64,000 nucleotides of DNA, from assembly GCA_024742485.1 (NCBI GenBank), contig JANSYK010000003.1, positions 496,001 to 560,000 on the forward strand. Direction: 5' to 3'. Source of the DNA: Alphaproteobacteria bacterium. GTDB taxonomy: Bacteria > Pseudomonadota > Alphaproteobacteria > Rhizobiales > Rhizobiaceae. Under the pieces are notes generated by a model. That model did not search any database. It had not been told where the DNA came from and saw only the letters and a program-made list of their open reading frames with translations. Positions 1 through 64,000 of this stretch are shown in pieces. Position 1 is the stretch's first letter; every line of letters begins with the position of its first letter. A program made the position numbers and the translations under genes.

Positions 1-1
1 C

Positions 2-445
2 ACCATTGCCATGAGCCCCTTTTCCACACTGGTCGAGGTGCTCGGCAATGACGCGCTGCTCAAATACGATGATCCGCAGACCCTATTCGATCAGCGTGAC
101 GAGGTCTGGAGGTCCCTGGCACGCGAAACCGGGCGTTTCGCAACGGCGGATCTTATCGAGAAGCTCCTGGCGGCCGATATCTGGTGCGGCGAGGTCAAGT
201 CGCATCTGGAAGCCTCGAAAGACCCTCAGGTCGAGCACCTCGGCCTGGTGACGAGCTATGATCATCCAAAGGCCGGAACCGTCCGCGTCGTTGGCCCTGC
301 TGTCAAAATGGACCGCACGCCGCCCACCATCGAGCGCCCCGCACCGCTGGTCGGTGAACACACACGGGAAATCCTTGGCGGGCTGGGGTATCAGGACGAT
401 GAGATCGATGCCCTGGCGGCGAAAGGTGCGATTGGGGAGAGTTGA
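2..445 (+). CDS. CaiB/BaiF family (class III) CoA-transferase, C-terminal part
   Basis: The reading frame is open from the first bases of the window, so the 5' end lies outside; about 147 codons are present. Class III CoA-transferases move CoA between carboxylic acids and usually have about 400 residues, so roughly the last third is seen. The end of the fragment has the typical family tail: a VVGPAVKMDRTPP stretch, then a PLVGEHTREILGGLGY stretch that matches the usual 'GEHT..iL..LGy' close. The catalytic Asp region is not in the window, so the substrate cannot be guessed. The stop is followed by about 120 bases and then a tRNA gene on the other strand. Confidence 0.8.
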   Translation, partial: TIAMSPFSTLVEVLGNDALLKYDDPQTLFDQRDEVWRSLARETGRFATADLIEKLLAADIWCGEVKSHLEASKDPQVEHLGLVTSYDHPKAGTVRVVGPAVKMDRTPPTIERPAPLVGEHTREILGGLGYQDDEIDALAAKGAIGES

Positions 446-565
446 CAAGCGGGTGGGTTAGCGCCGGTTGAGGTGCTTTCTATGGAACACCGACGCCCCA
501 ACATTGTGACAGGGCAGCCACCTGAATCAAATTCAAAAAAATCGGGCTTAAGTCATTGAAAATAT

Positions 566-642
566 TGGTCGGAGTGAGAGGATTTGAACCTCCGACCCCC
601 TCGTCCCGAACGAGGTGCGCTACCAGGCTGCGCTACACTCCG
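566..642 (-). tRNA. tRNA-Pro(CGG)
   Basis: The minus strand folds as a 77-nt tRNA with the acceptor stem CGGAGTG/CACTCCG, discriminator A and an encoded CCA. The anticodon arm is CCTCG-TTCGGGA-CGAGG, giving anticodon CGG for proline. The T arm holds GGTTCAAAT. The gene stands alone between the CoA-transferase fragment and the GntR gene. Confidence 0.95.
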
Positions 643-764
643 ACATGGAGCCATTAGAGAATTGCTCCAACCCCGGCCATGCCTGTCGGCCGCGGGCGCA
701 TCGTCACTAATCAGGATTGTGCCGGGCGTCAAGGGGAAGTTTGACCCGAAGACGGCCGGCCGGC

Positions 765-1517
765 TCACAACTCGATGTTCAGCCGCTGGGCGGCGGCGCC
801 GATGTGGTCGCGCATGGCGTTGCGTGCCGCATCCGGGTCACCGGCCGTCAAGGCCTCGAAAATCCTTTGATGCTCGGCAATGGTGAGTTCGACGACGGTT
901 TCCAGCCCATGGGTTTCGCGCACGGTCAGAATTGTCTCGCGCATCTGGTGTCCCAGATAGGTCAGGAAAGTGACCAGATATTCATTGCCTGCTGCTTCCG
1001 CAACAGCGCGGTGGAAATCGAGATCGGCATCGATGCCCGCATCCAGCATCTTTTCCGCGCCGGTCATCTTGCTGAGTGCCTGCTCGATGCGGGCAAGCTG
1101 TGGCTTTGTCCGCCGTTTGGCTGCCAGACCGGCTGCCTCGATTTCCAGTGCCGACCGCAGTTCGAAAAGGCTGCGCAGATTGCCGCTCTGCTGCAACTCC
1201 TCGGCATCAATGCGGATCGCCTGTCTGAGCTCCGGCTGGACGACAAAGGCGCCAAGACCCTGGCGGGATATCACAACGCCGTCCGATCGCAGACAGGCAA
1301 TCGCCTCCCGCACCACGTTACGGCTCACTTCAAAGATCTGCGCGAGCTCATGCTCGCTCGGCAGCTTGTCACCGGGCAGGAACTGGCCGTTGACGATCTC
1401 CTTGGAAATCAGCGTGGCCACTTTCTTGTGCAAGGGCTGATCCCGCCCCAATTGCCCAAAGCGTGGCTTGCCGGGTTTTGCGGCTCCGGACTTCGAGGTC
1501 CCGGTCTTCGCGGTCAA
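765..1517 (-). CDS. GntR family transcriptional regulator, FadR/FCD type
   Basis: A 250-residue protein. A winged helix-turn-helix lies at about residues 28-95 (LPSEHELAQIFEVSRNVVRE), and an FCD effector domain follows with conserved Asp/His positions (DADLDFHRAVAEAAGN and a late AMRDHI). The start codon appears to be TTG, with GGGAG a few bases upstream; no in-frame ATG nearby fits better. It is divergent from the sugar-acid genes starting at 1812, and the intergenic region holds an inverted repeat that could be its operator. It is probably a ligand-released repressor of that operon. The ligand is unknown; a sugar acid or keto-deoxy acid is likely from context. Confidence 0.88.
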   Translation of the reverse strand: MTAKTGTSKSGAAKPGKPRFGQLGRDQPLHKKVATLISKEIVNGQFLPGDKLPSEHELAQIFEVSRNVVREAIACLRSDGVVISRQGLGAFVVQPELRQAIRIDAEELQQSGNLRSLFELRSALEIEAAGLAAKRRTKPQLARIEQALSKMTGAEKMLDAGIDADLDFHRAVAEAAGNEYLVTFLTYLGHQMRETILTVRETHGLETVVELTIAEHQRIFEALTAGDPDAARNAMRDHIGAAAQRLNIEL

Positions 1518-1684
1518 TATGCGCTCCCGTCATCGGTCGGATTGCGTGCAGTCATAAAGGCAATTGGGCGGCGCGGCCACCCGTCATGCTGTCGGCAAAC
1601 ACAATCCCGGGCATCCATCCAGCCTTGAATCCTTGAGCAACTTGCCAAAAGGGTACCTATCCCAAAATAATTTCACTTATAGGG

Positions 1685-1703
1685 TTATCCTACAACCGGA
1701 TAA
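1685..1703. promoter_or_regulatory. Candidate operator of the divergent GntR regulator
   Basis: Perfect 6-bp inverted repeat TTATCC-N7-GGATAA inside the roughly 290-bp divergent region between the GntR gene and the dehydratase gene at 1812. The spacing suits a dimeric FadR-type regulator, but only one copy was seen and binding is inferred. Confidence 0.4.
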
Positions 1704-1811
1704 TATGCCATACACTGCCTGTCTTTAGGGTCAAGCAGATGACGGCGGCAAATGAATTGGCCGCCATGATGTGGAGCTTGATTGGCAACAGACAGGAGTG
1801 AGGTCTGCCTG

Positions 1812-2978
1812 ATGAGCGAATGGGATAACCCGGCACAACTTCCACGGGATGGCATCTTTGTCGGCCGCGTCTGGCAGCCGGAGAAAAACGGGCCATCACT
1901 GGTCGTCCTGCGCGACGGGGATGTCTTTGACCTGACATCGAAATCAACCGCGACAATGGCCGATCTGCTTGAGCTGGACGATCCTGCCGCCCATGCGGGG
2001 CAGGCGACCGGCGCGCGTATCGGCTCACTTAAGGAGATTCTGGCCACGACCGGTGAAGATACCGCATCGGCCGACACCGTGCATTTGCTGGCACCGTGCG
2101 ACCTTCAGGCCGTCAAGGCGTGCGGCGTGACCTTTGCCAATTCGATGATCGAACGGGTTATCGAGGAAAAGGCTGCCGGCGATCCGCAAAAGGCGGTAGC
2201 CATTCGGCAACGTTGCAGTGCCATCATTGGCGACAGTCTTAAGGACCTGAAAGCGGGCTCGGCAGAGGCTGAACGGGTCAAGGCAGCGCTGATCGAGGAA
2301 GATGTCTGGTCACAATATCTGGAAGTCGGCATCGGGCCGGATGCGGAAGTCTTCACCAAGGGGCAACCCATGTCGTCGGTCGGATGGGGGGCATCCGTCG
2401 GTCTCCACCCCATATCGACCTGGAACAATCCCGAGCCGGAGATTGTCCTGGCGGTCAACAGCCGCGGCCAGATCAAGGGCGCCACACTCGGCAATGACGT
2501 CAATCTGCGGGATGTCGAGGGACGCTCCGCGCTGTTGCTCGGCAAGGCCAAGGACAACAACGCATCCTGCGCGATCGGACCTTTCATCCGACTGTTCGAC
2601 GGTCAATATGGCCTGGACGATGTCCGCAGCGCGGAGCTGGATCTGCGGGTCGAAGGCGAGGACGGCTTTGTCCTTGACGGCAAGAGTTCGATGCGTGAAA
2701 TCAGCCGTGATCCGACCGATCTGGTTGCGCAGACCTGCGGGCCGCACCACCAATATCCCGATGGCTTCATGCTGTTCATGGGCACGCTTTTTGCACCGAC
2801 ACAGGACAGGGATGTTGCCGGAGAGGGATTTACCCATAAGATTGGCGACGTCGTCACCATTTCGAACCGGGAACTCGGGGCGCTGCGAAACACGGTCCGT
2901 CTGTCGACCACGTGCCCGCCCTGGACCTTTGGAACCACCGCGCTGATGCGAAATCTGGCATCACGCAATCTTTTATGA
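1812..2978 (+). CDS. Fumarylacetoacetate hydrolase-fold 2-keto-3-deoxy-pentonate dehydratase (XylX-like)
   Basis: A 388-residue protein with the FAH fold in its C-terminal two thirds. As far as I can judge from memory it resembles Caulobacter XylX throughout: GVTFANSMIERVIEE, the WSQYLEVGIGPDAEVFTKG stretch, NNPEPEIVL with the metal-binding Glu residues, GNDVNLRDVEGRSALLL, KAKDNNASCAIGPF and PWTFGTTALMRNL. XylX dehydrates 2-keto-3-deoxy-D-xylonate to 2-ketoglutarate semialdehyde in the Weimberg pathway. The ATG at 1812 is preferred over an upstream TTG at 1782 because the similarity begins after it and GGAG lies upstream. The gene lies just before the matching semialdehyde dehydrogenase. The exact keto-deoxy acid, xylonate or arabinonate type, cannot be decided. 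Confidence 0.82.
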   Translation: MSEWDNPAQLPRDGIFVGRVWQPEKNGPSLVVLRDGDVFDLTSKSTATMADLLELDDPAAHAGQATGARIGSLKEILATTGEDTASADTVHLLAPCDLQAVKACGVTFANSMIERVIEEKAAGDPQKAVAIRQRCSAIIGDSLKDLKAGSAEAERVKAALIEEDVWSQYLEVGIGPDAEVFTKGQPMSSVGWGASVGLHPISTWNNPEPEIVLAVNSRGQIKGATLGNDVNLRDVEGRSALLLGKAKDNNASCAIGPFIRLFDGQYGLDDVRSAELDLRVEGEDGFVLDGKSSMREISRDPTDLVAQTCGPHHQYPDGFMLFMGTLFAPTQDRDVAGEGFTHKIGDVVTISNRELGALRNTVRLSTTCPPWTFGTTALMRNLASRNLL

Positions 2979-3017
2979 CTACTGGCGCTGGTCGCGCCGC
3001 AAACCACAGGATTGACT

Positions 3018-4451
3018 ATGACACTTCATCAAAATCTGATCGACGGCGAATGGGTCTCGGGCGAGGCGATCGCCAATATCAACCCGTCCAACACCAATGA
3101 TGTCGTTGGCGATTATGCACGCGCCAGCACGGCCGACGCCGAACAGGCGATTGCCGCAGCAACGGCAGCCTTTCCGGCCTGGTCGCGCTCGACACCCCTT
3201 GAGCGCCATGCCGTGTTGCGCAAGGCATCGGACGAAATCCTGGCCCGCAAGGAAGAGCTCGGAACCCTGCTGGCGCGCGAGGAAGGCAAAACCCTTCCCG
3301 AAGGCATTGGAGAAACCATACGTGCAGCGCAGGTCTTTGACTTCTTTGCCGGCGAGGCGCTGCGGCTGACCGGCGAAACCGTGCCGTCGGTGCGGCCCAA
3401 TATCGGCATCGAAATGACCCGTTACCCGGTTGGGGTCGTCGGAATCATAACGCCGTGGAATTTTCCGATCGCCATTCCGGCCTGGAAGATCGCGCCGGCG
3501 CTTTGTTACGGCAACACCGTGGTCTTCAAGCCGGCAGACCTTGCCCCTGGCTGTTCCTGGGCCATCGTCGATATCCTGCAGCGGGCAGGATTGCCCAAAG
3601 GCGTGCTGAATCTGGTCATGGGCCAGGGGACGGTTGTCGGTCAGGTGATACTGGACAGCCCGGCAGTCAATGCCCTGACCTTCACGGGATCCGTGCCGAC
3701 CGGCAAACGCGTTGCGGCAGCAAGCGTCGAGCATATGCGCAAGTTCCAGCTGGAGATGGGCGGCAAGAACCCGCTGGTTGTTCTGGACGATGCCGATCTC
3801 GACACGGCCGTCGAATGTGCCGTCAATGGAGCATTCTTCTCCACCGGCCAACGCTGTACAGCGTCATCACGGCTGATCGTCACCGAGGGCATTCACGATG
3901 CTTTCGTTGCCGGCTGCATCAAGCGGCTGGAAAGGCTCGTGATCGACGATGCGCTCAAGGAAGGGTCCCATATCGGTCCAGTGGTCGACCAGAACCAGTT
4001 CGACCAGGATCTGTCCTACGTGCAGATCGGCAAATCCGAAGGCGCCAATCTGGCGTTTGGCGGCGATACGCTCACGCGGGACAATCCGGGCTTCTACCTG
4101 CAGCCGGCCCTGTTCACCGAATGCAGCAACGACATGCGGATCAGCCGCGAAGAAATCTTTGGCCCGGTCGCCGGTGTGATCAGGGTCAAGGACTATGATG
4201 AGGCACTTGCAGTTGCCAATGATACGACCTTCGGCCTGTCCTCCGGCATCTGCACCCAGAGCCTGAAACATGCCACCCATTACAAGGCCAATGCGGAAGC
4301 AGGAATGATCATGGTCAATCTGCCGACCGCCGGTGTGGATTTCCACGTTCCGTTCGGTGGCACGAAAGGATCGAGCTACGGACCGCGCGAGCAGGGGCGC
4401 TACGCCGCCGAGTTCTACACCACGGTCAAGACAGCCTATACCGGCGCCTGA
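3018..4451 (+). CDS. NAD(P)-dependent aldehyde dehydrogenase, probable 2-ketoglutarate semialdehyde dehydrogenase
   Basis: A 477-residue member of the ALDH superfamily. The catalytic Glu lies in LEMGGKNP (about residue 246) and the catalytic Cys in GQRCTASSRL (about residue 279). The Rossmann part includes TPWNFPIAIPAWKIAPAL and FTGSVPTGKRV. Coming 39 bases after a 2-keto-3-deoxy-pentonate dehydratase, it is best read as the enzyme oxidising 2-ketoglutarate semialdehyde to 2-ketoglutarate, the last Weimberg step. The ATG at 3018 follows CACAGG with good spacing; a TTG two codons upstream is less likely. A strong hairpin lies after the stop. Confidence 0.85.
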   Translation: MTLHQNLIDGEWVSGEAIANINPSNTNDVVGDYARASTADAEQAIAAATAAFPAWSRSTPLERHAVLRKASDEILARKEELGTLLAREEGKTLPEGIGETIRAAQVFDFFAGEALRLTGETVPSVRPNIGIEMTRYPVGVVGIITPWNFPIAIPAWKIAPALCYGNTVVFKPADLAPGCSWAIVDILQRAGLPKGVLNLVMGQGTVVGQVILDSPAVNALTFTGSVPTGKRVAAASVEHMRKFQLEMGGKNPLVVLDDADLDTAVECAVNGAFFSTGQRCTASSRLIVTEGIHDAFVAGCIKRLERLVIDDALKEGSHIGPVVDQNQFDQDLSYVQIGKSEGANLAFGGDTLTRDNPGFYLQPALFTECSNDMRISREEIFGPVAGVIRVKDYDEALAVANDTTFGLSSGICTQSLKHATHYKANAEAGMIMVNLPTAGVDFHVPFGGTKGSSYGPREQGRYAAEFYTTVKTAYTGA

Positions 4452-4477
4452 CGCACAGGCATTGCATGCTTTGACAG

Positions 4478-4512
4478 GAAGCGCCGGCGGCAAATCATGC
4501 TGCCGGCGCTTC
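4478..4512 (+). other. Strong intercistronic hairpin
   Basis: Perfect 11-bp arms, GAAGCGCCGGC and GCCGGCGCTTC, around a 13-nt loop. The hairpin lies between the aldehyde dehydrogenase stop and the aldo/keto reductase start. There is no T-run, so an mRNA-stabilising or attenuating structure is more likely than a full Rho-independent terminator. Confidence 0.6.
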
Positions 4513-4551
4513 GCGTTGCCGTACCAAAGTTGATGAATGGAAAGTGTTGAA

Positions 4552-5532
4552 ATGAAAAAGCGAAAACTCGGGAAGTCCGGTATCGAGGTCTCGGAAATCG
4601 GACTGGGATGCTGGCAGTTCGGCGGTGATTTCGGCGCGATTGACGATGCGCGTGCTTTGGCCACGCTGTCGGCGGCAGCCGAAGCCGGCGTGACCTTTTT
4701 CGATACGGCCGACGTTTACGGTGCCGGACACAGCGAGACGCTGATCGGCCAGTATTGTCGGGATTCCGGGGCCCGGCCAACCATCGCCACGAAAGTCGGT
4801 CGGTCCGCCGAGTTATATCCCGGCAATTATGCCTATGAGGATGTCCGGCGGCATCTGGAGGCGTCTGCGAAGCGACTGCAGACGGACCAGATTGATCTGA
4901 TTCAACTTCATTGCGTGCCGACTGAAGTGCTGCGCGATGGCGCGATATTCGATGTGATGAACCGATTGGTTGACGAGGGGATGTGTCGTCACTGGGGCGC
5001 CAGCCTGGAAACCCTGGAGGAAGCCGATATTTGTCTCGGCCAGGAAAACCTCACATCTCTGCAGATCATCTTCAATGTGTTTCGCCAGGATGCTGTCTGG
5101 AAACTGTTTGAACGCGCCAGTGCAGCAAATGTCGGAATTATCGTTCGCCTGCCACTTGCCAGTGGGCTTCTCACGGGAAAATTTGCCGCCGACACCGTGT
5201 TCGAGCCATCGGACCACCGCAACTACAACCGGGACGGCGCGGCCTTTTCAGTCGGCGAGACATTTTCCGGCATTGAACTGGCGACCGGTGTCGAGCTTGC
5301 CAATGAGCTGAAGCGGTTTGTGCCTGACGGATGGAGCCTGGCGGATTTCAGCCTGCGCTGGATACTCGATCACCCGGCCGTCAGTAGCGTGATTGCCGGA
5401 TGCTCGCGCCCGACGCAGGTGGAGGCCAATGCGCGCGTGACCGATCTGCCGCCCTTGTCTGATGACGTGCATTCGGCACTGAAGGCGTTCTACCAACAAA
5501 GGGTTCGCTCGCAGATCCGCTGCCCGGTTTGA
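4552..5532 (+). CDS. Aldo/keto reductase
   Basis: A 326-residue TIM-barrel oxidoreductase. The catalytic tetrad of the family is visible: Asp and Tyr in FFDTADVYGAGHSE, Lys in IATKVGR and His in IDLIQLHCV. The NADP-binding end is seen in SSVIAGCSRPTQVEAN. The start at 4552 is favoured by GGAAAG upstream; an ATG at 4537 is also in frame. The gene is co-directional with the keto-deoxy acid dehydratase/ALDH pair and the sugar isomerase and kinase downstream. It may therefore oxidise or reduce a sugar at C1 in the same route, but the substrate is not visible. Confidence 0.85.
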   Translation: MKKRKLGKSGIEVSEIGLGCWQFGGDFGAIDDARALATLSAAAEAGVTFFDTADVYGAGHSETLIGQYCRDSGARPTIATKVGRSAELYPGNYAYEDVRRHLEASAKRLQTDQIDLIQLHCVPTEVLRDGAIFDVMNRLVDEGMCRHWGASLETLEEADICLGQENLTSLQIIFNVFRQDAVWKLFERASAANVGIIVRLPLASGLLTGKFAADTVFEPSDHRNYNRDGAAFSVGETFSGIELATGVELANELKRFVPDGWSLADFSLRWILDHPAVSSVIAGCSRPTQVEANARVTDLPPLSDDVHSALKAFYQQRVRSQIRCPV

Positions 5533-5625
5533 AAGCAGTTGGAATTTTCGCGGACATAACTTATACGGCTTCCCATTGCCCGCACCCCACCGGCCAGGGC
5601 GCAATGCTTCTGGCCGCAACCAGCA

Positions 5626-6324
5626 ATGGCCGTCGATATGCAACGTTCGCAAGTCAACGAAATCCTGCTCGCCGCAGATGATTACATCCGTTCATTCGGT
5701 TTCCTGTTACCGCCCTTCGCCTATTTCTCGCCGGACGAGATGGTCCGCCGAAAAAGCGAGCTTGAAGGCATCACGGGCGCACGCCTCGGCTGGGACATCA
5801 CCGATTACGGGCAGGGCCGTTTCGACGAAATGGGCCTGTTTCTCTTTACCACGCGCAACGGCTCGCCGGACGATCTGAAGAACGGCACCGGCATGTGCTA
5901 TGCCGAAAAGATCATGATCTCGCGGCATGATCAGATTTCTCCGATGCACCGCCACGTGGTCAAGACCGAGGACATTATCAATCGCGGTGGCGCCAGGCTG
6001 GCGATTCAGATGTATGAAAGTGACCCCGAAGGCGCCCTTGACGAGACGGCTCCGGTCCCGGTGGCGACAGACGGTATCCCCAGAACGCTTGACGCCGGAG
6101 AAATCCTGCTTCTCGAGCCCGGTGAAAGCGTCACACTTCACCCCGGAAACTGGCACAAATTCTGGGGCGAGGGGGGTGATGTCCTGATTGGCGAGGTTTC
6201 GACAGTCAATGATGACCTCACCGACAACATCTTCCAGGAACCGATAGGCCGTTTTTCCGACATCGAGGAAGACGTTGCACCGGTGCACCTTCTGGTCTCC
6301 GATTACGACCGGTGGCTGGCATGA
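5626..6324 (+). CDS. D-lyxose/D-mannose isomerase-like cupin protein
   Basis: A 232-residue protein of the D-lyxose isomerase family (Lyx_isomer). The metal ligands expected for the cupin site are present: two His and a Glu in SPMHRHVVKTEDIINRGG, and a further His in LHPGNWHKFWGEG. Known members interconvert D-lyxose with D-xylulose and D-mannose with D-fructose. Its stop overlaps the start of the PfkB kinase by four bases (ATGA), so the two proteins are made together and the kinase probably phosphorylates the ketose product. The start is uncertain: ATG at 5626 or 5638, neither with a strong ribosome-binding site. Confidence 0.85.
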   Translation: MAVDMQRSQVNEILLAADDYIRSFGFLLPPFAYFSPDEMVRRKSELEGITGARLGWDITDYGQGRFDEMGLFLFTTRNGSPDDLKNGTGMCYAEKIMISRHDQISPMHRHVVKTEDIINRGGARLAIQMYESDPEGALDETAPVPVATDGIPRTLDAGEILLLEPGESVTLHPGNWHKFWGEGGDVLIGEVSTVNDDLTDNIFQEPIGRFSDIEEDVAPVHLLVSDYDRWLA

Positions 6325-7250
6325 TCGTCTGCTGCGGCGAAGCCCTGATCGACATGTTGCCGCGCAACCTGCCGGACGGCAGCGAGGTGCTTTTGCCCGC
6401 TACCGGCGGCGCGGTCTACAATACCGCCATTGCCCTGGGACGGCTGGGCGTCGAGACCGGCTTTTTCTCGGGGCTGTCCACCGACATGTTCGGGCGAATG
6501 CTGGAATCCGATCTGGAAGCATCAGGTGTCGATGCCTCCTACTGCGCTCGTTCTGCCCGGCCGACGACGCTCGCCTTTGTCGAATTGACCAATGGCAATG
6601 CGCGCTACACGTTTTACGATGAACGGACCGCCGGGCGTATGCTTGATGTGGCTGATTTGCCCGATTTGAACGATCGTATCGAGGCGTTGCATTTTGGTGC
6701 TATCAGCCTGATTCCCGAACCCTGTGGCGGGGCCTATGAGGAATTGATGCGGCGCGAGGCGGCCCGGCGCGTGATCTCCTTCGATCCCAATATCAGGGCA
6801 AATTTCATTCAGGATGAACACAGCCACCGGGCGCGCATGCGGCGGATGATCGCCAGCAGCGACATCATCAAGGTGTCGGACGAGGATCTGGCCTGGATCG
6901 AGCCGGAGAAATCCGCACCGGAAGTCATGTCGGAGTGGATCGCCCAGGGGGCGTCAATTGTCGTCATGACAATGGGTGCAGAAGGCGCACGTGCCATTTT
7001 CCGGGGTGGAGAGGTCGACGTACCGGGTGTGCCGGTCGACGTTGTTGACACGGTCGGTGCCGGTGACAGTTTCGATGCCGGATTTCTGGCCGGATTGAAA
7101 CAGCAGAACCTTCTGGCCAAGGAAGCGCTTCAGACGATCGGCCCCGATGCGTTGAAAGAAGCGCTTGGTCTTGCCGCCACAGTGGCGTCCGTCGTCGTCT
7201 CGCGTGCCGGAGCCAATCCGCCGTGGAAACGGGAATTGCGAACCAACTGA
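6321..7250 (+). CDS. PfkB family carbohydrate kinase (fructokinase or 2-keto-3-deoxygluconate kinase type)
   Basis: A 309-residue ribokinase-fold kinase. The N-terminal substrate side shows the glycine-rich TGGAVYNTAIALGRLG, and the C-terminal PfkB signature with the catalytic Asp is DTVGAGDSFDAGFLAG. The ATG at 6321 overlaps the stop of the isomerase gene (ATGA), which shows translational coupling. Two roles fit. After a mannose/lyxose isomerase, a ketose kinase is expected. Beside a glucuronate pathway ending in 2-keto-3-deoxygluconate, a KDG kinase would complete the route. Sequence motifs alone do not separate these. Confidence 0.87.
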   Translation: MIVCCGEALIDMLPRNLPDGSEVLLPATGGAVYNTAIALGRLGVETGFFSGLSTDMFGRMLESDLEASGVDASYCARSARPTTLAFVELTNGNARYTFYDERTAGRMLDVADLPDLNDRIEALHFGAISLIPEPCGGAYEELMRREAARRVISFDPNIRANFIQDEHSHRARMRRMIASSDIIKVSDEDLAWIEPEKSAPEVMSEWIAQGASIVVMTMGAEGARAIFRGGEVDVPGVPVDVVDTVGAGDSFDAGFLAGLKQQNLLAKEALQTIGPDALKEALGLAATVASVVVSRAGANPPWKRELRTN

Positions 7251-7579
7251 TATTTGTGTCCGTGAATTCTTTTTCACCACAGGATTCAACCTGAAGTGGG
7301 CCAGCAGGCCAAATTGGCCTCGAGTTTATAGCCTTTGACCGGTCCTTGCTGTTATATTGTCGACGATTCGTGTGGGCAAATGGCTCCGATATTTGCGTTC
7401 TGAGTGTGGCAAGGCCAGCGTTTTTCTGCGTTGCGCCTTGGATTGTTTTCAGTGTTTGAGTTGAGTCGAAAGGACCTGACCGCACGGGCGGGCGTGCGGT
7501 GCGGCAGGTTTGCACGGACTACCGGTTCGGCAGTGATCCGATTGTTCCCGCCATAAGTACGCCTGGGAAGTGGGGGAAA
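7251..7579 (+). other. Intergenic region before the MFS gene with a perfect palindrome
   Basis: These 329 bases hold no convincing gene. A near-continuous palindrome, AGGCCAA-A-TTGGCCT, lies at 7306-7320 and may be an operator. A ribosome-binding site GGGGGA at 7572-7577 serves the MFS gene. An in-frame extension of the MFS frame to 7499 lacks a good start. No clear sigma-70 promoter stands out. Confidence 0.5.
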
Positions 7580-8872
7580 ATGGCCGACAAAACAACGACA
7601 GAGCCCTCGCGGCAGAGTCTTGTTCTCGTGCTTTTGGTTCTGGGCCTGGTCAACCTGGTCAATTATATGGACCGGGTCCTGTTTTCACTCATGGTGGAGC
7701 CCGTCAAGGCGGAGCTTGATCTGTCCGATGGCCAGATGGGCTTGCTGGGCGGCTTCGCGTTTGCAGCGGTCTATGCGGTGCTGGGCCTGGTCGCCGGGCG
7801 CATAGCGGACAGCAGAAACCGGGTCCACCTGATCGGTGCCGCCCTCACGGTCTGGAGCGCCGCGACAGCGGCATGCGGGCTCGTCAATAACTTTGTCCAG
7901 ATGTTTGCGAGCCGAATGCTCGTTGGCGCCGGCGAAGCCGGATGCGTGCCGGCCGCACAATCATTCATTTCCGATGTGGCGCCGGCCAAGAACCGGGCGT
8001 TCATGATTTCCGCCTTTACCGGGATCGGCACGGTCGGAACGTTGATTGGCCTGATTCTGGGCGGCATTCTGATCGAACTGATCGGCTGGAGAATGACATT
8101 TGTGGCATTTGGCGTGTTCGGTTTTGTCCCGCTGGTCATCCTCCTTGTTGCACTGCGTGAGCCGCGTACGATCCGCAACGTTGCTCCGCCCACTGCGGTC
8201 ACCTGGAAACAGGATGTCAGCGAGATGCTGAAGCGGCGGGAAATACAGTTGTTGCTGATTGGTATTCCCCTGATCTACACGCTTGCCGGTGTCGGCACCT
8301 GGATCCCTGCGTTTTTTCAGAGGACCTACGGCATCAGCACGGAGGATTTTTCAAGGGTCGGCGGCGCCTATTTGGGGATCGGATTGATCCTTGGGACCTT
8401 TGCCGGCGGGTTCATTGCCAACAAGCTCGTTGCCCGTGATATGCGGTGGGAATTCTGGTGGTCGTCACTGGCTTGCAGCCTGTCCCTGATCCCCTTGTTG
8501 TTGGTTTACTTGAGCGGCAATATTGATCTGGCCTATCTTGGATTGTTCGGCGCATTCTTCCTCGCCGGAACCAGTTTTGGCCCTTCTATGGCCTGTATGC
8601 ACACCATTACCAAACAATCTGTCCGGGCAACCGCAGTCGCTTCAATGGTCTTTACGACATCGCTCATTGCCTATGGTGGCGTTCCGGCGCTGATCGGTGT
8701 GCTCAGCGATATCTTTGCCGCTTCCGGCGCCGACGTTGCCGATGGCACGTCGCTGAAATATGCGCTGATCGTCAGCATGGCGCTGCCGCCCATCGCCAGC
8801 ATCTTGTTCTTGATGGCGTCCGGCAGGGCCTTTGCCGACGGACAGTTGCAGGATCTCGAAGGCAGCACGTAG
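7580..8872 (+). CDS. MFS transporter
   Basis: A 430-residue inner-membrane protein with about 12 hydrophobic segments. Segment 1 holds NLVNYMDRVLFSLMVEP, and the loop between segments 2 and 3 has the MFS motif GRIADSRNR. GAGEAGCVPAAQSFISDV marks segment 4-5, as in the organic-anion/Spinster-like branch. The ATG at 7580 follows GGGGGA at good distance. Placed between a sugar-acid operon and the glucuronate cluster, it may import a sugar acid by proton symport. It is convergent with the hydrolase gene that ends at 8915. Confidence 0.85.
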   Translation: MADKTTTEPSRQSLVLVLLVLGLVNLVNYMDRVLFSLMVEPVKAELDLSDGQMGLLGGFAFAAVYAVLGLVAGRIADSRNRVHLIGAALTVWSAATAACGLVNNFVQMFASRMLVGAGEAGCVPAAQSFISDVAPAKNRAFMISAFTGIGTVGTLIGLILGGILIELIGWRMTFVAFGVFGFVPLVILLVALREPRTIRNVAPPTAVTWKQDVSEMLKRREIQLLLIGIPLIYTLAGVGTWIPAFFQRTYGISTEDFSRVGGAYLGIGLILGTFAGGFIANKLVARDMRWEFWWSSLACSLSLIPLLLVYLSGNIDLAYLGLFGAFFLAGTSFGPSMACMHTITKQSVRATAVASMVFTTSLIAYGGVPALIGVLSDIFAASGADVADGTSLKYALIVSMALPPIASILFLMASGRAFADGQLQDLEGST

Positions 8873-8914
8873 ACTGTCTGCTGATGCCTGTTTTGCCGGC
8901 AGGCTCAGCTCTGC

Positions 8915-9799
8915 TTATTGCGACAGGAACGCAAGAACACATTCGCGCATGGGTTCGGTTTCGACATGCCCGGTCTCCGGCGAGATGATCACGCTCAGAG
9001 CGCCTGCCGCACCAGCCTCTGCATAGGCCCGGCGGACAAAATCGATTGCGGGGTTCAGCGCTGCCGGCGGGGTCAGCGGGTCCAGACCACCAGCGCCGAT
9101 AAGCTGCGGGCGTGGGGCAATTGATCCGGCGATGTTCTCCATGTCGCCGCAATTGAGCAGACCGGGAACCGTCATGTAGGGACCGTGAAGATCGTGCGCA
9201 TTCTCCTTTATCAATGGGCGTATGTTGGCAAAGGCACACAAATGCGCCACCCGTGAAACCCTTTCGTCGAGCGCGGCGAGCCAGTAGGCTTGGGTGGCGC
9301 CCATGGACAGACCCATTGTGGCAATCCGGCTGGCATCGACATCATCGCGCATGGCCAGGTAATCGAGGCCGGCGGAAAGGTCTGACAGCATTTGGCCAAA
9401 CAGGGTTTGCCCGTGCCAAAGAGCAGACTTTGAGAGGGCCGACTCAGACCCGTCGCCGGCTCGATCGTTGAAGCCGGGCATGTCGAGGCAAATCACAAGG
9501 AAACCCTGTCGCACAAGATCCAGCCCATAGGGACGGGCGAGGGCCGGACGGCCATCCACCAGCTCCCGGCGTCCAATATCGTGGCGATTGCCATGGGCGT
9601 GGCAGTACAGCACCGCAGGGCGTGGGCGCTCATCCGGCGGGCGCATCACGGTTGCCGGGATCATACTGTCTGCTGTTTCAATCATCACGTCTTCGATGAT
9701 CGTTCCGCGCAAAGTTCTTTCCCGCTCCAGTGTGCCTGTCCGAAAGCCGCGCGGACGGTCCGCGAAACCAAGAATGTGCCATAAATCTTCGGGGTGCAT
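8915..9799 (-). CDS. Alpha/beta hydrolase of the dienelactone hydrolase/acetylxylan esterase type
   Basis: A 294-residue hydrolase. The oxyanion-hole segment is LYCHAHGNRHDIG, the nucleophile elbow is GLSMGATQA (GxSxG), an acidic residue lies near GGLDPLTPP, and the catalytic His is likely in SPETGHVETEPM. The start at 9799 (MHPEDLWHILGF) is chosen because the 66 residues that could precede it look non-coding and would run over the operator. It is divergent from uxuA, and the 16-nt operator at 9856-9871 lies between them. An esterase acting on esterified uronic acids or glucuronides would fit that control, but this is inference. Confidence 0.75.
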   Translation of the reverse strand: MHPEDLWHILGFADRPRGFRTGTLERERTLRGTIIEDVMIETADSMIPATVMRPPDERPRPAVLYCHAHGNRHDIGRRELVDGRPALARPYGLDLVRQGFLVICLDMPGFNDRAGDGSESALSKSALWHGQTLFGQMLSDLSAGLDYLAMRDDVDASRIATMGLSMGATQAYWLAALDERVSRVAHLCAFANIRPLIKENAHDLHGPYMTVPGLLNCGDMENIAGSIAPRPQLIGAGGLDPLTPPAALNPAIDFVRRAYAEAGAAGALSVIISPETGHVETEPMRECVLAFLSQ

Positions 9800-9855
9800 C
9801 TTGCTCACAGAAAATCTTTCGTCCGACAGATCGAAGAATGGCAGTTGCCGTGAAA

Positions 9856-9871
9856 CTTGTATACTAGTACA
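9856..9871. promoter_or_regulatory. Operator copy A of the uxu GntR regulator
   Basis: CTTGTATACTAGTACA, a partly palindromic site of the FadR/FCD class. The exact reverse complement occurs again at 11905-11920. Copy A lies between the divergent hydrolase and uxuA genes, 27 bases before the uxuA start, so it can control both. Two identical sites flanking the regulator gene are strong evidence of function. Confidence 0.8.
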
Positions 9872-9898
9872 TGTGGACACGGAGGAGAAAGCGAAGAT

Positions 9899-11182
9899 AT
9901 GAGGCAAACCTGGCGCTGGTTCGGTCCGGCCGACAAGAATTCCCTGGCGGATGCTCTTCAGGCCGGTGCCCAGGGGATCGTCACGGCGCTGCATCATATC
10001 GCTCCGGGTGAGGTGTGGCCAGTCGATGCGATATCCGAGCGGCAGCGGCAGGTCTCAACGCGCCCCGATGGAAAGTCGACCGGACTGCATTGGGACGTCG
10101 TCGAAAGCCTTCCGGTGTCTGAATCGATCAAGACAATGTCCGGTGATTGGCGCCAACACATCCAGCATTACAATACCAGCCTGACAAATCTGGCGAAGGC
10201 CGGGATCCGAACGGTCTGCTACAATTTCATGCCAGTCCTCGACTGGACCCGAACGGACCTCGCCGCCCCGATGGCGCATGGTGGAACTGCCATGCGGTTT
10301 GACCTGACTGACTTCGCGGTTTTCGATCTTCATATCCTTGGCCGGGGTGGGGCGGGAAACGATTATCCTGAGAGTGTGCGGGAGCAGGCGGCCCGTCGAT
10401 TTGCACAGATGCCACAATCGCGCAGTGCCGAGCTTGCGTCCAATGTAACGGCGGGACTTCCGGGGTCGGCCGAACAATGGACGCTGTCGTCCCTGCGCGA
10501 CAAGCTGAAGGACTATGAGGCTCTTGAAGCCCGGCATCTGAGGCAAAATCACATCGTTTTTCTCACGGAGGTCGTGCCGCATGCCGAGAGGCTGGGCGTT
10601 CGCCTGTGTTGCCATCCCGATGATCCGCCGTTTCCGCTCCTGGGCCTGCCACGGATCATGTCGACGGCAGCGGACTATCGTTCCCTTCTTGACGCTGTCG
10701 ACAGCCCGGCTGCCGGCATGACCTTTTGCACCGGGTCACTGGGTGCGCGGTCAGACAACGACGTTCCGGCCATGGCACACGAGTTTGCTGAACGCATCCA
10801 CTTCGTTCATCTGCGCAATGTGACGCGGCAGGATGAAGCCTTGCATTGCTCATTCTTCGAAGACGAACATCTCGGTGGTCAAGTTGATATGGTTGCCGTG
10901 ATTGCCGCTCTTCTTGCCGAGGAAAGGCGCCGTGTCGCGGTCGGGCGGACCGACTGTGTCATTCCCATGCGCCCGGATCACGGCCAGAATATCCTGGATG
11001 ATCTAACGCGGGATGCGCAGCCCGGTTATCCAGCGGTGGGCCGCTTGAAGGGCCTCGCGGAATTGCGCGGTATCATGCACGCGCTTGAGGCGATGCAGGA
11101 TGCCGCCATAGATGGCCGTGCGGCAGTGCCGAGCGCCCGCCGATCACATCAGGAGGGTGCGGATGCCCCGGTTGAAGCCTGA
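9899..11182 (+). CDS. uxuA: Mannonate dehydratase
   Basis: A 427-residue UxuA-type enzyme that dehydrates D-mannonate to 2-keto-3-deoxygluconate. Family landmarks run from the start (MRQTWRWFGPAD and QGIVTALHHIAPGEVWP) through CYNFMPVLDWTRT, RLCCHPDDPPFPLLGLPRI (metal-binding Cys/His/Asp) and FCTGSLGARSDND to IHFVHLRNV and MRPDHG. The ATG at 9899 follows GGAGGAG; an upstream in-frame start would overlap the operator. Its 3' end overlaps the regulator gene. Together with uxaC and uxuB about 10 kb downstream it completes glucuronate breakdown to KDG. Confidence 0.95.
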   Translation: MRQTWRWFGPADKNSLADALQAGAQGIVTALHHIAPGEVWPVDAISERQRQVSTRPDGKSTGLHWDVVESLPVSESIKTMSGDWRQHIQHYNTSLTNLAKAGIRTVCYNFMPVLDWTRTDLAAPMAHGGTAMRFDLTDFAVFDLHILGRGGAGNDYPESVREQAARRFAQMPQSRSAELASNVTAGLPGSAEQWTLSSLRDKLKDYEALEARHLRQNHIVFLTEVVPHAERLGVRLCCHPDDPPFPLLGLPRIMSTAADYRSLLDAVDSPAAGMTFCTGSLGARSDNDVPAMAHEFAERIHFVHLRNVTRQDEALHCSFFEDEHLGGQVDMVAVIAALLAEERRRVAVGRTDCVIPMRPDHGQNILDDLTRDAQPGYPAVGRLKGLAELRGIMHALEAMQDAAIDGRAAVPSARRSHQEGADAPVEA

Positions 11183-11870
11183 TCGTGACACATTTGACCT
11201 TGGCGCGGCACTGCAGGATGTCGAGATCGATCGCTCCCGTTCGATCGGTCCGCAAATCTATGAGGCGCTGCGGGCGCGTATCATAGACAATCGCTTTCCG
11301 CCTGGCACCGCACTGAGTGAATCCGTCGTGGCGCGCTGTTGCGACATCAGCCGAACACCCTTGCGAGCTGCCATTCAGGATCTTGCTGGAGAGGGACTGA
11401 TTGTTGTTCGGCCGCAGGTGGATTCAGTCGTTGCACCGCATGACGAGGCGCGTGTCCGGGAAGCCATCTTCATTCGCGCGGCTATCGAAGCCGCCGTTGC
11501 CCGGCGGCTGGCTGAACGTGGGGCTGACGAAAGCAGACTGGCACCGATCCTTGCCGAACAGGAACAGGCGGCGGCCGCGGACGACTATATGGCGTTCTTT
11601 CACGCCGATGAAAGGTTCCACAGGACACTGGCACACATGGCCGAGGTGCCGAATGCCTGGCATCTCATACAGTCCGTCAAGGCGCATATCGATCGCCAGC
11701 GCCTTCGATTGATGTCGTCGATCACGGGCCGTTCCCAACGGGCCTATGAAGATCATCTCAATGTGCTGAAATGCATCCGGGAAGGCGATGCCAGCGGCGC
11801 TGCCGCGCAGATGCGGGACCATGTGAACTCGGCTCTGGAATCTGTCGGCTCGGATGGAAAACTGCCTTGA
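11163..11870 (+). CDS. GntR family regulator of the glucuronate cluster (FCD type)
   Basis: A 235-residue regulator. The winged helix-turn-helix (about residues 25-95) includes LSESVVARCCDISRTPLRAAIQ, and the FCD domain follows, with the acidic/His metal-site pattern FFHADERFHRTLAHMAE and a final AQMRDHV. The ATG at 11163 follows AGGAGGGT, and the gene overlaps the uxuA end by 20 bases, so the two are translated together. Identical operators at 9856 and 11905 lie before uxuA and before the binding-protein gene. It is probably a repressor relieved by a uronate or an intermediate. Confidence 0.9.
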   Translation: MPRLKPDRDTFDLGAALQDVEIDRSRSIGPQIYEALRARIIDNRFPPGTALSESVVARCCDISRTPLRAAIQDLAGEGLIVVRPQVDSVVAPHDEARVREAIFIRAAIEAAVARRLAERGADESRLAPILAEQEQAAAADDYMAFFHADERFHRTLAHMAEVPNAWHLIQSVKAHIDRQRLRLMSSITGRSQRAYEDHLNVLKCIREGDASGAAAQMRDHVNSALESVGSDGKLP

Positions 11871-11904
11871 AGGGCGCAAATACGGCTTGTTCGTCGTATC
11901 GGCG

Positions 11905-11920
11905 TGTACTAGTATACAAG
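11905..11920. promoter_or_regulatory. Operator copy B of the uxu GntR regulator
   Basis: TGTACTAGTATACAAG, the exact reverse complement of the site at 9856-9871. It lies in the 72-bp gap between the regulator gene and the ABC binding-protein gene, 22 bases before that start, so it would control the transporter operon. Confidence 0.8.
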
Positions 11921-11942
11921 CAGAAAAGGGAGGAATATCTTA

Positions 11943-13229
11943 ATGCGAAGCAATCTTCAGAGACTATTGATACTCGGAACTGCAGCCATGGGACTGACGG
12001 TAGGCAGTGCGCTTGCCGAGACCGAATTGCGGATCACCTGGTATAATGACGGCAATGAAGGCGAGGTCATGCGTGACCTGCTCGATCGTTATGAGGCTGC
12101 AAATCCGGACGTCAAAGTCACCCTTGATGTGGTGCCTTACAAGGCGATCCTTGAAAGCCTGCCCGTACAGCTGGCTGCCGGAGACGGCCCGGACCTTGCT
12201 CGCGTAACCGATCTGGGTGGTTTGTCGGAACATTACATGGATCTGACACCACATATCTCCGATCCGGCCTATTGGGAAAAGAATTTCGGCCCGTTTTTGA
12301 AATGGTTGCGCAAGCCCGGTGACGACAGCTCCATTTCCGGCTTCATGACGCAGCTGACAGTCACAGGCCCCTATGTCAACAAGACCCTGTTTGAGCAGGC
12401 TGAAATCGAGATGCCCGGAGAGGGCGCAACCTGGGATGATTGGGCCAAGGCCGTCAACGAAGTTGCGACCAAGCTTGAAATTCCGATCCCCATGGCATGG
12501 GACCGCTCGGGACACCGCGTGGCGGGTCCGGCAATTGCAATGGGCGCCAAGATGTTTGACGCCGAAGGCAATCCGGCGCTGGTCGATGACGGACTCAAGG
12601 CAATGGCCGGCCGGCTCTATGACTGGCACCAGGACGGCACGATGGCCAAGGAGCTGTGGGGCTCGGTTTCAGGTTCACAATATCTTGGCGCCAATGAGGA
12701 CTTCGCCAATGCCCAGGTCGTCATGTATATGAGCGGCTCCTGGCAAATTCCGCAATTTGCTGACAAGATTGGTGATGCGTTTGACTGGTGGGCTGTTCCG
12801 GCCCCGTGCGGCCCGGCAGCCTGCACAGGCATGCCTGGCGGTGCGTCACTTGTAGCGTTGAAAACATCCAAACATCCGGCTGAAGTTGGCAAGTTGATGG
12901 ATTATCTGTCCAGCGAAGAAGTGCTCAACGAGTTCTATGGGCGCACACTGTTTATCCCCGGTCATCTGGGGCTGGCTGCAAGTGGTGTTGATTTCAAGAC
13001 CGAGGACCCTCGGGCTGAGCATGCTCTGCTGACCTTCGCTGCAGCAGTTCCGGGAATCTCACCGATTGCGTTCGATCTGCAGGGCTATGTGTATAACCGG
13101 GTCATGTTCAACGCCCTGATTTCGCGACTTGGCGAGGCCATTGTCGGCGAACTGACGCTCGATCAGGCCTATGATCGCATGACACAGGACATCGAGCAGC
13201 AGATCGCCGAGAAGAAACGCGGCGGCTGA
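11943..13229 (+). CDS. Sugar ABC transporter substrate-binding protein (family 1)
   Basis: A 428-residue periplasmic binding protein. A Sec signal peptide is clear: MRSNLQRLLI, a hydrophobic core, and cleavage after GSALA before ETELRITWY. The body has the usual cluster-B pattern: YEAANPDVKVTLDVVPY, DGPDLARVTDLGG, and a late PGGASLVAL near an extracellular solute-binding hinge. It is the first gene after operator B and is followed by a GC-rich hairpin and two permease genes. The ligand is probably a glucuronide or uronate oligomer, because the rest of the operon degrades glucuronate. Confidence 0.92.
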   Translation: MRSNLQRLLILGTAAMGLTVGSALAETELRITWYNDGNEGEVMRDLLDRYEAANPDVKVTLDVVPYKAILESLPVQLAAGDGPDLARVTDLGGLSEHYMDLTPHISDPAYWEKNFGPFLKWLRKPGDDSSISGFMTQLTVTGPYVNKTLFEQAEIEMPGEGATWDDWAKAVNEVATKLEIPIPMAWDRSGHRVAGPAIAMGAKMFDAEGNPALVDDGLKAMAGRLYDWHQDGTMAKELWGSVSGSQYLGANEDFANAQVVMYMSGSWQIPQFADKIGDAFDWWAVPAPCGPAACTGMPGGASLVALKTSKHPAEVGKLMDYLSSEEVLNEFYGRTLFIPGHLGLAASGVDFKTEDPRAEHALLTFAAAVPGISPIAFDLQGYVYNRVMFNALISRLGEAIVGELTLDQAYDRMTQDIEQQIAEKKRGG

Positions 13230-13260
13230 CCGGCTATCGTCGGTCGCTCACTCCCAATGA

Positions 13261-13292
13261 GCCGGGCGCGGCAGGTTCCGCGCCCGGTCTTT
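13261..13292 (+). terminator. Hairpin after the binding-protein gene (partial terminator)
   Basis: Perfect 10-bp GC-rich arms, CCGGGCGCGG and CCGCGCCCGG, with a 6-nt loop, followed by a short TCTTT. It lies between the binding-protein stop and the first permease. Such structures often raise binding-protein mRNA over permease mRNA by partial termination or 3'-end protection. Confidence 0.65.
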
Positions 13293-13321
13293 CAATCTCG
13301 AAGTCTCGCCGGTCGGAACCC

Positions 13322-14353
13322 ATGGCGCACAATTCAACGGCACAATCGGACGAAATGAGTTTGGGTGACCGTTTCAACGCGGTTGCGGCATGGCCAATGC
13401 GCATTCTCTTTGGCCTGCTGGACAGACCATTCCGGGCCATCCAGAGACTGTTCGGCATAGAACGTATGCCGTATATTTTCCTGTTGCCCAATCTGGCGTT
13501 TTTCGGCCTGTTCGTGGTTGTGCCGCTGTTCATCAATTTCGCGTTTTCGGCAACCGGCGGGACAAATCTGTTCCTGGCGGATCGCCCTTTTGTCGGCACG
13601 GAGCAATATCGCTATCTTGCCGATTGCGGGAGTTATCTTGATCCCTCGACCTGTCGCGAGGACCGCTTTTGGCGCGGCATCTACAACACCATCACCTTTG
13701 TGGTGTTTCAGGTTGCCTTCATGGTTCTGTTCTCTCTTGTAACCGCCTTGATCCTCAACCGGAAAATTCGGGGTCGCGGGTTTTTCCGGGCTGCGTTTTT
13801 CTTCCCGGTACTGCTTTCCCCGGTTGTCGTCGCGCTCATCTGGAAATGGATCTTGTTGCGTGACGGCGTTCTGAATGCCGGGCTGACATCCATCGGTCTG
13901 GACCGCATTCTGTTTTTTGTCGATCCGACCTGGTCGATGTTCTGGGCGATCTTCGTGTCGATCTGGGCACATATGGGTTTTTATACCTTGATCCTGCTGG
14001 CCGGATTGCAGGCGATCCCTCCGGATCTCTACGAAGCCGCAGAAATGGATGGGACCAAGCGCGAGCGGATATTCTGGCGGATCACGCTGCCGCTGCTGTG
14101 GCCCAACCTGCTGGTGGTCATTGTGCTGGCTCTGATCAAGGCGGTGCAGATATTCGACGAGGTGTTTGTGCTGACCGGCGGTGGACCGGGAACGGCAACG
14201 CAATTCATCGTGCAATATATCTACACCACCGGCTTTTCGAACCAGGTCCAGAATTTTGGTCTTGCGGCTGCGGCCTCGGTCGTCCTCGGCGTTGTCCTGT
14301 TTGCCCTCACACTGATGCAGCTTGCCGCCTCCCGGCGACGGGAGGATAACTGA
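13322..14353 (+). CDS. Sugar ABC transporter permease (MalF/UgpA type)
   Basis: A 343-residue inner-membrane protein. After a 50-residue cytoplasmic N-terminus it has about six membrane segments, beginning with YIFLLPNLAFFGLFVVVPLF. The ATPase-coupling EAA loop is visible as YEAAEMDGTKRERIFWRITLPLLWPN. A periplasmic insertion with two Cys (DCGSYLDPSTC) follows segment 1. It ends two bases before the second permease, whose ribosome-binding site GGAGG lies at its end. It pairs with the MalG-type permease and the ATPase at 16577. Confidence 0.93.
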   Translation: MAHNSTAQSDEMSLGDRFNAVAAWPMRILFGLLDRPFRAIQRLFGIERMPYIFLLPNLAFFGLFVVVPLFINFAFSATGGTNLFLADRPFVGTEQYRYLADCGSYLDPSTCREDRFWRGIYNTITFVVFQVAFMVLFSLVTALILNRKIRGRGFFRAAFFFPVLLSPVVVALIWKWILLRDGVLNAGLTSIGLDRILFFVDPTWSMFWAIFVSIWAHMGFYTLILLAGLQAIPPDLYEAAEMDGTKRERIFWRITLPLLWPNLLVVIVLALIKAVQIFDEVFVLTGGGPGTATQFIVQYIYTTGFSNQVQNFGLAAAASVVLGVVLFALTLMQLAASRRREDN

Positions 14354-14354
14354 C

Positions 14355-15431
14355 ATGACAGCAGCAGCGTCAGATACAAAACGTTCCGTCACTGACATGC
14401 TGACGGCCCGCAGGGGAGGGACATCCTGGCACTGGACCGATATTTTCACCTATGTCTATCTCGCCTTCGGGGTCTGTTTGATGTTTGGTCCGGTGATCTG
14501 GCTGGCGCTGTCGTCATTCAAGACACCCGCAGGACTGCTGGAATTTCCGCCGACCTTGCTGCCCCTTGGACAAATCGAGGTGGCTGTCGAGGGCTATGAC
14601 GATCCCTTGCCGCTCTACAAGGTTACCATGGAGGATGGCACCGTTCGTGAACTGGCGCAGATAAGGCGCGTCGGGATCATCGCACAAATGGTGGATCCGG
14701 CGGCGCCGGAAGAGCGTCTCAAGGTGCCGATTGCCAATCGCGAGCCCATCCGCGAGTTCCGAATGGCATGGGAAAATTATACCAAGCCGCTGGAACGATT
14801 CAATTTTCTGCAATACCTCAACAATTCCGTGATTGTGACGGTCGTTGCAACCGCCATCACATTGCTGATCAATTCGATGGCTGCTTTCGGATTGTCGATC
14901 TACGAATTCAGGGGACGCAACGCGGTGATGCTGTTTGTCATCGGCACGCTGATGATTCCGATCACCATCATCCTTGTTCCGGCCTATCTCGTCGTCACGC
15001 AACTGAACATGGTCAACACGCTTTGGGCGGTTATTCTGCCGGGAGCTGCCACGCCGACAGGCGTGTTCCTGTTGCGCCAATACATGTTGACCCTGCCGCG
15101 GGATCTCATTGAGGCTGCGCGCATGGACAAGGCAAGCGAATGGGCGATCTACTGGCGCATCGTTTTGCCATTGTCCTTGCCGGCCATCGCAGTGTTGGCG
15201 ATCTTCTCGGTAATGTGGCGCTGGAACGACTTCCTCTGGCCGCTGGTTGTTCTCAATCGCAACGAGGTCTACACGTTGCAGATCGGGCTGAACGCCTTCC
15301 AGGGCGAACTGGATGTCCAGTGGCATTATGTCCTGGCGATGACGGTGGTCACGCTGATCCCCGTAGCTCTGGTCTTTGCCTTCCTGCAGCGCTTCATCAC
15401 GACGGGCATTGCTTCGACGGGGATGAAATGA
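14355..15431 (+). CDS. Sugar ABC transporter permease (MalG/UgpE type)
   Basis: A 358-residue inner-membrane protein. The EAA loop is IEAARMDKASEWAIYWRIVLPLSLP. The family usually has about 280 residues. The extra length is a roughly 85-residue periplasmic stretch between segment 1 and segment 2 (about residues 65-150), which includes VTMEDGTVRELAQIRRVG and may contact the binding protein. The ATG at 14355 follows GGAGG, and the stop overlaps the next gene by ATGA. It forms the membrane channel with the permease at 13322. Confidence 0.92.
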   Translation: MTAAASDTKRSVTDMLTARRGGTSWHWTDIFTYVYLAFGVCLMFGPVIWLALSSFKTPAGLLEFPPTLLPLGQIEVAVEGYDDPLPLYKVTMEDGTVRELAQIRRVGIIAQMVDPAAPEERLKVPIANREPIREFRMAWENYTKPLERFNFLQYLNNSVIVTVVATAITLLINSMAAFGLSIYEFRGRNAVMLFVIGTLMIPITIILVPAYLVVTQLNMVNTLWAVILPGAATPTGVFLLRQYMLTLPRDLIEAARMDKASEWAIYWRIVLPLSLPAIAVLAIFSVMWRWNDFLWPLVVLNRNEVYTLQIGLNAFQGELDVQWHYVLAMTVVTLIPVALVFAFLQRFITTGIASTGMK

Positions 15432-16438
15432 CGCGGCCGTTGATCTTCATGGACCCGTTCCCGCGAACCGAAGAGATGGTCTACACACCGGAGACCGTCA
15501 CTGCGCTTGATCAGCTCGGGGACGTGGTTTCCCATTTCGGATCGCGGGCGCCTGATGCGCTGGTCGAAGAGGTGCTGCCTCGCGTTGAAATCATAATAGG
15601 CCAGACCGCCATGCCCAGGGAAAGGCTGGACCGCGCGCCGCATCTTCGCGCGATCTTGAATGTCAAGGCCAATTGGGAACCCAACATCGACTATGGCGAA
15701 GCGCAGGCTCGCGGCATTCACGTGCTTTCGGCCGCGCCCTCCATGGCGCCCGCGGTGGCGGAATTCTGCATTGGTCAGGCGATCGCATTGACGCGTGGCC
15801 TGCCGGAGGCGGATCGCCTGTTTCGTAGCGGCAAGGAGAGCTACGGAATCAAGGGTGCAAGGCAGCATTACGGGTTGCTGGGAACCAGGGTCGGCCTGAT
15901 CGGATTTGGCAATCTCGGACGTGAGCTTGTTCCGTTGTTGCGGCCGTTTGGCGGTGAAATGCTGGTTCACGATCCCTGGTTGTCAGACGAGTATCTACGC
16001 CTCGAAGGATTGGTTCCGTCCTCTCTGACGGACCTGCTGACGTCAGCCCGCGTAATATTCGTACTGGCCGGTGTGACCACCGAAAATGAGGGATTTCTCG
16101 ATCGCCGCAAACTCGAACTGGTCCAGCCGGATGCGAGCCTGATCCTGGCCAGCCGGGCGGAGGTTGTCGATTTTGAAACGCTGATCGAATTGGGCGATTC
16201 CGGCCGCATCCGGGTGGCCATTGATGTGTTCCCACAGGAGCCGGTACCGGATGATCATCCGTGCCGGCATTCCAGGAACATATTATTCAGCGCCCACATC
16301 GCGGGAGCGATGAAAGCGTCCTATGCACGCATTCGTTCGGCCATGCTTGATGACACGACGCAGATTCTCAAGGGATTCCCGCCCATGCGCATGCAGCAGG
16401 CGGTGCCTCGCCTGGCGGAAATCTCGTGCAGCCGGTAG
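15428..16438 (+). CDS. D-2-hydroxyacid dehydrogenase family protein
   Basis: A 336-residue NAD-binding 2-hydroxyacid dehydrogenase. The Rossmann motif is VGLIGFGNLGRELVPLLRPFG. The usual catalytic Arg/Glu/His positions fall in LASRAEVVD, DVFPQEPVPDDHP and FSAHIAG. The start overlaps the permease stop (ATGA), so it is a true member of the transporter operon. In this setting it might reduce or oxidise a sugar-acid intermediate, for example a 2-keto-gluconate-like compound. The substrate is not visible from motifs. Confidence 0.87.
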   Translation: MTRPLIFMDPFPRTEEMVYTPETVTALDQLGDVVSHFGSRAPDALVEEVLPRVEIIIGQTAMPRERLDRAPHLRAILNVKANWEPNIDYGEAQARGIHVLSAAPSMAPAVAEFCIGQAIALTRGLPEADRLFRSGKESYGIKGARQHYGLLGTRVGLIGFGNLGRELVPLLRPFGGEMLVHDPWLSDEYLRLEGLVPSSLTDLLTSARVIFVLAGVTTENEGFLDRRKLELVQPDASLILASRAEVVDFETLIELGDSGRIRVAIDVFPQEPVPDDHPCRHSRNILFSAHIAGAMKASYARIRSAMLDDTTQILKGFPPMRMQQAVPRLAEISCSR

Positions 16439-16576
16439 GCGGGGCGAAGGCTGCTGGCGACCGGAAGACACCGATCGCATCCGGTTTGGCACAGCAAGCA
16501 ACGCGGCATCGGAAACGGACAGAACGGAGCGGTGAAATGAAAATGGCGAATTGCAGCTCGCTCTAGGAAAGGCAAG

Positions 16577-17665
16577 ATGACCGAGATAGTCCTCAAGAAT
16601 ATTCGCAAGGCTTACGGCGAGGTCGATGTCATCCACGGCATCGATCTGAATGTCGAGAGCGGCAAGTTCGTCGTATTTGTCGGACCATCGGGTTGTGGAA
16701 AATCAACGCTTCTGCGGATCATCGCCGGCCTGGAGGGTGTTACGTCCGGTGAGGTTTTGATTGACGGCCATATTGTCAATGACGAGCCGGCCTCCGAACG
16801 GGGGCTTGCCATGGTGTTCCAATCCTATGCGCTTTATCCGCATATGAGTGTTTACAAGAACATGGCATTCGGTCTCGAAAACTCGAAGATGCCACGCGAA
16901 GAGGTTGAAAAGCGTGTCAATGATGCCGCTGCCATGCTGCAGATCACGCAATATCTCAAACGCCGGCCCAAGGCGCTGTCCGGCGGCCAGCGCCAGCGGG
17001 TCGCCATCGGGCGTGCCATTGTTCGGGATCCCAAGGCATTCCTTTTTGACGAGCCACTATCCAATCTGGATGCTGAACTGCGCGTGACGATGCGCAAGGA
17101 ACTGGCCGCATTGCATGCCAAGCTGGGTGGGACCATGATCTATGTGACCCATGATCAGGTTGAAGCCATGACGTTGGCCAATACCATCGTTGTGCTTAAT
17201 GCGGGCCGGATCGAACAGGTCGGTGCACCGCTCGATCTCTACAACAATCCGCAAAACACGTTTGTTGCCGGCTTCATCGGATCACCGCGCATGAATCTAG
17301 TGGAGGCGACCGTCGAGCGGTCGGATGGCGGATTTCAATTGGCTGCCGGCGACAGCCATGTATCAGTGCCCAATATCGAGGGGATCAGGGAAGGGCACCA
17401 CGTAACCTTCGGATCCCGCCCTGAACACATCGAGATTGTTGATGAAGCTGATGCCGATATCGTTGCGTCGGTCGACCTGTCCGAGCAGTTGGGTGGTGAG
17501 ACCTATCTCTACTGTACCCCTGAAGGCATGCCGCAATTGACGGTTCATCAGCTCGGCCAGCTGCCCATTGAAAGGGGACAGAATATCCATTTGCGATTGA
17601 ACCGCGCCTGCATGCATCTTTTCGATTCCGAAGGCAATGTCATCGTCAACGGGGTCAGCGATTGA
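16577..17665 (+). CDS. Sugar ABC transporter ATP-binding protein (UgpC/MalK type)
   Basis: A 362-residue ATPase. Walker A is GPSGCGKST, the Q-loop is VFQSYALYPHM, the signature is LSGGQRQRVAIGRA, Walker B is AFLFDEPLSNLD and the switch His is in YVTHDQVEAMTL. A C-terminal TOBE domain (about residues 240-355) marks the MalK subfamily. About 140 bases separate it from the dehydrogenase gene upstream. It energises the importer encoded at 11943-15431. Enzymes of this type can be shared, so it may also serve the ATPase-less importer at 38.9-42 kb. Confidence 0.95.
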   Translation: MTEIVLKNIRKAYGEVDVIHGIDLNVESGKFVVFVGPSGCGKSTLLRIIAGLEGVTSGEVLIDGHIVNDEPASERGLAMVFQSYALYPHMSVYKNMAFGLENSKMPREEVEKRVNDAAAMLQITQYLKRRPKALSGGQRQRVAIGRAIVRDPKAFLFDEPLSNLDAELRVTMRKELAALHAKLGGTMIYVTHDQVEAMTLANTIVVLNAGRIEQVGAPLDLYNNPQNTFVAGFIGSPRMNLVEATVERSDGGFQLAAGDSHVSVPNIEGIREGHHVTFGSRPEHIEIVDEADADIVASVDLSEQLGGETYLYCTPEGMPQLTVHQLGQLPIERGQNIHLRLNRACMHLFDSEGNVIVNGVSD

Positions 17666-17666
17666 C

Positions 17667-18710
17667 ATGACAAGGAACGCCTTGGGTATTGGTGTTGTCG
17701 GCACGGGCATGGCTGCGACACCACACGCCAGAGCGCTGCAAGACCTGGCGGATATTGCCGTAGTTCGCGGCGTATACTCCCGCAACAGTGAACGACGGGA
17801 GGCATTTGCGTCGCAGTTCGGATTTCCTGCCGCGGGATCAGTTGACGCGATGGCTGACGATCCTGACATTGATGCCGTCCTGCTGATAACACCACCCAAT
17901 CAGCGGCAGGAGCTTGTCAGCAGGTTCGCACGGGCCGGCAAGCACATACTGATGGAAAAGCCGGTCGAAAGAACGACAGACGCCGCGCAGCAACTGGTTG
18001 AGACCTGCGAACGGTGTGGCGTCAAACTCGGCATTGTATTCCAGAACCGGTTTCGCCAGACGTCACAGGCCCTGCGGCAATTGGTTGATGGCGGTACCAT
18101 GGGTGCCATCAGACTTGTCCAGGTCGAGGTTCCGTGGTGGCGGGACCAGTCCTACTACGACGAACCGGGCAGGGGAAGCTATGAACGGGACGGCGGCGGT
18201 GTGCTGATCAGCCAGGCGATCCATGCGCTCGACCTGATGTTGAGCATTGCGGGACCGGTTGCACAGGTTCAAGCCGTCGCTGCAACGACACCATTTCACC
18301 GGATGGAGTCTGAGGACTTCGTTTCCGGTGGGATGCGCTTCGAAAGTGGCGCCAGCGGATCATTGATGGCAACGACCGCTGCGTATCCCGGCGCAAGTGA
18401 ATCAATGACGCTAGGAAGCGAGAATGCCAGCGCTCATCTTCAGTCCGGCACGCTGCGGATCGATTGGCGGGACGGACGCAGTGAGACCATCAGCGAAACG
18501 GCAGGAACCGGCGGTGGCGCGGATCCGATGGCTTTTCCCCATGATTGGCACCGGAGCTTGATCAGTGATTTTGTCAGCGCTGTTCGGGATGGGCGGGAAC
18601 CGGCAATACCCGGTCGCGAAGCGCTCGGCGTGCATCGGTTGATAGACGCGTTGCTGGCGTCTTCAAAGCAGCAGCGCGCGGTGACCATCAACAAAAACTC
18701 CAGCAACTGA
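17667..18710 (+). CDS. Gfo/Idh/MocA family oxidoreductase (first of three)
   Basis: A 347-residue NAD(P)-dependent sugar dehydrogenase. The Rossmann motif is GVVGTGMAATPHARAL, and the EKP catalytic motif is ILMEKPVERT. The substrate face holds GGGVLISQAIHALDLML, with the His and Asp expected for inositol-dehydrogenase-like enzymes. The start lies one base after the ATPase stop. It is the first of three tandem paralogues, all different from each other, in the glucuronate operon. Members oxidise a hydroxyl, often C1, C2 or C3, of sugars, inositols or glycosides; which one here is unknown. Confidence 0.9.
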   Translation: MTRNALGIGVVGTGMAATPHARALQDLADIAVVRGVYSRNSERREAFASQFGFPAAGSVDAMADDPDIDAVLLITPPNQRQELVSRFARAGKHILMEKPVERTTDAAQQLVETCERCGVKLGIVFQNRFRQTSQALRQLVDGGTMGAIRLVQVEVPWWRDQSYYDEPGRGSYERDGGGVLISQAIHALDLMLSIAGPVAQVQAVAATTPFHRMESEDFVSGGMRFESGASGSLMATTAAYPGASESMTLGSENASAHLQSGTLRIDWRDGRSETISETAGTGGGADPMAFPHDWHRSLISDFVSAVRDGREPAIPGREALGVHRLIDALLASSKQQRAVTINKNSSN

Positions 18711-18719
18711 AGGTGCGTT

Positions 18720-19748
18720 ATGCATGATTTGAAACTTGCCGTAATTGGTGTCGATCATCGCCACATTTACGGACAACTTGCCGGAATGCTGGCACTGGGT
18801 TGCGTCTGCAAAGGTTGGTGGACCGAGGGCGATCCGCAACCGGTCGACGGATTCGTTGAACGGTTTCCCCATATTCCTCGTGTTGCTGATCGCAAAACCC
18901 TGCTTGACGACCCGGAGATTGACCTGGTGTTGATCGCCGATGTTCCGGTGCGGCGGGCTGAAAGAGCGATTGAGGCCATGCGGTCCGGCAAGGACGTGAT
19001 GACGGACAAACCCGGGTGTACAACCCTGTCCCAGCTGGAGGAGATTCGGCGGACGGTTGCGGAAACCGGTCGTATCTGGTCAATCGATTTTTCCGAGCGG
19101 TTTGAGGTGCCGGCGGTCACGCGAGCTGCCGAACTGGTTGAACAGGGTGCGATCGGGAAGGTTGTGCAAACCGCTGGTTTTGGCCCGCACCGGCTCAACC
19201 GGCACACAAGGCCTGATTGGTTTTTCGACAGTCAACAATATGGTGGCATTCTCTGCGATATCGCCTCGCATCAGATCGACCAGTTTCTGTTCTTCACCGG
19301 ATCTTCGGATGCCGAGATCGTTTCGGCCAGCATTGGAAACTTCGCCAATCCCGAGGACCCCGGACTGGAGGATTTCGGAGAAATTGTCGTTCGCGGGGAC
19401 AAGGGCAGGGGTTACATACGTGTCGACTGGTACACACCGGACGGGTTGCCGACCTGGGGTGACGGGAGGCTGACGATATTGGGGACCGAAGGAACGATTG
19501 AGCTGCGAAAATATGTTGATATTGCCGGTCGACCTGGAACCGACCATCTTTTCCTGGTCAATGGAACGCGCTGCGAATACATCGATGCCTCTGATGCGCC
19601 GCTGCCCTATTTCCAAAATCTCGCCAGCGATGTGAAAAACCGCACGGGCACTGCCATGCCTCAAACCCATTGTTTCAAGGTGATGGAACTGGCGATCCGC
19701 GCGCAAAACGACGCCGTGCGGCTCGGCGCCCTTCCGCTGCAATCCTGA
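18720..19748 (+). CDS. Gfo/Idh/MocA family oxidoreductase (second of three)
   Basis: A 342-residue paralogue. It departs from the family at both hallmark motifs: the N-terminal nucleotide loop reads VIGVDHRHIYGQ instead of GxGxxG/A, and EKP is replaced by DKP in DVMTDKPGCTT. The Lys that positions the substrate is kept. The C-terminal face has GGILCDIASHQIDQFLFF. This branch may bind its cofactor differently or act on a particular keto sugar. Its stop overlaps the next start (TGATG), so the three dehydrogenases are clearly co-translated. Confidence 0.86.
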   Translation: MHDLKLAVIGVDHRHIYGQLAGMLALGCVCKGWWTEGDPQPVDGFVERFPHIPRVADRKTLLDDPEIDLVLIADVPVRRAERAIEAMRSGKDVMTDKPGCTTLSQLEEIRRTVAETGRIWSIDFSERFEVPAVTRAAELVEQGAIGKVVQTAGFGPHRLNRHTRPDWFFDSQQYGGILCDIASHQIDQFLFFTGSSDAEIVSASIGNFANPEDPGLEDFGEIVVRGDKGRGYIRVDWYTPDGLPTWGDGRLTILGTEGTIELRKYVDIAGRPGTDHLFLVNGTRCEYIDASDAPLPYFQNLASDVKNRTGTAMPQTHCFKVMELAIRAQNDAVRLGALPLQS

Positions 19749-20845
19749 TGTTGAATGTCGCAATATTGGGCGCCGGAATTGGGGCGCAGCACATGGACGG
19801 TTATCTGGCTCTGCCGGAACGATTCAATGTCGTAACCATTTGCGATCTCGACATTGCCCGCGCTTCCAGTTTGGCGGACATGGCCAAAGGCTGCACGGTG
19901 ACGAGCGAAATTGCAGAGGTTCTTTCAGATCCGCGCGTTGACATTATCGATATCTGTTTGCCACCACATCTGCATGCGCCCGTTGCGAAGAATGCCCTGT
20001 CGGCCGGCAAACACGTTATCTGTGAAAAGCCATTTGCCTGCAGTGTCCTGGAGGCAGAAGACATTCTGGCCGCTGCAAGTGCCAGCCAATGCAAGATCAT
20101 GCCCATCTTTCAGTACCGCTATGGCAGAGGGTTGCGTCAATTGACCGGTCTGCAGGAGCGGGCACTGACAGGCAAACCGCTGGTTGCCACGGTTGAAACC
20201 CACTGGGACCGGGATGCTGACTACTATTCCGTTGCCTGGCGTGGACGCTGGAAAAGCGAGCGCGGGGGTGCCGTGCTTGGCCATGCCATCCACATCCATG
20301 ATTTGGTCACCCGGTATTTTGGAGCGGCAACCGAGGTCTCCGTGATGCTTGATACGCGCGTGAATCCGATTGAAACGGAGGATTGTGCGGCCATTGCCAT
20401 GAGGACAGCCTCCGGCGGTCTGGTGACCTCTTCCGTGACGTTGGGCGGAGCCGGGAACATGTCTCGAATGCGGTTGGTCTTCGATGCGTTGACCGCTGAA
20501 AGCGGCCGCAATCCCTATGCGCCCGGTTCCGACGACTGGACGTTTGTAAGCCGCAAGACCGAGGGACAATCGGCAATCGACAAAGCTCTTTCGGAAATCA
20601 GCAGGGAAATGGATGGTCAGCCGTCCGGATTTGCCGGCCAGTTTCTGGCGGTTTCAGACCATCTGGGCGGCAAACCTGCCGATATGGTGACGCCGGAGGA
20701 TGGGTTGCGGTCGATTGAACTCGTGGCGGCGATCTATCAGGCTGCACGAACCGGTGCTCGTGTTTCGCTGCCACTTGATAGAAGCCTGCCGATCTGCGCT
20801 GACTGGATCCCGGTTCAATTCCGTGGCGATCAATCCGATGCTTAA
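19748..20845 (+). CDS. Gfo/Idh/MocA family oxidoreductase (third of three)
   Basis: A 365-residue paralogue. The Rossmann motif is AILGAGIGAQHMDGYL and the EKP motif is VICEKPFACS. The substrate-side segment is GGAVLGHAIHIHDLV. The start overlaps the previous stop by one base, and its end overlaps uxaC by eight bases. Tight coupling to uxaC suggests that it works on the glucuronate side of the pathway, for example on a glucuronide before the free acid enters UxaC (inference). Confidence 0.9.
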   Translation: MLNVAILGAGIGAQHMDGYLALPERFNVVTICDLDIARASSLADMAKGCTVTSEIAEVLSDPRVDIIDICLPPHLHAPVAKNALSAGKHVICEKPFACSVLEAEDILAAASASQCKIMPIFQYRYGRGLRQLTGLQERALTGKPLVATVETHWDRDADYYSVAWRGRWKSERGGAVLGHAIHIHDLVTRYFGAATEVSVMLDTRVNPIETEDCAAIAMRTASGGLVTSSVTLGGAGNMSRMRLVFDALTAESGRNPYAPGSDDWTFVSRKTEGQSAIDKALSEISREMDGQPSGFAGQFLAVSDHLGGKPADMVTPEDGLRSIELVAAIYQAARTGARVSLPLDRSLPICADWIPVQFRGDQSDA

Positions 20846-22247
20846 TCATCCGGATCGTCTTTTCCCGACCGACACCAATGTGCGCGCCATTGCCCGAGCG
20901 CTCTACGAGACAGTTGAAGGTCTGCCAATCATCAGCCCGCATGGGCATACGGATCCGAAATGGTTTGCGGATAACGCCGCATTCAGCGATCCCGCTTCGC
21001 TCCTGGTGGTTCCGGACCACTATGTCCTGCGAATGCTGTTCAGCCAGGGAATAACGCCCGAACAACTAGGGCTTGCCCGGCTGGATGAAGATGCGCTGGA
21101 GTTTGACACCGAAGCCGTCTGGGCAAACTTTGCCGACAACTATCATCTGTTTCGCGGGACTCCGACACGCGTCTGGCTCGATCACACTTTCGAAACGCTG
21201 TTCAATCTCGATGTACCGCTGAGCTCATCGACGGCAAAACTGTATTTTCAAACGATCAATAGGTCCTTGAGCCAGGCGGCGTTTCGTCCACGGGCAATGT
21301 TTGAACGATTCAACATCGAAGTTCTGGCTACAACCGAAAGCGCGCTTGATGATCTTGCAAGCCATGCCGCATTGGCTGGGTCTGGCTGGCCGGGCCGGGT
21401 GATAACAACCTATCGGCCTGATGCGATTTCGGATCCGGATGATTCGAATTTTCGGCACAATCTCGAAACGCTGGGCGAAATAACGGATTGCGATACTGCC
21501 AGCTGGGCGGGGTACCTTGAGGCCCATCGCAAACGCCGCGCCTTTTTTCGTGACCACGGTGCGACCGCTACTGACCATGGATTTGGCAGTGCCGGAACAG
21601 CCGATTTGTCTGAAGCAGAATGTGAGGCCCTGTTTACGCGCATCGTGGCCAACAGCAGCGATGACTCTGATCATGCGCTCTTTCGCGCCCAGTTTCTCAC
21701 GGAAATGGCGAAAATGAGCATCGAGGATGGAATGGTCATGCAGATCCATCCCGGGTCAATGCGAAATCACAACAGTTCGATCCTGACCCGCTATGGCCGC
21801 GACAAGGGCTTCGATATCCCGACAAGAACAGACTATGTCGCTGCGTTACGACCGCTGCTCAACCGTGTCGGAATGAACTCGCAACTGACCCTGATCGTGT
21901 TCACGCTGGATGAAACGACTTATGGGCGCGAACTGGCGCCTTTGGCTGGCGTCTATCCGGCACTGAAACTTGGACCTCCCTGGTGGTTTTTCGACAGCCC
22001 CGACGGCATGATGCGATTTCGGGAGCAGACCACCGAAACGGCAGGATTTTACAACACGGTAGGGTTCAACGATGACACGCGGGCCTTTCCGTCAATCCCG
22101 GCCCGTCATGATATGGCCCGCCGCGTTGACTGCGCCTATCTGGCCCAAAGAGTTGCCGACCACCGGTTGCGAGAGAGTGAAGCACATGAAATTGCGCGTG
22201 ATCTCGCCTACGAGTTGCCCAGGAAAAACTATCGCTTGATGGGATAA
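20838..22247 (+). CDS. uxaC: Glucuronate (uronate) isomerase
   Basis: A 469-residue amidohydrolase-fold enzyme, the usual UxaC length. It converts D-glucuronate to D-fructuronate, or galacturonate to tagaturonate. The N-terminal metal motif is IISPHGHTDPKWFADN; further landmarks are DNYHLFRGTPTRVWLDHTF, VMQIHPGSMRNHN, and PPWWFFDSPDGMMRF with the closing GFNDDTRAFPSIPARHD. The ATG at 20838 gives the standard N-terminus; a GTG at 20823 is possible. It overlaps the third Gfo/Idh/MocA gene and is followed 45 bases later by uxuB. Confidence 0.95.
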   Translation: MLNHPDRLFPTDTNVRAIARALYETVEGLPIISPHGHTDPKWFADNAAFSDPASLLVVPDHYVLRMLFSQGITPEQLGLARLDEDALEFDTEAVWANFADNYHLFRGTPTRVWLDHTFETLFNLDVPLSSSTAKLYFQTINRSLSQAAFRPRAMFERFNIEVLATTESALDDLASHAALAGSGWPGRVITTYRPDAISDPDDSNFRHNLETLGEITDCDTASWAGYLEAHRKRRAFFRDHGATATDHGFGSAGTADLSEAECEALFTRIVANSSDDSDHALFRAQFLTEMAKMSIEDGMVMQIHPGSMRNHNSSILTRYGRDKGFDIPTRTDYVAALRPLLNRVGMNSQLTLIVFTLDETTYGRELAPLAGVYPALKLGPPWWFFDSPDGMMRFREQTTETAGFYNTVGFNDDTRAFPSIPARHDMARRVDCAYLAQRVADHRLRESEAHEIARDLAYELPRKNYRLMG

Positions 22248-22292
22248 TTAACGCAGCCCAGATGCCACGGGATCAAGAATTACGGGTGCCAC

Positions 22293-23762
22293 TTGAAGCG
22301 AATCTCAACAACCGTAGCGAACACGTACCGGGGACCGGCCAGCTTGCCGTCCTATGACCGGCATCGTGTCACACCATCCATCGTTCATTTGGGTGTTGGT
22401 GCCTTTCACAGGGCGCACCAGGCTGTCTATATCGATGATTGTCTCGGCGAGGATCCGAATTGGGCGATCACTGGCGCCAGCCTTCGCAACCGTGCCACTC
22501 GAGATGCACTTGCACCGCAGGATTGCCTCTACACCGTTGCGGTCAGGCATGGTTCGAAAACAGAATTGCGGGTTATCGGATCCATCAAGGAACTGTTGCA
22601 CTGTCCTGGGGACAATAAGCCGATTATCGATCGTATCGCGTCGCCGGAGACCCGTGTGGTGACGCTGACCGTCACCGAAAAAGCCTATTGCCACAATCCG
22701 GCAACGGGCGACCTCGATATGCAGCACGCTGACATTGCGGCGGATTTGCGCCAGCCGAGAAACCCACGGTCGGTCCCGGGCCTCCTTGTCGCCGCGCTGG
22801 CGGAACGGCGTGCCAAAAAGCTTCCACCGGTGTCGATTGTCAGCTGCGACAACCTTCCGGCCAACGGCGCCACGCTTGCGCATGTTGTTCGCCGATTTGC
22901 CGAACGCACCGATCCGGCACTGGCACAATGGATCGCGTCCGAAATCTCTTTCCCATCGACAATGGTGGATCGGATCGTCCCGGCCACGACTGATGCTGAC
23001 CGGATGGAGATTGCTGAACTGGCAGGCTATGACGATGCATGGCCGGTCGTGACCGAGCCGTTCAGCCAGTGGGTGGTCGAGGATCGGTTTGTCGCTGGTC
23101 GGCCACCTCTGGAGAACGCGGGTGTCCTCATGGCTGCCGATGTCGAACCCTTTGAATTGATGAAGCTGCGGTTGCTGAACGGCAGCCATTCGGCGCTTGC
23201 CTATCTCGGAGTTCAGGCTGAATTCGACACCGTCAGCGACGCGGTGGCAGATGCACAAATCAGGCAATTTCTTGAGGCCATGATGTGTCGCGAAATCATG
23301 CCGACACTGCAGGTGCCCGGCGTCGACCTGAACGCCTATGTCGCGTCTCTGTTGAACCGGTTTGCCAACACGGCACTCAATCACCGCACAATGCAGATCG
23401 CCATGGACGGATCGCAGAAAATCCCCCAGAGAATTCTCGGCACCATTCGGGAATGCCGGCGCACGAACAGGACGCATGATCGGCTGATTCTTGCCGTTGC
23501 AGCCTGGATCCGGCATCTTGCCGGCAAGACTGCGAACGGGCAGGTTTATGTGGTCGAGGATCCACAGGCTCGATATTTTGGTGAGGTTGCCGCGACAACG
23601 CTGCCTGATGTCAATGCGTTTGGAGCCGCCATTCTCGACATCGAATCCGTGTTTGGCCGCGATCTGTCCAGTGATGAAAGCTTTCGATCAAGGGTCTTGA
23701 GCCAGTTGCGGATTTTGTTCGAAAGTGGTCCGGCCGCAGCTCTGGCGATGTTTGAGAATTAG
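22293..23762 (+). CDS. uxuB: Fructuronate reductase (mannitol dehydrogenase family)
   Basis: A 489-residue polyol dehydrogenase that reduces D-fructuronate to D-mannonate. Motifs agree with E. coli UxuB: IVHLGVGAFHRAHQAVY, VTLTVTEKAYC, VSCDNLPANG, FPSTMVDRIVP, the catalytic segment MKLRLLNGSHSALAYLG (Lys, Asn and His) and QIAMDGSQKIPQR. The start is TTG at 22293, since no ATG gives the expected N-terminus. Its product is the substrate of UxuA. It is the last gene of the long operon; no obvious terminator follows. Confidence 0.95.
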   Translation: MKRISTTVANTYRGPASLPSYDRHRVTPSIVHLGVGAFHRAHQAVYIDDCLGEDPNWAITGASLRNRATRDALAPQDCLYTVAVRHGSKTELRVIGSIKELLHCPGDNKPIIDRIASPETRVVTLTVTEKAYCHNPATGDLDMQHADIAADLRQPRNPRSVPGLLVAALAERRAKKLPPVSIVSCDNLPANGATLAHVVRRFAERTDPALAQWIASEISFPSTMVDRIVPATTDADRMEIAELAGYDDAWPVVTEPFSQWVVEDRFVAGRPPLENAGVLMAADVEPFELMKLRLLNGSHSALAYLGVQAEFDTVSDAVADAQIRQFLEAMMCREIMPTLQVPGVDLNAYVASLLNRFANTALNHRTMQIAMDGSQKIPQRILGTIRECRRTNRTHDRLILAVAAWIRHLAGKTANGQVYVVEDPQARYFGEVAATTLPDVNAFGAAILDIESVFGRDLSSDESFRSRVLSQLRILFESGPAAALAMFEN

Positions 23763-23912
23763 CGGCCGGTGCCTTGCAGATTGTCCGCACTGCTCATATC
23801 TGAAAATTGGCTTCGGTTAGACATCAGATAAAGGGTCTGTTTTTATACCGGCCACGGTCAAATCGAACACGAATATCGGCACGTGACAGAGGCTTCGCAT
23901 CGGGTAAATTGA

Positions 23913-24857
23913 ATGGATTACAAGGATTATTATGAGGTCCTGGGGCTGGAGCGCACCGCCACGCAGGATGAAATAAAACGCGCCTATCGCAAACTGGCGC
24001 GGAAATACCATCCCGACGTGAACAAGGAATCCGGCGCGGAAAGCAAATTCAAGGAGGCGGGCGAAGCTTACGAGGTCCTCAAGGATCCGGAAAAACGTGC
24101 CGCCTATGATCAACTGGGTGCCAATTGGCAGGCCGGGCAGGATTTCCAACCGCCGCCCGGATGGGACCAGGGGTTTGAATATTCCAGCCAAGGTCCCGGT
24201 GACGAGTCGGCGTTCAGCGACTTCTTTGAAAATCTCTTCGGTCAGGGGCGGTCATCCCAGGCGGGACGCCAGACCCGCCATGAGTTCCATGCGCACGGAC
24301 AGGATCACCATGCCAAGATCATGATCGATCTCAAGGACGCCTACGAGGGTGCGACACGGGCAATATCTTTGCGTGCGCCCGAGGTCGACGCGTCCGGGCA
24401 TGTGAGCGTTCGCGATCGTTCGATCAAGGTCAAGATCCCGAAGGGCATCACCGAGGGGCAACATATCCGGCTTGCCGGACAGGGAACGCCGGGCGTCGGT
24501 CAGGGGCAGGCAGGGGATCTGTATCTGGAGATTCATTTCCAGCCGGATCCGACATTCAGCGTTGATGGCAGGGATGTCTACATCAATCTGCCCATCACGC
24601 CCTGGGAGGCGGCGCTCGGCGGCAAGGTCAAATGTCCCACGCCAGCCGGCGCGGTCGATCTGAAGGTCCCTGAGAACGCGCGGACTGGGCAAAAACTCCG
24701 GCTGAAGGGACGCGGTATTCCCGGCAAGACTGCCGGTGATCTCTATGCGGTGCTGCAGATTGCGGTTCCACCGGCACGCACCGCACAGGATCGCGAATTC
24801 TATGAACGCATGTCGCGTGACATGAACTTCAATCCACGCGCCAAATTGGGGGGCTGA
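23913..24857 (+). CDS. cbpA: Curved DNA-binding protein / DnaJ-class co-chaperone CbpA
   Basis: A 314-residue J-domain protein. The J domain (residues 1-70) carries the HPD motif in [11 protein letters not shown] Gly/Phe-poor linker with [16 protein letters not shown] follows, then two DnaJ C-terminal beta domains (from about residue 125) without the zinc-finger repeats of true DnaJ, which marks the CbpA class. It stimulates DnaK and binds curved DNA. The CbpM-like modulator gene begins five bases after its stop, the standard arrangement. Confidence 0.93.
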
Positions 24858-24862
24858 CGGGC

Positions 24863-25201
24863 ATGGCGAAACATCCAGCAAGTGTGGTCGCAGGAGAAAT
24901 CATAGAAGTCGTGTCCCTGGCGGAGTTGTGCCGGTCCTGTGGCGTTCAATCGGAATGGGTGGTCGAACTGGTTGATGAAGGCATTCTGGAGCCGCAGGGA
25001 TCCGATCCGTCGGCCTGGCGGTTTTCCGCCGTCAGCATCACCCGGACCCGTGTCGCCTGGAGGCTCCAGCATGATCTGGGCGTCAATCGGGCAGGCATCG
25101 CGCTGGCGCTTAATCTGCTCGATGAACGTCAGGAGCTGCATGTTCACCTGCAGCGGCTTGAACGGTCCCTCGACGACACATCTTCGGATTCGGATTTCTG
25201 A
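24863..25201 (+). CDS. cbpM: CbpM-like chaperone modulator
   Basis: A 112-residue MerR-HTH-like protein directly after cbpA. It shows VVSLAELCRSCGVQSEWVVELVDEGILEPQ at the start and a helix with ALALNLLDERQELHVHLQRLE near the end, as in CbpM, which binds the J domain of CbpA and blocks its activity. Its length is that of the family. The position five bases after cbpA supports the call more strongly than the sequence does. Confidence 0.85.
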   Translation: MAKHPASVVAGEIIEVVSLAELCRSCGVQSEWVVELVDEGILEPQGSDPSAWRFSAVSITRTRVAWRLQHDLGVNRAGIALALNLLDERQELHVHLQRLERSLDDTSSDSDF

Positions 25202-25257
25202 ATTCGCGCGGCTGATGCCGCTGCTGAAACGACAATCGCGAATTCAAATGAAAGCAA

Positions 25258-25332
25258 TGGCTGGGGCGGCTGGATTCGAACCAGCGCATGGCGATACCAA
25301 AAACCGCTGCCTTACCGCTTGGCTACGCCCCA
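25258..25332 (-). tRNA. tRNA-Gln(TTG)
   Basis: The minus strand folds as a 75-nt tRNA with the acceptor TGGGGCG/CGCCCCA, discriminator G and an encoded CCA. The anticodon arm GCGGT-TTTTGGT-ATCGC gives anticodon TTG for glutamine. The T arm is CTGGTTCGAATCCAG. Confidence 0.95.
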
Positions 25333-25431
25333 ACTATGTCATGGCCACATGGGGCCGGACGGACCATGCGTTTACCATCTCACCGGTAAAATTCAAGCGT
25401 TCGTTGCTGAAAAAAGTTCTGCAACGCCATA

Positions 25432-26814
25432 TCACGCCGCAGGCAACCGCAATGGATCGCCCGATGACGGAAAATGGTGTTGAGTCGTTCGAAAACGGGC
25501 GGTCAGTTGCAGCCCCGCGACAGCCATGAACATCATCAGCCAGATCGGATCAATGCGTCTCAGAAAGAATGATTCAAGAAATGACAGCAGGGTCATGAAG
25601 ACGAGGATCATCATGAACAGGTCCGCAAGATTGCCATTCGCACGAATCCGGCAGGCTTTGAGATAATTGAACACCGGCACGATATAGAGTGCCCACAACA
25701 AGATCACAAACCCGACAAGACCGGTTGTCACTGCCATATCGACGAAGTTGCTGTGTCCGTGCACAATGCCGCGAAAGTCCCAGGCGTGGTCAAACGGAAA
25801 CTCGATATCGCGGACGGTCGGCGTGCCCCAGAAACTGTCATAGCCCGTGCCAAACCACAGATTCTTGCTGACATTTTCCAATCCATACTGCCAAAGTGTG
25901 ACCCGCCCGGTAAAGGTCGGATCGCCAATGAAGAGTTCCGCATAGGAGGCCCAGTTGTCCGAATAGATGGTTCCAAGGGTCAACCCCGTCATGATGGCCG
26001 CAACGGTGACGTACAGGCCAACGGTCAATTGAGGAAGACCAACGATGCGCCCAGCAAGAACGACTGCGATCGCGATCGGCAGGAGACCAATGGTGGTCTT
26101 CGACCCGGTCTGAATGACGAAAAGGAGAGCCAGAACCGTTATGATTGCGCCAGCCAGATGCAGTTTGGACCGCCACAGATAGATCCCGAACATGACGAAA
26201 ACCGACATCACCGGGCCAGCAACATTCTTGTGCGAAAAGTGGCCGTGCCACAGACCGGCATGTTGCGGCTCATATTTGCTGCTTCCATGGATGGCGAGTT
26301 CCGGAAGAAATGTGATTCCGGCGTAACTGACAGCAAGCACGGTCAGGATTGCGGCGGCGGCAATGCGCTGGAAGGCTTTCTCGTCAGGCGGCAGAAGAAC
26401 AATCCCGGCGGCAATCAGCATTCCGATGAGTGTCAAAGCGACAGATCGTGCAGCATCTCCAGGTTCTGGCGCGACAATGACCGATATCAGGAGCACGCCT
26501 CCAACGGCCAGCCAGGTGGGTGCCAGAAACGCACTCAACAGCCGTCGATTGACCAATGTGGCCAAGCCGAGAAGGGCTATGGTGCCTGCAATCAAAAAAC
26601 CGATCTGATTGAGGCGGTCGCCTTCCACCCCTTCCTCCTCGATGAACAGGCTGACCGCTCCGAATGGACGCAGCGACAGCATCAACAGGCAAAAAGACAG
26701 GTAGGCCAGCACCGAGGCAGTGAGATGCACGGACTTTTGGTGGTTCGGTGCCATTTGTCCAATAGGCACCGAGCGTCCCGGCGTTTCTATTTGATCTGCA
26801 ACTGACACGGACAT
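25432..26814 (-). CDS. O-antigen ligase/polymerase-like membrane protein
   Basis: A 460-residue protein with about ten hydrophobic segments. The large periplasmic loop near the C-terminal half has the Wzy/WaaL-like pattern GHFSHKNVAGPVMSVF and later WFGTGYDSFWGT with FDHAWDFRGIVHGHSNFVDMAVTTG, where His residues are typical of O-antigen ligase domain proteins such as ExoQ. It probably polymerises or ligates an exopolysaccharide or lipopolysaccharide unit. The start at 26814 is chosen over an upstream extension to 26991 because the extension overlaps the repeated element and lacks membrane character. No glycosyltransferases lie near it. Confidence 0.82.
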   Translation of the reverse strand: MSVSVADQIETPGRSVPIGQMAPNHQKSVHLTASVLAYLSFCLLMLSLRPFGAVSLFIEEEGVEGDRLNQIGFLIAGTIALLGLATLVNRRLLSAFLAPTWLAVGGVLLISVIVAPEPGDAARSVALTLIGMLIAAGIVLLPPDEKAFQRIAAAAILTVLAVSYAGITFLPELAIHGSSKYEPQHAGLWHGHFSHKNVAGPVMSVFVMFGIYLWRSKLHLAGAIITVLALLFVIQTGSKTTIGLLPIAIAVVLAGRIVGLPQLTVGLYVTVAAIMTGLTLGTIYSDNWASYAELFIGDPTFTGRVTLWQYGLENVSKNLWFGTGYDSFWGTPTVRDIEFPFDHAWDFRGIVHGHSNFVDMAVTTGLVGFVILLWALYIVPVFNYLKACRIRANGNLADLFMMILVFMTLLSFLESFFLRRIDPIWLMMFMAVAGLQLTARFRTTQHHFPSSGDPLRLPAA

Positions 26815-26870
26815 TGACTGCTCGCCTTGGCACGATGGTGATGTCGTACCCGGTTGACCTGGACTGTTGC

Positions 26871-26955
26871 ACGTTTTGTCAGAAACGTGACAACGGGCTC
26901 GACCGTTGATTTCGTTGATGCATTCAGATTTTGCCGATTCCGTCAAAACCTGAAT
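26871..26955 (+). repeat. Dispersed 85-nt structured element, copy 1
   Basis: Aligns without gaps to 35044-35128; I count about 69 of 85 identical positions, with the two ends and a central GTTGATTTC best conserved. Two stem-loops are possible: TTGTCA-gaaacg-TGACAA near the left end and TTTTG-N10-CAAAA near the right end. It lies 95 bases beyond the betA stop and 57 bases upstream of the O-antigen ligase-like gene. Confidence 0.7.
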
Positions 26956-27049
26956 TGCTCTTTGACACAAACGCAATCCAACGCTTGTCAAAGACCATCC
27001 CCGATGAAGGTTAAATCATCGTTTCAGCACGTTTGTCCGTGGATCGACC

Positions 27050-28711
27050 TTACCGGTCTGCTGTCTCCCAGCGGGGATTGATCCAGGGCTCCATATTGGA
27101 GCGGGCAAGCGGCTGCCTTCCGAGGATATGATCCGATGCCTTTTCCCCAAGCATGATGGTAGGACCATTGAGATTGCCATTGGTGATCACCGGAAATGTG
27201 GAGGAATCTGCGACCCGCAGCCGGTCAACGCCGATCACTCTGCATTCCGGGTCGACAACGGCATCTGGGTCATCGGTCTGTCCCATTTTGCAAGTACCAC
27301 AGGGGTGATAGGCACTCTCTGCGTGCTGGGCGATGAAGGCGTCGATTTGCTCGTCGGAGCGGATTTCGGCACCGGGCGCAATTTCATTGCCGCGAAAGGC
27401 GTCGAAGGCCGATTGTGCAAACAACTCCCGGGTCAGGCGGATACAATGGCGAAAATCCTCCCAATCGGTCGGATCACTCATATAGTTGAACCGGATGATG
27501 GGGGCCGATTTCACGTCCGCCGACCGCAATGTGACATTGCCGCGCGACTTTGAACGCATCGGACCGACATGGGCCTGAAATCCATGGGACCTGGCGGCTG
27601 CCTTGCCATCGTAGCGGATCGCAATCGGCAGAAAATGATATTGAATGTCCGGGAATTTGATCCCGGCTCTGGACCGCAGAAAAGCCGCCGCCTCGAAATG
27701 ATTGGTTGTTCCCGGACCGGAGCGGAAAAACAGCCATTCCGCGCCAATCGCGGCCTTGGAAAACAGATTGAGTTTCGAATAGAGCGTGATCGGCTGGGTA
27801 CACTCCTGCTGAACATAGAGCTCCAGATGGTCCTGGAGGTTGGAACCGACGCCACGTCGGTTCGCAATCGGTTCGATCCCGTGATCCTTCAGATGCGAGG
27901 CCGGACCGATGCCGGACAACATCAGCAGTTTGGGTGAATTGAAGGCCGATGCGGCAACAATGACTTCGCGTGCGGCGTGGATCACCTCGACTTTGCCAGC
28001 CCGTTCGATTTCGACGCCGATCGCCCGACCGTCTTCGATGACGATCCGGCGGGCGAAGCATTTGACCAGATCGAGGTTTGGCCGCTTGAGCGCCGGTTTC
28101 AGATAGGCATTGGCGGCGGACCAGCGTTTGCCCTGATGGATCGTCTGTTCCATCAGGCCAAACCCCTCCTGCTTCTGCCCGTTATAGTCATCGGTGACCT
28201 CGAACCCGGCCTGCCGGCCGGCTTCGATGAAACTGTTGAACAAGGGATTGTTTGCCTTGCCACGGCGAACATGCAGCGGCCCGGACCGTCCACGCCAGCC
28301 GTCCTGACCGCCATGCGAGGTTTCCATTTTCTGAAAATAGGGCAGAACATCCGCATAGGACCAACCGGTCGCTCCGGCTTTGTCCCAGGCGTTGAAATCC
28401 TCGGCGTGTCCGCGCACATAGACCATGCCGTTGATCGACGATGAGCCGCCAATCACCTTTCCACGCGGCGCGGCCAGGCGTCGCCCGGCCAGGTGCGGTT
28501 CCGGCTCGGTCTCATAACCCCAATCGTACATCCCCATATTCATGGGGTAGGAGAGGGCTGCCGGCATCTGAATGAACGGTCCCGCATCCGTTCCTCCATA
28601 CTCCAGAACGAGGACGGAGTTTCGCGGGTCCTCGGAAAGCCGATGGGCGATGACTGATCCGGCTGATCCGGAACCGATGATGACAAAATCCGCTTGCATG
28701 GTTGTACTCAT
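27050..28711 (-). CDS. betA: Choline dehydrogenase-like GMC oxidoreductase
   Basis: A 553-residue FAD enzyme of the GMC family. The ADP-binding motif is [15 protein letters not shown], signature 1 is [21 protein letters not shown], signature 2 follows in [18 protein letters not shown], and the catalytic His lies in [12 protein letters not shown] with the Asn in [17 protein letters not shown]. BetA oxidises choline to betaine aldehyde at the membrane. It lies directly behind choline-sulfatase, so choline as substrate is well supported. The betaine aldehyde dehydrogenase gene betB and the regulator gene betI of the usual operon are not next to it. Confidence 0.88.
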
Positions 28712-28832
28712 TTGTGCCGCTTTGAGGTCATGGATTGCCGATGCCGAGCGGAGTGCCGCCCGCCGGCTCGTCGATCATGGTCCCGTCGCTGAGTTGGGAA
28801 TTGAAAGATTGTTTTTGCATGGTGCCGTCCCG

Positions 28833-30359
28833 CTACTCGCCTCGCGGAAAGCGCTGGCTCTCTTCCAGCTCGTTCAGGTCCATGTGATTTCGCATGTAGC
28901 GCTCGGATGCCTTTTGCAGCGGCTGATAGTCCCAGGGATAATGAGCGCCGTTGCGCAGGGCTTCGTAAACCACCCATCGGCGTGCCTGGCTTTCGCGAAC
29001 AGAGGCATCGAAACTCTCCATGTCCCAGCGTGCCCTGGCCTGGTTCAGAAACGCACCGACGCGTTCGGCATTGGCCTGATCCTGTGCAAGATTGACCTGT
29101 TCAGCAGGGTCATCGTGCAGGTCGAAGAGTTGCGGCGGATCAATTTCACAATGAACGAATTTGTGACGACCCTCGCGGATGCAGACAAGAGGTGCATAGG
29201 AGCCCTCTGCAGCATATTCCATCAACACAGATGACTGCCGGCGCTCGCCCGCCAGAACCGGCAACAGGCTCTCGCCGTCGGTCCAGGGCTTCACGTCTTC
29301 CAGGTCAGCGCCGGCAAGGTCGGCCAGTGTCGGTGTGACGTCGAGGTTCGAAACCGGCGCATCGATACGCGCAGGCGCGATGTCAGGTCCGCAGATCATC
29401 AAAGGTACGCGGGAGGAGCCTTCGAAAAAGCTCATCTTGAACCACAGACCGCGCTCGCCCAGCATGTCGCCATGGTCGGAGCAAAAGGCAATAACCGTGT
29501 CGTCGAGCATCCGTGTCCGGGTCAGGACATCGATCAGTTCACCGACCTTGTCGTCCAGGTAGGAGATATTGGCGAAATAGCCGCGGCGCGCGCGCCGCAC
29601 ATGGTCTGGCTGTATGTCGAACTTCCGGTAGTCATTGGCCTGATACAGACGCTGTGAGTGCGGATCCTGGTCGTCAAATTCAATCGGCGCAATCGCCGGA
29701 TCGAGATACGGACAATCCTCGTAAAGGTCCCAATAACGGCGCCGGGCAACGTAGGGATCGTGCGGATGCGTAAAGGAGACCGTCAAGCACCAGGGGCGGG
29801 CTCCAGGATCATCGGATTGACGGGCCAGTTGATAGAGCTTCTGGGTGCCGTGGAACGCGACCTCATCGTCATATTCCATCTGGTTGGAGGTTTCCGCGAC
29901 ACCAGCACCCGTGACCGAACCGAGATTGTGATACCACCAGTCGATGCGCTCGCCTGGTTTGCGGTAGTCCGGGGTCCAGCCGAAATCGGCAGGGTAGATG
30001 TCTGTTGTCAGGCGGTCTTCGAACCCGTGCAACTGGTCCGGACCAACAAAATGCATCTTGCCAGACAGGCAGGTGTAGTAGCCCTGCCGCCGCAGATGAT
30101 GGGCATAGGTGGGGATGTCCGACGCAAACTCGGCGGCGTTGTCGTAAACCCGCGTCCGGCTGGGCAATTGTCCAGACATGAAGGATGCCCTGCCGGGCGC
30201 ACACAAAGGAGAGGCGGTGTAGTTGTTGACAAACCGCGCAGAACGCGTCGCAAGCGCTTTCAGGTTTGGCGCATGGAGCCAGTCTGCCGGCCCGTCGGGA
30301 AACAACGTGCCATTGAGCTGATCGACCATGATGATCAGTATGTTCGGCCCCTTGCCCAT
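28833..30359 (-). CDS. betC: Choline-sulfatase
   Basis: A 508-residue alkaline-phosphatase-fold sulfatase that releases choline from choline-O-sulfate. The metal and active-site start is NILIIMVDQLNG. The formylglycine motif is PLCAPGRASFMSG, in which the Cys becomes the catalytic formylglycine. Further ligands are in SFTHPHDPYV and FCSDHGDMLGERGLWFKM, and a choline-sulfatase-type C-terminal tail (RWVVYEALRNGAHYPWDYQPL) is present. It is the first gene of a betC-betA operon and begins about 70 bases downstream of a BetI-type palindrome. Confidence 0.95.
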   Translation of the reverse strand: MGKGPNILIIMVDQLNGTLFPDGPADWLHAPNLKALATRSARFVNNYTASPLCAPGRASFMSGQLPSRTRVYDNAAEFASDIPTYAHHLRRQGYYTCLSGKMHFVGPDQLHGFEDRLTTDIYPADFGWTPDYRKPGERIDWWYHNLGSVTGAGVAETSNQMEYDDEVAFHGTQKLYQLARQSDDPGARPWCLTVSFTHPHDPYVARRRYWDLYEDCPYLDPAIAPIEFDDQDPHSQRLYQANDYRKFDIQPDHVRRARRGYFANISYLDDKVGELIDVLTRTRMLDDTVIAFCSDHGDMLGERGLWFKMSFFEGSSRVPLMICGPDIAPARIDAPVSNLDVTPTLADLAGADLEDVKPWTDGESLLPVLAGERRQSSVLMEYAAEGSYAPLVCIREGRHKFVHCEIDPPQLFDLHDDPAEQVNLAQDQANAERVGAFLNQARARWDMESFDASVRESQARRWVVYEALRNGAHYPWDYQPLQKASERYMRNHMDLNELEESQRFPRGE

Positions 30360-30425
30360 TTCTCATTCCTCTATGTGAAGCGAACGTCCGGTTTTCGGAT
30401 CGGTACACGACCACAAATTATTTTT

Positions 30426-30443
30426 ATTTGAACGTTCATTCAA
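30426..30443. promoter_or_regulatory. Candidate BetI operator upstream of betC
   Basis: ATTTGAACGTTCATTCAA contains the perfect 10-bp palindrome TGAACGTTCA flanked by AT-rich bases, the pattern expected for the TetR-type repressor BetI. It lies about 70 bases before the betC start. No betI gene is in the window, so the regulator would act from elsewhere. Confidence 0.6.
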
Positions 30444-30564
30444 GAAAAAACTACGATTGAGGCGGGATGATTTTTGCCGCTTGTATCAGCTTGCTCGGTG
30501 AGCGGTGCGGCGAGATATGTTGCATCGCAGCAGAAATATTGTTAAAGGTTGAACAGAATTGAAT

Positions 30565-30598
30565 GGCACACCGCAAAGCCATATATTACAGGTGTGCC
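30565..30598. promoter_or_regulatory. Inverted repeat upstream of the thiolase gene
   Basis: Arms GGCACACC and GGTGTGCC are perfect over 8 bp and separated by 18 bases, about 80 bases before the thiolase start. It could be a dimer-binding operator or a leader hairpin; no T-run follows. Confidence 0.4.
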
Positions 30599-30678
30599 GG
30601 GACCTGCACGGATCGGATGAGCACCCCCCGGGGAGCACCTGATAATCGCCACCCTCGGAGTGGAATTGGAGAACAACC

Positions 30679-31845
30679 ATGGCAGCATGCATCACCGGAT
30701 GGGCGCATTCTCAATTCGGAAAGTGGCCTGACGAAACCGTTGAAAGCCTGATCGTTGGCGTTGCGCGGCAGGCAATCGAACATGCCGGGCTCGAGCCGAC
30801 CGATATTGACGAGATTGTTCTGGGCCACTTCAATGCAGGTTTCAGCAAACAGGACTTTACCGCCAGCCTGGTGTTGCAGGCCGATGATACATTGCGGTTC
30901 AAACCGGCGACCCGCGTGGAAAATGCATGCGCAACCGGATCGGCGGCCATTCACCAGGGGCTGAAAACCATCAAGGCAGGGGATGCGAAGAATGTACTCG
31001 TTGTCGGTGTCGAACAGATGACGACAACCCCCGGTCCGCAGATTGGCGAGAACCTGCTCAAGGCCTCCTATTTGCCGGAGGATGCCGATATCCCCGCGGG
31101 ATTTGCCGGTGTATTCGGTCAGATCGCCGATGCCTATTTTCAGCGCCATGGTGACCAGTCCGACGCACTGGCGGCTTTGGCGGCAAAAAACCACAAAAAC
31201 GGTGTTGGCAATCCCTATGCCCAGATGCGCAAGGATCTGGGTTACGAGTTCTGCCGCAATGAGAGTGACAAGAATCCGTTCGTCGCCGGACCCTTGAAAC
31301 GGACCGACTGCTCCCTGGTCTCGGACGGTGCGGCAGCCATCGTCTTGACCGACATTGAGTCGGCCATGCAGGCGCCTCGCGCGGTGCTGTTCCGTGCCGC
31401 CGAGCATGTGCAGGATTTTCTGCCAATGTCAAAGCGCGATATCATTCTTTTTGAAGGATGCAAGATCGGCTGGCAAAAGGCGCTCAAAAACGCCGGTGTT
31501 GCACTTGATGATCTTTCATTTGTCGAGACTCATGACTGTTTCACCATCGCAGAATTGATCGAATATGAGGCGATGGGTCTGGCGAAACCGGGCGAGGGTG
31601 GCGCGCTGGCGCTATCCGGCGAGACACAGAAAGAGGGCCGGCTCCCGGTCAATCCCTCTGGCGGTCTGAAGGCGAAGGGGCATCCCATTGGTGCAACCGG
31701 CGTGTCCATGCATGCCCTGACGGCCATGCAGCTCTGTAACGAGGCCGGTGACATTCAGATTGCGGATGCCAAGCTGGGCGGGATCTTCAACATGGGGGGC
31801 GCGGCGGTCGCAAACTATGTCTCGATCATGGAACGGGTGCGCTAG
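30679..31845 (+). CDS. Thiolase family protein (SCP2/acetyl-CoA acetyltransferase-like)
   Basis: A 388-residue thiolase-fold protein. The nucleophilic Cys is in RVENACATGSAAIHQG. The second-half motifs are HDCFTIAELIEYE and the C-terminal GHPIGATGVSMHAL with the catalytic His. The spacing, and the HDCF in place of the usual NEAFA motif, put it in the SCP2-like branch. That branch is often linked to degradation of branched or odd acyl chains rather than simple acetoacetyl-CoA. It stands alone on the plus strand, convergent with the reductoisomerase-like gene 10 bases away, so no pathway can be named. Confidence 0.87.
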   Translation: MAACITGWAHSQFGKWPDETVESLIVGVARQAIEHAGLEPTDIDEIVLGHFNAGFSKQDFTASLVLQADDTLRFKPATRVENACATGSAAIHQGLKTIKAGDAKNVLVVGVEQMTTTPGPQIGENLLKASYLPEDADIPAGFAGVFGQIADAYFQRHGDQSDALAALAAKNHKNGVGNPYAQMRKDLGYEFCRNESDKNPFVAGPLKRTDCSLVSDGAAAIVLTDIESAMQAPRAVLFRAAEHVQDFLPMSKRDIILFEGCKIGWQKALKNAGVALDDLSFVETHDCFTIAELIEYEAMGLAKPGEGGALALSGETQKEGRLPVNPSGGLKAKGHPIGATGVSMHALTAMQLCNEAGDIQIADAKLGGIFNMGGAAVANYVSIMERVR

Positions 31846-31855
31846 AACCGGTGGG

Positions 31856-32839
31856 TTACCGGCGCCCCAGCCGTTTGTAGAGCGCACGCTCTTCAATCAT
31901 CATCGGGTCCTCGCGCATCCTCTTGTATCCGGCTTCTAGTTCCGCAGACCCGTTTTCCTGGACTTCGGTCCACTTGGCCGCGAAGCGCCCATCCTTGATC
32001 TTGGCGATCACTTCACGCAGGCGTTCCTTGTCTGCTTCCTCGGCTTCGGGAGAGGGGCGGCCATAGACGATCTGCCCGAATTGGCTGGTGCGCGAATGCA
32101 GTTTCATCTGTTCGAAAAGGCCCATTTCCATCATGTAGTCGGCCGCTTCCCGCAGCTCGCCGGATGCGTAGAGTTCCAGCATCACGGCTTCCGGGCTGCA
32201 GCCGGCTTCGGTCAGTGCCTCGTAGCCGCGGCGAACCGCATGCAGATACCCCGACTGCTCGGCAAACAGGTCGACGACCGTTTCTTCCTCAAAGCTTGAC
32301 TCGATAACGCCCATCAACGTTGAGCCCACCGCTTTCGAAAGGGCGATCAACACATCATGGGCATTTCCGGTTGCATCCTGGTGAACGGCTACCAGACTTG
32401 GATATCCCGTGCCGTCGACAAATTTTTCGCGCACGCCGCGGCCGATCATGCGCGGTGCGATCATCACGACATTGATGTCGGCGCTCGGTTTGATTTTCTC
32501 GAAATAGATATTGTATCCACTGGCAAAGACCAGCGTGTTGCCGGCAACCAGACCGGGTTCGATGTGATCTGCCATGACCTGCGGCATGATTTCATCGGGA
32601 ACGAGTATGAACAGGATGTCGGCCCGGCGCGCTGCTTCGACGAGTGGCAGGGTTTCGAACCCGTCTTCCATCGACTGCTCGGCAGATGAATCGGATCGCG
32701 AACCGACAATGACTGTCGCGCCATTGTCGCGCATATTGAGCGCCTGGCTTCGCCCCTGATTGCCGTAACCGAAAATGCCGATCGTCTTGCCATCCAACAG
32801 CGACAGATCGCCATCATCGTCGAAATACCATTGTGCCAT
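31856..32839 (-). CDS. Ketol-acid reductoisomerase-like protein with altered active site
   Basis: A 327-residue protein with the class I KARI layout. The N-terminal NADPH domain has IGIFGYGNQGRSQALNMRDNG, and the C-terminal helical domain has Mg ligands Asp190 and Glu194 (VVDLFAEQ), the Glu cluster around EAVMLELYASGE, and SRTSQFGQ. Two residues essential in true IlvC are changed: the catalytic His107 is Ser (FASGYNIYF) and Lys130 is Arg (MIAPRMIGRG). Loss of valine/isoleucine synthesis activity is therefore possible, and it may use another 2-keto acid or 2-hydroxy acid. GGAGG precedes the ATG. It is not near other ilv genes. Confidence 0.8.
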   Translation of the reverse strand: MAQWYFDDDGDLSLLDGKTIGIFGYGNQGRSQALNMRDNGATVIVGSRSDSSAEQSMEDGFETLPLVEAARRADILFILVPDEIMPQVMADHIEPGLVAGNTLVFASGYNIYFEKIKPSADINVVMIAPRMIGRGVREKFVDGTGYPSLVAVHQDATGNAHDVLIALSKAVGSTLMGVIESSFEEETVVDLFAEQSGYLHAVRRGYEALTEAGCSPEAVMLELYASGELREAADYMMEMGLFEQMKLHSRTSQFGQIVYGRPSPEAEEADKERLREVIAKIKDGRFAAKWTEVQENGSAELEAGYKRMREDPMMIEERALYKRLGRR

Positions 32840-32946
32840 ATCATCCTCCGGTTCTGACCCGGATAGGCAGTAACGATCAGGACCCGGACAGACAAGTGTC
32901 CGGGCTGATCATGCCACTGCAATGTCAAAGAGTTCGGAGGCAATAT

Positions 32947-32982
32947 CAAAAAGGCTGCCCGCCAGGTGGATTGGCGGACAGC
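32947..32982 (-). terminator. Rho-independent terminator of the ArsR/AHSA1 operon
   Basis: On the minus strand the stem GCTGTCCGCC/GGCGGGCAGC (one mismatch in the arms) with a 9-nt loop is followed by CCTTTTTG. It lies about 40 bases beyond the AHSA1 gene stop. Confidence 0.8.
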
Positions 32983-33021
32983 TTCATTTGTTCCAAGTAA
33001 TAGGGAACGATCCTTGGTGTC

Positions 33022-33519
33022 CTATGCCTGCAATTCGGCGAGGATTTCGTCGATGATGGCATAACCGCCACCCCAGCCTTTGCCCATCCCAGCCATCTTC
33101 TCGGCAAAACAGGCGATCTCCGCTTCCGTTGCGTCCATTGGAATTTGGCTGAGCCGGACATTTGTCGTATTGCCGGCTTCCTCGAATGTCACGGTGGTCA
33201 ACAGCAGGCGCGGCCAGTCGGCCATCATTGGATTGGTCATTGGGTTCCAATCCGAATCCGTCGAGGAGTGATGATGCCAGACCATCTTCTCCGGCTCCGA
33301 TACCTCCTGAAAAACGACTTTCTGATACTGGGAATTGCCGCCCCATTTCATTTCGTTGAGCCACACACCTCCGGGTTTCAGGTCGAACTTGTGAATAATG
33401 GTTTCGATGCCGGGCCCATACCAGCGTTGCAGCAGTTCGGGATCAGTCCAGGCCCGCCATACCATTTCACGGGGCGCGTCGAAAACGCGGTCGAGTACGT
33501 ATTCCGGCAAATCACTCAA
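33022..33519 (-). CDS. SRPBCC (AHSA1-like) domain protein
   Basis: A 165-residue START-like protein of the AHSA1/polyketide-cyclase type. It begins YVLDRVFDAPREMVWRAWTDPELLQRWYGP, the usual opening of the family, and ends with MGKGWGGGYAIIDEIL. Such proteins hold a hydrophobic cavity but have no settled general function. The gene overlaps the ArsR-type regulator gene by eight bases. That pairing is very common in bacteria and suggests a regulator/ligand-handling pair under autocontrol. Confidence 0.9.
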   Translation of the reverse strand: MSDLPEYVLDRVFDAPREMVWRAWTDPELLQRWYGPGIETIIHKFDLKPGGVWLNEMKWGGNSQYQKVVFQEVSEPEKMVWHHHSSTDSDWNPMTNPMMADWPRLLLTTVTFEEAGNTTNVRLSQIPMDATEAEIACFAEKMAGMGKGWGGGYAIIDEILAELQA

Positions 33520-33883
33520 TGTTTCTATCCTTTTCTTCGGCCCGTTTCATGTCCGCGAGCACAGTGTCAAGTTGGTCGAAATTCGCGCCCCAAAAGGCGC
33601 TGAAATCGGCGAGCCAATCGAATGCGGCCGCCATTTTCTCTGCCTTCAATCGTGCTGGTCGGCGCTGCTGGTCCACATCCCTTTCGATCAGTCCGGCCCG
33701 TTCAAGCACTTTCAGGTGCCGTGAAACCGCCGGCTGGCTCATAGCGAACGGCTCTGCGATTTCATTCACCGAAGCCTGCCCATCGGCAAGACGGGAAAGA
33801 ATTGCCCGACGGGTCGGATCGGCCAGTGCTGAAAAAATGGCGTCCAGGTTCGGTTGCTTAATTGTATAACCAGTCATTTCCAT
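33512..33883 (-). CDS. ArsR family transcriptional regulator
   Basis: A 123-residue winged helix protein. The HTH is clear: LDAIFSALADPTRRAILSRLADG, then VNEIAEPFAMSQPAVSRHLKVLERAGLIER. There is no metal-binding Cys cluster, so it is not a classical metal sensor. The start may be ATG at 33883 or at 33877; neither has a clear ribosome-binding site, and a perfect palindrome covers the first. It overlaps the AHSA1-like gene and is divergent from galE. Confidence 0.88.
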   Translation of the reverse strand: MEMTGYTIKQPNLDAIFSALADPTRRAILSRLADGQASVNEIAEPFAMSQPAVSRHLKVLERAGLIERDVDQQRRPARLKAEKMAAAFDWLADFSAFWGANFDQLDTVLADMKRAEEKDRNIE

Positions 33884-33897
33884 AACAATATTGTTAT
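33882..33897. promoter_or_regulatory. ArsR autoregulatory palindrome
   Basis: ATAACAATATTGTTAT is a perfect 16-nt palindrome that overlaps the first possible ArsR start codon. AT-rich sites of this type at the start of an arsR/AHSA1 operon are the usual autorepression operators. It may also affect galE on the other side, whose start is 150 bases away. Confidence 0.8.
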
Positions 33898-34046
33898 ATA
33901 AAGAGACGGTAGAGTCAACACGCTTGATCAGGCAGCTGCGGCAGGCCGCTCCAACCAGTCGATTTGAACAATTATCCACCAGACAAACCCGCATCGCAGG
34001 CACTTCCTTTGCTATAAGGACTGACGAATCAATCCGGAGGTACGCG

Positions 34047-35033
34047 ATGTCCATTCTGGTGACCGGAGGCGCCGGTTATATTGGCAGCCATATGGTCTGG
34101 CGCTTGCTCGACAGTGGCGAGGATGTCGTTGTGCTTGATCGCCTGTCGACCGGTTTTGAGTGGGCCGTGCCGAAGGAGGCAAAACTTGTTGTTGGCGATG
34201 CGGGAGACCCGGATTGTATCTCAAGCCTCCTTGCAGATCACGATATCGAAGCGGTGATTCATTTCGCCGGTTCTATTGTCGTTCCCGAATCCGTTTCCGA
34301 TCCGTTGGGCTACTATCTCAACAACACGGCCAAGACGCGCACCTTGCTGGAAGCCTGTGTGAATGCCGGAATGGCCAATTTCATCTTTTCGTCCACAGCG
34401 GCGGTCTATGGAACGCCAGATTCGATACCCGTCAGCGAAGAAGCCGCCCTTCGGCCGGAATCGCCCTATGGCATGTCCAAACTGATGATTGAATACATGC
34501 TCAGCGATGTCGCCGTGGCCCATCCGTTGCGCTATGCGGCGCTGCGCTACTTCAACGTGGCCGGTGCCGACCCGGCAGGCAGGACCGGGCAGTCCACGCA
34601 CAATGCCACCCACCTGATCAAGGTCGCCACGCAGGCAGCCCTGTCAAAACGCACGCATATGGATGTCTACGGCACCGACTATCCGACCGCCGACGGCACT
34701 TGCATCCGGGACTACATCCACGTGACCGATCTCGTCGAAGCCCACTATCTGGCCCTGAAGCATCTGCGCACAGGGAGCGGAAATCTCGTTGCCAATTGCG
34801 GGTATGGGCGCGGATATTCGGTGCTGGAAGTGGTTGATGCAGTAAAGGCGGCAAGCGGCAATGATTTTGCGGTCCATTTGGTCGATCGCCGGCCGGGTGA
34901 CGCCGTTACCATTGTTGCCGATTCCGATCGGCTGAAGGACACGCTGAAGTGGACACCGCAGCATGACGACCTCGATGAAATCGTCTCTCATGCGTTGGCC
35001 TGGGAAGCGGCACTGGCGCGCCGCAACACGTAG
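34047..35033 (+). CDS. galE: UDP-glucose 4-epimerase
   Basis: A 328-residue extended short-chain dehydrogenase that interconverts UDP-glucose and UDP-galactose for polysaccharide synthesis. The NAD motif is LVTGGAGYIGSHMVW. The catalytic Ser/Thr is in FIFSSTAAVYGTP and the YxxxK is in SPYGMSKLM. Family-typical segments are YFNVAGADPAG, YGTDYPTADGTCIRDYIHVTD and RRPGD. The ATG at 34047 follows CCGGAGG. A long frame extension upstream to 33891 overlaps the ArsR operator and is rejected. The repeated 85-nt element begins 11 bases after its stop. Confidence 0.95.
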   Translation: MSILVTGGAGYIGSHMVWRLLDSGEDVVVLDRLSTGFEWAVPKEAKLVVGDAGDPDCISSLLADHDIEAVIHFAGSIVVPESVSDPLGYYLNNTAKTRTLLEACVNAGMANFIFSSTAAVYGTPDSIPVSEEAALRPESPYGMSKLMIEYMLSDVAVAHPLRYAALRYFNVAGADPAGRTGQSTHNATHLIKVATQAALSKRTHMDVYGTDYPTADGTCIRDYIHVTDLVEAHYLALKHLRTGSGNLVANCGYGRGYSVLEVVDAVKAASGNDFAVHLVDRRPGDAVTIVADSDRLKDTLKWTPQHDDLDEIVSHALAWEAALARRNT

Positions 35034-35043
35034 AGATCTCTGT

Positions 35044-35128
35044 ACGTTTTGTCAGAAACGCGACAGCGGCATCCGGCGTTGATTTCATGGTGACACGCAG
35101 CTTTTGCCGATTGCGTCAAAACCTGAAT
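35044..35128 (+). repeat. Dispersed 85-nt structured element, copy 2
   Basis: Partner of 26871-26955, the same length and same orientation. In the left stem-loop the distal arm reads GACAG against TTGTC, so one of its changes keeps pairing as a G-U wobble. The right stem TTTTG/CAAAA is unchanged. It lies 94 bases beyond the stop of the gene ending at 35222, almost the same distance as copy 1 from the betA stop. Confidence 0.7.
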
Positions 35129-35170
35129 GTCTGCAAGTGAACAAAACGCCGTAACCGGCAAGAAAGACTC

Positions 35171-35200
35171 GAAAAATCGGGCGCGAACATCGCGCCCGAT
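35171..35200 (-). terminator. Rho-independent terminator of the exported Tyr/Pro-rich protein gene
   Basis: Perfect 11-bp stem ATCGGGCGCGA/TCGCGCCCGAT with a 3-nt loop. On the minus strand it is followed by TTTTTC. It lies 22 bases beyond the gene stop at 35222. Read in the plus direction it has no T-run. Confidence 0.85.
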
Positions 35201-35221
35201 CGGTGGCCGTTGGTGGGCCTG

Positions 35222-35977
35222 TTACTTCGTCAAGGGCACCGAACAGATCATTCTTGTATGGTTGCTGTTGATGTGGCACTGCGCCGGCAGCGGACCATTG
35301 GGAAGCGGATAGACATAAACCGTTGTGGGCCTGCTGGCGGCCGCAGCGCCCACGGCAGCACCGGCGGCAAAGGCTGCGCCCGGATGATAGTACGGATAAT
35401 AGGGCGGGTAGTAAGGATGATAGGGATGATAAGGCCTGTAGCGGCATTCCGGTGCCTGGGGCGCATGGTAGCAGTAGGGACCGGGAACCGGATGGTAGGG
35501 GTAGTAATGCACGCCATTGACAGGCCGTGGGCCATGGTCGACGAAGAGTGCGATATTCTCGGCGCTGGCAGGAATTTCGCCGGACAATATTTTCACGCCG
35601 TAGGCGACGCTGGTGCCATCGGCCGTTGCTGACGTCAGTTCGACAATGGCAGGGGAGACCCCGGTTTCACCAAGAACGGATATCGCTGCATTGGGCGGGT
35701 TCTGTGAGAACGGGCCATTGGGCGCAGTCCACAAATTGGCGAAGGTGGCCGTGTCCACCTGGCCGGTCAGCCGGTAGGGGCGATCGCTGAAAAAGATGGT
35801 CGAGGGCGCCACGCCCTGAAGGGTCAGGGTCTGTCCGTCATACTGCAGGGATGATGCTTGCTGGACATATTCATAGGACGGGGGTTCGGGGACCGGTTGG
35901 TTGACGGCCTGTGCCATTGCAAGTCCGGGAATGAAGATAAGTAGCATCGCGCTCAGGAGTGCGCAGGGTCTGTTCAT
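35222..35977 (-). CDS. Exported Tyr/Pro/His-rich protein of unknown function
   Basis: A 251-residue protein with a Sec signal peptide (MNRPCALLSAMLLIFIPGLAMA, cleavage before QAVNQ). Residues 35-140 resemble a beta-rich domain with LTLQGVAPSTIFFSDRPYRLTGQV. Residues about 150-200 form a low-complexity stretch built of YHP/YYP units (for example YHPYHPYYPPYYPYYHP), followed by a short Ala/Gly-rich hydrophobic segment and a small C-terminal part with two Cys. The His/Tyr-rich stretch could bind metal or the cell wall, but no function is known to me. A clear ribosome-binding site (GAGGGAGA) and a terminator support expression. Confidence 0.85.
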   Translation of the reverse strand: MNRPCALLSAMLLIFIPGLAMAQAVNQPVPEPPSYEYVQQASSLQYDGQTLTLQGVAPSTIFFSDRPYRLTGQVDTATFANLWTAPNGPFSQNPPNAAISVLGETGVSPAIVELTSATADGTSVAYGVKILSGEIPASAENIALFVDHGPRPVNGVHYYPYHPVPGPYCYHAPQAPECRYRPYHPYHPYYPPYYPYYHPGAAFAAGAAVGAAAASRPTTVYVYPLPNGPLPAQCHINSNHTRMICSVPLTK

Positions 35978-36252
35978 TGGGATTCTCCCTCATTGGTTTG
36001 AGTGCCGTAGCGGCTCGAGCCGTTCAGGCGGGCCTGGACGGTTTGCCTGATGATCCGTTCGCCCGTGCCGTCAGGGCACGCGGGAAAGATGGCTGAGACT
36101 GAAGATTTCGTCACGTGCAAAGGTGGTTTGCCCCCCGGATATCCCTCTGACACGTCGTTGATGGCGGCAGCACCAAGCTGCGATCAGGGCGCGATTGCCA
36201 GCAACGCTACGAGCCGCTATGGGATAGTGAATTGGCAATTTGAGGCGAATTG

Positions 36253-37260
36253 ATGTCCAATCCTGTCCTTGTTGAAGTTACGCGCGGCGGACGTGTCGAA
36301 AGCCGGCACCGGGGGGCGGCGATCGTTGTCGATGCATCCGGCGACAAATTGCTGGCGCTCGGCGATACCGATGCGCCGATCTATCCTCGGTCAGCGGTCA
36401 AGGCCATGCAGACGATGGTTCTGGTCGAGAGCGGTGCTGCAGACAGTCTGGATTTCGGCGACAGGGAACTGGCATTGGCCAGTTCATCCCACTCGGGCGA
36501 GCCGGCGCATGTCGAACTGGTTACGGATATGCTGGCGCGAGTCGGCCGGGATGAAACAACACTCGAATGCGGCTGCCAGTGGCCTTCCCGCCTGAAGGTT
36601 TCCATTGCTCTGGCGCGCACCGGAGAATCGGCCACGCAATTGCACAATAATTGTTCGGGAAAACACACCGGTTTCATTTGCACGGCGTGTCATCTGGGGA
36701 TCGATCCGGCCGGTTACATTCGATATGGGCATGAAATACAGGACATGATCCGCGGAGTCATGGCCGATTTGACCGGCGATCATCTCGGCGTCGACAATTG
36801 CGCGACCGATGGCTGTTCCATCCCCACATACGCGGTGCCGCTTGCTTCCCTTGCCCACGGATTCGCAAAAATGGTAACCGGATCCGGACTCCCATCGTCC
36901 CGTGCGGCAGCAGCCGATCGAATCATCTCGGCCTGTATGGCCGAGCCTTATTTCGTCGCAGGCGAAGGCCGGGCCTGCACGCGGCTGATGCAGACAGCTC
37001 CCGGACGAATCTTTGCCAAGACCGGTGCTGAGGGCGTCTTTTGCGCCGCCCTGCCGCAGGAAGGCCTGGCCATTGCCCTCAAATGCGATGACGGAAATGC
37101 ACGCGGTGCCGATGCCATGGTTGCCGGATTGCTGACGCGCTTCATTGACGCGGGAGACGATATCAAGGACGCATTGGCGCAACAGGCTAACAGACCCTTG
37201 AAAAACTGGAATGGCCTGGAAACCGGGAACGTGCAGCTGACAGCTGCGCTGGCGATCTAG
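36253..37260 (+). CDS. L-asparaginase II, rhizobial (ReAV) type
   Basis: A 335-residue enzyme of the asparaginase II family typified by Rhizobium etli, unrelated to the E. coli type. Landmarks are the serine-containing ASSSHSGEPAHVELV, the Cys/Lys-bearing LHNNCSGKHTGF with its SxxK, GVDNCATDGCSIPTYA, and the late TGAEGVFCAAL. It hydrolyses asparagine to aspartate and ammonia, probably in the cytoplasm as there is no signal peptide. GAGGCG precedes the ATG at 36253. It stands alone and is convergent with the Tat beta-helix gene. Confidence 0.92.
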   Translation: MSNPVLVEVTRGGRVESRHRGAAIVVDASGDKLLALGDTDAPIYPRSAVKAMQTMVLVESGAADSLDFGDRELALASSSHSGEPAHVELVTDMLARVGRDETTLECGCQWPSRLKVSIALARTGESATQLHNNCSGKHTGFICTACHLGIDPAGYIRYGHEIQDMIRGVMADLTGDHLGVDNCATDGCSIPTYAVPLASLAHGFAKMVTGSGLPSSRAAAADRIISACMAEPYFVAGEGRACTRLMQTAPGRIFAKTGAEGVFCAALPQEGLAIALKCDDGNARGADAMVAGLLTRFIDAGDDIKDALAQQANRPLKNWNGLETGNVQLTAALAI

Positions 37261-37270
37261 CAGCCAGACC

Positions 37271-38665
37271 CTAACCGACCGTATTGCCGGTAACGGTCAG
37301 AGCATCAAAGGCGTCGGACCCTTCGCGTGCCAGGTCGCCCGTAACCGCATCCGCCCACCGGTATCCGAAGATCGCGCCGGTGGTCATATCCTGAAACAGA
37401 TTGTTGCTGATCTGCGTGGCCTGCACTCCGTCCACGACGGAGACAGCGATACCGACGGGTCCGTTGCGAATGATGTTCCCATTGACAAGGACATTGCGCA
37501 GATAGGGTCCCCAGCCGATGACCATGCCAAAGCGCGGAGCGTTTTCGATGACATTGCCGGAAACCGTTGTATCGGCCTCTGCAGCGATGCCGACGCCAAA
37601 ACCGGGCGGCGCCGTCTCATAGGGTCCCTGCGTCGTCAGGTTACGAATCAGGTTTCCGCTGACCGTCGCCAGCCGACCGCCCTGATCGAAATTGACGATC
37701 GATACACCGGTTGTTGCACCGTCGACGAGATTGTTCGCAACCACAGCGCCTTCGAACGAGAATTCGCTGTATATTGCCGTCTCGCCGCTCGCCAGGCATT
37801 GATTGCCGACAATCTGAATGTCGGATCCGCTGTTCGACCGAATGGCCGAGAAGGCGCAATCCCGAACGGTGTTGTTGGCAACCATCACGTTGCCGGCCCT
37901 GAACACATTGATGCCATTGCCGTATTGTCCGGTTCCGCCTGATCGCGCGCCAATGCGCGCGACGCGGTTTCCTGAGACAATTGTATGATCCGCCCCGGCC
38001 TGCCAGCGATGCACGAGCAGCCCGCCATTGGCGCAATCGGCGATATCATTATCGGTGATGCGCAACCCGGTTGCTTCGACGCTGTAGACGGCCGCATCTG
38101 CAGCGCCGGTGATGGTCGTACGGCTGATCCGGCCGCCGCAGGCTTCCAGCGCGATTGCATGTTTCCGACTGCCCAGAACATCGCAATCATCGATCAGAAC
38201 GCGGTCAATCCCGCGAAGCTGGATGGCGGCGCTCGCATAGTCGGCCATCCAGCGATTGTCGCCATCGATGATCAATCCGGTAAATTGAAGATGGGTTGCG
38301 TCTTCGCCGAGAAGGAAGAAGCCTTCGCCACCATAGACCAACCGGGTCGCGCCCTGAACGCCGGACAGATGAACAAAGTCGGGCAATCTCAAATTTGATA
38401 CGACATAGGTCCCGGGTGGCAGGAAAACCGGTTTCCTTTCGGCTGCGGCCTGCTCAAGTATGCCGCTCAGCATGCGGCTTTGATCGTCACTCGCTCCGGG
38501 ACGCAGGCCAAGACTCGACGCATCAAGCGATCCACGCAATTCGGCAAACTGAAGCGGCTCGCTGGATTGTCCGAACGCCGGCCGCGCTGCAAGGACTATT
38601 CCCGCGCAGCCCGTCGCTTCCAGAAATCTGCGCCGGTTGATCGTCATTTTGCCGTCACGTGCCAT
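37271..38665 (-). CDS. Tat-exported right-handed beta-helix protein (TIGR03808-like)
   Basis: A 464-residue protein. A twin-arginine signal NRRRFLEATG followed by a hydrophobic stretch and AFGQ shows export by the Tat path. The body is a series of imperfect repeats with NxI/VxxN turns (ITDNDIADC, VSGNRVARI, VANNTVRDC, VVANNLVDG, VSGNVIENA, VNGNIIRNG), typical of pectate-lyase-like parallel beta-helices. The start may be 38665 or the ATG six codons later. Proteins of this kind are common in rhizobia but uncharacterised; binding or cutting a polysaccharide is a guess. Confidence 0.87.
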   Translation of the reverse strand: MARDGKMTINRRRFLEATGCAGIVLAARPAFGQSSEPLQFAELRGSLDASSLGLRPGASDDQSRMLSGILEQAAAERKPVFLPPGTYVVSNLRLPDFVHLSGVQGATRLVYGGEGFFLLGEDATHLQFTGLIIDGDNRWMADYASAAIQLRGIDRVLIDDCDVLGSRKHAIALEACGGRISRTTITGAADAAVYSVEATGLRITDNDIADCANGGLLVHRWQAGADHTIVSGNRVARIGARSGGTGQYGNGINVFRAGNVMVANNTVRDCAFSAIRSNSGSDIQIVGNQCLASGETAIYSEFSFEGAVVANNLVDGATTGVSIVNFDQGGRLATVSGNLIRNLTTQGPYETAPPGFGVGIAAEADTTVSGNVIENAPRFGMVIGWGPYLRNVLVNGNIIRNGPVGIAVSVVDGVQATQISNNLFQDMTTGAIFGYRWADAVTGDLAREGSDAFDALTVTGNTVG

Positions 38666-38953
38666 TCGGTCGTTTTGATTGCCATGTGCACCACATGACC
38701 AGGCATTCTAGAGCAGCAGAGTAAATAGAACGTGGATCAGTTAGCACCACTCAACAAGGGGCGCCTATCGCCGGCTGAAACTGCAAACCTGGCCCGGAAC
38801 GATGATCATATGACCCTCCAGTGGCTCTCAACCGTGTCTTGCTTTCCAGCATCCTGCAGACTGACGTCTCGACTGGCGACCGGGTCGGAATGCGAAATGG
38901 TATCGCCTGGACATGCGTGATGCGGTGATACGTGACTTTACACTGGGGTCGAT

Positions 38954-39784
38954 CTATTTCACGCCGGTTCCAGCGATCGACTGCGTGAAGTAACGCTGGA
39001 GCGGCAGTATGACCAACGCGGGGATCAATGCCAGCAAAACAGCACCCGCGAGCATTTGTCCCAGATCGAAGTCGAACTGACCAATCAGTTTGGCAAGGGC
39101 CACCGGTGCAACTTCATATTCGCGTGTGTTCGTCACCAGAAGCGGCCACATATAGGCTTGCCACTGGAACAGGAAAATGATGATGCCGGCGCCCACCATC
39201 GGAGCCTTGCTGAGCGGTACATAAATTCTCCAATAGATCTGAAAGAGGCTGACACCATCGACCCGCGCGGCCTCGAACAATTCCTTGGGAATACTCAGGA
39301 AGAACTGGCGCAGCATGAAGATTGCAAATCCGTTGGCGATACCCGGCCCCATCAGGGCGGCATAACTGTTGTCGAGATTGAGCTGGCGAACTGTGCCGGC
39401 CAGCGGAATACCTATGGCTTCAAACGGGATCAGGAATGTCACGACAACCACGGCAAAGACCAGTCCACGACGTGGAAACTCGATTGCACTGAGTGCAAAA
39501 GCCGCCATCGAATTGATCAGAAGCCCCAGAAAGACACTTCCGAAAGCAATGAAAACCGAGTTGAAAACCGCACGGCCAAATCCGTTTTCGATCAGGAGAG
39601 TGAAGTTCTCCGTTGTGACCCGGGCAGGAACGATGATTTCCCATGTCAGAGGGGAAAGATGTCCCAGGATATCTCCTTCGGGACGGAAAGCGCTGACGAC
39701 CAGCCACATAAGTGGTGTCATGAATATGGCTGTTACAATTCCGATGAGTAGGGTGGGGACGAATGATTTTGGTAATGCCGGCAT
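38954..39784 (-). CDS. Sugar-type ABC transporter permease (MalG type)
   Basis: A 276-residue inner-membrane protein with six segments. The EAA loop is FEAARVDGVSLFQIYWRIYVPLSKAP. The start at 39784, immediately behind the other permease, is preferred over an in-frame extension to 39958 that runs inside the neighbour. It is the last gene of an operon with a binding protein and a MalF-type permease but no ATPase; an ATPase must be supplied from elsewhere. Confidence 0.92.
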   Translation of the reverse strand: MPALPKSFVPTLLIGIVTAIFMTPLMWLVVSAFRPEGDILGHLSPLTWEIIVPARVTTENFTLLIENGFGRAVFNSVFIAFGSVFLGLLINSMAAFALSAIEFPRRGLVFAVVVVTFLIPFEAIGIPLAGTVRQLNLDNSYAALMGPGIANGFAIFMLRQFFLSIPKELFEAARVDGVSLFQIYWRIYVPLSKAPMVGAGIIIFLFQWQAYMWPLLVTNTREYEVAPVALAKLIGQFDFDLGQMLAGAVLLALIPALVILPLQRYFTQSIAGTGVK

Positions 39785-39788
39785 GAGA

Positions 39789-40721
39789 TCAGCTTCCAGA
39801 CCTGCGCTGATTGAGCATGAAAAACTGCAAGCCAACGATGGCCATGACAACGATAAGCAAAAGCACGGTTTCTGCCGCGGCCAGTGGCAAATCGGCAAAA
39901 ACGAAGGCGTTGCGGTAGATGTCAAACATGACCAGATTGGTACTATCGACAGGGCCACCCCGGGTCAGGATCTGAACCGGTGCAAAGAGAAGCAGGTTCA
40001 CGGCTGTGTCTGCCACCAACACAAAAGCCAGCGGACGGCGCATCAGCGGGAGCCGAACATACCAAAGGGTGCGCCAGTAGCGGGCACCATCCAGAGTGGC
40101 TGCTTCCATGACATCTTTTGGAACCTGGTGCAGCCCGGCGACCAGGAACAGGGACCAGTATCCGACCCCGACCCAGGACGCTAGAATGATGATCGACATC
40201 ATCGCTTGATCGGCGGACGTCAGCCACCGCTGCTCCGGCAGGCCAACTGCGATCAAGATCGCGTTGATGATACCGTCATCCGGCCGAAACGCCACACCCC
40301 AGATCAACGATGAAATCGCCAGGGGCACGACAACCGGCAACAGGTTCAGTGTTTGCCACATGCCCGGTTTTTTTGCGCCGTCGACAATGAGAAGGGCCAT
40401 GCCCAAGGCCATGACAATCTGGATCGGGTTGATCAGAACATTGAATAACAGGGTCACACGAATGGAGTTCAGAAACGAATCGGATTCCAGCAGGAACCGA
40501 TAATTCTCCAGACCGACCCATTCTGAAGACGAATTGAGAAAGCTGTCAAAAAACACCTGAATTACAGGCGCAAGCCGAAACAGTATCAGAAGCACAAATG
40601 CCGGAGAAAGGAAGAGGATGGCGCTCAGCGTCGCCTGATGACGCCCTTTTTTGTCTTCCACCGACCCGGGGGAAAGCAGAGCTCCCCCCCGGGTCAGGTT
40701 TATCGACGAGTCGGCGGACAC
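39789..40721 (-). CDS. Sugar-type ABC transporter permease (MalF type)
   Basis: A 310-residue inner-membrane protein. After a 30-residue cytoplasmic start come six segments, beginning ILFLSPAFVLLILFRLAPVIQ. The EAA loop is MEAATLDGARYWRTLWYVRLPLMRRP. It lies nine bases after the binding-protein gene and four bases before the MalG-type permease. The imported compound is probably a nucleoside-derived sugar, given the nucleoside hydrolase and MtnA-like isomerase upstream in the same operon (inference). Confidence 0.92.
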   Translation of the reverse strand: MSADSSINLTRGGALLSPGSVEDKKGRHQATLSAILFLSPAFVLLILFRLAPVIQVFFDSFLNSSSEWVGLENYRFLLESDSFLNSIRVTLLFNVLINPIQIVMALGMALLIVDGAKKPGMWQTLNLLPVVVPLAISSLIWGVAFRPDDGIINAILIAVGLPEQRWLTSADQAMMSIIILASWVGVGYWSLFLVAGLHQVPKDVMEAATLDGARYWRTLWYVRLPLMRRPLAFVLVADTAVNLLLFAPVQILTRGGPVDSTNLVMFDIYRNAFVFADLPLAAAETVLLLIVVMAIVGLQFFMLNQRRSGS

Positions 40722-40730
40722 GAATGATAC

Positions 40731-41990
40731 TCAGTTTCGCGACCAGGCGCGTTCGATAGCTTTTTCAGCAGTCGACAGTGCGTCTGCCGGATCGGCGCCA
40801 TTACGGATGTCTTCAAAGGCCTTGCCCATGAACGTCTCGAACTCGACGTAACCGGTGGTACGCGGGCGGATACGAGATGTATTGGCAAGCTCGCTCTTTA
40901 TCAGATCCGCCACGCCGTCGATTTTGATGTTTTCAGTGTAGTAGACGTCAAAAGTCGTGGTATTGGCCGGCGGAAGCCCGAAGCCTTTCGCAGTTTCCAG
41001 AGCCCCTACCGGGTGAAGGGCTGCATACATGATGAACTTGACGGCTTCTTCGACATGGTCGGAATTCGGGTTGACGCCCCAGGACCAGGCACCCGTCGGC
41101 GTGGCCATTTCTCCGCCTTCGAAATAGGGGTGAGGTGCAATCCCGAAGTTAAGTCCCTCGGTTCGGGAGAAAAGCGGCAGCCACCATGGGCCGCCAACGA
41201 AATAGGCGATCTGTCCATTGGCAAAGACATCCTTGGTCTGACCGGGTTGCACGCCTCGTGGCGCCAAGCCGTCTTCGAAGGCTGACGCGTAGAACGTCAT
41301 CGCCTTGACCCACCCGTCATTGGTAACATCGACCGCGGTACCGTCAGCGCTGACACCGGAACCGCCACCAGCGGATTCAGCCAGCGGCTGAAGCTGATAA
41401 TAGCGATTGATCTGGTCCCACATGAAGCCGAATTCGGATCCGGCGGCCATCGCCTCTTTTCCATTCGCACGCATTTCTTCCCAGGTCATACGGGCGGACG
41501 GATCAATGGAGGGGTGTGCAATGCCGGCGGCATCCAGCAGATCCTTGTTGTAGTAGGTAATCTGCGATGACGTGGAAATTGGCAATGCATATAGCTTGCC
41601 ATCGACCGTCGAGGCATCAATCGAGCTTTGGATGACGCCGTCTATCTCCGTGACCCAGGGCGACAGATCCAGAAGTTGACCCTTCTTGACAAGCGAAGCA
41701 ATGCGCGGCTGGTCGGCGGTGTAGACGTCCGGATCGGGATCTCCGGCACCGACACGCGTCTGAATGATCGAGTTCAGGTCATTGAAGGGCACATTCTCGT
41801 AATTCACCTTGATGCCGGGGTTTTCAGCCTCGAAGGCTGCGATTACCTTTTCCATTGCTGCGGGCGCTTCGGGCCCCATGAAATTCAGCGTCACGTCTTC
41901 GGCAAACGCAGATGTTCCGCACAATATCAGTGCCAGCGCGGTTGCACCAAGCCAGGATCTTGGTCCATTGCCAGGTATTTGAGTAGACAT
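40731..41990 (-). CDS. Sugar-type ABC transporter substrate-binding protein
   Basis: A 419-residue periplasmic protein of the extracellular solute-binding family 1. The signal peptide ends at GTSAFA before EDVTLNFMGPE. Body landmarks are FEAENPGIKVNYENVPF, GDPDPDVYTADQPR, PISTSSQITYYNKDLLDAAG and GGPWWLPLF. It is placed 38 bases after the nucleoside hydrolase gene and just before both permeases. The family normally binds sugars; here a nucleoside or a thio- or deoxy-ribose is plausible from the neighbours. Confidence 0.92.
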   Translation of the reverse strand: MSTQIPGNGPRSWLGATALALILCGTSAFAEDVTLNFMGPEAPAAMEKVIAAFEAENPGIKVNYENVPFNDLNSIIQTRVGAGDPDPDVYTADQPRIASLVKKGQLLDLSPWVTEIDGVIQSSIDASTVDGKLYALPISTSSQITYYNKDLLDAAGIAHPSIDPSARMTWEEMRANGKEAMAAGSEFGFMWDQINRYYQLQPLAESAGGGSGVSADGTAVDVTNDGWVKAMTFYASAFEDGLAPRGVQPGQTKDVFANGQIAYFVGGPWWLPLFSRTEGLNFGIAPHPYFEGGEMATPTGAWSWGVNPNSDHVEEAVKFIMYAALHPVGALETAKGFGLPPANTTTFDVYYTENIKIDGVADLIKSELANTSRIRPRTTGYVEFETFMGKAFEDIRNGADPADALSTAEKAIERAWSRN

Positions 41991-42028
41991 CTTTTTTCCT
42001 CCCTTTGGGTTTTGTCGTATTTCGATGA

Positions 42029-43057
42029 CTAGGTTTTCAGCTCAGATAAGAAATTCACCATCCGGCCAGCGAAGAATTGGCCGAAAACAGCGCGGTCGAC
42101 AGCGATGCTTACATTGTGCACCGCATCGACGCCGATCTGGTTTTCACCTTGCGCGGCCTCACTGATCGGTTTGGTTTCAAAGCGTTCCCCCGCTTCGGCA
42201 AAAGACAGCCCGCAGCGCTTTAGGGTCAGCCCGTCTCCACCGAACATGGAGGCAACCGCCAGCGGGTCATGTAGGGCGGCGACCGCATCGCTGGGAAATG
42301 GTTTTGCTTTTTGCGGAAAGTTTGGAATCCGATGAAAATGGTCCGAGGCCCAAATTTCGATCATGCGGGCCAATCTGTCACCCATCGTGGATCCGGATGC
42401 GCGGAACCGTTCCATCGTATCGCGGTTCATGGTGGTGCAGAACGTCAGTTCAGCGCTCACCCAGGTCATGTTGAAGCCGGCATTCGCCATGATATAGGCA
42501 GCTCGGACATCAGAGTTGGAATTGTGATCCATATGGTTGGGCGGCAGGCCGGTCGTCTTGAAGAACGCCTTCCATTGCGGGTCGTAATGGTCGGGGAATA
42601 CCATTCCGCCCATCACCGTAAGTTTCTTGACGCGCTGCGGGAGCGAAGCATCCAGATTGACGGCGGCGGCAATATTGGAGAACGGACCAACCGCGCAAAT
42701 CTGAAATTCGCGTTTGTGAGATTCCTCCACCAACCATTCAGGCGCATCGATTGAGAGGATCTCTGCTTCCGGACCATCCCACGGAAGCTCCAGCAAACCC
42801 TTTCCCTCATGGCCGAACCAGGTGGGCCCCCGTCCTGCGGCAATTGGTTTTGATACGCCTTTGATCACCGGAATATCCGGCCGCCCTGCCATACCCAGCA
42901 ATCGGGCCGCCATTCTGGATCGGGTATCGACGTCTCCATCGACGATTGTGACCGCGATAAGATCAAGTTCGGGCGAAGCCAGAGCAAAGGTCAGCGCCAG
43001 CGCATCGTCTACATCGGTGCCGATATCCGTGTCGAGTACAAAGGGTGCTGCAGTCAT
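42029..43057 (-). CDS. Inosine-uridine preferring nucleoside hydrolase family protein
   Basis: A 342-residue hydrolase that splits N-glycosidic bonds of nucleosides. The calcium-binding DxDxxxDD motif is LDTDIGTDVDDALAL, the central segment is TVMGGMVFPD, and the catalytic-site His is in AALHDPLAVA. Its ATG overlaps the stop of the 61-codon gene by four bases (ATGA). In this operon it would release the base from an imported nucleoside, leaving a free sugar. A kinase would be needed before an MtnA-type isomerase could use that sugar, and none is seen here. Confidence 0.92.
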   Translation of the reverse strand: MTAAPFVLDTDIGTDVDDALALTFALASPELDLIAVTIVDGDVDTRSRMAARLLGMAGRPDIPVIKGVSKPIAAGRGPTWFGHEGKGLLELPWDGPEAEILSIDAPEWLVEESHKREFQICAVGPFSNIAAAVNLDASLPQRVKKLTVMGGMVFPDHYDPQWKAFFKTTGLPPNHMDHNSNSDVRAAYIMANAGFNMTWVSAELTFCTTMNRDTMERFRASGSTMGDRLARMIEIWASDHFHRIPNFPQKAKPFPSDAVAALHDPLAVASMFGGDGLTLKRCGLSFAEAGERFETKPISEAAQGENQIGVDAVHNVSIAVDRAVFGQFFAGRMVNFLSELKT

Positions 43058-43239
43058 GATCGGGCTCTCTCCAGAGATATGGCATTGTGTGACATGCGCG
43101 CCGCCGGATGCTTGACCGCCAATTTGATGCCGACATCATTGGGAACCGCGTCATCCGGCCACGCGCGTTTGGCGTCGATAAACTGGCGCCCGACGAACGA
43201 GCAGACAAATTCAGGATCGCTGGTCTCGAACAGGGTCAT
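43054..43239 (-). CDS. Small coupled protein of unknown function (61 aa)
   Basis: A 61-codon frame filling the gap between the MtnA-like and nucleoside hydrolase genes. It starts three bases after the isomerase stop, with GGGCGAGC as a ribosome-binding site, and its stop overlaps the hydrolase start as ATGA. The protein (MTLFETSDPEFVCSFVGRQF at the start) is soluble, slightly basic and has one Cys. I recognise no domain. The tight coupling on both sides is the main evidence that it is a gene rather than a spacer. Confidence 0.65.
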   Translation of the reverse strand: MTLFETSDPEFVCSFVGRQFIDAKRAWPDDAVPNDVGIKLAVKHPAARMSHNAISLERARS

Positions 43240-43242
43240 TGT

Positions 43243-44361
43243 TCAGCTCGCCCTGGCAACGTAGTCCGGAAACATCTTGGCCAATGCCATGGGATTGGCG
43301 TCACAGAGACCGCGTTCCGTGATCAGTCCGGTAATCATCTGGTGGGGTGTGACGTCGAACGCAGGATTGCGCGCGGGTGACCCCGGAGGCAACACCCTGG
43401 CGGCGACATTCCTGCCTTCCACCACCGACGAAACATGTGAAACTTCTTTCTCTGGCCGCTCTTCGATCTCGATGTCCGATATCCCATTCTTGGAGTAAGG
43501 GTCGAGCGTCGAAGACGGAAAATTGACATAGAAGGGAACATCGCCCTCTCTGGCGGCAAGCGCTCGCAGATAGGTGCCGATCTTGTTGGCGACATCGCCA
43601 TTCATCGAAACGCGATCAGCGCCCACGAAGACGATGTCGACCTCCCCATTCTGTATGATGTGGCCCACTGCGCTGTCGACCAGATAGGTGTGTTCAACCC
43701 CCGCGCCGTTTAGTTCCCACGCCGTCAGGGCACCCTGGTTGCGGGGTCTGGATTCGCCGACAACGACATGGATCGGAATGCCGGCCTTCTGCGCCGCATA
43801 TATTGGTGCGGTTGCGGAACCGTGTTTCACAAAGGCCAGCCAGCCGGCGTTGCAATGGGTCAGAATATTGATTTTGCGTCCGTATTCAGTGTGCAGGTCG
43901 CGGATAAGCTTCACGCCGATTTCGCCAATTCGGCGGCAACTGGATACATCGTCATCCGAAATTCCCACGGCGATTTCGCGCGCTTTTTGAATCCGCTGAT
44001 TCTCGTCTTCGATGCCAGACAGCGCCTTCAATTGCATGGCAACTGCCCAGGAAAGATTTGTAGCTGTCGGTCGGGTGGCAAGCAGTTTGTCGGCTGATGC
44101 GTTCAGGTGCTCCTCAGCCTTGGCAGGAGTTAGGCTGCGCGCCTCCAACGCGGCGAGATACATGCCGAAACCAGCGGAGACACCGATGCAACCCGCACCC
44201 CGGACAGCCATCGTCAAAATGGACTCAGCCATGCTTTCAACGCTGTCGATTGTTATTTCACTGTAGGTAAATGGCAGGACGCGCTGATCGATTATCCGTA
44301 CCCCATCAGGATAATCTTCATCCAACCAGATTGTCTGGTTCTTCTGTGTCTGGCCAGTCAT
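43243..44361 (-). CDS. S-methyl-5-thioribose-1-phosphate isomerase-like protein (MtnA/eIF2B-like)
   Basis: A 372-residue protein of the aldose-1-phosphate to ketose-1-phosphate isomerase family. Conserved parts are MAVRGAGCIGVSAGFG (usually RGAPAIG), the catalytic Cys in ILTHCNAGWLAF, the catalytic Asp in YLVDSAVGHIIQNG, and VGADRVSMNGDVANKIGTYLRALAA. MtnA works in methionine salvage, but relatives act on other 1-phosphates such as ribose-1,5-bisphosphate. The context of RpiR regulator, nucleoside hydrolase and importer points to a pentose or deoxypentose from nucleosides. The ATG at 44361 is chosen, 13 bases after the regulator stop. Confidence 0.85.
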   Translation of the reverse strand: MTGQTQKNQTIWLDEDYPDGVRIIDQRVLPFTYSEITIDSVESMAESILTMAVRGAGCIGVSAGFGMYLAALEARSLTPAKAEEHLNASADKLLATRPTATNLSWAVAMQLKALSGIEDENQRIQKAREIAVGISDDDVSSCRRIGEIGVKLIRDLHTEYGRKINILTHCNAGWLAFVKHGSATAPIYAAQKAGIPIHVVVGESRPRNQGALTAWELNGAGVEHTYLVDSAVGHIIQNGEVDIVFVGADRVSMNGDVANKIGTYLRALAAREGDVPFYVNFPSSTLDPYSKNGISDIEIEERPEKEVSHVSSVVEGRNVAARVLPPGSPARNPAFDVTPHQMITGLITERGLCDANPMALAKMFPDYVARAS

Positions 44362-44374
44362 GCAACACGTCCCG

Positions 44375-45334
44375 TCACAGCGTTTTACCAATTACAGATT
44401 TGAAAGCAGCCTGTTCGGCTGCAAAAGCCTCGGAGGGTCTGCGCGCCGCATAATTACGGGCCAATGCAGACACCAGCGCCATTTGAATCACCCGGCCGGC
44501 GACAGGTTCGTTCCTGACTTCGGTCGATAGTGAGGCCAATGCAACATCGGCATGCTTCGTGACCGGAGAGCCCGGCATGCCAGTCAAACAGATCGTCGGC
44601 AGACCCTGCTCCTTCGCCTGAGCGAGCAGGTCAACTGTGTCGATCGAGGCGCCACTATGTGAAATGGCAAAAACAGCGGATGGCGGCTTCATCAGGGAGA
44701 CCTCCATGCGCTGCAGATAGGGATCGGTCTGCACCCGACATCTGAGACCACGCAGAAACAATTGTTCCTGCGCTGCCAGTGTTGCCGGTATGGACGTTCC
44801 GACTCCGACAACGAGAATATTGTCTGCGTTTTCGATAATGTCGGTCGCCAGATCAAGTGAATCGCCGATATTGTCCAAGGTGATCTTGAAGCCACGCATG
44901 CACTCATCGAACAAGGCTGCGGCGATGCCGGCACCCTCGGGAAGTGGTTGGCTGACACTCGAGCGCTGTGATGTGGTCTCTCTGGCCTGATCCGCCACGA
45001 GGCGAAACTTCAGGTCGGTAAAACCTTGCATTCCGATGCGGCGGCACAAGCGAAGCACCGATGTATCGGAAAACCCGCAGGCCGCGGCGACCTGGCCCAT
45101 GGACATGGATACGACCTTGTTTTGATTGGCCAAAATCCACTCGGCTACGGCAATCTCCGATTTGGAGAGTGTCGCCATGTGTCGGCAAATGACGGCCTCC
45201 ACCGACTGATGAGTTTGTTCTACCACTTTTTTCTCACAATGCTGTGGTGTTGCTGCATTCTGGTTTGAAGGAGGTGTGTTGTCAACGTCGTGGCCGATTG
45301 GAGCTGCGGTGGCTTGCCCGTAGATCGTTTCCAT
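44375..45334 (-). CDS. RpiR family transcriptional regulator (HTH plus SIS domain)
   Basis: A 319-residue regulator. The HTH_6 domain (about residues 45-115) has LSKSEIAVAEWILANQNKVVSMSMGQVAAACGFSD in two parts around the recognition helix VLRLCRRIGMQGFTDLK. The SIS domain, which binds phosphosugars, has ILVVGVGTSIPATLAAQEQLF and FAISHSGASIDTVDLL. The ATG at 45334 has GGAG at good distance; an upstream ATG at 45352 touches its own ribosome-binding site. It is the first gene of the isomerase/nucleoside hydrolase/ABC operon and most likely senses the phosphosugar made there. Confidence 0.92.
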   Translation of the reverse strand: METIYGQATAAPIGHDVDNTPPSNQNAATPQHCEKKVVEQTHQSVEAVICRHMATLSKSEIAVAEWILANQNKVVSMSMGQVAAACGFSDTSVLRLCRRIGMQGFTDLKFRLVADQARETTSQRSSVSQPLPEGAGIAAALFDECMRGFKITLDNIGDSLDLATDIIENADNILVVGVGTSIPATLAAQEQLFLRGLRCRVQTDPYLQRMEVSLMKPPSAVFAISHSGASIDTVDLLAQAKEQGLPTICLTGMPGSPVTKHADVALASLSTEVRNEPVAGRVIQMALVSALARNYAARRPSEAFAAEQAAFKSVIGKTL

Positions 45335-45581
45335 GACCACTCCGTCGACCATCTCCTGATCGCAACCGGAAGGACGATGGAAGCTTGTCCGGTCATCCGA
45401 AGCGTTGGCAATACGCGAAGATGCGAACCCAATGTCTGAATAAGCAGATAAGGTGGGAAGCGAGGGAGGGCGACGTAGCCCTGAAAACGGCAAGCGCGAA
45501 GCGCGGCGTGAAACGCAGCAGCTCAGCCGCTAGCGACGGTGTTGCTGGCCTTGCAATCAGATGAACGGGTTTGGCCGCCTG

Positions 45582-45968
45582 TTACGGTTCCCGACGGTCC
45601 TTTTCATCCGCAGGTTCCCACAGCTCGATGGGATTGCCGGCTGGATCGTTGAGCCGGGCAAATCGGCCATTGGGTTGAACGGTTTCATCGACGTCGACTG
45701 CAATTCCGGCGGCACGCAGTTGCGCCGCCATGGCGTCCAGATCACGCACCCGGAAATTGATCATCCATTGCTGTTCCTTGCGGCCAAAATAGTCCGTGTT
45801 GGCGTCGAACGGCGCAAAAACGGTCGAACCGCCCGCCTGTTGCCAGCAGGGCGTGTCATAGTCTTTCGGAACAACGTCAATGCCCAGATGTTGTGCATAC
45901 CAGCTTGCCAGTTCCGTCGGGTTATCGGCCCGGAAGAACAGGCCGCCAATGCCAAGTACTTTTTCCAT
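45582..45968 (-). CDS. VOC family (glyoxalase/bleomycin resistance-like) protein
   Basis: A 128-residue protein with one vicinal-oxygen-chelate unit: the opening beta strand GIGGLFFRADNPTELASWYAQHLGI and the closing metal-side segment ARLNDPAGNPIELWEP with the usual Glu. The gene stands alone, divergent from the HerA-like ATPase gene. The substrate cannot be told. The start at 45968 gives the standard N-terminus; the longer frame to 46139 is not supported. Confidence 0.85.
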   Translation of the reverse strand: MEKVLGIGGLFFRADNPTELASWYAQHLGIDVVPKDYDTPCWQQAGGSTVFAPFDANTDYFGRKEQQWMINFRVRDLDAMAAQLRAAGIAVDVDETVQPNGRFARLNDPAGNPIELWEPADEKDRREP

Positions 45969-46137
45969 GCAGGAACTGTCTCGCAAAATCCGTCTTGAGG
46001 CAAGTCCGGCGGCCGTCACGACGCCTGCGCCGGGAACATGGAAGGAAAAAGGCGAGGGGCCCGCAAGATTCAGCAATTGTTCACAGGCAATACGCCGCCT
46101 ATAAAGACGACTGAAAAAACAAAGGGCACCGCAAATC

Positions 46138-47736
46138 ATGCTTCAGGACGGGAAGATCTATCTTGGGACCAGTCGCAATCCCGATGATTCCAACAACAAG
46201 GGTGAGTATCTCGATCTGGGCTACGCCAACCGGCACGGGCTGATCACCGGCGCGACGGGTACTGGCAAGACCGTCACGCTGCAAATCCTGGCGGAAAGCT
46301 TCGCCAATGCCGGTGTTCCGGTGTTCTGCGCCGATGTCAAAGGCGATCTTTCCGGCATAGCCGCCATCGGCGAATACAAGGATTTCCTGGAAAAAAGAGC
46401 CACGACCATCGGCCTCGATCCCTATGAATTTCAGGAATTCCCGGTGATCTTCTGGGATCTCTTCGGCGAGAAGGGACACCGTGTTCGCACGACCCTGTCC
46501 GAAATGGGACCGCTGCTTCTTGCGCGCCTGATGGAAATGACGGACGCCCAGGAAGGTGTGTTGAATATTGCGTTCAAGATAGCCGACGAAAACGGCATGG
46601 CGCTTCTGGATATGAAGGATCTGCGCGCCTTGCTGTCCTACATGTCCGAACATTCCCAGGAACTGTCCGGAATGTACGGCAACGTTGCCAAGCAATCCAT
46701 CGGCGCCATTCAGCGTGACCTCCTTGTTCTTGAACAACAGGGCGCCGAGCAGTTTTTCGGTGAACCGGCATTGAAGATCAGCGACATCATGCGCACCACG
46801 CCGGACGGTCGAGGGGCGATCAGCGTACTGGCCGCTGACAAGCTGATGATGAACCCGCGCCTCTACGGGACCTTCCTGCTGTGGCTTCTGTCGGAGCTCT
46901 TCGAAGAATTGCCGGAAGTTGGAGATCCTGATCAGCCACGGCTGGTCTTCTTTTTCGATGAAGCTCATCTCCTGTTCGACGAAGCGCCCAAGGCCCTGAT
47001 CGAGCGTGTCGAACAGGTAGTGCGATTGATCCGCTCAAAGGGTGTTGGTGTGTTCTTTGTCACGCAAAACCCTCTGGATGTTCCGGAAACCGTCCTTTCC
47101 CAGCTCGGGAACCGCATCCAGCATGCGTTGAGGGCCTACACACCCCGTGAACAAAAGGCCGTCAAGACGGCCGCGGATACATTCCGTCCCAATCCTGATT
47201 TCGATTGTTTCGAGGCAATCACCCAGCTCGGTGTCGGGGAGGCGCTGGTCTCCACGCTGGAATCCAAGGGTGTTCCGTCCATTGTCCAACGAACATTGAT
47301 CCGTCCGCCATCATCCCGGCTTGGGCCCATCACCGATAGTGAACGGAAGAAAACCATGACGGTGAGCCCGGTCGCGGGGCTTTATGATGAAGATGTGGAC
47401 CGCAATTCCGCGTTCGAAATCCTGCGCAAACGTGCCGAAGATGCTGCCAAGGCCGAGGAAGATAAGCGCCGCCGCGAAGAAGAGGACGATGAAGAGCTGC
47501 AGGAAAGCCGCCGCTGGACCCTGCCAGGGTTTGGCGACGAAGATGACGATGACTATGATGATCGTGGCCGAAAGAAATCCTCGCGGCGTCGAAAGAAATC
47601 CACCCGATCCCGATCGCACTCGGGTCGCCAGACGGTTGCCGAGGCTGCGATGAAATCAGCAGCACGTTCCATCGCCACATCGCTTGGTCGCGCATTGGTC
47701 CGGGGTATTCTCGGCAGTTTGAAAAAGGGCTTTTAA
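46138..47736 (+). CDS. HerA-like ATPase, DUF853 (YjgR) family
   Basis: A 532-residue predicted helicase/translocase-type ATPase. It begins LQDGKIYLGTSRNPDD, and Walker A is LITGATGTGKTVTLQILAES. The Walker B is PRLVFFFDEAHLLF, with FFVTQNPLDVPETVLSQLGNR sensing further on. The C-terminal 100 residues (about 430-515) are highly charged: Glu/Asp runs (RRREEEDDEE), then a Lys/Arg/Ser run (KKSSRRRKKSTRSR), and finally a short amphipathic tail. The family is widespread but its role is not settled. There is no adjacent nuclease gene (NurA) as in archaeal HerA systems. Confidence 0.92.
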   Translation: MLQDGKIYLGTSRNPDDSNNKGEYLDLGYANRHGLITGATGTGKTVTLQILAESFANAGVPVFCADVKGDLSGIAAIGEYKDFLEKRATTIGLDPYEFQEFPVIFWDLFGEKGHRVRTTLSEMGPLLLARLMEMTDAQEGVLNIAFKIADENGMALLDMKDLRALLSYMSEHSQELSGMYGNVAKQSIGAIQRDLLVLEQQGAEQFFGEPALKISDIMRTTPDGRGAISVLAADKLMMNPRLYGTFLLWLLSELFEELPEVGDPDQPRLVFFFDEAHLLFDEAPKALIERVEQVVRLIRSKGVGVFFVTQNPLDVPETVLSQLGNRIQHALRAYTPREQKAVKTAADTFRPNPDFDCFEAITQLGVGEALVSTLESKGVPSIVQRTLIRPPSSRLGPITDSERKKTMTVSPVAGLYDEDVDRNSAFEILRKRAEDAAKAEEDKRRREEEDDEELQESRRWTLPGFGDEDDDDYDDRGRKKSSRRRKKSTRSRSHSGRQTVAEAAMKSAARSIATSLGRALVRGILGSLKKGF

Positions 47737-47746
47737 CCGCCCCGGT

Positions 47747-48505
47747 TCAAATGGATCCGGCTTCCACCATGTAGTTGTTGGCCGTGCACATGGCGGCGTC
47801 GTCGCTCGCCAGGAAAACAACCATGCGGGCGACATAGACCGGTTCGATCAGATCCGGCAGGCATTGCCGCTTTCGGTGGTTCTCCAGCGCGTCGGGTGAA
47901 GCCCAAAGGTCCTTTTGCCGATCGGTCATGATCCAGCCCGGAACGACCGTGTTAACCCGAATGCGGTGATCGCCGAGATCACGGGCCATGGTGCGTGTCA
48001 GGCCGTGCACCGCGGCCTTCGCCGTGGTGTAGGCCGGAAAATTTCCACCGGCTTCCCACCAGGAGTTGGAACCCATATTGATGATGGAACCGCCTCCCGC
48101 CTCGATCATGCCAGGGGCGACGGCCTGAATGGCGAAAAACTGGTGACGGATGTTTGTGGCCTGGCGCTCGTCCCAGTATTCCGGTGTGACCTCCCGCCAG
48201 TCATGCCGGTCATCACGTGCGGCATTGTTGACGAGCACCGTTGCGGGGCCGTTCTTTTTGGAAAGCTGAGCAAAGGCTTGCCGCAGTGCATCGACATCGC
48301 GCAGATCGCAGGCCGCCCAGGCAACATTCTCGCCGAGTTCATCGCACAGGGCCGTGGCGCGCTCGGCATCGAGATCGACAAACCCGACTTTCGAACCCTG
48401 AGCAGCAAAGGCGCGCACCATCTCGGCTCCGATGCCGGAAGCCCCGCCCGAAACGATGACACTTTTTCCGGCGAGACTGGGATAAGTGGCGAATTGAGCA
48501 GACAT
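47747..48505 (-). CDS. Short-chain dehydrogenase/reductase
   Basis: A 252-residue classical SDR. The cofactor motif is VIVSGGASGIGAEM, NNA is in VLVNNAARDD, the catalytic Ser is in INMGSNSWWEAGG, and YxxxK is AYTTAKAAVHGL. Asp in VDLDAE after beta-2 indicates NAD preference. GAGGTG precedes the start. It follows a 2Fe-2S ferredoxin and a P450 on the same strand after a 140-bp gap, so it may oxidise the alcohol made by the P450 (inference). Confidence 0.92.
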   Translation of the reverse strand: MSAQFATYPSLAGKSVIVSGGASGIGAEMVRAFAAQGSKVGFVDLDAERATALCDELGENVAWAACDLRDVDALRQAFAQLSKKNGPATVLVNNAARDDRHDWREVTPEYWDERQATNIRHQFFAIQAVAPGMIEAGGGSIINMGSNSWWEAGGNFPAYTTAKAAVHGLTRTMARDLGDHRIRVNTVVPGWIMTDRQKDLWASPDALENHRKRQCLPDLIEPVYVARMVVFLASDDAAMCTANNYMVEAGSI

Positions 48506-48646
48506 GGCAACACCTCATGGAAAGCAATGGAAGAGGCGTTTCTTATAGCCAACAGAAAGCCAGCCGCAACCGACAACTGCCAATTGATCCGCGCGAAATT
48601 CGCCTGTTGAGCCGCCTGGCCAACAACGCACGACCGTGCGCGAAAC

Positions 48647-48967
48647 TCAGGTCTGCGATTCGGGCACGTAAACGATCAATCCGTCGAGATCATCCGTGAT
48701 CTTGATCTGGCAACTCAGTCGGCTGTGTTCGTCCGGATCGATGACGAATTCCAACATGTCCGCTTCGTCGACAGCCGGTGGAACCAGTCGCCCGAACCAG
48801 TCGGGTTCGATGTGACAATGGCATGTGCCGCAGGCACAGACCCCACCGCATTCAGCCGCGATCGCTGCTATTCCCGCATTGACCGCGGTTTGCATCAGGC
48901 TGTTTCCAGCCTGTGCCATTGTTTCAACCCGGTTGCCGTCGGCCTCGATGAAAGTGATCTTAGGCAT
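48647..48967 (-). CDS. 2Fe-2S ferredoxin (adrenodoxin/putidaredoxin type)
   Basis: A 106-residue electron carrier. The cluster ligands are three Cys in AECGGVCACGTCHCH (C-x5-C-x2-C) and a fourth in SRLSCQIKI. It begins PKITFIEADGNRVE, as vertebrate-type ferredoxins do. It lies nine bases after the P450 gene and is almost certainly its electron donor. The ferredoxin reductase is not nearby. GAGAGG precedes the ATG. Confidence 0.95.
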   Translation of the reverse strand: MPKITFIEADGNRVETMAQAGNSLMQTAVNAGIAAIAAECGGVCACGTCHCHIEPDWFGRLVPPAVDEADMLEFVIDPDEHSRLSCQIKITDDLDGLIVYVPESQT

Positions 48968-48976
48968 GTTGGCCTC

Positions 48977-50218
48977 TCAAGCCGGTGTCCAGGCGACCCG
49001 AAGGCTTTCCGGCCCACGAACAGACAGGCCGTTCTTGTATTTTGGTGACTCATCGATGAGCGACAGCGAGCGAAAACGCTCATGAAGACGGGTGAAGATG
49101 ACATCCATATCCAGGCGGGCGAGATGGTTGCCAAGGCAAAAATGTGTCCCGCCGCCAAACGCAATGTGACGATTGGGGCTTCTGGCGACATCGAACTCGT
49201 CCGGGTTCTCGAAGCGTGCGGGGTCGCGATTGGCGGCCCCGTAAAGCAGGCCGAAACGGGTTCCCGACTTGAATTTGCGCCCGGCAACGACCGTATCTTG
49301 CGTCGCAAAGCGATGAAAATAGGGAAGGGGTGATTCGAACCGGAACATTTCCTGAATGCCAGTTTTGAGAAGCGATGGCGTCTCGCGCAACCGTTTGTGT
49401 TGATCCGGAAATTTCAGCAATGTGTGCATACCAGAGCACAATACGTCGATGGTCGAGCCGTGCCCGGCCTTGAGGATCAACATGGTCGTCGACACCAACT
49501 CATCCTCATTCATGTTCCCGGCGTTCTTTTCGGCCAGCAGCCGTGTCAGCAGATCGTCTTTCGGCGCCTTCTGGCGTTCTGCCAGCAGCGATTGCAGATA
49601 GTGATAAAATTCGGTCGTTGCCGATTCAGCCAGGCGTTTGTCGTCTTCGGTCCGACCGATATTCCAGAATTGAACAATATCCTCCGACCAGATGCGCAAT
49701 TGTGGCCGGTCATTCTCGGGAACGCCCAGGACGTGACCAATCACGTGTCCAGGAACATGCGACGCGAAATCTTCGACGAAATCGATTTCCGGCCTGTCCA
49801 TCAGCGCATCGAGCAGGCGATCGACGATAATCTCAATTGCCTGTCTGTGCTTGTTGATCGCGGCTGGCGTGAATTCGCGAAAGACCATCTTGCGCAACCG
49901 GGTATGCACATCGCCTTCACTGTCCAGCATGCTGAACTGCACAAACCGCTCATGATGGGGCATGTCATGCCAGTTCATTTTCTTCTTCAGATCGATGCAT
50001 TCCTGCTCATTCATCAAATGGCTGACACTGCGCAGCATGGTGGGATCCAGGGCCACGGCTTCAACATCGGCAATCCTGGTGAGCATCCATGTATCGGCGT
50101 CTTCGTAATAATAGGGCGTGTCCTGAGCCCGCATCGCCGCATAGGTTGGATAGGGATCCTGGGCAAAGGCATCGGAAAGCGGTTCAAAGATGATGGCGCT
50201 GTCGAGATGATCTGACAT
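48977..50218 (-). CDS. Cytochrome P450 (ferredoxin-dependent)
   Basis: A 413-residue soluble bacterial P450. The heme Cys is in FGGGTHFCLGNHLARLD, the ExxR is in EMFRFESP, and the substrate-side helix C has HERFVQFSMLDSEGDVHTRLRK. The I-helix oxygen motif is AGHGSTID: the acidic residue of the usual AGxE/DT is Gly and the Thr position is Ser, so proton delivery may be unusual. The start at 50218 is used; an ATG ten codons upstream is in frame. It is followed by its ferredoxin and an SDR and is divergent from an AraC-type regulator. Confidence 0.94.
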   Translation of the reverse strand: MSDHLDSAIIFEPLSDAFAQDPYPTYAAMRAQDTPYYYEDADTWMLTRIADVEAVALDPTMLRSVSHLMNEQECIDLKKKMNWHDMPHHERFVQFSMLDSEGDVHTRLRKMVFREFTPAAINKHRQAIEIIVDRLLDALMDRPEIDFVEDFASHVPGHVIGHVLGVPENDRPQLRIWSEDIVQFWNIGRTEDDKRLAESATTEFYHYLQSLLAERQKAPKDDLLTRLLAEKNAGNMNEDELVSTTMLILKAGHGSTIDVLCSGMHTLLKFPDQHKRLRETPSLLKTGIQEMFRFESPLPYFHRFATQDTVVAGRKFKSGTRFGLLYGAANRDPARFENPDEFDVARSPNRHIAFGGGTHFCLGNHLARLDMDVIFTRLHERFRSLSLIDESPKYKNGLSVRGPESLRVAWTPA

Positions 50219-50373
50219 GGGTCTCACTTGGTTTTTTGAAGGCTGCAACCGTTGATCCCCGCATCATGCCGTCTGGCAGAACGCAAATAAATGACGCAAA
50301 ATCTCGAAAAGATGGACAAAACTATCATTCTTGCTACCTCAAAGGTGGTCTAAAATTCAGGGTATTGGCCAGG

Positions 50374-51210
50374 ATGAGTGATCAAAATGCCAGGGAAATT
50401 GTGTTTTACACCCCGGGGAAGCGCGCAGATGCGCACCCCTACAGGGTCATTGCTGCCGGTCGCAATCAAGTCGATCGTGATGATGCTCGCGTCACAACTC
50501 GCTACCATCACCACACACTGATCCTGACCCTGAGTGGTCAAGGTCAGATTGAAATGAACGATAGACGGTTTGAGGCCAAGCCGGGCACCGTAACGTGGCT
50601 TGATACTGCACAAGACTATGCCCATGGCTGTCACCCCGAGCATAGGCAATGGCGTTATCTGTGGTTCGGAATGCAAGGCTTTGGGCTGGATGGGCTGTTT
50701 GAGCGGCTGGAAGCACAAGGCAACCCTGTCGCCATGCGGCACGCGTCAATACAGGGGTTGTTTGAAATTATGATCGCCAATCTTCTGCGTAAAGATCGCA
50801 TGACCGATGCGAACTCCACACAGTTGGCCGCCAGAATCATCGCTCTGATTCTGGAATTCGCTGCAGTCGATCAACCAGCGCCTGACCAGGCCGATCCGAT
50901 CCGGACAGCGATGCAGGCTTTTCTTGAAGATCGGAGCGTTGCATGGACGGTTGAGGAATTTGCGTCCCGCGCACATCAAAGCGTTTCCCACTTTCATCGC
51001 CGATTCAAGGCGGTCACGGGCGTGAGCCCGATGAAATGGATGCGGCAGGAACGGATCAACGCCGCCAAATATCTATTGTCGACAACAAATGAAAAAATCG
51101 CCCGGATCGGCAAGCGTTGCGGTTATCCCGATCCTTACCATTTCAGTCGGACCTTCACTCGGTTAACAGGCGTCACTCCAAGCCAGTTCCGTAGGACCGG
51201 CAGTCTCTGA
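50374..51210 (+). CDS. AraC family transcriptional regulator
   Basis: A 278-residue regulator. An N-terminal cupin-like sensing domain (about residues 20-120) has HHHTLILTLSGQGQIEMNDRRFEAKPGTV in two strands. The C-terminal double HTH (about 180-278) has WTVEEFASRAHQSVSHFHRRFKAVTG and GYPDPYHFSRTFTRLTGVTPSQFR. It is divergent from the P450/ferredoxin genes with 155 bases between, so it most likely activates them in response to the P450 substrate. ATG at 50374 is preferred; an upstream frame to 50236 is possible but would cover the shared promoter region. Confidence 0.9.
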   Translation: MSDQNAREIVFYTPGKRADAHPYRVIAAGRNQVDRDDARVTTRYHHHTLILTLSGQGQIEMNDRRFEAKPGTVTWLDTAQDYAHGCHPEHRQWRYLWFGMQGFGLDGLFERLEAQGNPVAMRHASIQGLFEIMIANLLRKDRMTDANSTQLAARIIALILEFAAVDQPAPDQADPIRTAMQAFLEDRSVAWTVEEFASRAHQSVSHFHRRFKAVTGVSPMKWMRQERINAAKYLLSTTNEKIARIGKRCGYPDPYHFSRTFTRLTGVTPSQFRRTGSL

Positions 51211-51239
51211 ACACCGCTGCGGTGAAAGGACCGGTGGCA

Positions 51240-51854
51240 TCAGGACTGAAAATATTCGGAAGGCGATGGTTGGTCCCGGGCAATCTGCAAAAGTTTGCCG
51301 AGCAGTGACGCATAGCCTCGCGCATCATCGATAGCCCGGTGGGTGTGCTCATGATGTCCCAGCCATTCAGCAGGAAACTCGACATCCCCGGTATGCGGAT
51401 CGGTGTGGTTGAAGATCCCGCAAATATAGGTGCCGATGTCGAGGGCGCCCGCCGTGAAGATATTTCGACCCCAATGCGGAACATCGAGCAGGTAGCTATC
51501 GGCAAATTCCCGCAAATAGCAGTCGATCCAGAACCCATCGAAAGCCACTGGCCGGGCCGCAAAGGATCGAATGCCTTCGAACCCTTCAACCCAATCGGCA
51601 AATCGGCGCATTTCGGTTTCCGGATGCACCGGGTTGGTTGTGGCCGCCATCCAGGCATCTGGCTGGGTTTTCCACCAGGCCATTGTTTTTGCGTTGGGCT
51701 TTTTATCGGCGCGAGGATGAAGAACGGCCTCGAATTCATCGATGAGCTCACCGTCCTGGTTGACGACGACCGTTGCGAAACTGAGCATCGAATTTTCCAA
51801 CGGGGTCGGTCCATCAGCTTCAATGTCCGTGACGAAATAGAAGGCTTTCGACAT
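51240..51854 (-). CDS. 3'-5' exonuclease of the DnaQ-like DEDDh superfamily
   Basis: A 204-residue exonuclease-fold protein. ExoI is DIEADGPTP with the Asp and Glu metal ligands, ExoII is in SFAARPVAFDGFWIDCYL (Asp), and ExoIII is HTHRAIDDARGYA with the His and Asp. It acts on single-stranded DNA or RNA ends by family analogy; the target is unknown. It is convergent with the AraC gene and stands alone. Confidence 0.85.
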   Translation of the reverse strand: MSKAFYFVTDIEADGPTPLENSMLSFATVVVNQDGELIDEFEAVLHPRADKKPNAKTMAWWKTQPDAWMAATTNPVHPETEMRRFADWVEGFEGIRSFAARPVAFDGFWIDCYLREFADSYLLDVPHWGRNIFTAGALDIGTYICGIFNHTDPHTGDVEFPAEWLGHHEHTHRAIDDARGYASLLGKLLQIARDQPSPSEYFQS

Positions 51855-51968
51855 TGCATGAATCCCTTGAAGCCAACACACAGACACCGAAGCTGGCGCA
51901 CCTGGTTCGATCCAACTGAAAATCTATTGCCTGAATTTAACGGGTGAGGGGCGGTTTGGCCATCAGCG

Positions 51969-52682
51969 CTACACGATAACGACACGTGTCCCCGTATGCG
52001 TGCGATGGTAGAGATCCATCACATCCTGGTTCAGCATGAGAATGCTGCCTTGCGGGGCAGGACCGCCGATCACGTCCCAACGCCAGGTGCCGTGGATCAC
52101 CAGTTCGGTGTCCGTGCGACCCTGGTAGATATAGAGCGCTCTTGGGCCATAGGGGGCTTTTGCGTCATGCCCATTGCCAGGTTTGTGCTGGGCGACATGA
52201 CCCTCGAGCCGGTCGAACTTCGTGCGGGGTTGCCAGTCAGGCCAACGTTCGCGTCGTCGGATGTGGCATGGTCCAGACCATCGCTTGTATCTGTCACCGA
52301 ACGCAATCCCGTAGCGCAGCGCCTTGCGGTCGCCCAGGATCAGGTAGAGGTAATTCGAACGCTCGTCGATGACGATAGTGCCTTTTGGCTCAACCGTCGG
52401 ATCATGAACGATCTGCCGAAGATTGTCCGGGTCCATCCATCGATAGGGCACCGGCGGCACATGATTGGATTGATCCTTCACCCCGGCATACATCAATTTG
52501 TAGGGTTCGATCGGATAGTTGAGTTGTCTCGAAGGTGATGTTTCCATCGCGAATCCGACGGCCGACTGCCGATCTGTACAGCCTGCGACGGCGGCCGCAC
52601 CTCCTGCAGCGGCGAGGTGAATGAAGGCCCGGCGCGTGAGCCGCACCGAAGCGTCTGCTGCTGGTCGTGTTGAGTGCGCCAA
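51969..52682 (-). CDS. L,D-transpeptidase (YkuD) domain lipoprotein with Ser in place of the catalytic Cys
   Basis: A 237-residue protein. The N-terminus has a twin-arginine pattern (LTRRAFIHLAAAGG) and a lipobox ending AVAGC (Cys35), so it is an exported lipoprotein candidate. The YkuD domain covers about residues 100-237, with IVIDERSNYLYLI and the His of VIHGTW (His197). The catalytic S-x-G-C-I-R motif reads PQGSILMLNQDVMDL: Cys is Ser213 and Arg is Leu215. Real L,D-transpeptidases need the Cys to form the acyl enzyme, so this may be inactive or use Ser. The start codon is TTG. Confidence 0.85.
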   Translation of the reverse strand: MAHSTRPAADASVRLTRRAFIHLAAAGGAAAVAGCTDRQSAVGFAMETSPSRQLNYPIEPYKLMYAGVKDQSNHVPPVPYRWMDPDNLRQIVHDPTVEPKGTIVIDERSNYLYLILGDRKALRYGIAFGDRYKRWSGPCHIRRRERWPDWQPRTKFDRLEGHVAQHKPGNGHDAKAPYGPRALYIYQGRTDTELVIHGTWRWDVIGGPAPQGSILMLNQDVMDLYHRTHTGTRVVIV

Positions 52683-52793
52683 TTTGCCTGCTTGCTTGCA
52701 TGGATATCAGATCGGTGAGACCTAACACGTCAACCTTGCGCCAGAGTTGGCTTTGCTCACCGGGCAGTGCGCATCAATCCGATAAAAACCGCT

Positions 52794-53417
52794 TTAGCCC
52801 TCATCCTTCGGCATCAGGCTGTTGTCGATTTCGCTGGCGCGGCGATAGGCGTCGCGATCGCTGATGCGTTCCCAATAGGTGACGAATTCCGGTCGTTTTT
52901 CGATGGATCCGAATTGCAGACCCCAGCCGATCTGGGACCCGACAAAGACGTCGGCGGCAGAGAAACGCCCACCGGCGATATAGCGCTTGCCATCGACGGC
53001 GGTCACCAGCGCATTGATGGTGGTTTCGAGATTTCCGTAACCGGTTGTCCTTTCTCGCTCGGCTGGAACCTCCACACCGAGCGCCTTGTTGACCACGGCG
53101 CTTTCCACCGGGCCGGCAGCAAAGAACAGCCATCGGTAATAATCGTGACGCTCGGCAGGCGGTGGGGCAAGTCCGGCCTGCGGAAACGCATCGGCGAGAT
53201 AGGCACAGATCGCTGCGCCTTCCGTGATAACGTGGCCCTTGTGACGAATGGCCGGAACCTTGCCCATCGGATTGATGGCAAGGTAGTCGGTCGCCTTCAT
53301 CGTGGTCCCATAGTCCAGGATGTGGGTCTCATAGGGTTCACCAACCTCCTCCAGCATCCAGCGGGCGATTCTGCCGCGCGACATCGGATTGGTGTAGAAT
53401 TCGATCATATCCGGCAT
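52794..53417 (-). CDS. Glutathione S-transferase family protein
   Basis: A 207-residue GST. The thioredoxin-like N-terminal domain has IEFYTNPMSRGRIARWMLEEVG with the likely catalytic Ser, then the cis-Pro segment INPMGKVPAIRHKG and the glutathione-binding TEGAAICAYLADAF. The C-terminal helical domain has GRFSAADVFVG, the N-capping box. AGGAG lies seven bases before the ATG at 53417; the long in-frame extension to 53633 is rejected. The substrate is unknown. Confidence 0.93.
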   Translation of the reverse strand: MPDMIEFYTNPMSRGRIARWMLEEVGEPYETHILDYGTTMKATDYLAINPMGKVPAIRHKGHVITEGAAICAYLADAFPQAGLAPPPAERHDYYRWLFFAAGPVESAVVNKALGVEVPAERERTTGYGNLETTINALVTAVDGKRYIAGGRFSAADVFVGSQIGWGLQFGSIEKRPEFVTYWERISDRDAYRRASEIDNSLMPKDEG

Positions 53418-53631
53418 CGTTTTTCTCCTGTGCATGAAAGTGCCATTGGCTCTGGATCGGAACTCTAACCTTCCGCACAACAGATTGAAACGGACAGAAC
53501 TGAGCTGTAGCGACGTCATGGTGCCGGGCCGGTGCGTCCAAATACCCACTTGTTGATCGCCAGGGCGGAGCAGATTGTGCGTCGGGTGACCGGCAGCATC
53601 GTCAGGTCCAACGCAAAGAGAAGGACCTATC

Positions 53632-54813
53632 ATGCCGGCACAGCGCAGGCGAAACTATAGCGGCCCCGCATTGTTGAGCGTTGGTTTCCGTCCCTTTTTC
53701 ATGTTTGGCGCGCTCTTTTCAGCCCTTTCGATGCTCTTGTGGCTGCCCTTTCTCCATGGTGAATTGCAGTTGGCAACGCTGTTTGCACCGGTCGACTGGC
53801 ACATTCACGAACTCTTCTTCGGCTATGTGGCGGCTGTAATCACCGGTTTCCTGTTTACAGCGGTGCCCAACTGGACCGGCCGAATGCCGATTCAGGGCCG
53901 GCCACTGCTGTTCCTCCTGCTGATCTGGTTGGCGGGGCGTGTCGCGATCTCGTTTTCGGCCACCATCGGCTGGTTGGCAGCCATGGTGATCGATCTTGCC
54001 TTTCTTGCAACAATCAGTGCCGTTATCGCCAACGAGATCATTGCTGGCAGAAACTGGCGCAATCTGAAGGTTCTCCTTCCGCTAACGGTCCTGATGGGTG
54101 CCAATGCACTGTTTCACCTGGAAGTGCACTATACCGGCATCAGCGAGCTCAGCCGGAGGCTGGCATTGGCCGCGATCATTTCACTGATCATGCTGATTGG
54201 CGGGCGGATCGTTCCAAGTTTTACGCGCAACTGGCTGGCGCGTGAAAATCCCGGTCGTTTGCCGGCACCGTTCAACCGTTTCGACCAGATTTCCATGGCG
54301 GTTGCCATCGGGGCTCTCGCCGCTTGGATTGTGGAACCGTTCGGCCGCACCGCCGGTGCGCTGATGGCGCTAGCTGCCTTGATGCAATTTGCACGGCTGT
54401 GCCGTTGGGCAGGTGAGCGAACCCTGCGTGAACCGTTGGTGACGGTTCTTCATGTCAGCTATCTGTTCATTCCCGTCGGGCTGGCATTGCTCGCGGCCGC
54501 GGCGGTCTGGCGTGATGCCATCTCTCCGGTTGCCGGTGTCCATGCGCTGGGAACCGGAGCGATTGGCGGCATGACATTGTCGGTCATGGTGCGGGCAACC
54601 CTCGGTCACGGCAAACAAGCGCTGACGTCGGACCGGGTGATCAATCTCTTGTTTCTGTGTGTTTATGTGGCGGCGCTGTCGCGCATAATCGCAGCCCTCG
54701 ATTTTGGACCACGGGACATTCTGCTTCACATTTCGGCATTCGCGTGGCTGGCGGCTTTTGGCGGGTTCAGCATTCGTTTCATGTCACTGTTCATGCGTCC
54801 AAAACCTGCGTGA
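53632..54813 (+). CDS. NnrS family membrane protein
   Basis: A 393-residue inner-membrane protein with about 12 segments. It opens with LLSVGFRPFFMFGALFSALS and has WHIHELFFGYVAAVITGFLFTAVPNWTG, the two conserved His/Arg-bearing elements of NnrS. NnrS is a heme- and copper-containing protein linked to nitric oxide stress resistance. Many alphaproteobacteria have it without denitrification genes beside it, as here. AGGACC precedes the start. It is convergent with the dehalogenase gene. Confidence 0.93.
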   Translation: MPAQRRRNYSGPALLSVGFRPFFMFGALFSALSMLLWLPFLHGELQLATLFAPVDWHIHELFFGYVAAVITGFLFTAVPNWTGRMPIQGRPLLFLLLIWLAGRVAISFSATIGWLAAMVIDLAFLATISAVIANEIIAGRNWRNLKVLLPLTVLMGANALFHLEVHYTGISELSRRLALAAIISLIMLIGGRIVPSFTRNWLARENPGRLPAPFNRFDQISMAVAIGALAAWIVEPFGRTAGALMALAALMQFARLCRWAGERTLREPLVTVLHVSYLFIPVGLALLAAAAVWRDAISPVAGVHALGTGAIGGMTLSVMVRATLGHGKQALTSDRVINLLFLCVYVAALSRIIAALDFGPRDILLHISAFAWLAAFGGFSIRFMSLFMRPKPA

Positions 54814-54834
54814 CAAGGGGCGCCGATTTATCCG

Positions 54835-55497
54835 TTACAATCGCTGGAGGTTAGGCAGCACCATATCGGGAGAAAGGTCCTTGTATTCATCCGGTGCAGA
54901 CGCACGATTGATCCACACGGTTCTGAACCCGAAGGATCTCGCGCCTGCAATGTCCCAACGATTGGACGATTGGAACGACACCGTTTCGGGATAGAGCCGG
55001 TAGGACGTGGTCACGAGTTCGTAGACTTCCGGCACGGTTTTGAAGGTCCGCAACTCGTCGACTGAAAAGATATCGTCCAGGATCGTGTCGAGCGCCGCGT
55101 TTTTGACAGCCGATTCCAGCATTTCCGGTGAGCCGTTCGACAGGATGGCAAGTTTGGCGCCTCGGTCCTTCAGGGATTTCAGGACAACCGGAACCTCATC
55201 ATAGCAATCGAGCTTCCAATAGGTCTCCAGGAGCTTCTCGCGGTGCGCAGCATCGACTTCCGGCACCGCCGCCAATGCATAGTCCAGCGCCTGTTCCGTC
55301 AACGTCCAGAAATCCTGATACTCGCCCATCAGCGCCCGGACCCAGGAGTATTCAAGCTGCTTTTGCCGCCAGATCTCCGACAGGCGCTGTCCCTGCGGAC
55401 CCACATCCGATGCATGGCGCCGCACAGCGGCATGCACATCGAACAATGTGCCATAGGCATCAAAGACATAGGCTGCGTAGGGGGTCCCGCTGGACAT
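54835..55497 (-). CDS. Haloacid dehalogenase, type II
   Basis: A 220-residue HAD-superfamily enzyme. The nucleophile Asp is in YVFDAYGTLFDV, typical of L-2-haloacid dehalogenases. Motif II is LAILSNGSPEML, the Lys lies in LRTFKTVPEVY, and motif III is SSNRWDIAGARSFGFRTVWINR with the Asn/Trp and Asp of the type II group. It would release halide from L-2-haloalkanoates to give D-2-hydroxyacids. It is a single gene, convergent with nnrS and divergent from sodB. Confidence 0.92.
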   Translation of the reverse strand: MSSGTPYAAYVFDAYGTLFDVHAAVRRHASDVGPQGQRLSEIWRQKQLEYSWVRALMGEYQDFWTLTEQALDYALAAVPEVDAAHREKLLETYWKLDCYDEVPVVLKSLKDRGAKLAILSNGSPEMLESAVKNAALDTILDDIFSVDELRTFKTVPEVYELVTTSYRLYPETVSFQSSNRWDIAGARSFGFRTVWINRASAPDEYKDLSPDMVLPNLQRL

Positions 55498-55691
55498 CTC
55501 GGTCAGGTCCTTTCATTTTGCGCTGCAGCATCGTTTGCTCGCTTCGCCACGTCAAGTCCATAGGGCGATTCCGGCCTTCGCCGTGGTGTGCGATAAAAAT
55601 ACCTGCCGATAGAACTTGCCGTGGCGGGGTGACAATCATATGTTCCAGCTTCCATCGAACAATCAACGAGATGCCGGAAAAGGAGAGTGAC

Positions 55692-56288
55692 ATGGCTTTT
55701 GAGCTGCCGGACCTTCCCTATGATTATGAAGCCCTAGCGCCATACATGTCGCGCGAAACGCTGGAATACCACCACGACAAGCACCACAAGGCCTATGTGG
55801 ACAATGGAAACAAACTTGCCGCCGAGGCCGGAATGGACGGGCTTTCGCTGGAAGAGGTGGTTCGCCAGTCCTTCGGCAAGAATGCCGGATTGTTCAACAA
55901 TGCGGCGCAGCACTACAATCATGTGCACTTCTGGAATTGGATGAAAAACGGTGGCGGCGGAACATCCCTGCCGGGAAAACTTGCAACGGCTATTGATTCG
56001 GACCTTGGCGGTTATGACAAGTTTCGTGCCGATTTCATCAATGCCGGCATGACGCAGTTCGGATCCGGCTGGGCCTGGCTGGCCGTCAAGGGCGGTAAGC
56101 TCGAAGTCATGAAAACGCCGAATGGAGAAAACCCGCTGGTCCATGGCGCGACCCCGATCCTCGGCGTCGATGTCTGGGAGCATTCCTATTACATCGATTA
56201 CCGCAATGCCCGGCCGAAATATCTCGAGGCTTTTGTCGATAGCCTCATCAATTGGGATTTTGTGCTGGAAATGTATGAAGCGGCCTAG
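55692..56288 (+). CDS. sodB: Superoxide dismutase, Fe/Mn type
   Basis: A 198-residue cytoplasmic enzyme that converts superoxide to hydrogen peroxide and oxygen. The metal ligands are His in LEYHHDKHHKAYV, His in NNAAQHYNHVHFWNW, and Asp/His in GVDVWEHSYYIDY. The core GSGWAWLAV points to the Fe or cambialistic group common in alphaproteobacteria. AGGAGA lies about five bases before the ATG at 55692; a longer start seven codons upstream is possible. A strong terminator follows 30 bases after the stop. Confidence 0.96.
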   Translation: MAFELPDLPYDYEALAPYMSRETLEYHHDKHHKAYVDNGNKLAAEAGMDGLSLEEVVRQSFGKNAGLFNNAAQHYNHVHFWNWMKNGGGGTSLPGKLATAIDSDLGGYDKFRADFINAGMTQFGSGWAWLAVKGGKLEVMKTPNGENPLVHGATPILGVDVWEHSYYIDYRNARPKYLEAFVDSLINWDFVLEMYEAA

Positions 56289-56316
56289 AACCGCGCATCC
56301 CTGCCTGAACGGCATG

Positions 56317-56345
56317 AAAACCCCGGTATTTGGCCGGGGTTTTTG
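56317..56345 (+). terminator. Rho-independent terminator of sodB
   Basis: AAAACCCCGG-tatttgg-CCGGGGTTTTTG: a GC stem of CCCCGG/CCGGGG extended by A-T pairs and followed by T5. It starts 28 bases after the sodB stop. Confidence 0.93.
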
Positions 56346-56478
56346 TTGCCTGCAAAGTGCAACGGAATGATTCAGGACAACTTCGCCGTTTCGTGAGTGT
56401 TCAATTCGCATCTTTGGTCTATTCTGTCTGCCAACATATTCCCGGTGTTGTTTCGGGTCACACAGAATAGGAACCAGC

Positions 56479-57399
56479 ATGCGCCTGCTTTTGATGATCG
56501 GAATCGTCGGGGCCGCCATCGTTGCGGTCGTATTGTGGTTTTTGAGCGCGCCGGGCAGTCTGCCGCAATCGGCCTTCTCCGGCCTTTCGGACCCGGATCT
56601 GGAGCACGGCGAGCAGGTATTCTGGGCCGGTGGCTGTACATCCTGCCATGCCGCACCGGGCAGCAAGGATGACGATAAACTGGTGCTGAGTGGGGGGCTG
56701 TCGCTGGAAAGTGATTTCGGCACCTTCCACGTCCCGAATATCTCTCCTGATCCATCGGCCGGGATCGGTGGCTGGACCTTTGAGGATTTTGCCAATTCCA
56801 TGAAGGAAGGCGTCGACAATCAGGGTCGGCATCTATTTCCCTCCTTTCCCTATACGTCCTACACGCGGATGACGATGGCTGATCTCAACGATCTGTGGGG
56901 TTTCATGCAGACGCTGCCGGCCAGCAGCAATGTTGCGCCCGATCACGAACTCGGTTTTCCGTTCAACATCCGGCGCGCTGTCGGCCTGTGGAAGCTTCTG
57001 TTTTTGAAAAGTGGTCCCGTTCTGGAGATTGCCAACGCCGACGCACAGATCCAGCGCGGGCAATATCTTGTGGAGGGGCCAGGCCATTGCGGCGAATGCC
57101 ACACGCCGCGTGACATGATCGGCGGCCTGAAGCTTGATGTCTGGCTCTCCGGTGCCAAAAACCCCGACGGGGAAGGGGTCATCCCCAACATCACGCCGGG
57201 GGGCGGAATTGCCGGCTGGAGCGCCGGCGACATCGCCTATTATCTGGAAAGCGGGTTCACGCCCGAGTTCGATTCCGTCGGTGGTTCGATGGTTGCGGTT
57301 CAGGCAAATATGGCCAAACTTTCCGCCGAAGACAGACAGGCAATCGCCGCCTATCTGAAGGCGGTGCCAGGCCATCCGAACGGTTATCCGTCGAACTAG
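56479..57399 (+). CDS. Membrane-anchored diheme c-type cytochrome
   Basis: A 306-residue protein with a single N-terminal membrane anchor/uncleaved signal (MRLLLMIGIVGAAIVAVVLWFL) and two heme c motifs, CTSCH (about residue 53) and CGECH (about residue 200). These give two cytochrome c domains like those of alcohol dehydrogenase/gluconate dehydrogenase cytochrome subunits. The axial Met candidates lie in the NISPDPSAGIGGW and NITPGGGIAGW segments that follow each motif. The gene ends 12 bases before a P450 gene. It may carry electrons to or from the respiratory chain in the periplasm; a direct link to the cytoplasmic P450 is not obvious. Confidence 0.92.
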   Translation: MRLLLMIGIVGAAIVAVVLWFLSAPGSLPQSAFSGLSDPDLEHGEQVFWAGGCTSCHAAPGSKDDDKLVLSGGLSLESDFGTFHVPNISPDPSAGIGGWTFEDFANSMKEGVDNQGRHLFPSFPYTSYTRMTMADLNDLWGFMQTLPASSNVAPDHELGFPFNIRRAVGLWKLLFLKSGPVLEIANADAQIQRGQYLVEGPGHCGECHTPRDMIGGLKLDVWLSGAKNPDGEGVIPNITPGGGIAGWSAGDIAYYLESGFTPEFDSVGGSMVAVQANMAKLSAEDRQAIAAYLKAVPGHPNGYPSN

Positions 57400-57411
57400 G
57401 TTTACGGCTCG

Positions 57412-58584
57412 ATGTCGAACGCGCCGCATTTTTCCATCGACGTTGACACCTTCTGGAACGATCCCTATCCGCATCTGCGGCAGATGCGGGCGGATGCACC
57501 CATCGCCTATGTGCCGCAGCTCAGTGCGACGGTGTTTACCCGGCGCGACGATATCTTCACTTGCGAAAAAAATGTTGCGGTTTTCTCGTCCGACCAGCCA
57601 GGTGGCCTGATGAATGTCCTGATGGGACAGAACCTGATGCGCAAGGACGGCGACGAACACCTGGCAGAGCGCCGCCAATACTATCCGGCGGTCTCGGCCC
57701 GGGCCGTTCGGTCGGTCTGGCAGGCGCAATTCGAGGACCATGCAAAAGGACTGCTGGATGCGCTGGAACCAAAAGGGTCGGCCGATCTCGTTGAGCAATA
57801 CGCAATGCCCCTCAGTGCGCAATCGCTCAAATCGTTGACCGGACTGACCAACATGCGCTTCGAGGACATGGATGCCTGGAGCCAGGCAATGATCGACGGC
57901 ATATCGAATTACCACGGTGACGCGGAAACGGAGCAACGATGCCACAAGGCGACTGCGGGTATTGATGCTGCCATCGACGATATGTTGCCGGTGGTGCGCA
58001 AACGGCCGGATACCAGTTTGCTGTCCGTCATGCTGGAAGCGGGTATGCCCATCGACAATATTCGCGCCAATATCAAGCTGACCATTTCCGGTGGCCAGAA
58101 CGAACCGCGCGATGCCATTGCCGGCTGCATCTGGGCGCTGCTGTCCCATCCTGAACAGCTTGAGCAGGTCAGGCGTGGTGCGGCGGGCTGGGGTCAGGCC
58201 TTTGACGAGTATTGCCGCTGGATTTCACCCATTGGCATGTCGCCGCGCCGCGTTGCCATGCACCATGAGTTTGAGGGTGTGCAATTCGAGCCCGATGACC
58301 GGGTCTTCTTCATGTTCGGATCGGCCAACCGTGATGAGGCCTATTTTGATGATCCCGATGCTTTCAGGATTACACGCGACACCCAAAAGAGCATCCCCTT
58401 CGGGGCAGGACCCCATTTTTGTGCCGGAGCAGCGGCGTCGCGCGCGCTGGTCGCGGATGTGGCTGTCCCGCGCCTGTTCGAGCGCCTCGGTGACTTGCGC
58501 CTGGACGATTCTTCTGCGGTCAAGATCGGCGGTTGGGCTTTCCGTGGGCTTTTGAATCTGCCGGCTAACTGGACACGATCCTGA
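57412..58584 (+). CDS. Cytochrome P450 with NEPRD-type I-helix
   Basis: A 390-residue P450. The heme Cys is in FGAGPHFCAGAAASR and the ExxR-like helix is in FDEYCRWISPIG (ExxR as EYCR). The oxygen-binding I-helix reads SGGQNEPRDAIAG, in which the usual Thr is replaced by Pro. As I recall, the aryl-O-demethylase GcoA has a similar QEP element, and the tail GGWAFRGLLNLPANW is also GcoA-like, so demethylation of small aromatics is a reasonable guess. No ferredoxin or reductase gene is adjacent; a diheme cytochrome c gene precedes it by 12 bases. Confidence 0.92.
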   Translation: MSNAPHFSIDVDTFWNDPYPHLRQMRADAPIAYVPQLSATVFTRRDDIFTCEKNVAVFSSDQPGGLMNVLMGQNLMRKDGDEHLAERRQYYPAVSARAVRSVWQAQFEDHAKGLLDALEPKGSADLVEQYAMPLSAQSLKSLTGLTNMRFEDMDAWSQAMIDGISNYHGDAETEQRCHKATAGIDAAIDDMLPVVRKRPDTSLLSVMLEAGMPIDNIRANIKLTISGGQNEPRDAIAGCIWALLSHPEQLEQVRRGAAGWGQAFDEYCRWISPIGMSPRRVAMHHEFEGVQFEPDDRVFFMFGSANRDEAYFDDPDAFRITRDTQKSIPFGAGPHFCAGAAASRALVADVAVPRLFERLGDLRLDDSSAVKIGGWAFRGLLNLPANWTRS

Positions 58585-58751
58585 GCCAAAACCACTCTGG
58601 CACGACCATGCAGTCGACCTTCCGTTGGGCCGGTCATAGCGGCAAGTCTGGTACTTACCGTCGGCAAGACCGTTCGCCAGAGTGTGGTATGGAGCCGAAC
58701 AATCCGCATGTTGAATAACCGACCATTGCTGCTGTGGCGAGCACCTGACGA

Positions 58752-59507
58752 ATGATGGAAGCGATCGGGTTGAGCCCCGCCGAGCTTGCCTATTGTGCCG
58801 CCGCGCTTTTCGTTGCCGGGTTTGTTCGCGGATACAGTGGATTCGGGTTTTCCGCACTGGTCATGACGAGCCTGGCGCTGGTGATACCGCCGGTACAGAT
58901 TGTGCCGATCACCCTGGTTCTCGAAGTCCTGGCCACCCTGGTTCTCTATCGCGGCATTCGCGGATATGTGGCGTGGCGGCTGCTGATCTGGGTGCTACTG
59001 GCAGCGGCGATGGCAACGCCGCTCGGACTGGTGTTCCTGAGCCAGCTCTCCCCGGATGTTGTCAGGATGGTCTTGGCCGTTTTCATTCTTGGCGCCTGTG
59101 TATTCCTGTGGCGCGGCGCTTCACATCACAGATGGGCTCGTGGCGCTGTACCAGCCTTTCTTGCTGGAATTGTCTCGGGGATTGCCAATGGCGTGGCGGC
59201 AGTAGGTGGCCTGCCGGCCGTTATCTTCCTGGTCGCCGCGATTCCGAACGCAGCAGCGTTCCGCGCAACGGCCATGGCCTATCTGCTGCTGCTCAATGTC
59301 TATGGCTTCTCAGCGACTGTCATTGCCGGTCTGGTCGATGGACAGGTCCTCTTGCGGCTCGCCCTGTTCGCCATTCCGGCACTGCTCGGTGTTATGGCAG
59401 GCAACCGCCATTTTCTGAACGCCAATCCCGATTCCTTTCGTCGTTTTGCCATCGGACTGCTGGCCGTCCTGGCGATGATTGTCATGCTCAAGGTCCTGCT
59501 GGCGTAG
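58752..59507 (+). CDS. TauE/SafE family membrane permease
   Basis: A 251-residue inner-membrane protein with about eight segments. It has the two family repeats, opening VAGFVRGYSGFGFSALVMTSLALVIPP and later GIVSGIANGVAAVGGLPAVIFLVA. The family exports sulfite, sulfoacetate or other organic anions, or is otherwise uncharacterised. The start is ATG at 58752 or 58755, with a weak ribosome-binding site. It ends about 85 bases before the copper-type promoter and does not seem to belong to that cluster. Confidence 0.9.
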   Translation: MMEAIGLSPAELAYCAAALFVAGFVRGYSGFGFSALVMTSLALVIPPVQIVPITLVLEVLATLVLYRGIRGYVAWRLLIWVLLAAAMATPLGLVFLSQLSPDVVRMVLAVFILGACVFLWRGASHHRWARGAVPAFLAGIVSGIANGVAAVGGLPAVIFLVAAIPNAAAFRATAMAYLLLLNVYGFSATVIAGLVDGQVLLRLALFAIPALLGVMAGNRHFLNANPDSFRRFAIGLLAVLAMIVMLKVLLA

Positions 59508-59591
59508 AACCGCGTGAAATGGTCCCCGACCGCATTGGTTGCCGCTCGTGACAACATCCTCAACATCGCTCGCATTAACGGCGCGCGGTGC

Positions 59592-59622
59592 TTGACCTTC
59601 CCCTTGGGGGAAACTTTATGCT
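59592..59622 (+). promoter_or_regulatory. CueR-dependent promoter with 19-bp spacer
   Basis: TTGACC (59592-59597) is separated by exactly 19 bases from TATGCT (59617-59622). The spacer carries the dyad CTTCCCCTTGGGGGAAAC, closely like the copA promoter of E. coli, where CueR binds CCTTCC...GGAAGG. The long spacer is diagnostic of MerR-family activation. A CueR-like gene lies 1.3 kb downstream in the same cluster. Confidence 0.9.
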
Positions 59623-59629
59623 CGTGATC

Positions 59630-60136
59630 ATGATGAAACCGATGACAGCACGAGAAAGGGATTTGACGCGCCAGCCCGAGTTCAGCATCGCGATATTTTC
59701 GTTTCTTCTTCACTTCGTCTGGGAGTTCCTGCAGGCGCCGACCTACACGGGCATGATGGACCTCAATCATTGGGACGGAATCAAACTGTGCACCGGCGCC
59801 ACGGTTGGGGATGTCGGATTTGCCTTGACCGCCTTTTGGGTCACCAGCATGGTGGCACGCACCCGAATGTGGATCATGAAACCCAGCCCATTGCAGCTAC
59901 TGGTTTTTGTGGGGGTCGGCATCGCACTGACGATCGGATTTGAGTACTATTACACCAATATCAGTCTGCGCTGGACCTATTCCGACCTGATGCCTCGCGT
60001 TCCGCCCCTTGGCACCGGGCTCAGTCCCTTGTTGCAATGGTTGGTCATTCCCTTTCTGGTCGTCTGGCTGACCCGCCGCCAGATCGGGGGCGATGGCGGT
60101 GTGACCGCTTCCAATCCCAGTGAAGCCGGTGGGTGA
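59630..60136 (+). CDS. Four-helix membrane protein of the copper cluster
   Basis: A protein of about 168 residues with four membrane segments (FSIAIFSFLLHFVWEFL, the ATVGDVGFALTAFWV region, LLVFVGVGIALTIGFEYYY and LLQWLVIPFLVVWL). His, Trp and Met residues lie in the first and third. I know no function. The first in-frame ATG (59618) lies inside the -10 element of the CueR promoter and cannot be used; translation must begin at 59630, 59633 or 59642, possibly with a very short leader. It is the first gene of the copper-induced operon. Confidence 0.75.
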   Translation: MMKPMTARERDLTRQPEFSIAIFSFLLHFVWEFLQAPTYTGMMDLNHWDGIKLCTGATVGDVGFALTAFWVTSMVARTRMWIMKPSPLQLLVFVGVGIALTIGFEYYYTNISLRWTYSDLMPRVPPLGTGLSPLLQWLVIPFLVVWLTRRQIGGDGGVTASNPSEAGG

Positions 60137-60138
60137 GG

Positions 60139-60258
60139 ATGATGGGCGAAGTTGGAATGGCGGGCGGCGGAATGATGTTCGGCTGGATCTGGATGCTGCT
60201 GGTGGTCGTTCTGGTCATCCTTCTGATCGCGGCTTTGGTCAAGTATGTGTTCAAATGA
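60139..60258 (+). CDS. 39-aa Met-rich single-span membrane peptide
   Basis: Two bases after the previous stop, with GGTGAGG as ribosome-binding site, starts a 40-codon frame: MMGEVGMAGGGMMFGWIWML, then a Val/Leu/Ile-rich span and a basic end (KYVFK). Five Met precede the span (plus one inside it), a pattern seen in copper-handling proteins. It is too short for routine gene finding, but its spacing, charge pattern and single clean membrane helix make it a convincing small protein. It may bind Cu(I) or assist the neighbouring membrane protein. Confidence 0.75.
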   Translation: MMGEVGMAGGGMMFGWIWMLLVVVLVILLIAALVKYVFK

Positions 60259-60406
60259 CGGGCGACACGGATGAGAATGCGGAAGACCGACAGGTGCACC
60301 CGGTGAGACAACCCAGCGAGGCGTCTGTATTGACCTGCCGGCGGGCATGCCGGCCGGCCTTACAGGCCTGTCTGTTTTGATGGAGCCGTTGCGGGACATA
60401 AAACCG

Positions 60407-60817
60407 ATGGGGGCGATGGTGCGTCATCTGATCGTGAATGTGGTGATCGCGCTTGTCGTTGCGATCTATCCGGTATCAGCCTCGGGTGCGACCAGCCTGC
60501 ATGGTTTCAACTGGTCTTTTGATCAGATCGAGCAAACCGGCATTGCCGTTGGTGAGAACCCGGCCCCTCATTCCCACAGATTGCATCTTTCTTATGACCC
60601 GGATTGTGGATTGACCGAGTGCTCCGGCCATGAAGATCAATCGGGTGACGGGCCCGGGTCCATGGAGTGCTGCACCGACTATTGTGTGGCAACGATGGCG
60701 CTGACAGACACCGCGCGCGACGAGCCTTATCCACATCACCAAAGCCACTTTGCGCGCCCGCAAGATACCCTTTCTGCCGGTGTGTGGGCTACCCCCGAAA
60801 GACCTCCTGGGTTCTGA
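60407..60817 (+). CDS. Exported Cys/His-rich protein of the copper cluster
   Basis: About 136 residues with a signal peptide (MVRHLIVNVVIALVVAIYPVSASGA) and a mature part rich in Cys and His: PHSHRLHLSYDPDCGLTECSGHED, then MECCTDYC and PYPHHQSHFARP. This suits periplasmic copper binding, although I do not recognise a named family. Possible starts are 60380, 60407 and 60416; the last gives the most compact signal peptide. It lies between the small membrane peptide and cueR, about 150 bases after the former. Confidence 0.7.
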   Translation: MGAMVRHLIVNVVIALVVAIYPVSASGATSLHGFNWSFDQIEQTGIAVGENPAPHSHRLHLSYDPDCGLTECSGHEDQSGDGPGSMECCTDYCVATMALTDTARDEPYPHHQSHFARPQDTLSAGVWATPERPPGF

Positions 60818-60896
60818 ATCCAAAAGCTCTCCTTGCCGAAGTGCTTGTCAACAACCGGCATGAAGAATCTCGCTTTTACTGATCCGGAGGTCAAAC

Positions 60897-61295
60897 ATGA
60901 ACATTGGAACAGCGGCTGAGCTGTCAAATCTGCCAGCCAAGACCATTCGATATTACGAAGAAATCGCTCTAGTCAGGCCTGACCGGGCCGACAATGGTTA
61001 TCGGGACTACACCGACAATGATGTGAAACGGCTTCGCTTCCTGCAGCGCTCCAGAAGTCTCGGTTTCACGATCCAGGAATGTCGACGTCTCATTTCACTT
61101 TATGACGATGCCAGCAGAGCAAGTGCTGATGTCAGGGCAATCGCGATGCTGAAAATCGGCCAGATCGAGACCAAGATTGCAGAACTGCGTTCATTGAAGG
61201 CCGAACTGGGCACCCTCGTAGAAGGCTGCAACGGCGACGAGCGGCCGGAATGCACGATCATTGATGCTCTCTCGGGGCGAGGGGGCCGACAATGA
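60897..61295 (+). CDS. cueR: Cu(I)-responsive MerR-family regulator
   Basis: A 132-residue regulator. The HTH is MNIGTAAELSNLPAKTIRYYEEIALV and a long dimerisation helix follows. The metal loop near the C-terminus is Cys111-x7-Cys119 (CNGDERPEC), the spacing of CueR, which binds a single Cu(I) between the two thiolates. CCGGAGG precedes the ATG. Its end overlaps the next gene as ATGA. It should activate the 19-bp-spacer promoter at 59592 when copper is in excess. Confidence 0.95.
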   Translation: MNIGTAAELSNLPAKTIRYYEEIALVRPDRADNGYRDYTDNDVKRLRFLQRSRSLGFTIQECRRLISLYDDASRASADVRAIAMLKIGQIETKIAELRSLKAELGTLVEGCNGDERPECTIIDALSGRGGRQ

Positions 61296-61711
61296 ACCGG
61301 ACCCTTTTGCTTGTTGTCGCCGGCCTCACGGCACTTGTCATCGGTGGTCGAATGTACCTTTCCACGGACAGTCAGCCGGTTTCGGCGGGTGGTGCTGCGA
61401 TTGTAAGCGTGTCCGTGCCGCAGCTCGGTGAGGCCGAAAGAGCAGGTAAGGCAATATTCGATGAAAACTGCGCTGCATGCCACGGCAACAATGCTGCCGG
61501 TCGCGATGAGGCCGGTCCGCCGCTCGTCCATATTATCTACGAGCCCGGTCATCACAGTGATGCTGCGTTCTACCGGGCGGCGCAATATGGAGTGCGCGCG
61601 CATCATTGGCGGTTTGGCGACATGCCGCCGGTAGAGGGTATCACCGAGGAAGAGGTTGCGAAAATCATTACCTATGTCCGTACATTGCAACGCGAAAATG
61701 GAATAGACTGA
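61292..61711 (+). CDS. Small c-type cytochrome coupled to cueR
   Basis: A 139-residue protein with an N-terminal signal/anchor (LLLVVAGLTALVIGG) and one heme c motif, CAACH at about residue 60. A likely Met ligand lies in GDMPPV about 50 residues further on, as in class I cytochromes. An extra His-rich stretch, EPGHHSDAAFYRAAQYGVRAHHW, lies between them. The start overlaps the cueR stop (ATGA), so it is copper-regulated. It could be the electron acceptor of the multicopper oxidase or a copper-tolerant carrier (inference). Confidence 0.92.
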   Translation: MNRTLLLVVAGLTALVIGGRMYLSTDSQPVSAGGAAIVSVSVPQLGEAERAGKAIFDENCAACHGNNAAGRDEAGPPLVHIIYEPGHHSDAAFYRAAQYGVRAHHWRFGDMPPVEGITEEEVAKIITYVRTLQRENGID

Positions 61712-61853
61712 ACGCATGAACAACAATGCGTATCCGCGTGCCGACTCGACCACTGTGCCCTTGGAATCTGGGCCTTCTCGGCCTGGGGCATTCGGCCGGG
61801 CACTGTGCCGATCAACAAAGAACAGGCAATCCTGACTTGAGGAAGAATAATCC

Positions 61854-62405
61854 ATGAAGACGAGAACACTCATTTTTTCCGGTGCATTGAGCCTTGCTGC
61901 AATCGCGGCAGCTTTTGCACATGGCGGAGCCACAGGCATCGTCAAGGAGCGAATGGATGCGATGAGCGTCATGAGCAAGGCCGCAAAGACGATGAGTTCA
62001 ATGATGCGGGGATTGATTGCTTATGATGCCGATATTGTCCGCTCGGCAGCAGCCGAGATCCAGGTGCATGCGGGGACCGCGATGACACAATTGTTTCCGG
62101 CTGGAAGCGATGGCATGCCGTCTGAAGCCCGCCCCGAAATCTGGTCCGATTGGGACAGGTTCAGCGAGCTGGCGATGCGGCTGGAAGTGCTCGCCGAGGG
62201 CTTGGAAGCAGCGGCTGGAAACGGTGTGGATGAGGCGGACGGCAGCAAGGCCGGTGGCCTGACGGCCAACTCGTCCACGATGAGTGCTGACAAAATGAGA
62301 CTGGAGTTACTGGCACTGGACACCATGCCCGCCAATGCGGTGTTCAATATGATCGCGCAAACCTGTTCGGCCTGCCACGCCGAATTCCGATTGAAAATGC
62401 AGTAG
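61854..62405 (+). CDS. Cytochrome c' (class II) protein
   Basis: A 183-residue periplasmic protein. The signal peptide ends AAAFA before HGGATG. The mature part is four-helix-like, with many Met early on (RMDAMSVMSKAAKTMSSMMRG), and the heme motif CSACH stands near the C-terminus (TCSACHAEFRLKM), as in all cytochromes c'. These bind NO or act in electron transfer. GAGGAAG precedes the ATG at 61854. The Met-rich first helix and the neighbours suggest a place in copper stress. Confidence 0.92.
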   Translation: MKTRTLIFSGALSLAAIAAAFAHGGATGIVKERMDAMSVMSKAAKTMSSMMRGLIAYDADIVRSAAAEIQVHAGTAMTQLFPAGSDGMPSEARPEIWSDWDRFSELAMRLEVLAEGLEAAAGNGVDEADGSKAGGLTANSSTMSADKMRLELLALDTMPANAVFNMIAQTCSACHAEFRLKMQ

Positions 62406-62616
62406 CGCCATACGCTGGATCACTGGAATATTGATCGCTGTCCCGACTTGGGCGTGAGCGCGCAACCCTATCAATTACGATTGGCCCTGCTCGATCGTGA
62501 TGGGATGCATAACGACCAATGGGCCAGCGTTTTGTCCTGGATCAAATCCATTTCGCGGATTGGCCTCAGGCTGTGATGCGATGAGAAAATGACAACGATG
62601 TGGAGAGGATCAGGAA

Positions 62617-64000
62617 ATGAACCGGCGTAACTTTCTCCAAGCCAGTGCAGGTGCCATGGCGCTTGGAACTGGTTTCCTCGGGTGGCCGCCGGGACAGCGT
62701 GTTGCCGCACGCGATGTGGCAGGCCGTTCCAGATTGCAGATGCCGGCGCGCCTTGATACTCGGGATACCGGTCGCCTGGCTCTTACCGCCATGAGCGGTC
62801 ACTCCAATTTTCTTGGGCGGAGCCAGACACAAACCACAGGTTTCAACCAGCCTTATCTCGGCCCAACCGTTGTCATGCGAGAAGGGGGCCTGGCGGCCAC
62901 TGTTCGAAACACGCTGAACGCCGCCGTGACGGCTCATTGGCACGGTCTGCTGGTGCCTGGTGAACATGACGGTGGTCCACACCTGCCAATTCCGCCCGGT
63001 GGTCTTTGGGATCCGGATATGTTCATCGCGCAGCCCCCGGCGACTGCCTGGTATCACACGCACATCCATGGCCAAACGGCCAACCAGGTCCATTCCGGGC
63101 TGGCCGGCGTCATTCATCTGACAGATGGCCGGGACGACCAACGCGGGATCCCATCCGCATATGGCGTGGATGATCTGACATTGGTGCTTCAGGACCGACG
63201 CTTCAATGGCTCAGGCCGAATGGTCTACGATTTGCACATGATGGACATCATGCATGGGTTTACCGGCGATACGATGATGGTGAACGGGCAGGTCGAGGCG
63301 GTTGCTGCTGTTCCGAAGGGAATTGTTCGTCTCCGTCTCGTCAACGGGTCCAACGCACGGATATATCTGCTGTATTTTGATGACGCCCGCACCATGCATC
63401 TTATAGCGACCGATGGCGGTTATCTGGATTCGCCCATTGCGCTCGACAAAGTGCGTCTGGCACCCGGCGAGCGCGTTGAACTTCTGGTTGATTTTTCGAC
63501 AGGTGGAAACCCTGTATTGATGAGTGAAGGCGATCCCAATCAAGGCCCAGCTGGGATGATGGGGCGGATGCGCGGTTTGATCGACACCCTCATCGATCGA
63601 TCGTTTCCTGTCTTGTCGTTTTCTCGGGATGAATCGTTGCCGGCGCGAATTGCCTCTGTGCCGGAGGAAATTGGTGGGTCACTCCCCAATCTTGAAGTGT
63701 CGCCGACAACAAGTCGTCATTTCTCCCTCGATATGAGTGGGGGCGGAATGACGGGGCGTGGCATGATGGGCAAGCGTGGTGGCGGCATGATGAGCGGACT
63801 GGCAATCAATGGCCGTCCCTTTGACATGGAGCGCATTGATCTCAAGATCGCCCATGGCACAGTGGAGCGATGGGTCGTCTCTTCGACTATGCTTTCTCAT
63901 CCATTTCACATTCACGGCGCCTTGTTCCAGGTTATCGCTGAAAATGGTGGTTCGCCACGTCCCGAATCGACGGGTTGGAAGGACACGGTGCTGGTCGAAG
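62617..64000 (+). CDS. Multicopper oxidase (CueO/CopA type), 3' end outside window
   Basis: 461 codons are present and the frame is still open at the window end. A Tat signal (NRRNFLQASAGAMALG) shows export of a folded enzyme. Copper ligands seen are HWHG (TAHWHGLLVPG), HTHIHG (AWYHTHIHGQT) and the type 1 segment HPFHIHG; the final HCHxxxH block lies beyond the edge. A Met-rich insert before the type 1 ligands (SGGGMTGRGMMGKRGGGMM) resembles that of CueO, which feeds Cu(I) to the oxidase. AGGA precedes the ATG. It closes the copper cluster and would oxidise Cu(I) in the periplasm. Confidence 0.95.
   Translation, partial: MNRRNFLQASAGAMALGTGFLGWPPGQRVAARDVAGRSRLQMPARLDTRDTGRLALTAMSGHSNFLGRSQTQTTGFNQPYLGPTVVMREGGLAATVRNTLNAAVTAHWHGLLVPGEHDGGPHLPIPPGGLWDPDMFIAQPPATAWYHTHIHGQTANQVHSGLAGVIHLTDGRDDQRGIPSAYGVDDLTLVLQDRRFNGSGRMVYDLHMMDIMHGFTGDTMMVNGQVEAVAAVPKGIVRLRLVNGSNARIYLLYFDDARTMHLIATDGGYLDSPIALDKVRLAPGERVELLVDFSTGGNPVLMSEGDPNQGPAGMMGRMRGLIDTLIDRSFPVLSFSRDESLPARIASVPEEIGGSLPNLEVSPTTSRHFSLDMSGGGMTGRGMMGKRGGGMMSGLAINGRPFDMERIDLKIAHGTVERWVVSSTMLSHPFHIHGALFQVIAENGGSPRPESTGWKDTVLVE

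Follow-up and report, generated by a model that had tools for sequence, protein, structure and literature searches.

A conserved Gfo/Idh/MocA oxidoreductase gene unit in an alphaproteobacterial glucuronate operon, with a probable role in preparing a glucuronate-like sugar for breakdown

What part do three different Gfo/Idh/MocA oxidoreductases and a D-2-hydroxyacid dehydrogenase (2HADH) play in a glucuronate operon among whose genes no glycoside hydrolase or lyase was recognised (Pfam)? The operon lies in the window, the whole 64,000-nucleotide stretch of alphaproteobacterial DNA that was analysed. Its interval 15428-20845 comprises the 2HADH gene, the ABC importer ATPase gene and the three oxidoreductase genes GFO1, GFO2 and GFO3. 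ABC importer genes are found upstream and uxaC-uxuB downstream, and uxuA with the gntR gene precedes both the importer genes and the GFO trio (Table 1). The ATPase gene is absent from the title of the first-pass annotation of this locus. The uxuA reading frame was counted from its first start codon, the real start being probably a few codons further downstream; the GntR/FCD frame overlaps uxuA because it was likewise taken from the first start codon.

Table 1. Genes of the operon and its divergent neighbour, with positions in the window
Feature	Position	Strand	Evidence
alpha/beta-hydrolase (abH), divergent, possible esterase/lactonase	8915..9997	-	Pfam Abhydrolase_1 26.7, DLH 24.6 bits
uxuA, D-mannonate dehydratase	9857..11182	+	Pfam PF03786 366 bits, above curated cut-off
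GntR/FCD regulator	11112..11870	+	Pfam GntR 51, FCD 73 bits
ABC importer solute-binding protein	11943..13229	+	Pfam SBP_bac_1 84 bits
ABC importer permease 1	13322..14353	+	Pfam BPD_transp_1 63.8 bits
ABC importer permease 2 (ORF from first start codon)	14322..15431	+	Pfam BPD_transp_1 66.1 bits
D-2-hydroxyacid dehydrogenase (2HADH)	15428..16438	+	Pfam 2-Hacid_dh_C 113.8 bits
ABC importer ATPase, MalK type	16577..17665	+	Pfam ABC_tran 116, OB_MalK 43 bits; TOBE
GFO1, WlbA-like Gfo/Idh/MocA oxidoreductase	17667..18710	+	Pfam 95.6 bits
GFO2, Gfo/Idh/MocA oxidoreductase	18720..19748	+	Pfam C3 domain 71.7, PF01408 36 bits
GFO3, WlbA-like Gfo/Idh/MocA oxidoreductase	19748..20845	+	Pfam 87 bits
uxaC, glucuronate isomerase	20838..22247	+	NCBIfam PRK02925 547 bits, cut-off 387
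uxuB-type mannitol dehydrogenase family, probable fructuronate reductase	22293..23762	+	Pfam Mannitol_dh 169, Mannitol_dh_C 173 bits

The genes are tightly coupled. The ATG of 2HADH overlaps the stop codon of permease 2 by 4 bp, that of GFO1 lies a single base after the ATPase stop, and GFO1 and GFO2 are spaced by 9 bp. At 19748 the ATG of GFO3 overlaps the GFO2 stop (TGATG), and the uxaC ATG is 8 bp within GFO3. Together with the Pfam domains, this directly read coupling bears out the earlier statement that three distinct Gfo/Idh/MocA genes and a 2HADH gene stand inside a glucuronate operon. The reported lack of a glycosidase or lyase also holds for the operon genes. A genome-wide glycosidase search, covering the GH2 family, found no GH2 in the host, and the same search was positive in 5 of 14 control genomes. 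A full glucuronate route had been claimed as well; uxaC, the UxuB candidate and uxuA account for it as far as KDG, but the operon genes include no recognisable KDG kinase or aldolase. The UxuB candidate reached 405.8 bits with NCBIfam NF011611, under the cut-off of 603. Having uxaC, a UxuB-type gene, uxuA and a GntR regulator in one operon, the locus resembles the Ashwell isomerase route (UxaC-UxuB-UxuA to KDG), from which it differs by the three Gfo/Idh/MocA genes, the 2HADH, the ABC importer and the sub-threshold UxuB. Loci of this route with a novel ABC importer and a GntR regulator have been described in Rhodobacteraceae, in a section that names no Gfo gene (PMC5507952).

All three GFO proteins carry the GFO_IDH_MocA N- and C-domains over the curated Pfam cut-offs. 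Their mutual identity of 25-30% over 69-180 residues (BLASTP) ruled out a recent duplication of one gene as the origin of the trio. Since the host genome has 29 GFO_IDH_MocA matches, 28 of them over the cut-off, Gfo proteins alone are ordinary here, and it is the conserved unit that is unusual. By profile and by fold, the top match for GFO1 and GFO3 was WlbA (PDB 3q2k/3q2i), the UDP-GlcNAcA 3-dehydrogenase also represented by WbpB. This nearest solved relative has a W-x-R-x-Q-x-YYD stretch in common with GFO1; it differs in being biosynthetic and acting on a nucleotide sugar, and the identity to GFO1 and GFO3 is only 24-28%, so that an assignment to C3 is weak. The third sequence in the GFO1 profile search was the P2B11 glucuronide-3-dehydrogenase (8tdi, so titled in the PDB; 129.6 bits, 22-23% identity). 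DgpA, a C-glycoside 3-oxidase, was also among the nearest solved relatives of GFO1. In case of GFO2, the PDB relatives 3u3x and 2p2s are named merely "oxidoreductase" or "putative oxidoreductase". The enzyme class of WlbA oxidises C-3' of UDP-GlcNAcA (PMC10622841), a sugar of the glucuronate type.

Conserved residues distinguish the three proteins. In GFO1, K98, W158, R159, Q161, Y163, Y164, Q183, H186 and H295 were invariant in 41 of 41 alignment rows. GFO2 retains K97, D180 and H184 in all 15 rows, the K-D-H set of usual members, and GFO3 (numbered from base 19745) retains K95, Y124, H180 and H183 in all 39.

Conservation of the unit was evaluated in the best 80 of at least 563 GFO2 relatives (loci L060-L139). 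L025 and L026, apparently the same loci as L060 and L061, were excluded from the counts. Seventeen of the 80 belong to one marine group, mostly near-identical, and 26 span less than 19.5 kb; genes were called by a custom script and clustered as single-linkage BLASTP groups. The marine group is marked by c14, which is encoded 3' of GFO2 and is some 403 residues long. Considered as a possible divergent uronate isomerase, c14 scored 23.7 bits with the NCBIfam UxaC model (cut-off 387) and gave E 0.012 and probability 3.6 in profile comparison. Among these best 80, GFO1 was directly 5' of GFO2 in 67, GFO3 directly 3' in 46, and both held in 38. The spacing, overlaps included, was at most 20 bp in 61 of 67 GFO1-GFO2 pairs and in 44 of 46 GFO2-GFO3 pairs. 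GFO1 and GFO2 co-occur in 12 of 385 sampled genomes, the window's own included, against 1.1 expected; the P values of such co-occurrences ignore relatedness. GFO1-GFO2(-GFO3) is a conserved unit, its gene order kept across genera beyond chance. Both marine and soil alphaproteobacteria carry it, among them Rhizobiaceae-like and Rhodobacteraceae genomes and marine members of the class known from single-cell genomes, and an importer of its own often accompanies it. GFO1-GFO2 is also paired with TRAP or TTT carriers (L048, L052). The pairing is not obligatory, because GFO1 occurs alone next to uxaC in S. meliloti (L053, neither GFO2 nor GFO3 present), and GFO2-GFO3 occurs without GFO1, together with other genes (DUF993, AP_endonuc_2). 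Among open-licence PMC full texts no paper was recognised as describing this gene set, although one may exist.

Accessory genes recur as well. The 2HADH was within the GFO2 directon in 33 of the best 80 loci. The divergent abH gene, absent from the first-pass annotation, recurs with the GFO unit, 22 of these 80 having a homologue no more than 10 kb from GFO2.

The GFO unit is not tied to the glucuronate route. Among the best 80 of at least 563 relatives, 37 have uxuA and 13 have uxaC no more than 10 kb from GFO2; any uxuA, uxaC or uxuB gene was present at this distance in 38 and none in 42. Of 14 annotated plasmid loci, five contain such genes (L047, L048, L049, L052, L053) and the other nine stretches contain none. 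In one genome (G001, L027) importer, 2HADH and abH genes accompany the unit, and no uxu gene occurs in 19 kb. On the other hand, GFO1-GFO2 stands beside uxuA, a mannitol dehydrogenase gene and uxaC in Ketogulonicigenium, GFO3 and UxuB are fused in a single ORF in L066, and lone GFO1 genes neighbour uxaC (L053) or a sugar kinase gene and eda (L057). GFO1 and uxaC share 7 of the 385 sampled genomes against 1.5 expected; in the class sample, 2 of the 22 GFO1 genomes have uxaC no farther than 20 kb from GFO1, and the remaining five genomes with both genes have them on different contigs. For uxuA the corresponding figure is 3 of 22, and 9 genomes are shared, or 5 (1.3 expected) when weak uxuA matches (<200 bits, 7 genomes) are left out. 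The coupling to uxaC proposed earlier is local, and uxaC as a fixed partner of the unit was ruled out by the 13 of 80.

The trio probably prepares a glucuronate-like sugar for glucuronate breakdown. Our preferred explanation, held tentatively, is that a paired oxidation and reduction, preferably at C3, makes a substrate of UxaC, UxuB or UxuA out of an uncommon uronate or uronoside. The ABC importer would take up a uronate-type sugar or small uronoside. One ring carbon of the uronate, C3 being the likeliest, would be oxidised by GFO1, with GFO3 where present; GFO2, bearing the usual dehydrogenase active site, would then reduce the resulting keto intermediate again. The net product, an isomer or a freed sugar, would pass through UxaC, UxuB and UxuA to KDG, and in species that carry them, abH and 2HADH may handle an acyl or hydroxyacid substituent of the imported compound. 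Gene content, order, conservation, families and conserved residues are observed; the reaction directions, the carbon attacked, the substrate and the roles of abH and 2HADH are inferred. The explanation draws on the kept adjacency and co-occurrence of GFO1 and GFO2, the linkage to uronate genes, the C3 precedent and the TRAP or TTT carriers of L048 and L052. Against it count the low identity to WlbA, the many loci that have no uxu gene nearby and the fact that the pairing is not obligatory. Epimerisation by paired oxidation and reduction, the second idea put forward previously, fits better than glycosidase replacement, and it needs no missing part.

The 3-keto scheme put forward previously was of the latter kind: C3 of a glucuronide is oxidised by one Gfo enzyme, the aglycone is removed by a lyase, a hydratase adds water, and another Gfo enzyme reduces the 3-keto-glucuronate, giving glucuronate for UxaC. 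In such cleavage the lyase and hydratase are of the sugar-isomerase-like (AP_endonuc_2) type. C3 oxidation and reduction form the outer steps in 3-keto glycoside pathways of the BT2158/BT2159 type, as in the levoglucosan pathway. The latter (LgdA-LgdB1-LgdB2-LgdC), which has separate elimination and hydration enzymes (PMC7676230), resembles the present proposal in these outer steps; it differs in that no elimination or hydration candidate was recognised in the window operon. The scheme is partly supported. What survives of it is the link of the paralogues to uronates, seen in the shared genomes with uxaC and the L066 fusion, and the C3 precedent of WlbA, the glucuronide-3-dehydrogenase and DgpA; the last two also speak for cleavage as such. 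Consistent with it are the SBP_bac_1-type importer and the beta-glucuronidase-type GH2 found beside the GFO unit in six relatives, which suggests uronide import. Its other part, the trio replacing a glycosidase, is not supported. Because those six relatives keep the unit beside GH2, the unit is not a simple glycosidase replacement, and with GH2 in the same directon (L066, L081) a second system would be redundant unless it served another linkage. UxuA was the only AP_endonuc_2 candidate in the operon, and a custom profile (four seeds, one iteration) found no other within 10 kb in any of the 26 loci that are linked to uxu genes and do not belong to the c14 group, drawn from the best 80 of at least 563; a scheme without such a lyase is preferred for this reason. 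The TRAP or TTT carriers found with GFO1-GFO2 also count against the cleavage scheme. Further AP_endonuc_2 genes elsewhere in the host genome could supply the lyase. NCBIfam glycoside and disaccharide 3-dehydrogenase models scored 18-35 bits on the GFO proteins, against cut-offs of 650-750. Altogether, cleavage by this route appears rather unlikely.

Somewhat less likely again is that the three proteins dehydrogenate aldonates or keto-aldonates (for instance L-gulonate, L-idonate or 2-keto-gulonate), feeding in at D-fructuronate or D-mannonate, UxaC being a side entry. This would suit the commoner linkage to uxuA than to uxaC in the best 80 loci, the Ketogulonicigenium arrangement and the TRAP/TTT carriers. 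However, GFO1 and GFO3 resemble pyranose enzymes more than enzymes of open-chain acids, and the known L-gulonate dehydrogenase belongs to another family.

A slightly smaller chance is given to GFO1 or GFO3 being a self-contained NAD-dependent uronosidase of the GH109/GH188 kind, in which case the operon would contain a glycosidase after all. Both families use the fold of the GFO proteins, and the NAD-dependent GH188 sulfoquinovosidase SqgA is a protein of Gfo-like fold that fills in for a missing glycosidase (PMC10755693). Of the best 80 of at least 563 relatives, 20 have a GH188 homologue (cluster c11) no more than 10 kb from GFO2, and the one c11 member compared with the PDB, that of L122, matched GH188 PDB entries with 342-350 bits (350 to 8qc2). 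The single GFO1 beside uxaC in S. meliloti also agrees with this reading, as do Lys95 and Tyr124 of GFO3, which are 29 apart like Lys107 and Tyr136 of ArSqgA, together with His183 (39 of 39 rows). Of the ArSqgA active-site residues Lys107, Tyr136, Glu189 and His193, Lys and His are kept in both GFO1 and GFO3, but Tyr in GFO3 only: the GFO1 site, equated by spacing and alignment, carries Asn in the window protein and His in 39 of the 41 rows. ArSqgA Glu189, four residues ahead of the catalytic-type His, contacts the C4-OH; its position is occupied by Ser or Thr in GFO1 and by Gly, Ser or Thr in GFO3. It is these differences, in Glu for both proteins and in Tyr for GFO1, that demote a GH188-type hydrolase to a rival. 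Moreover, at 1e-10 neither the SqgA entries (8qc2, 8qc3 and companions) nor GH109 6t2b appeared among the PDB hits of GFO1 or GFO3, and the closest relative is a dehydrogenase.

More speculative by a shade is the idea that GFO1 or GFO3 is the first member of a new family of NAD-dependent uronosidases or uronoside oxidoreductases that opens glucuronosyl head groups, abH removing acyl chains and 2HADH using the aglycone. An example would be glucuronosylglycerol from glucuronosyl-diacylglycerol, and the system would parallel, for uronates, the GH188 sulfoquinovose modules that adjoin the GFO unit in many marine relatives. An inositol dehydrogenase function of the trio, or a chance presence of unrelated Gfo enzymes, is very improbable: TIGR04380 iolG is the best NCBIfam match of GFO1 and GFO3, but the scores of GFO1, GFO2 and GFO3 (113.9, 55.3 and 84.3 bits) fall so far under the cut-off of 355 that IolG, named at the outset as what would undo the proposal, was ruled out, no inositol gene was recognised among the operon genes, and the gene order is conserved across genera.

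The unit of two or three side-by-side oxidoreductases is a defined and testable gene set. If it provides a new uronate entry, as in the preferred paired oxidation and reduction, it would close a gap in the use of acidic algal and plant sugars by alphaproteobacteria; if it proves to be a uronosidase, it would be a second acidic-sugar case among the NAD-dependent glycosidases.

The families named by the first-pass annotation for the genes listed below were borne out by Pfam searches. Upstream on the same strand lie uxuA, a GntR/FCD regulator, a solute-binding protein and two permeases. GFO3 is followed by uxaC, which scored 547 bits (cut-off 387), and by a uxuB of the mannitol dehydrogenase family, whose 405.8 bits fall short of its cut-off of 603. 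The three Gfo genes are closely spaced: the GFO1/GFO2 gap is 9 bp, GFO2 and GFO3 meet at a TGATG junction, and the ATG of uxaC lies 8 bp inside GFO3. The claim that the operon lacks a glycoside hydrolase or polysaccharide lyase also held, as none of its proteins matched such Pfam families. GH2 was absent from the whole genome by a search whose control was positive in 5 of 14 genomes. A divergent alpha/beta-hydrolase gene at 8915-9997 was missing from the earlier finding.

Oxidoreductase genes of the operon and their neighbours
Feature	Position	Strand	Evidence
D-2-hydroxyacid dehydrogenase (2HADH)	15428-16438	+	Pfam
Importer ATPase	16577-17665	+	Pfam
GFO1, Gfo/Idh/MocA protein	17667-18710	+	Pfam
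GFO2, Gfo/Idh/MocA protein	18720-19748	+	Pfam
GFO3, Gfo/Idh/MocA protein	19748-20845	+	Pfam

Further upstream, genes for an FAA-hydrolase, an aldehyde dehydrogenase, an aldo/keto reductase, a D-lyxose isomerase and a PfkB kinase (1782-7247, +) seem to belong to a pentose or aldonate pathway of their own. A GMC oxidoreductase and a sulfatase with a choline-sulfatase C-terminal domain are encoded at 27050-30359 (-). Outside the window, two more adjacent UxuA-family matches in the same genome (G000, C154:2351506-2353763) represent a putative second mannonate-type locus.

Conservation was evaluated in 61 genomes, comprising the window's own and relatives from its genus, family and order. GFO2 relatives were flanked by both GFO1 and GFO3 in G003, G005, G006, G007, G019 and G057. 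G001 carries GFO1-GFO2 with the importer, 2HADH and the alpha/beta-hydrolase, without GFO3 and without any uxu gene across 19 kb. Besides the window, 2HADH at 60% identity or more was found only in G001, G006 and G007. A scan of named genomes gave 80 loci, the best 80 of 563 relatives; 17 of the 80 are marine, mostly near-identical, and fall into a single group. Among these best 80, GFO1 immediately precedes GFO2 in 67, GFO3 immediately follows it in 46, and both hold in 38; gaps of at most 20 bp, overlaps counted, were observed in 61 of 67 GFO1-GFO2 and 44 of 46 GFO2-GFO3 pairs. Taken as genes on one strand separated by at most 200 bp, the GFO2 directon included an ABC ATPase in 57/80, a binding protein in 47/80, a 2-hydroxyacid dehydrogenase in 33/80, uxuA in 20/80, and uxaC and uxuB in 6/80 each. 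Within 10 kb, uxuA was found in 37/80, uxaC in 13/80, uxuB in 11/80 and any of the three in 38/80; these counts are lower bounds, since 26 of the 80 loci span less than 19.5 kb.

In 385 genomes spread across the class, GFO1 was present in 22, GFO2 in 19, uxaC in 26 and uxuA in 29. GFO1 and GFO2 occurred together in 12 genomes (1.1 expected) and GFO1 and uxaC in 7 (1.5 expected), with P values that ignore relatedness. Counting only pairs on one contig and no more than 20 kb apart, GFO1 had uxaC nearby in 2/22 genomes and uxuA in 3/22, so the uronate-gene association is present but loose. The oxidoreductase unit itself is kept more consistently.

Sequence comparison (130.9 and 99.0 bits), profile search (198.2 and 187.6) and predicted fold (TM 0.79-0.85, query-normalised; mean pLDDT 91.8 and 95.4) all placed WlbA, a UDP-GlcNAcA 3-dehydrogenase, first for GFO1 and GFO3. 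Enzymes of this class act on a glucuronate-type nucleotide sugar, which they oxidise at C-3' (PMC10622841). In the profile search with GFO1, the glucuronide-3-dehydrogenase 8tdi ranked third among the sequences. It is 22-23% identical to GFO1 and came no higher than rank 24 when folds were compared. Fold scores of levoglucosan, inositol and glucose-fructose enzymes are much the same, so that fold by itself is indecisive. Lys97, Asp180 and His184, the usual dehydrogenase set, were kept in 15/15 alignment rows of GFO2. The Asp position is occupied by Ser/Thr182 in GFO1 and Gly/Ser/Thr179 in GFO3. GFO2 is thus of another kind than GFO1 and GFO3. A split into oxidation and reduction steps among the Gfo proteins would be natural, though unproved.

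Two schemes acting on a glucuronide had been proposed, cleavage through a 3-keto intermediate and epimerisation by paired oxidation and reduction. The second calls for no missing enzyme and is preferred; the Gfo proteins would carry out both steps on a uronate, a reading held tentatively, at somewhat less than even confidence. Cleavage fared less well. Elimination and hydration enzymes of the AP_endonuc_2 type were looked for, and none was found in the operon except UxuA, a weak match and the only one there of 17 in the genome. Among the 38 uxu-linked loci of the best 80 of 563, an AP_endonuc_2 protein lay within 10 kb in 12, all from the marine group carrying cluster c14, and in none of the remaining 26. 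Known oxidative cleavage comprises oxidation, elimination, hydration and reduction (PMC7676230). The scarcity of AP_endonuc_2 partners, together with GH2 in relatives, makes a cleavage role less likely.

A GH2 protein adjoins the unit in L066, L070, L075, L079, L081 and L152, sharing its directon in L066 and L081. All six contain N-x-K in the signature stretch typical of beta-glucuronidases; against the beta-glucuronidase model, whose cut-off is 544, the L066 protein reached 206 bits. L066:11017-13434 (+) is one 805-codon ORF in which an almost complete GFO3 is followed by UxuB. The two genes may be genuinely fused there, or the assembly of this one metagenome-assembled genome may have joined them. 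Cluster c14 (about 403 residues) follows GFO2 in 17 marine loci, e.g. L095:11020-12231 (+). The L095 copy matched no Pfam family. In L095 and 16 similar loci the protein resembles glucuronate isomerase very weakly but colinearly. Possibly c14 is a uronate isomerase that has diverged very far.

GFO1-GFO2 without GFO3 adjoins uxuA or uxuA and uxaC in Paracoccus seriniphilus (L048), Ketogulonicigenium (L049) and Sulfitobacter (L052). The carriers are TRAP in L048 and TTT in L052; both types usually take small acids, which favours a monomeric acid there. GFO1 also occurs without the other two. In S. meliloti (L053) its neighbours are uxaC, a TRAP carrier and kduI-kduD; in Azospirillum (L057) they are a sugar kinase and eda. 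Among 14 annotated plasmid loci (L045-L058), 5 held uxu genes and 9 none in the stretch seen. GFO2-GFO3 without GFO1 occurs with an ABC importer, another Gfo, DUF993 and an AP_endonuc_2 protein in L143, L100, L116 and L142 (families read in L143, assigned by cluster in the others), a putative second sugar pathway. L143:7842-18964 also holds a 493-residue protein without a Pfam family.

Among the best 80 of 563, c23, an LLM monooxygenase of alkanesulfonate type, lay within 10 kb of the unit in 8 loci, accompanied in L122 by an aldo-keto reductase, a flavin reductase and a UTRA regulator. GH188 homologues (c11) did so in 20; the L122 member scored 350 bits to 8qc2 (SqgA) and 487 to 8zn9. From domain content, clusters c23, c27, c31 and c26 were presumed to be sulfoquinovose genes. 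Sulfoquinovose-monooxygenase-like genes with a GH188-type gene occur in L122:19-5396, L129, L133, L091, L032 and L058, near an alpha/beta-hydrolase of the same family as that flanking the window's operon. GH188 enzymes are described as serving clusters that lack a classical sulfoquinovosidase, near-universally so where Roseobacter clade bacteria carry sulfo-SMO clusters (PMC10755693). By analogy, a similar arrangement for a uronate sugar would be conceivable.

In Rhodobacteraceae, a new ABC importer and a GntR regulator have been described alongside a UxaC route (PMC5507952); section 13 of that account names no Gfo genes. No published account of the unit was recognised in the open-licence literature searched. 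The gene set is rated here as a uronate operon in which uncharacterised oxidoreductases would form the entry unit.
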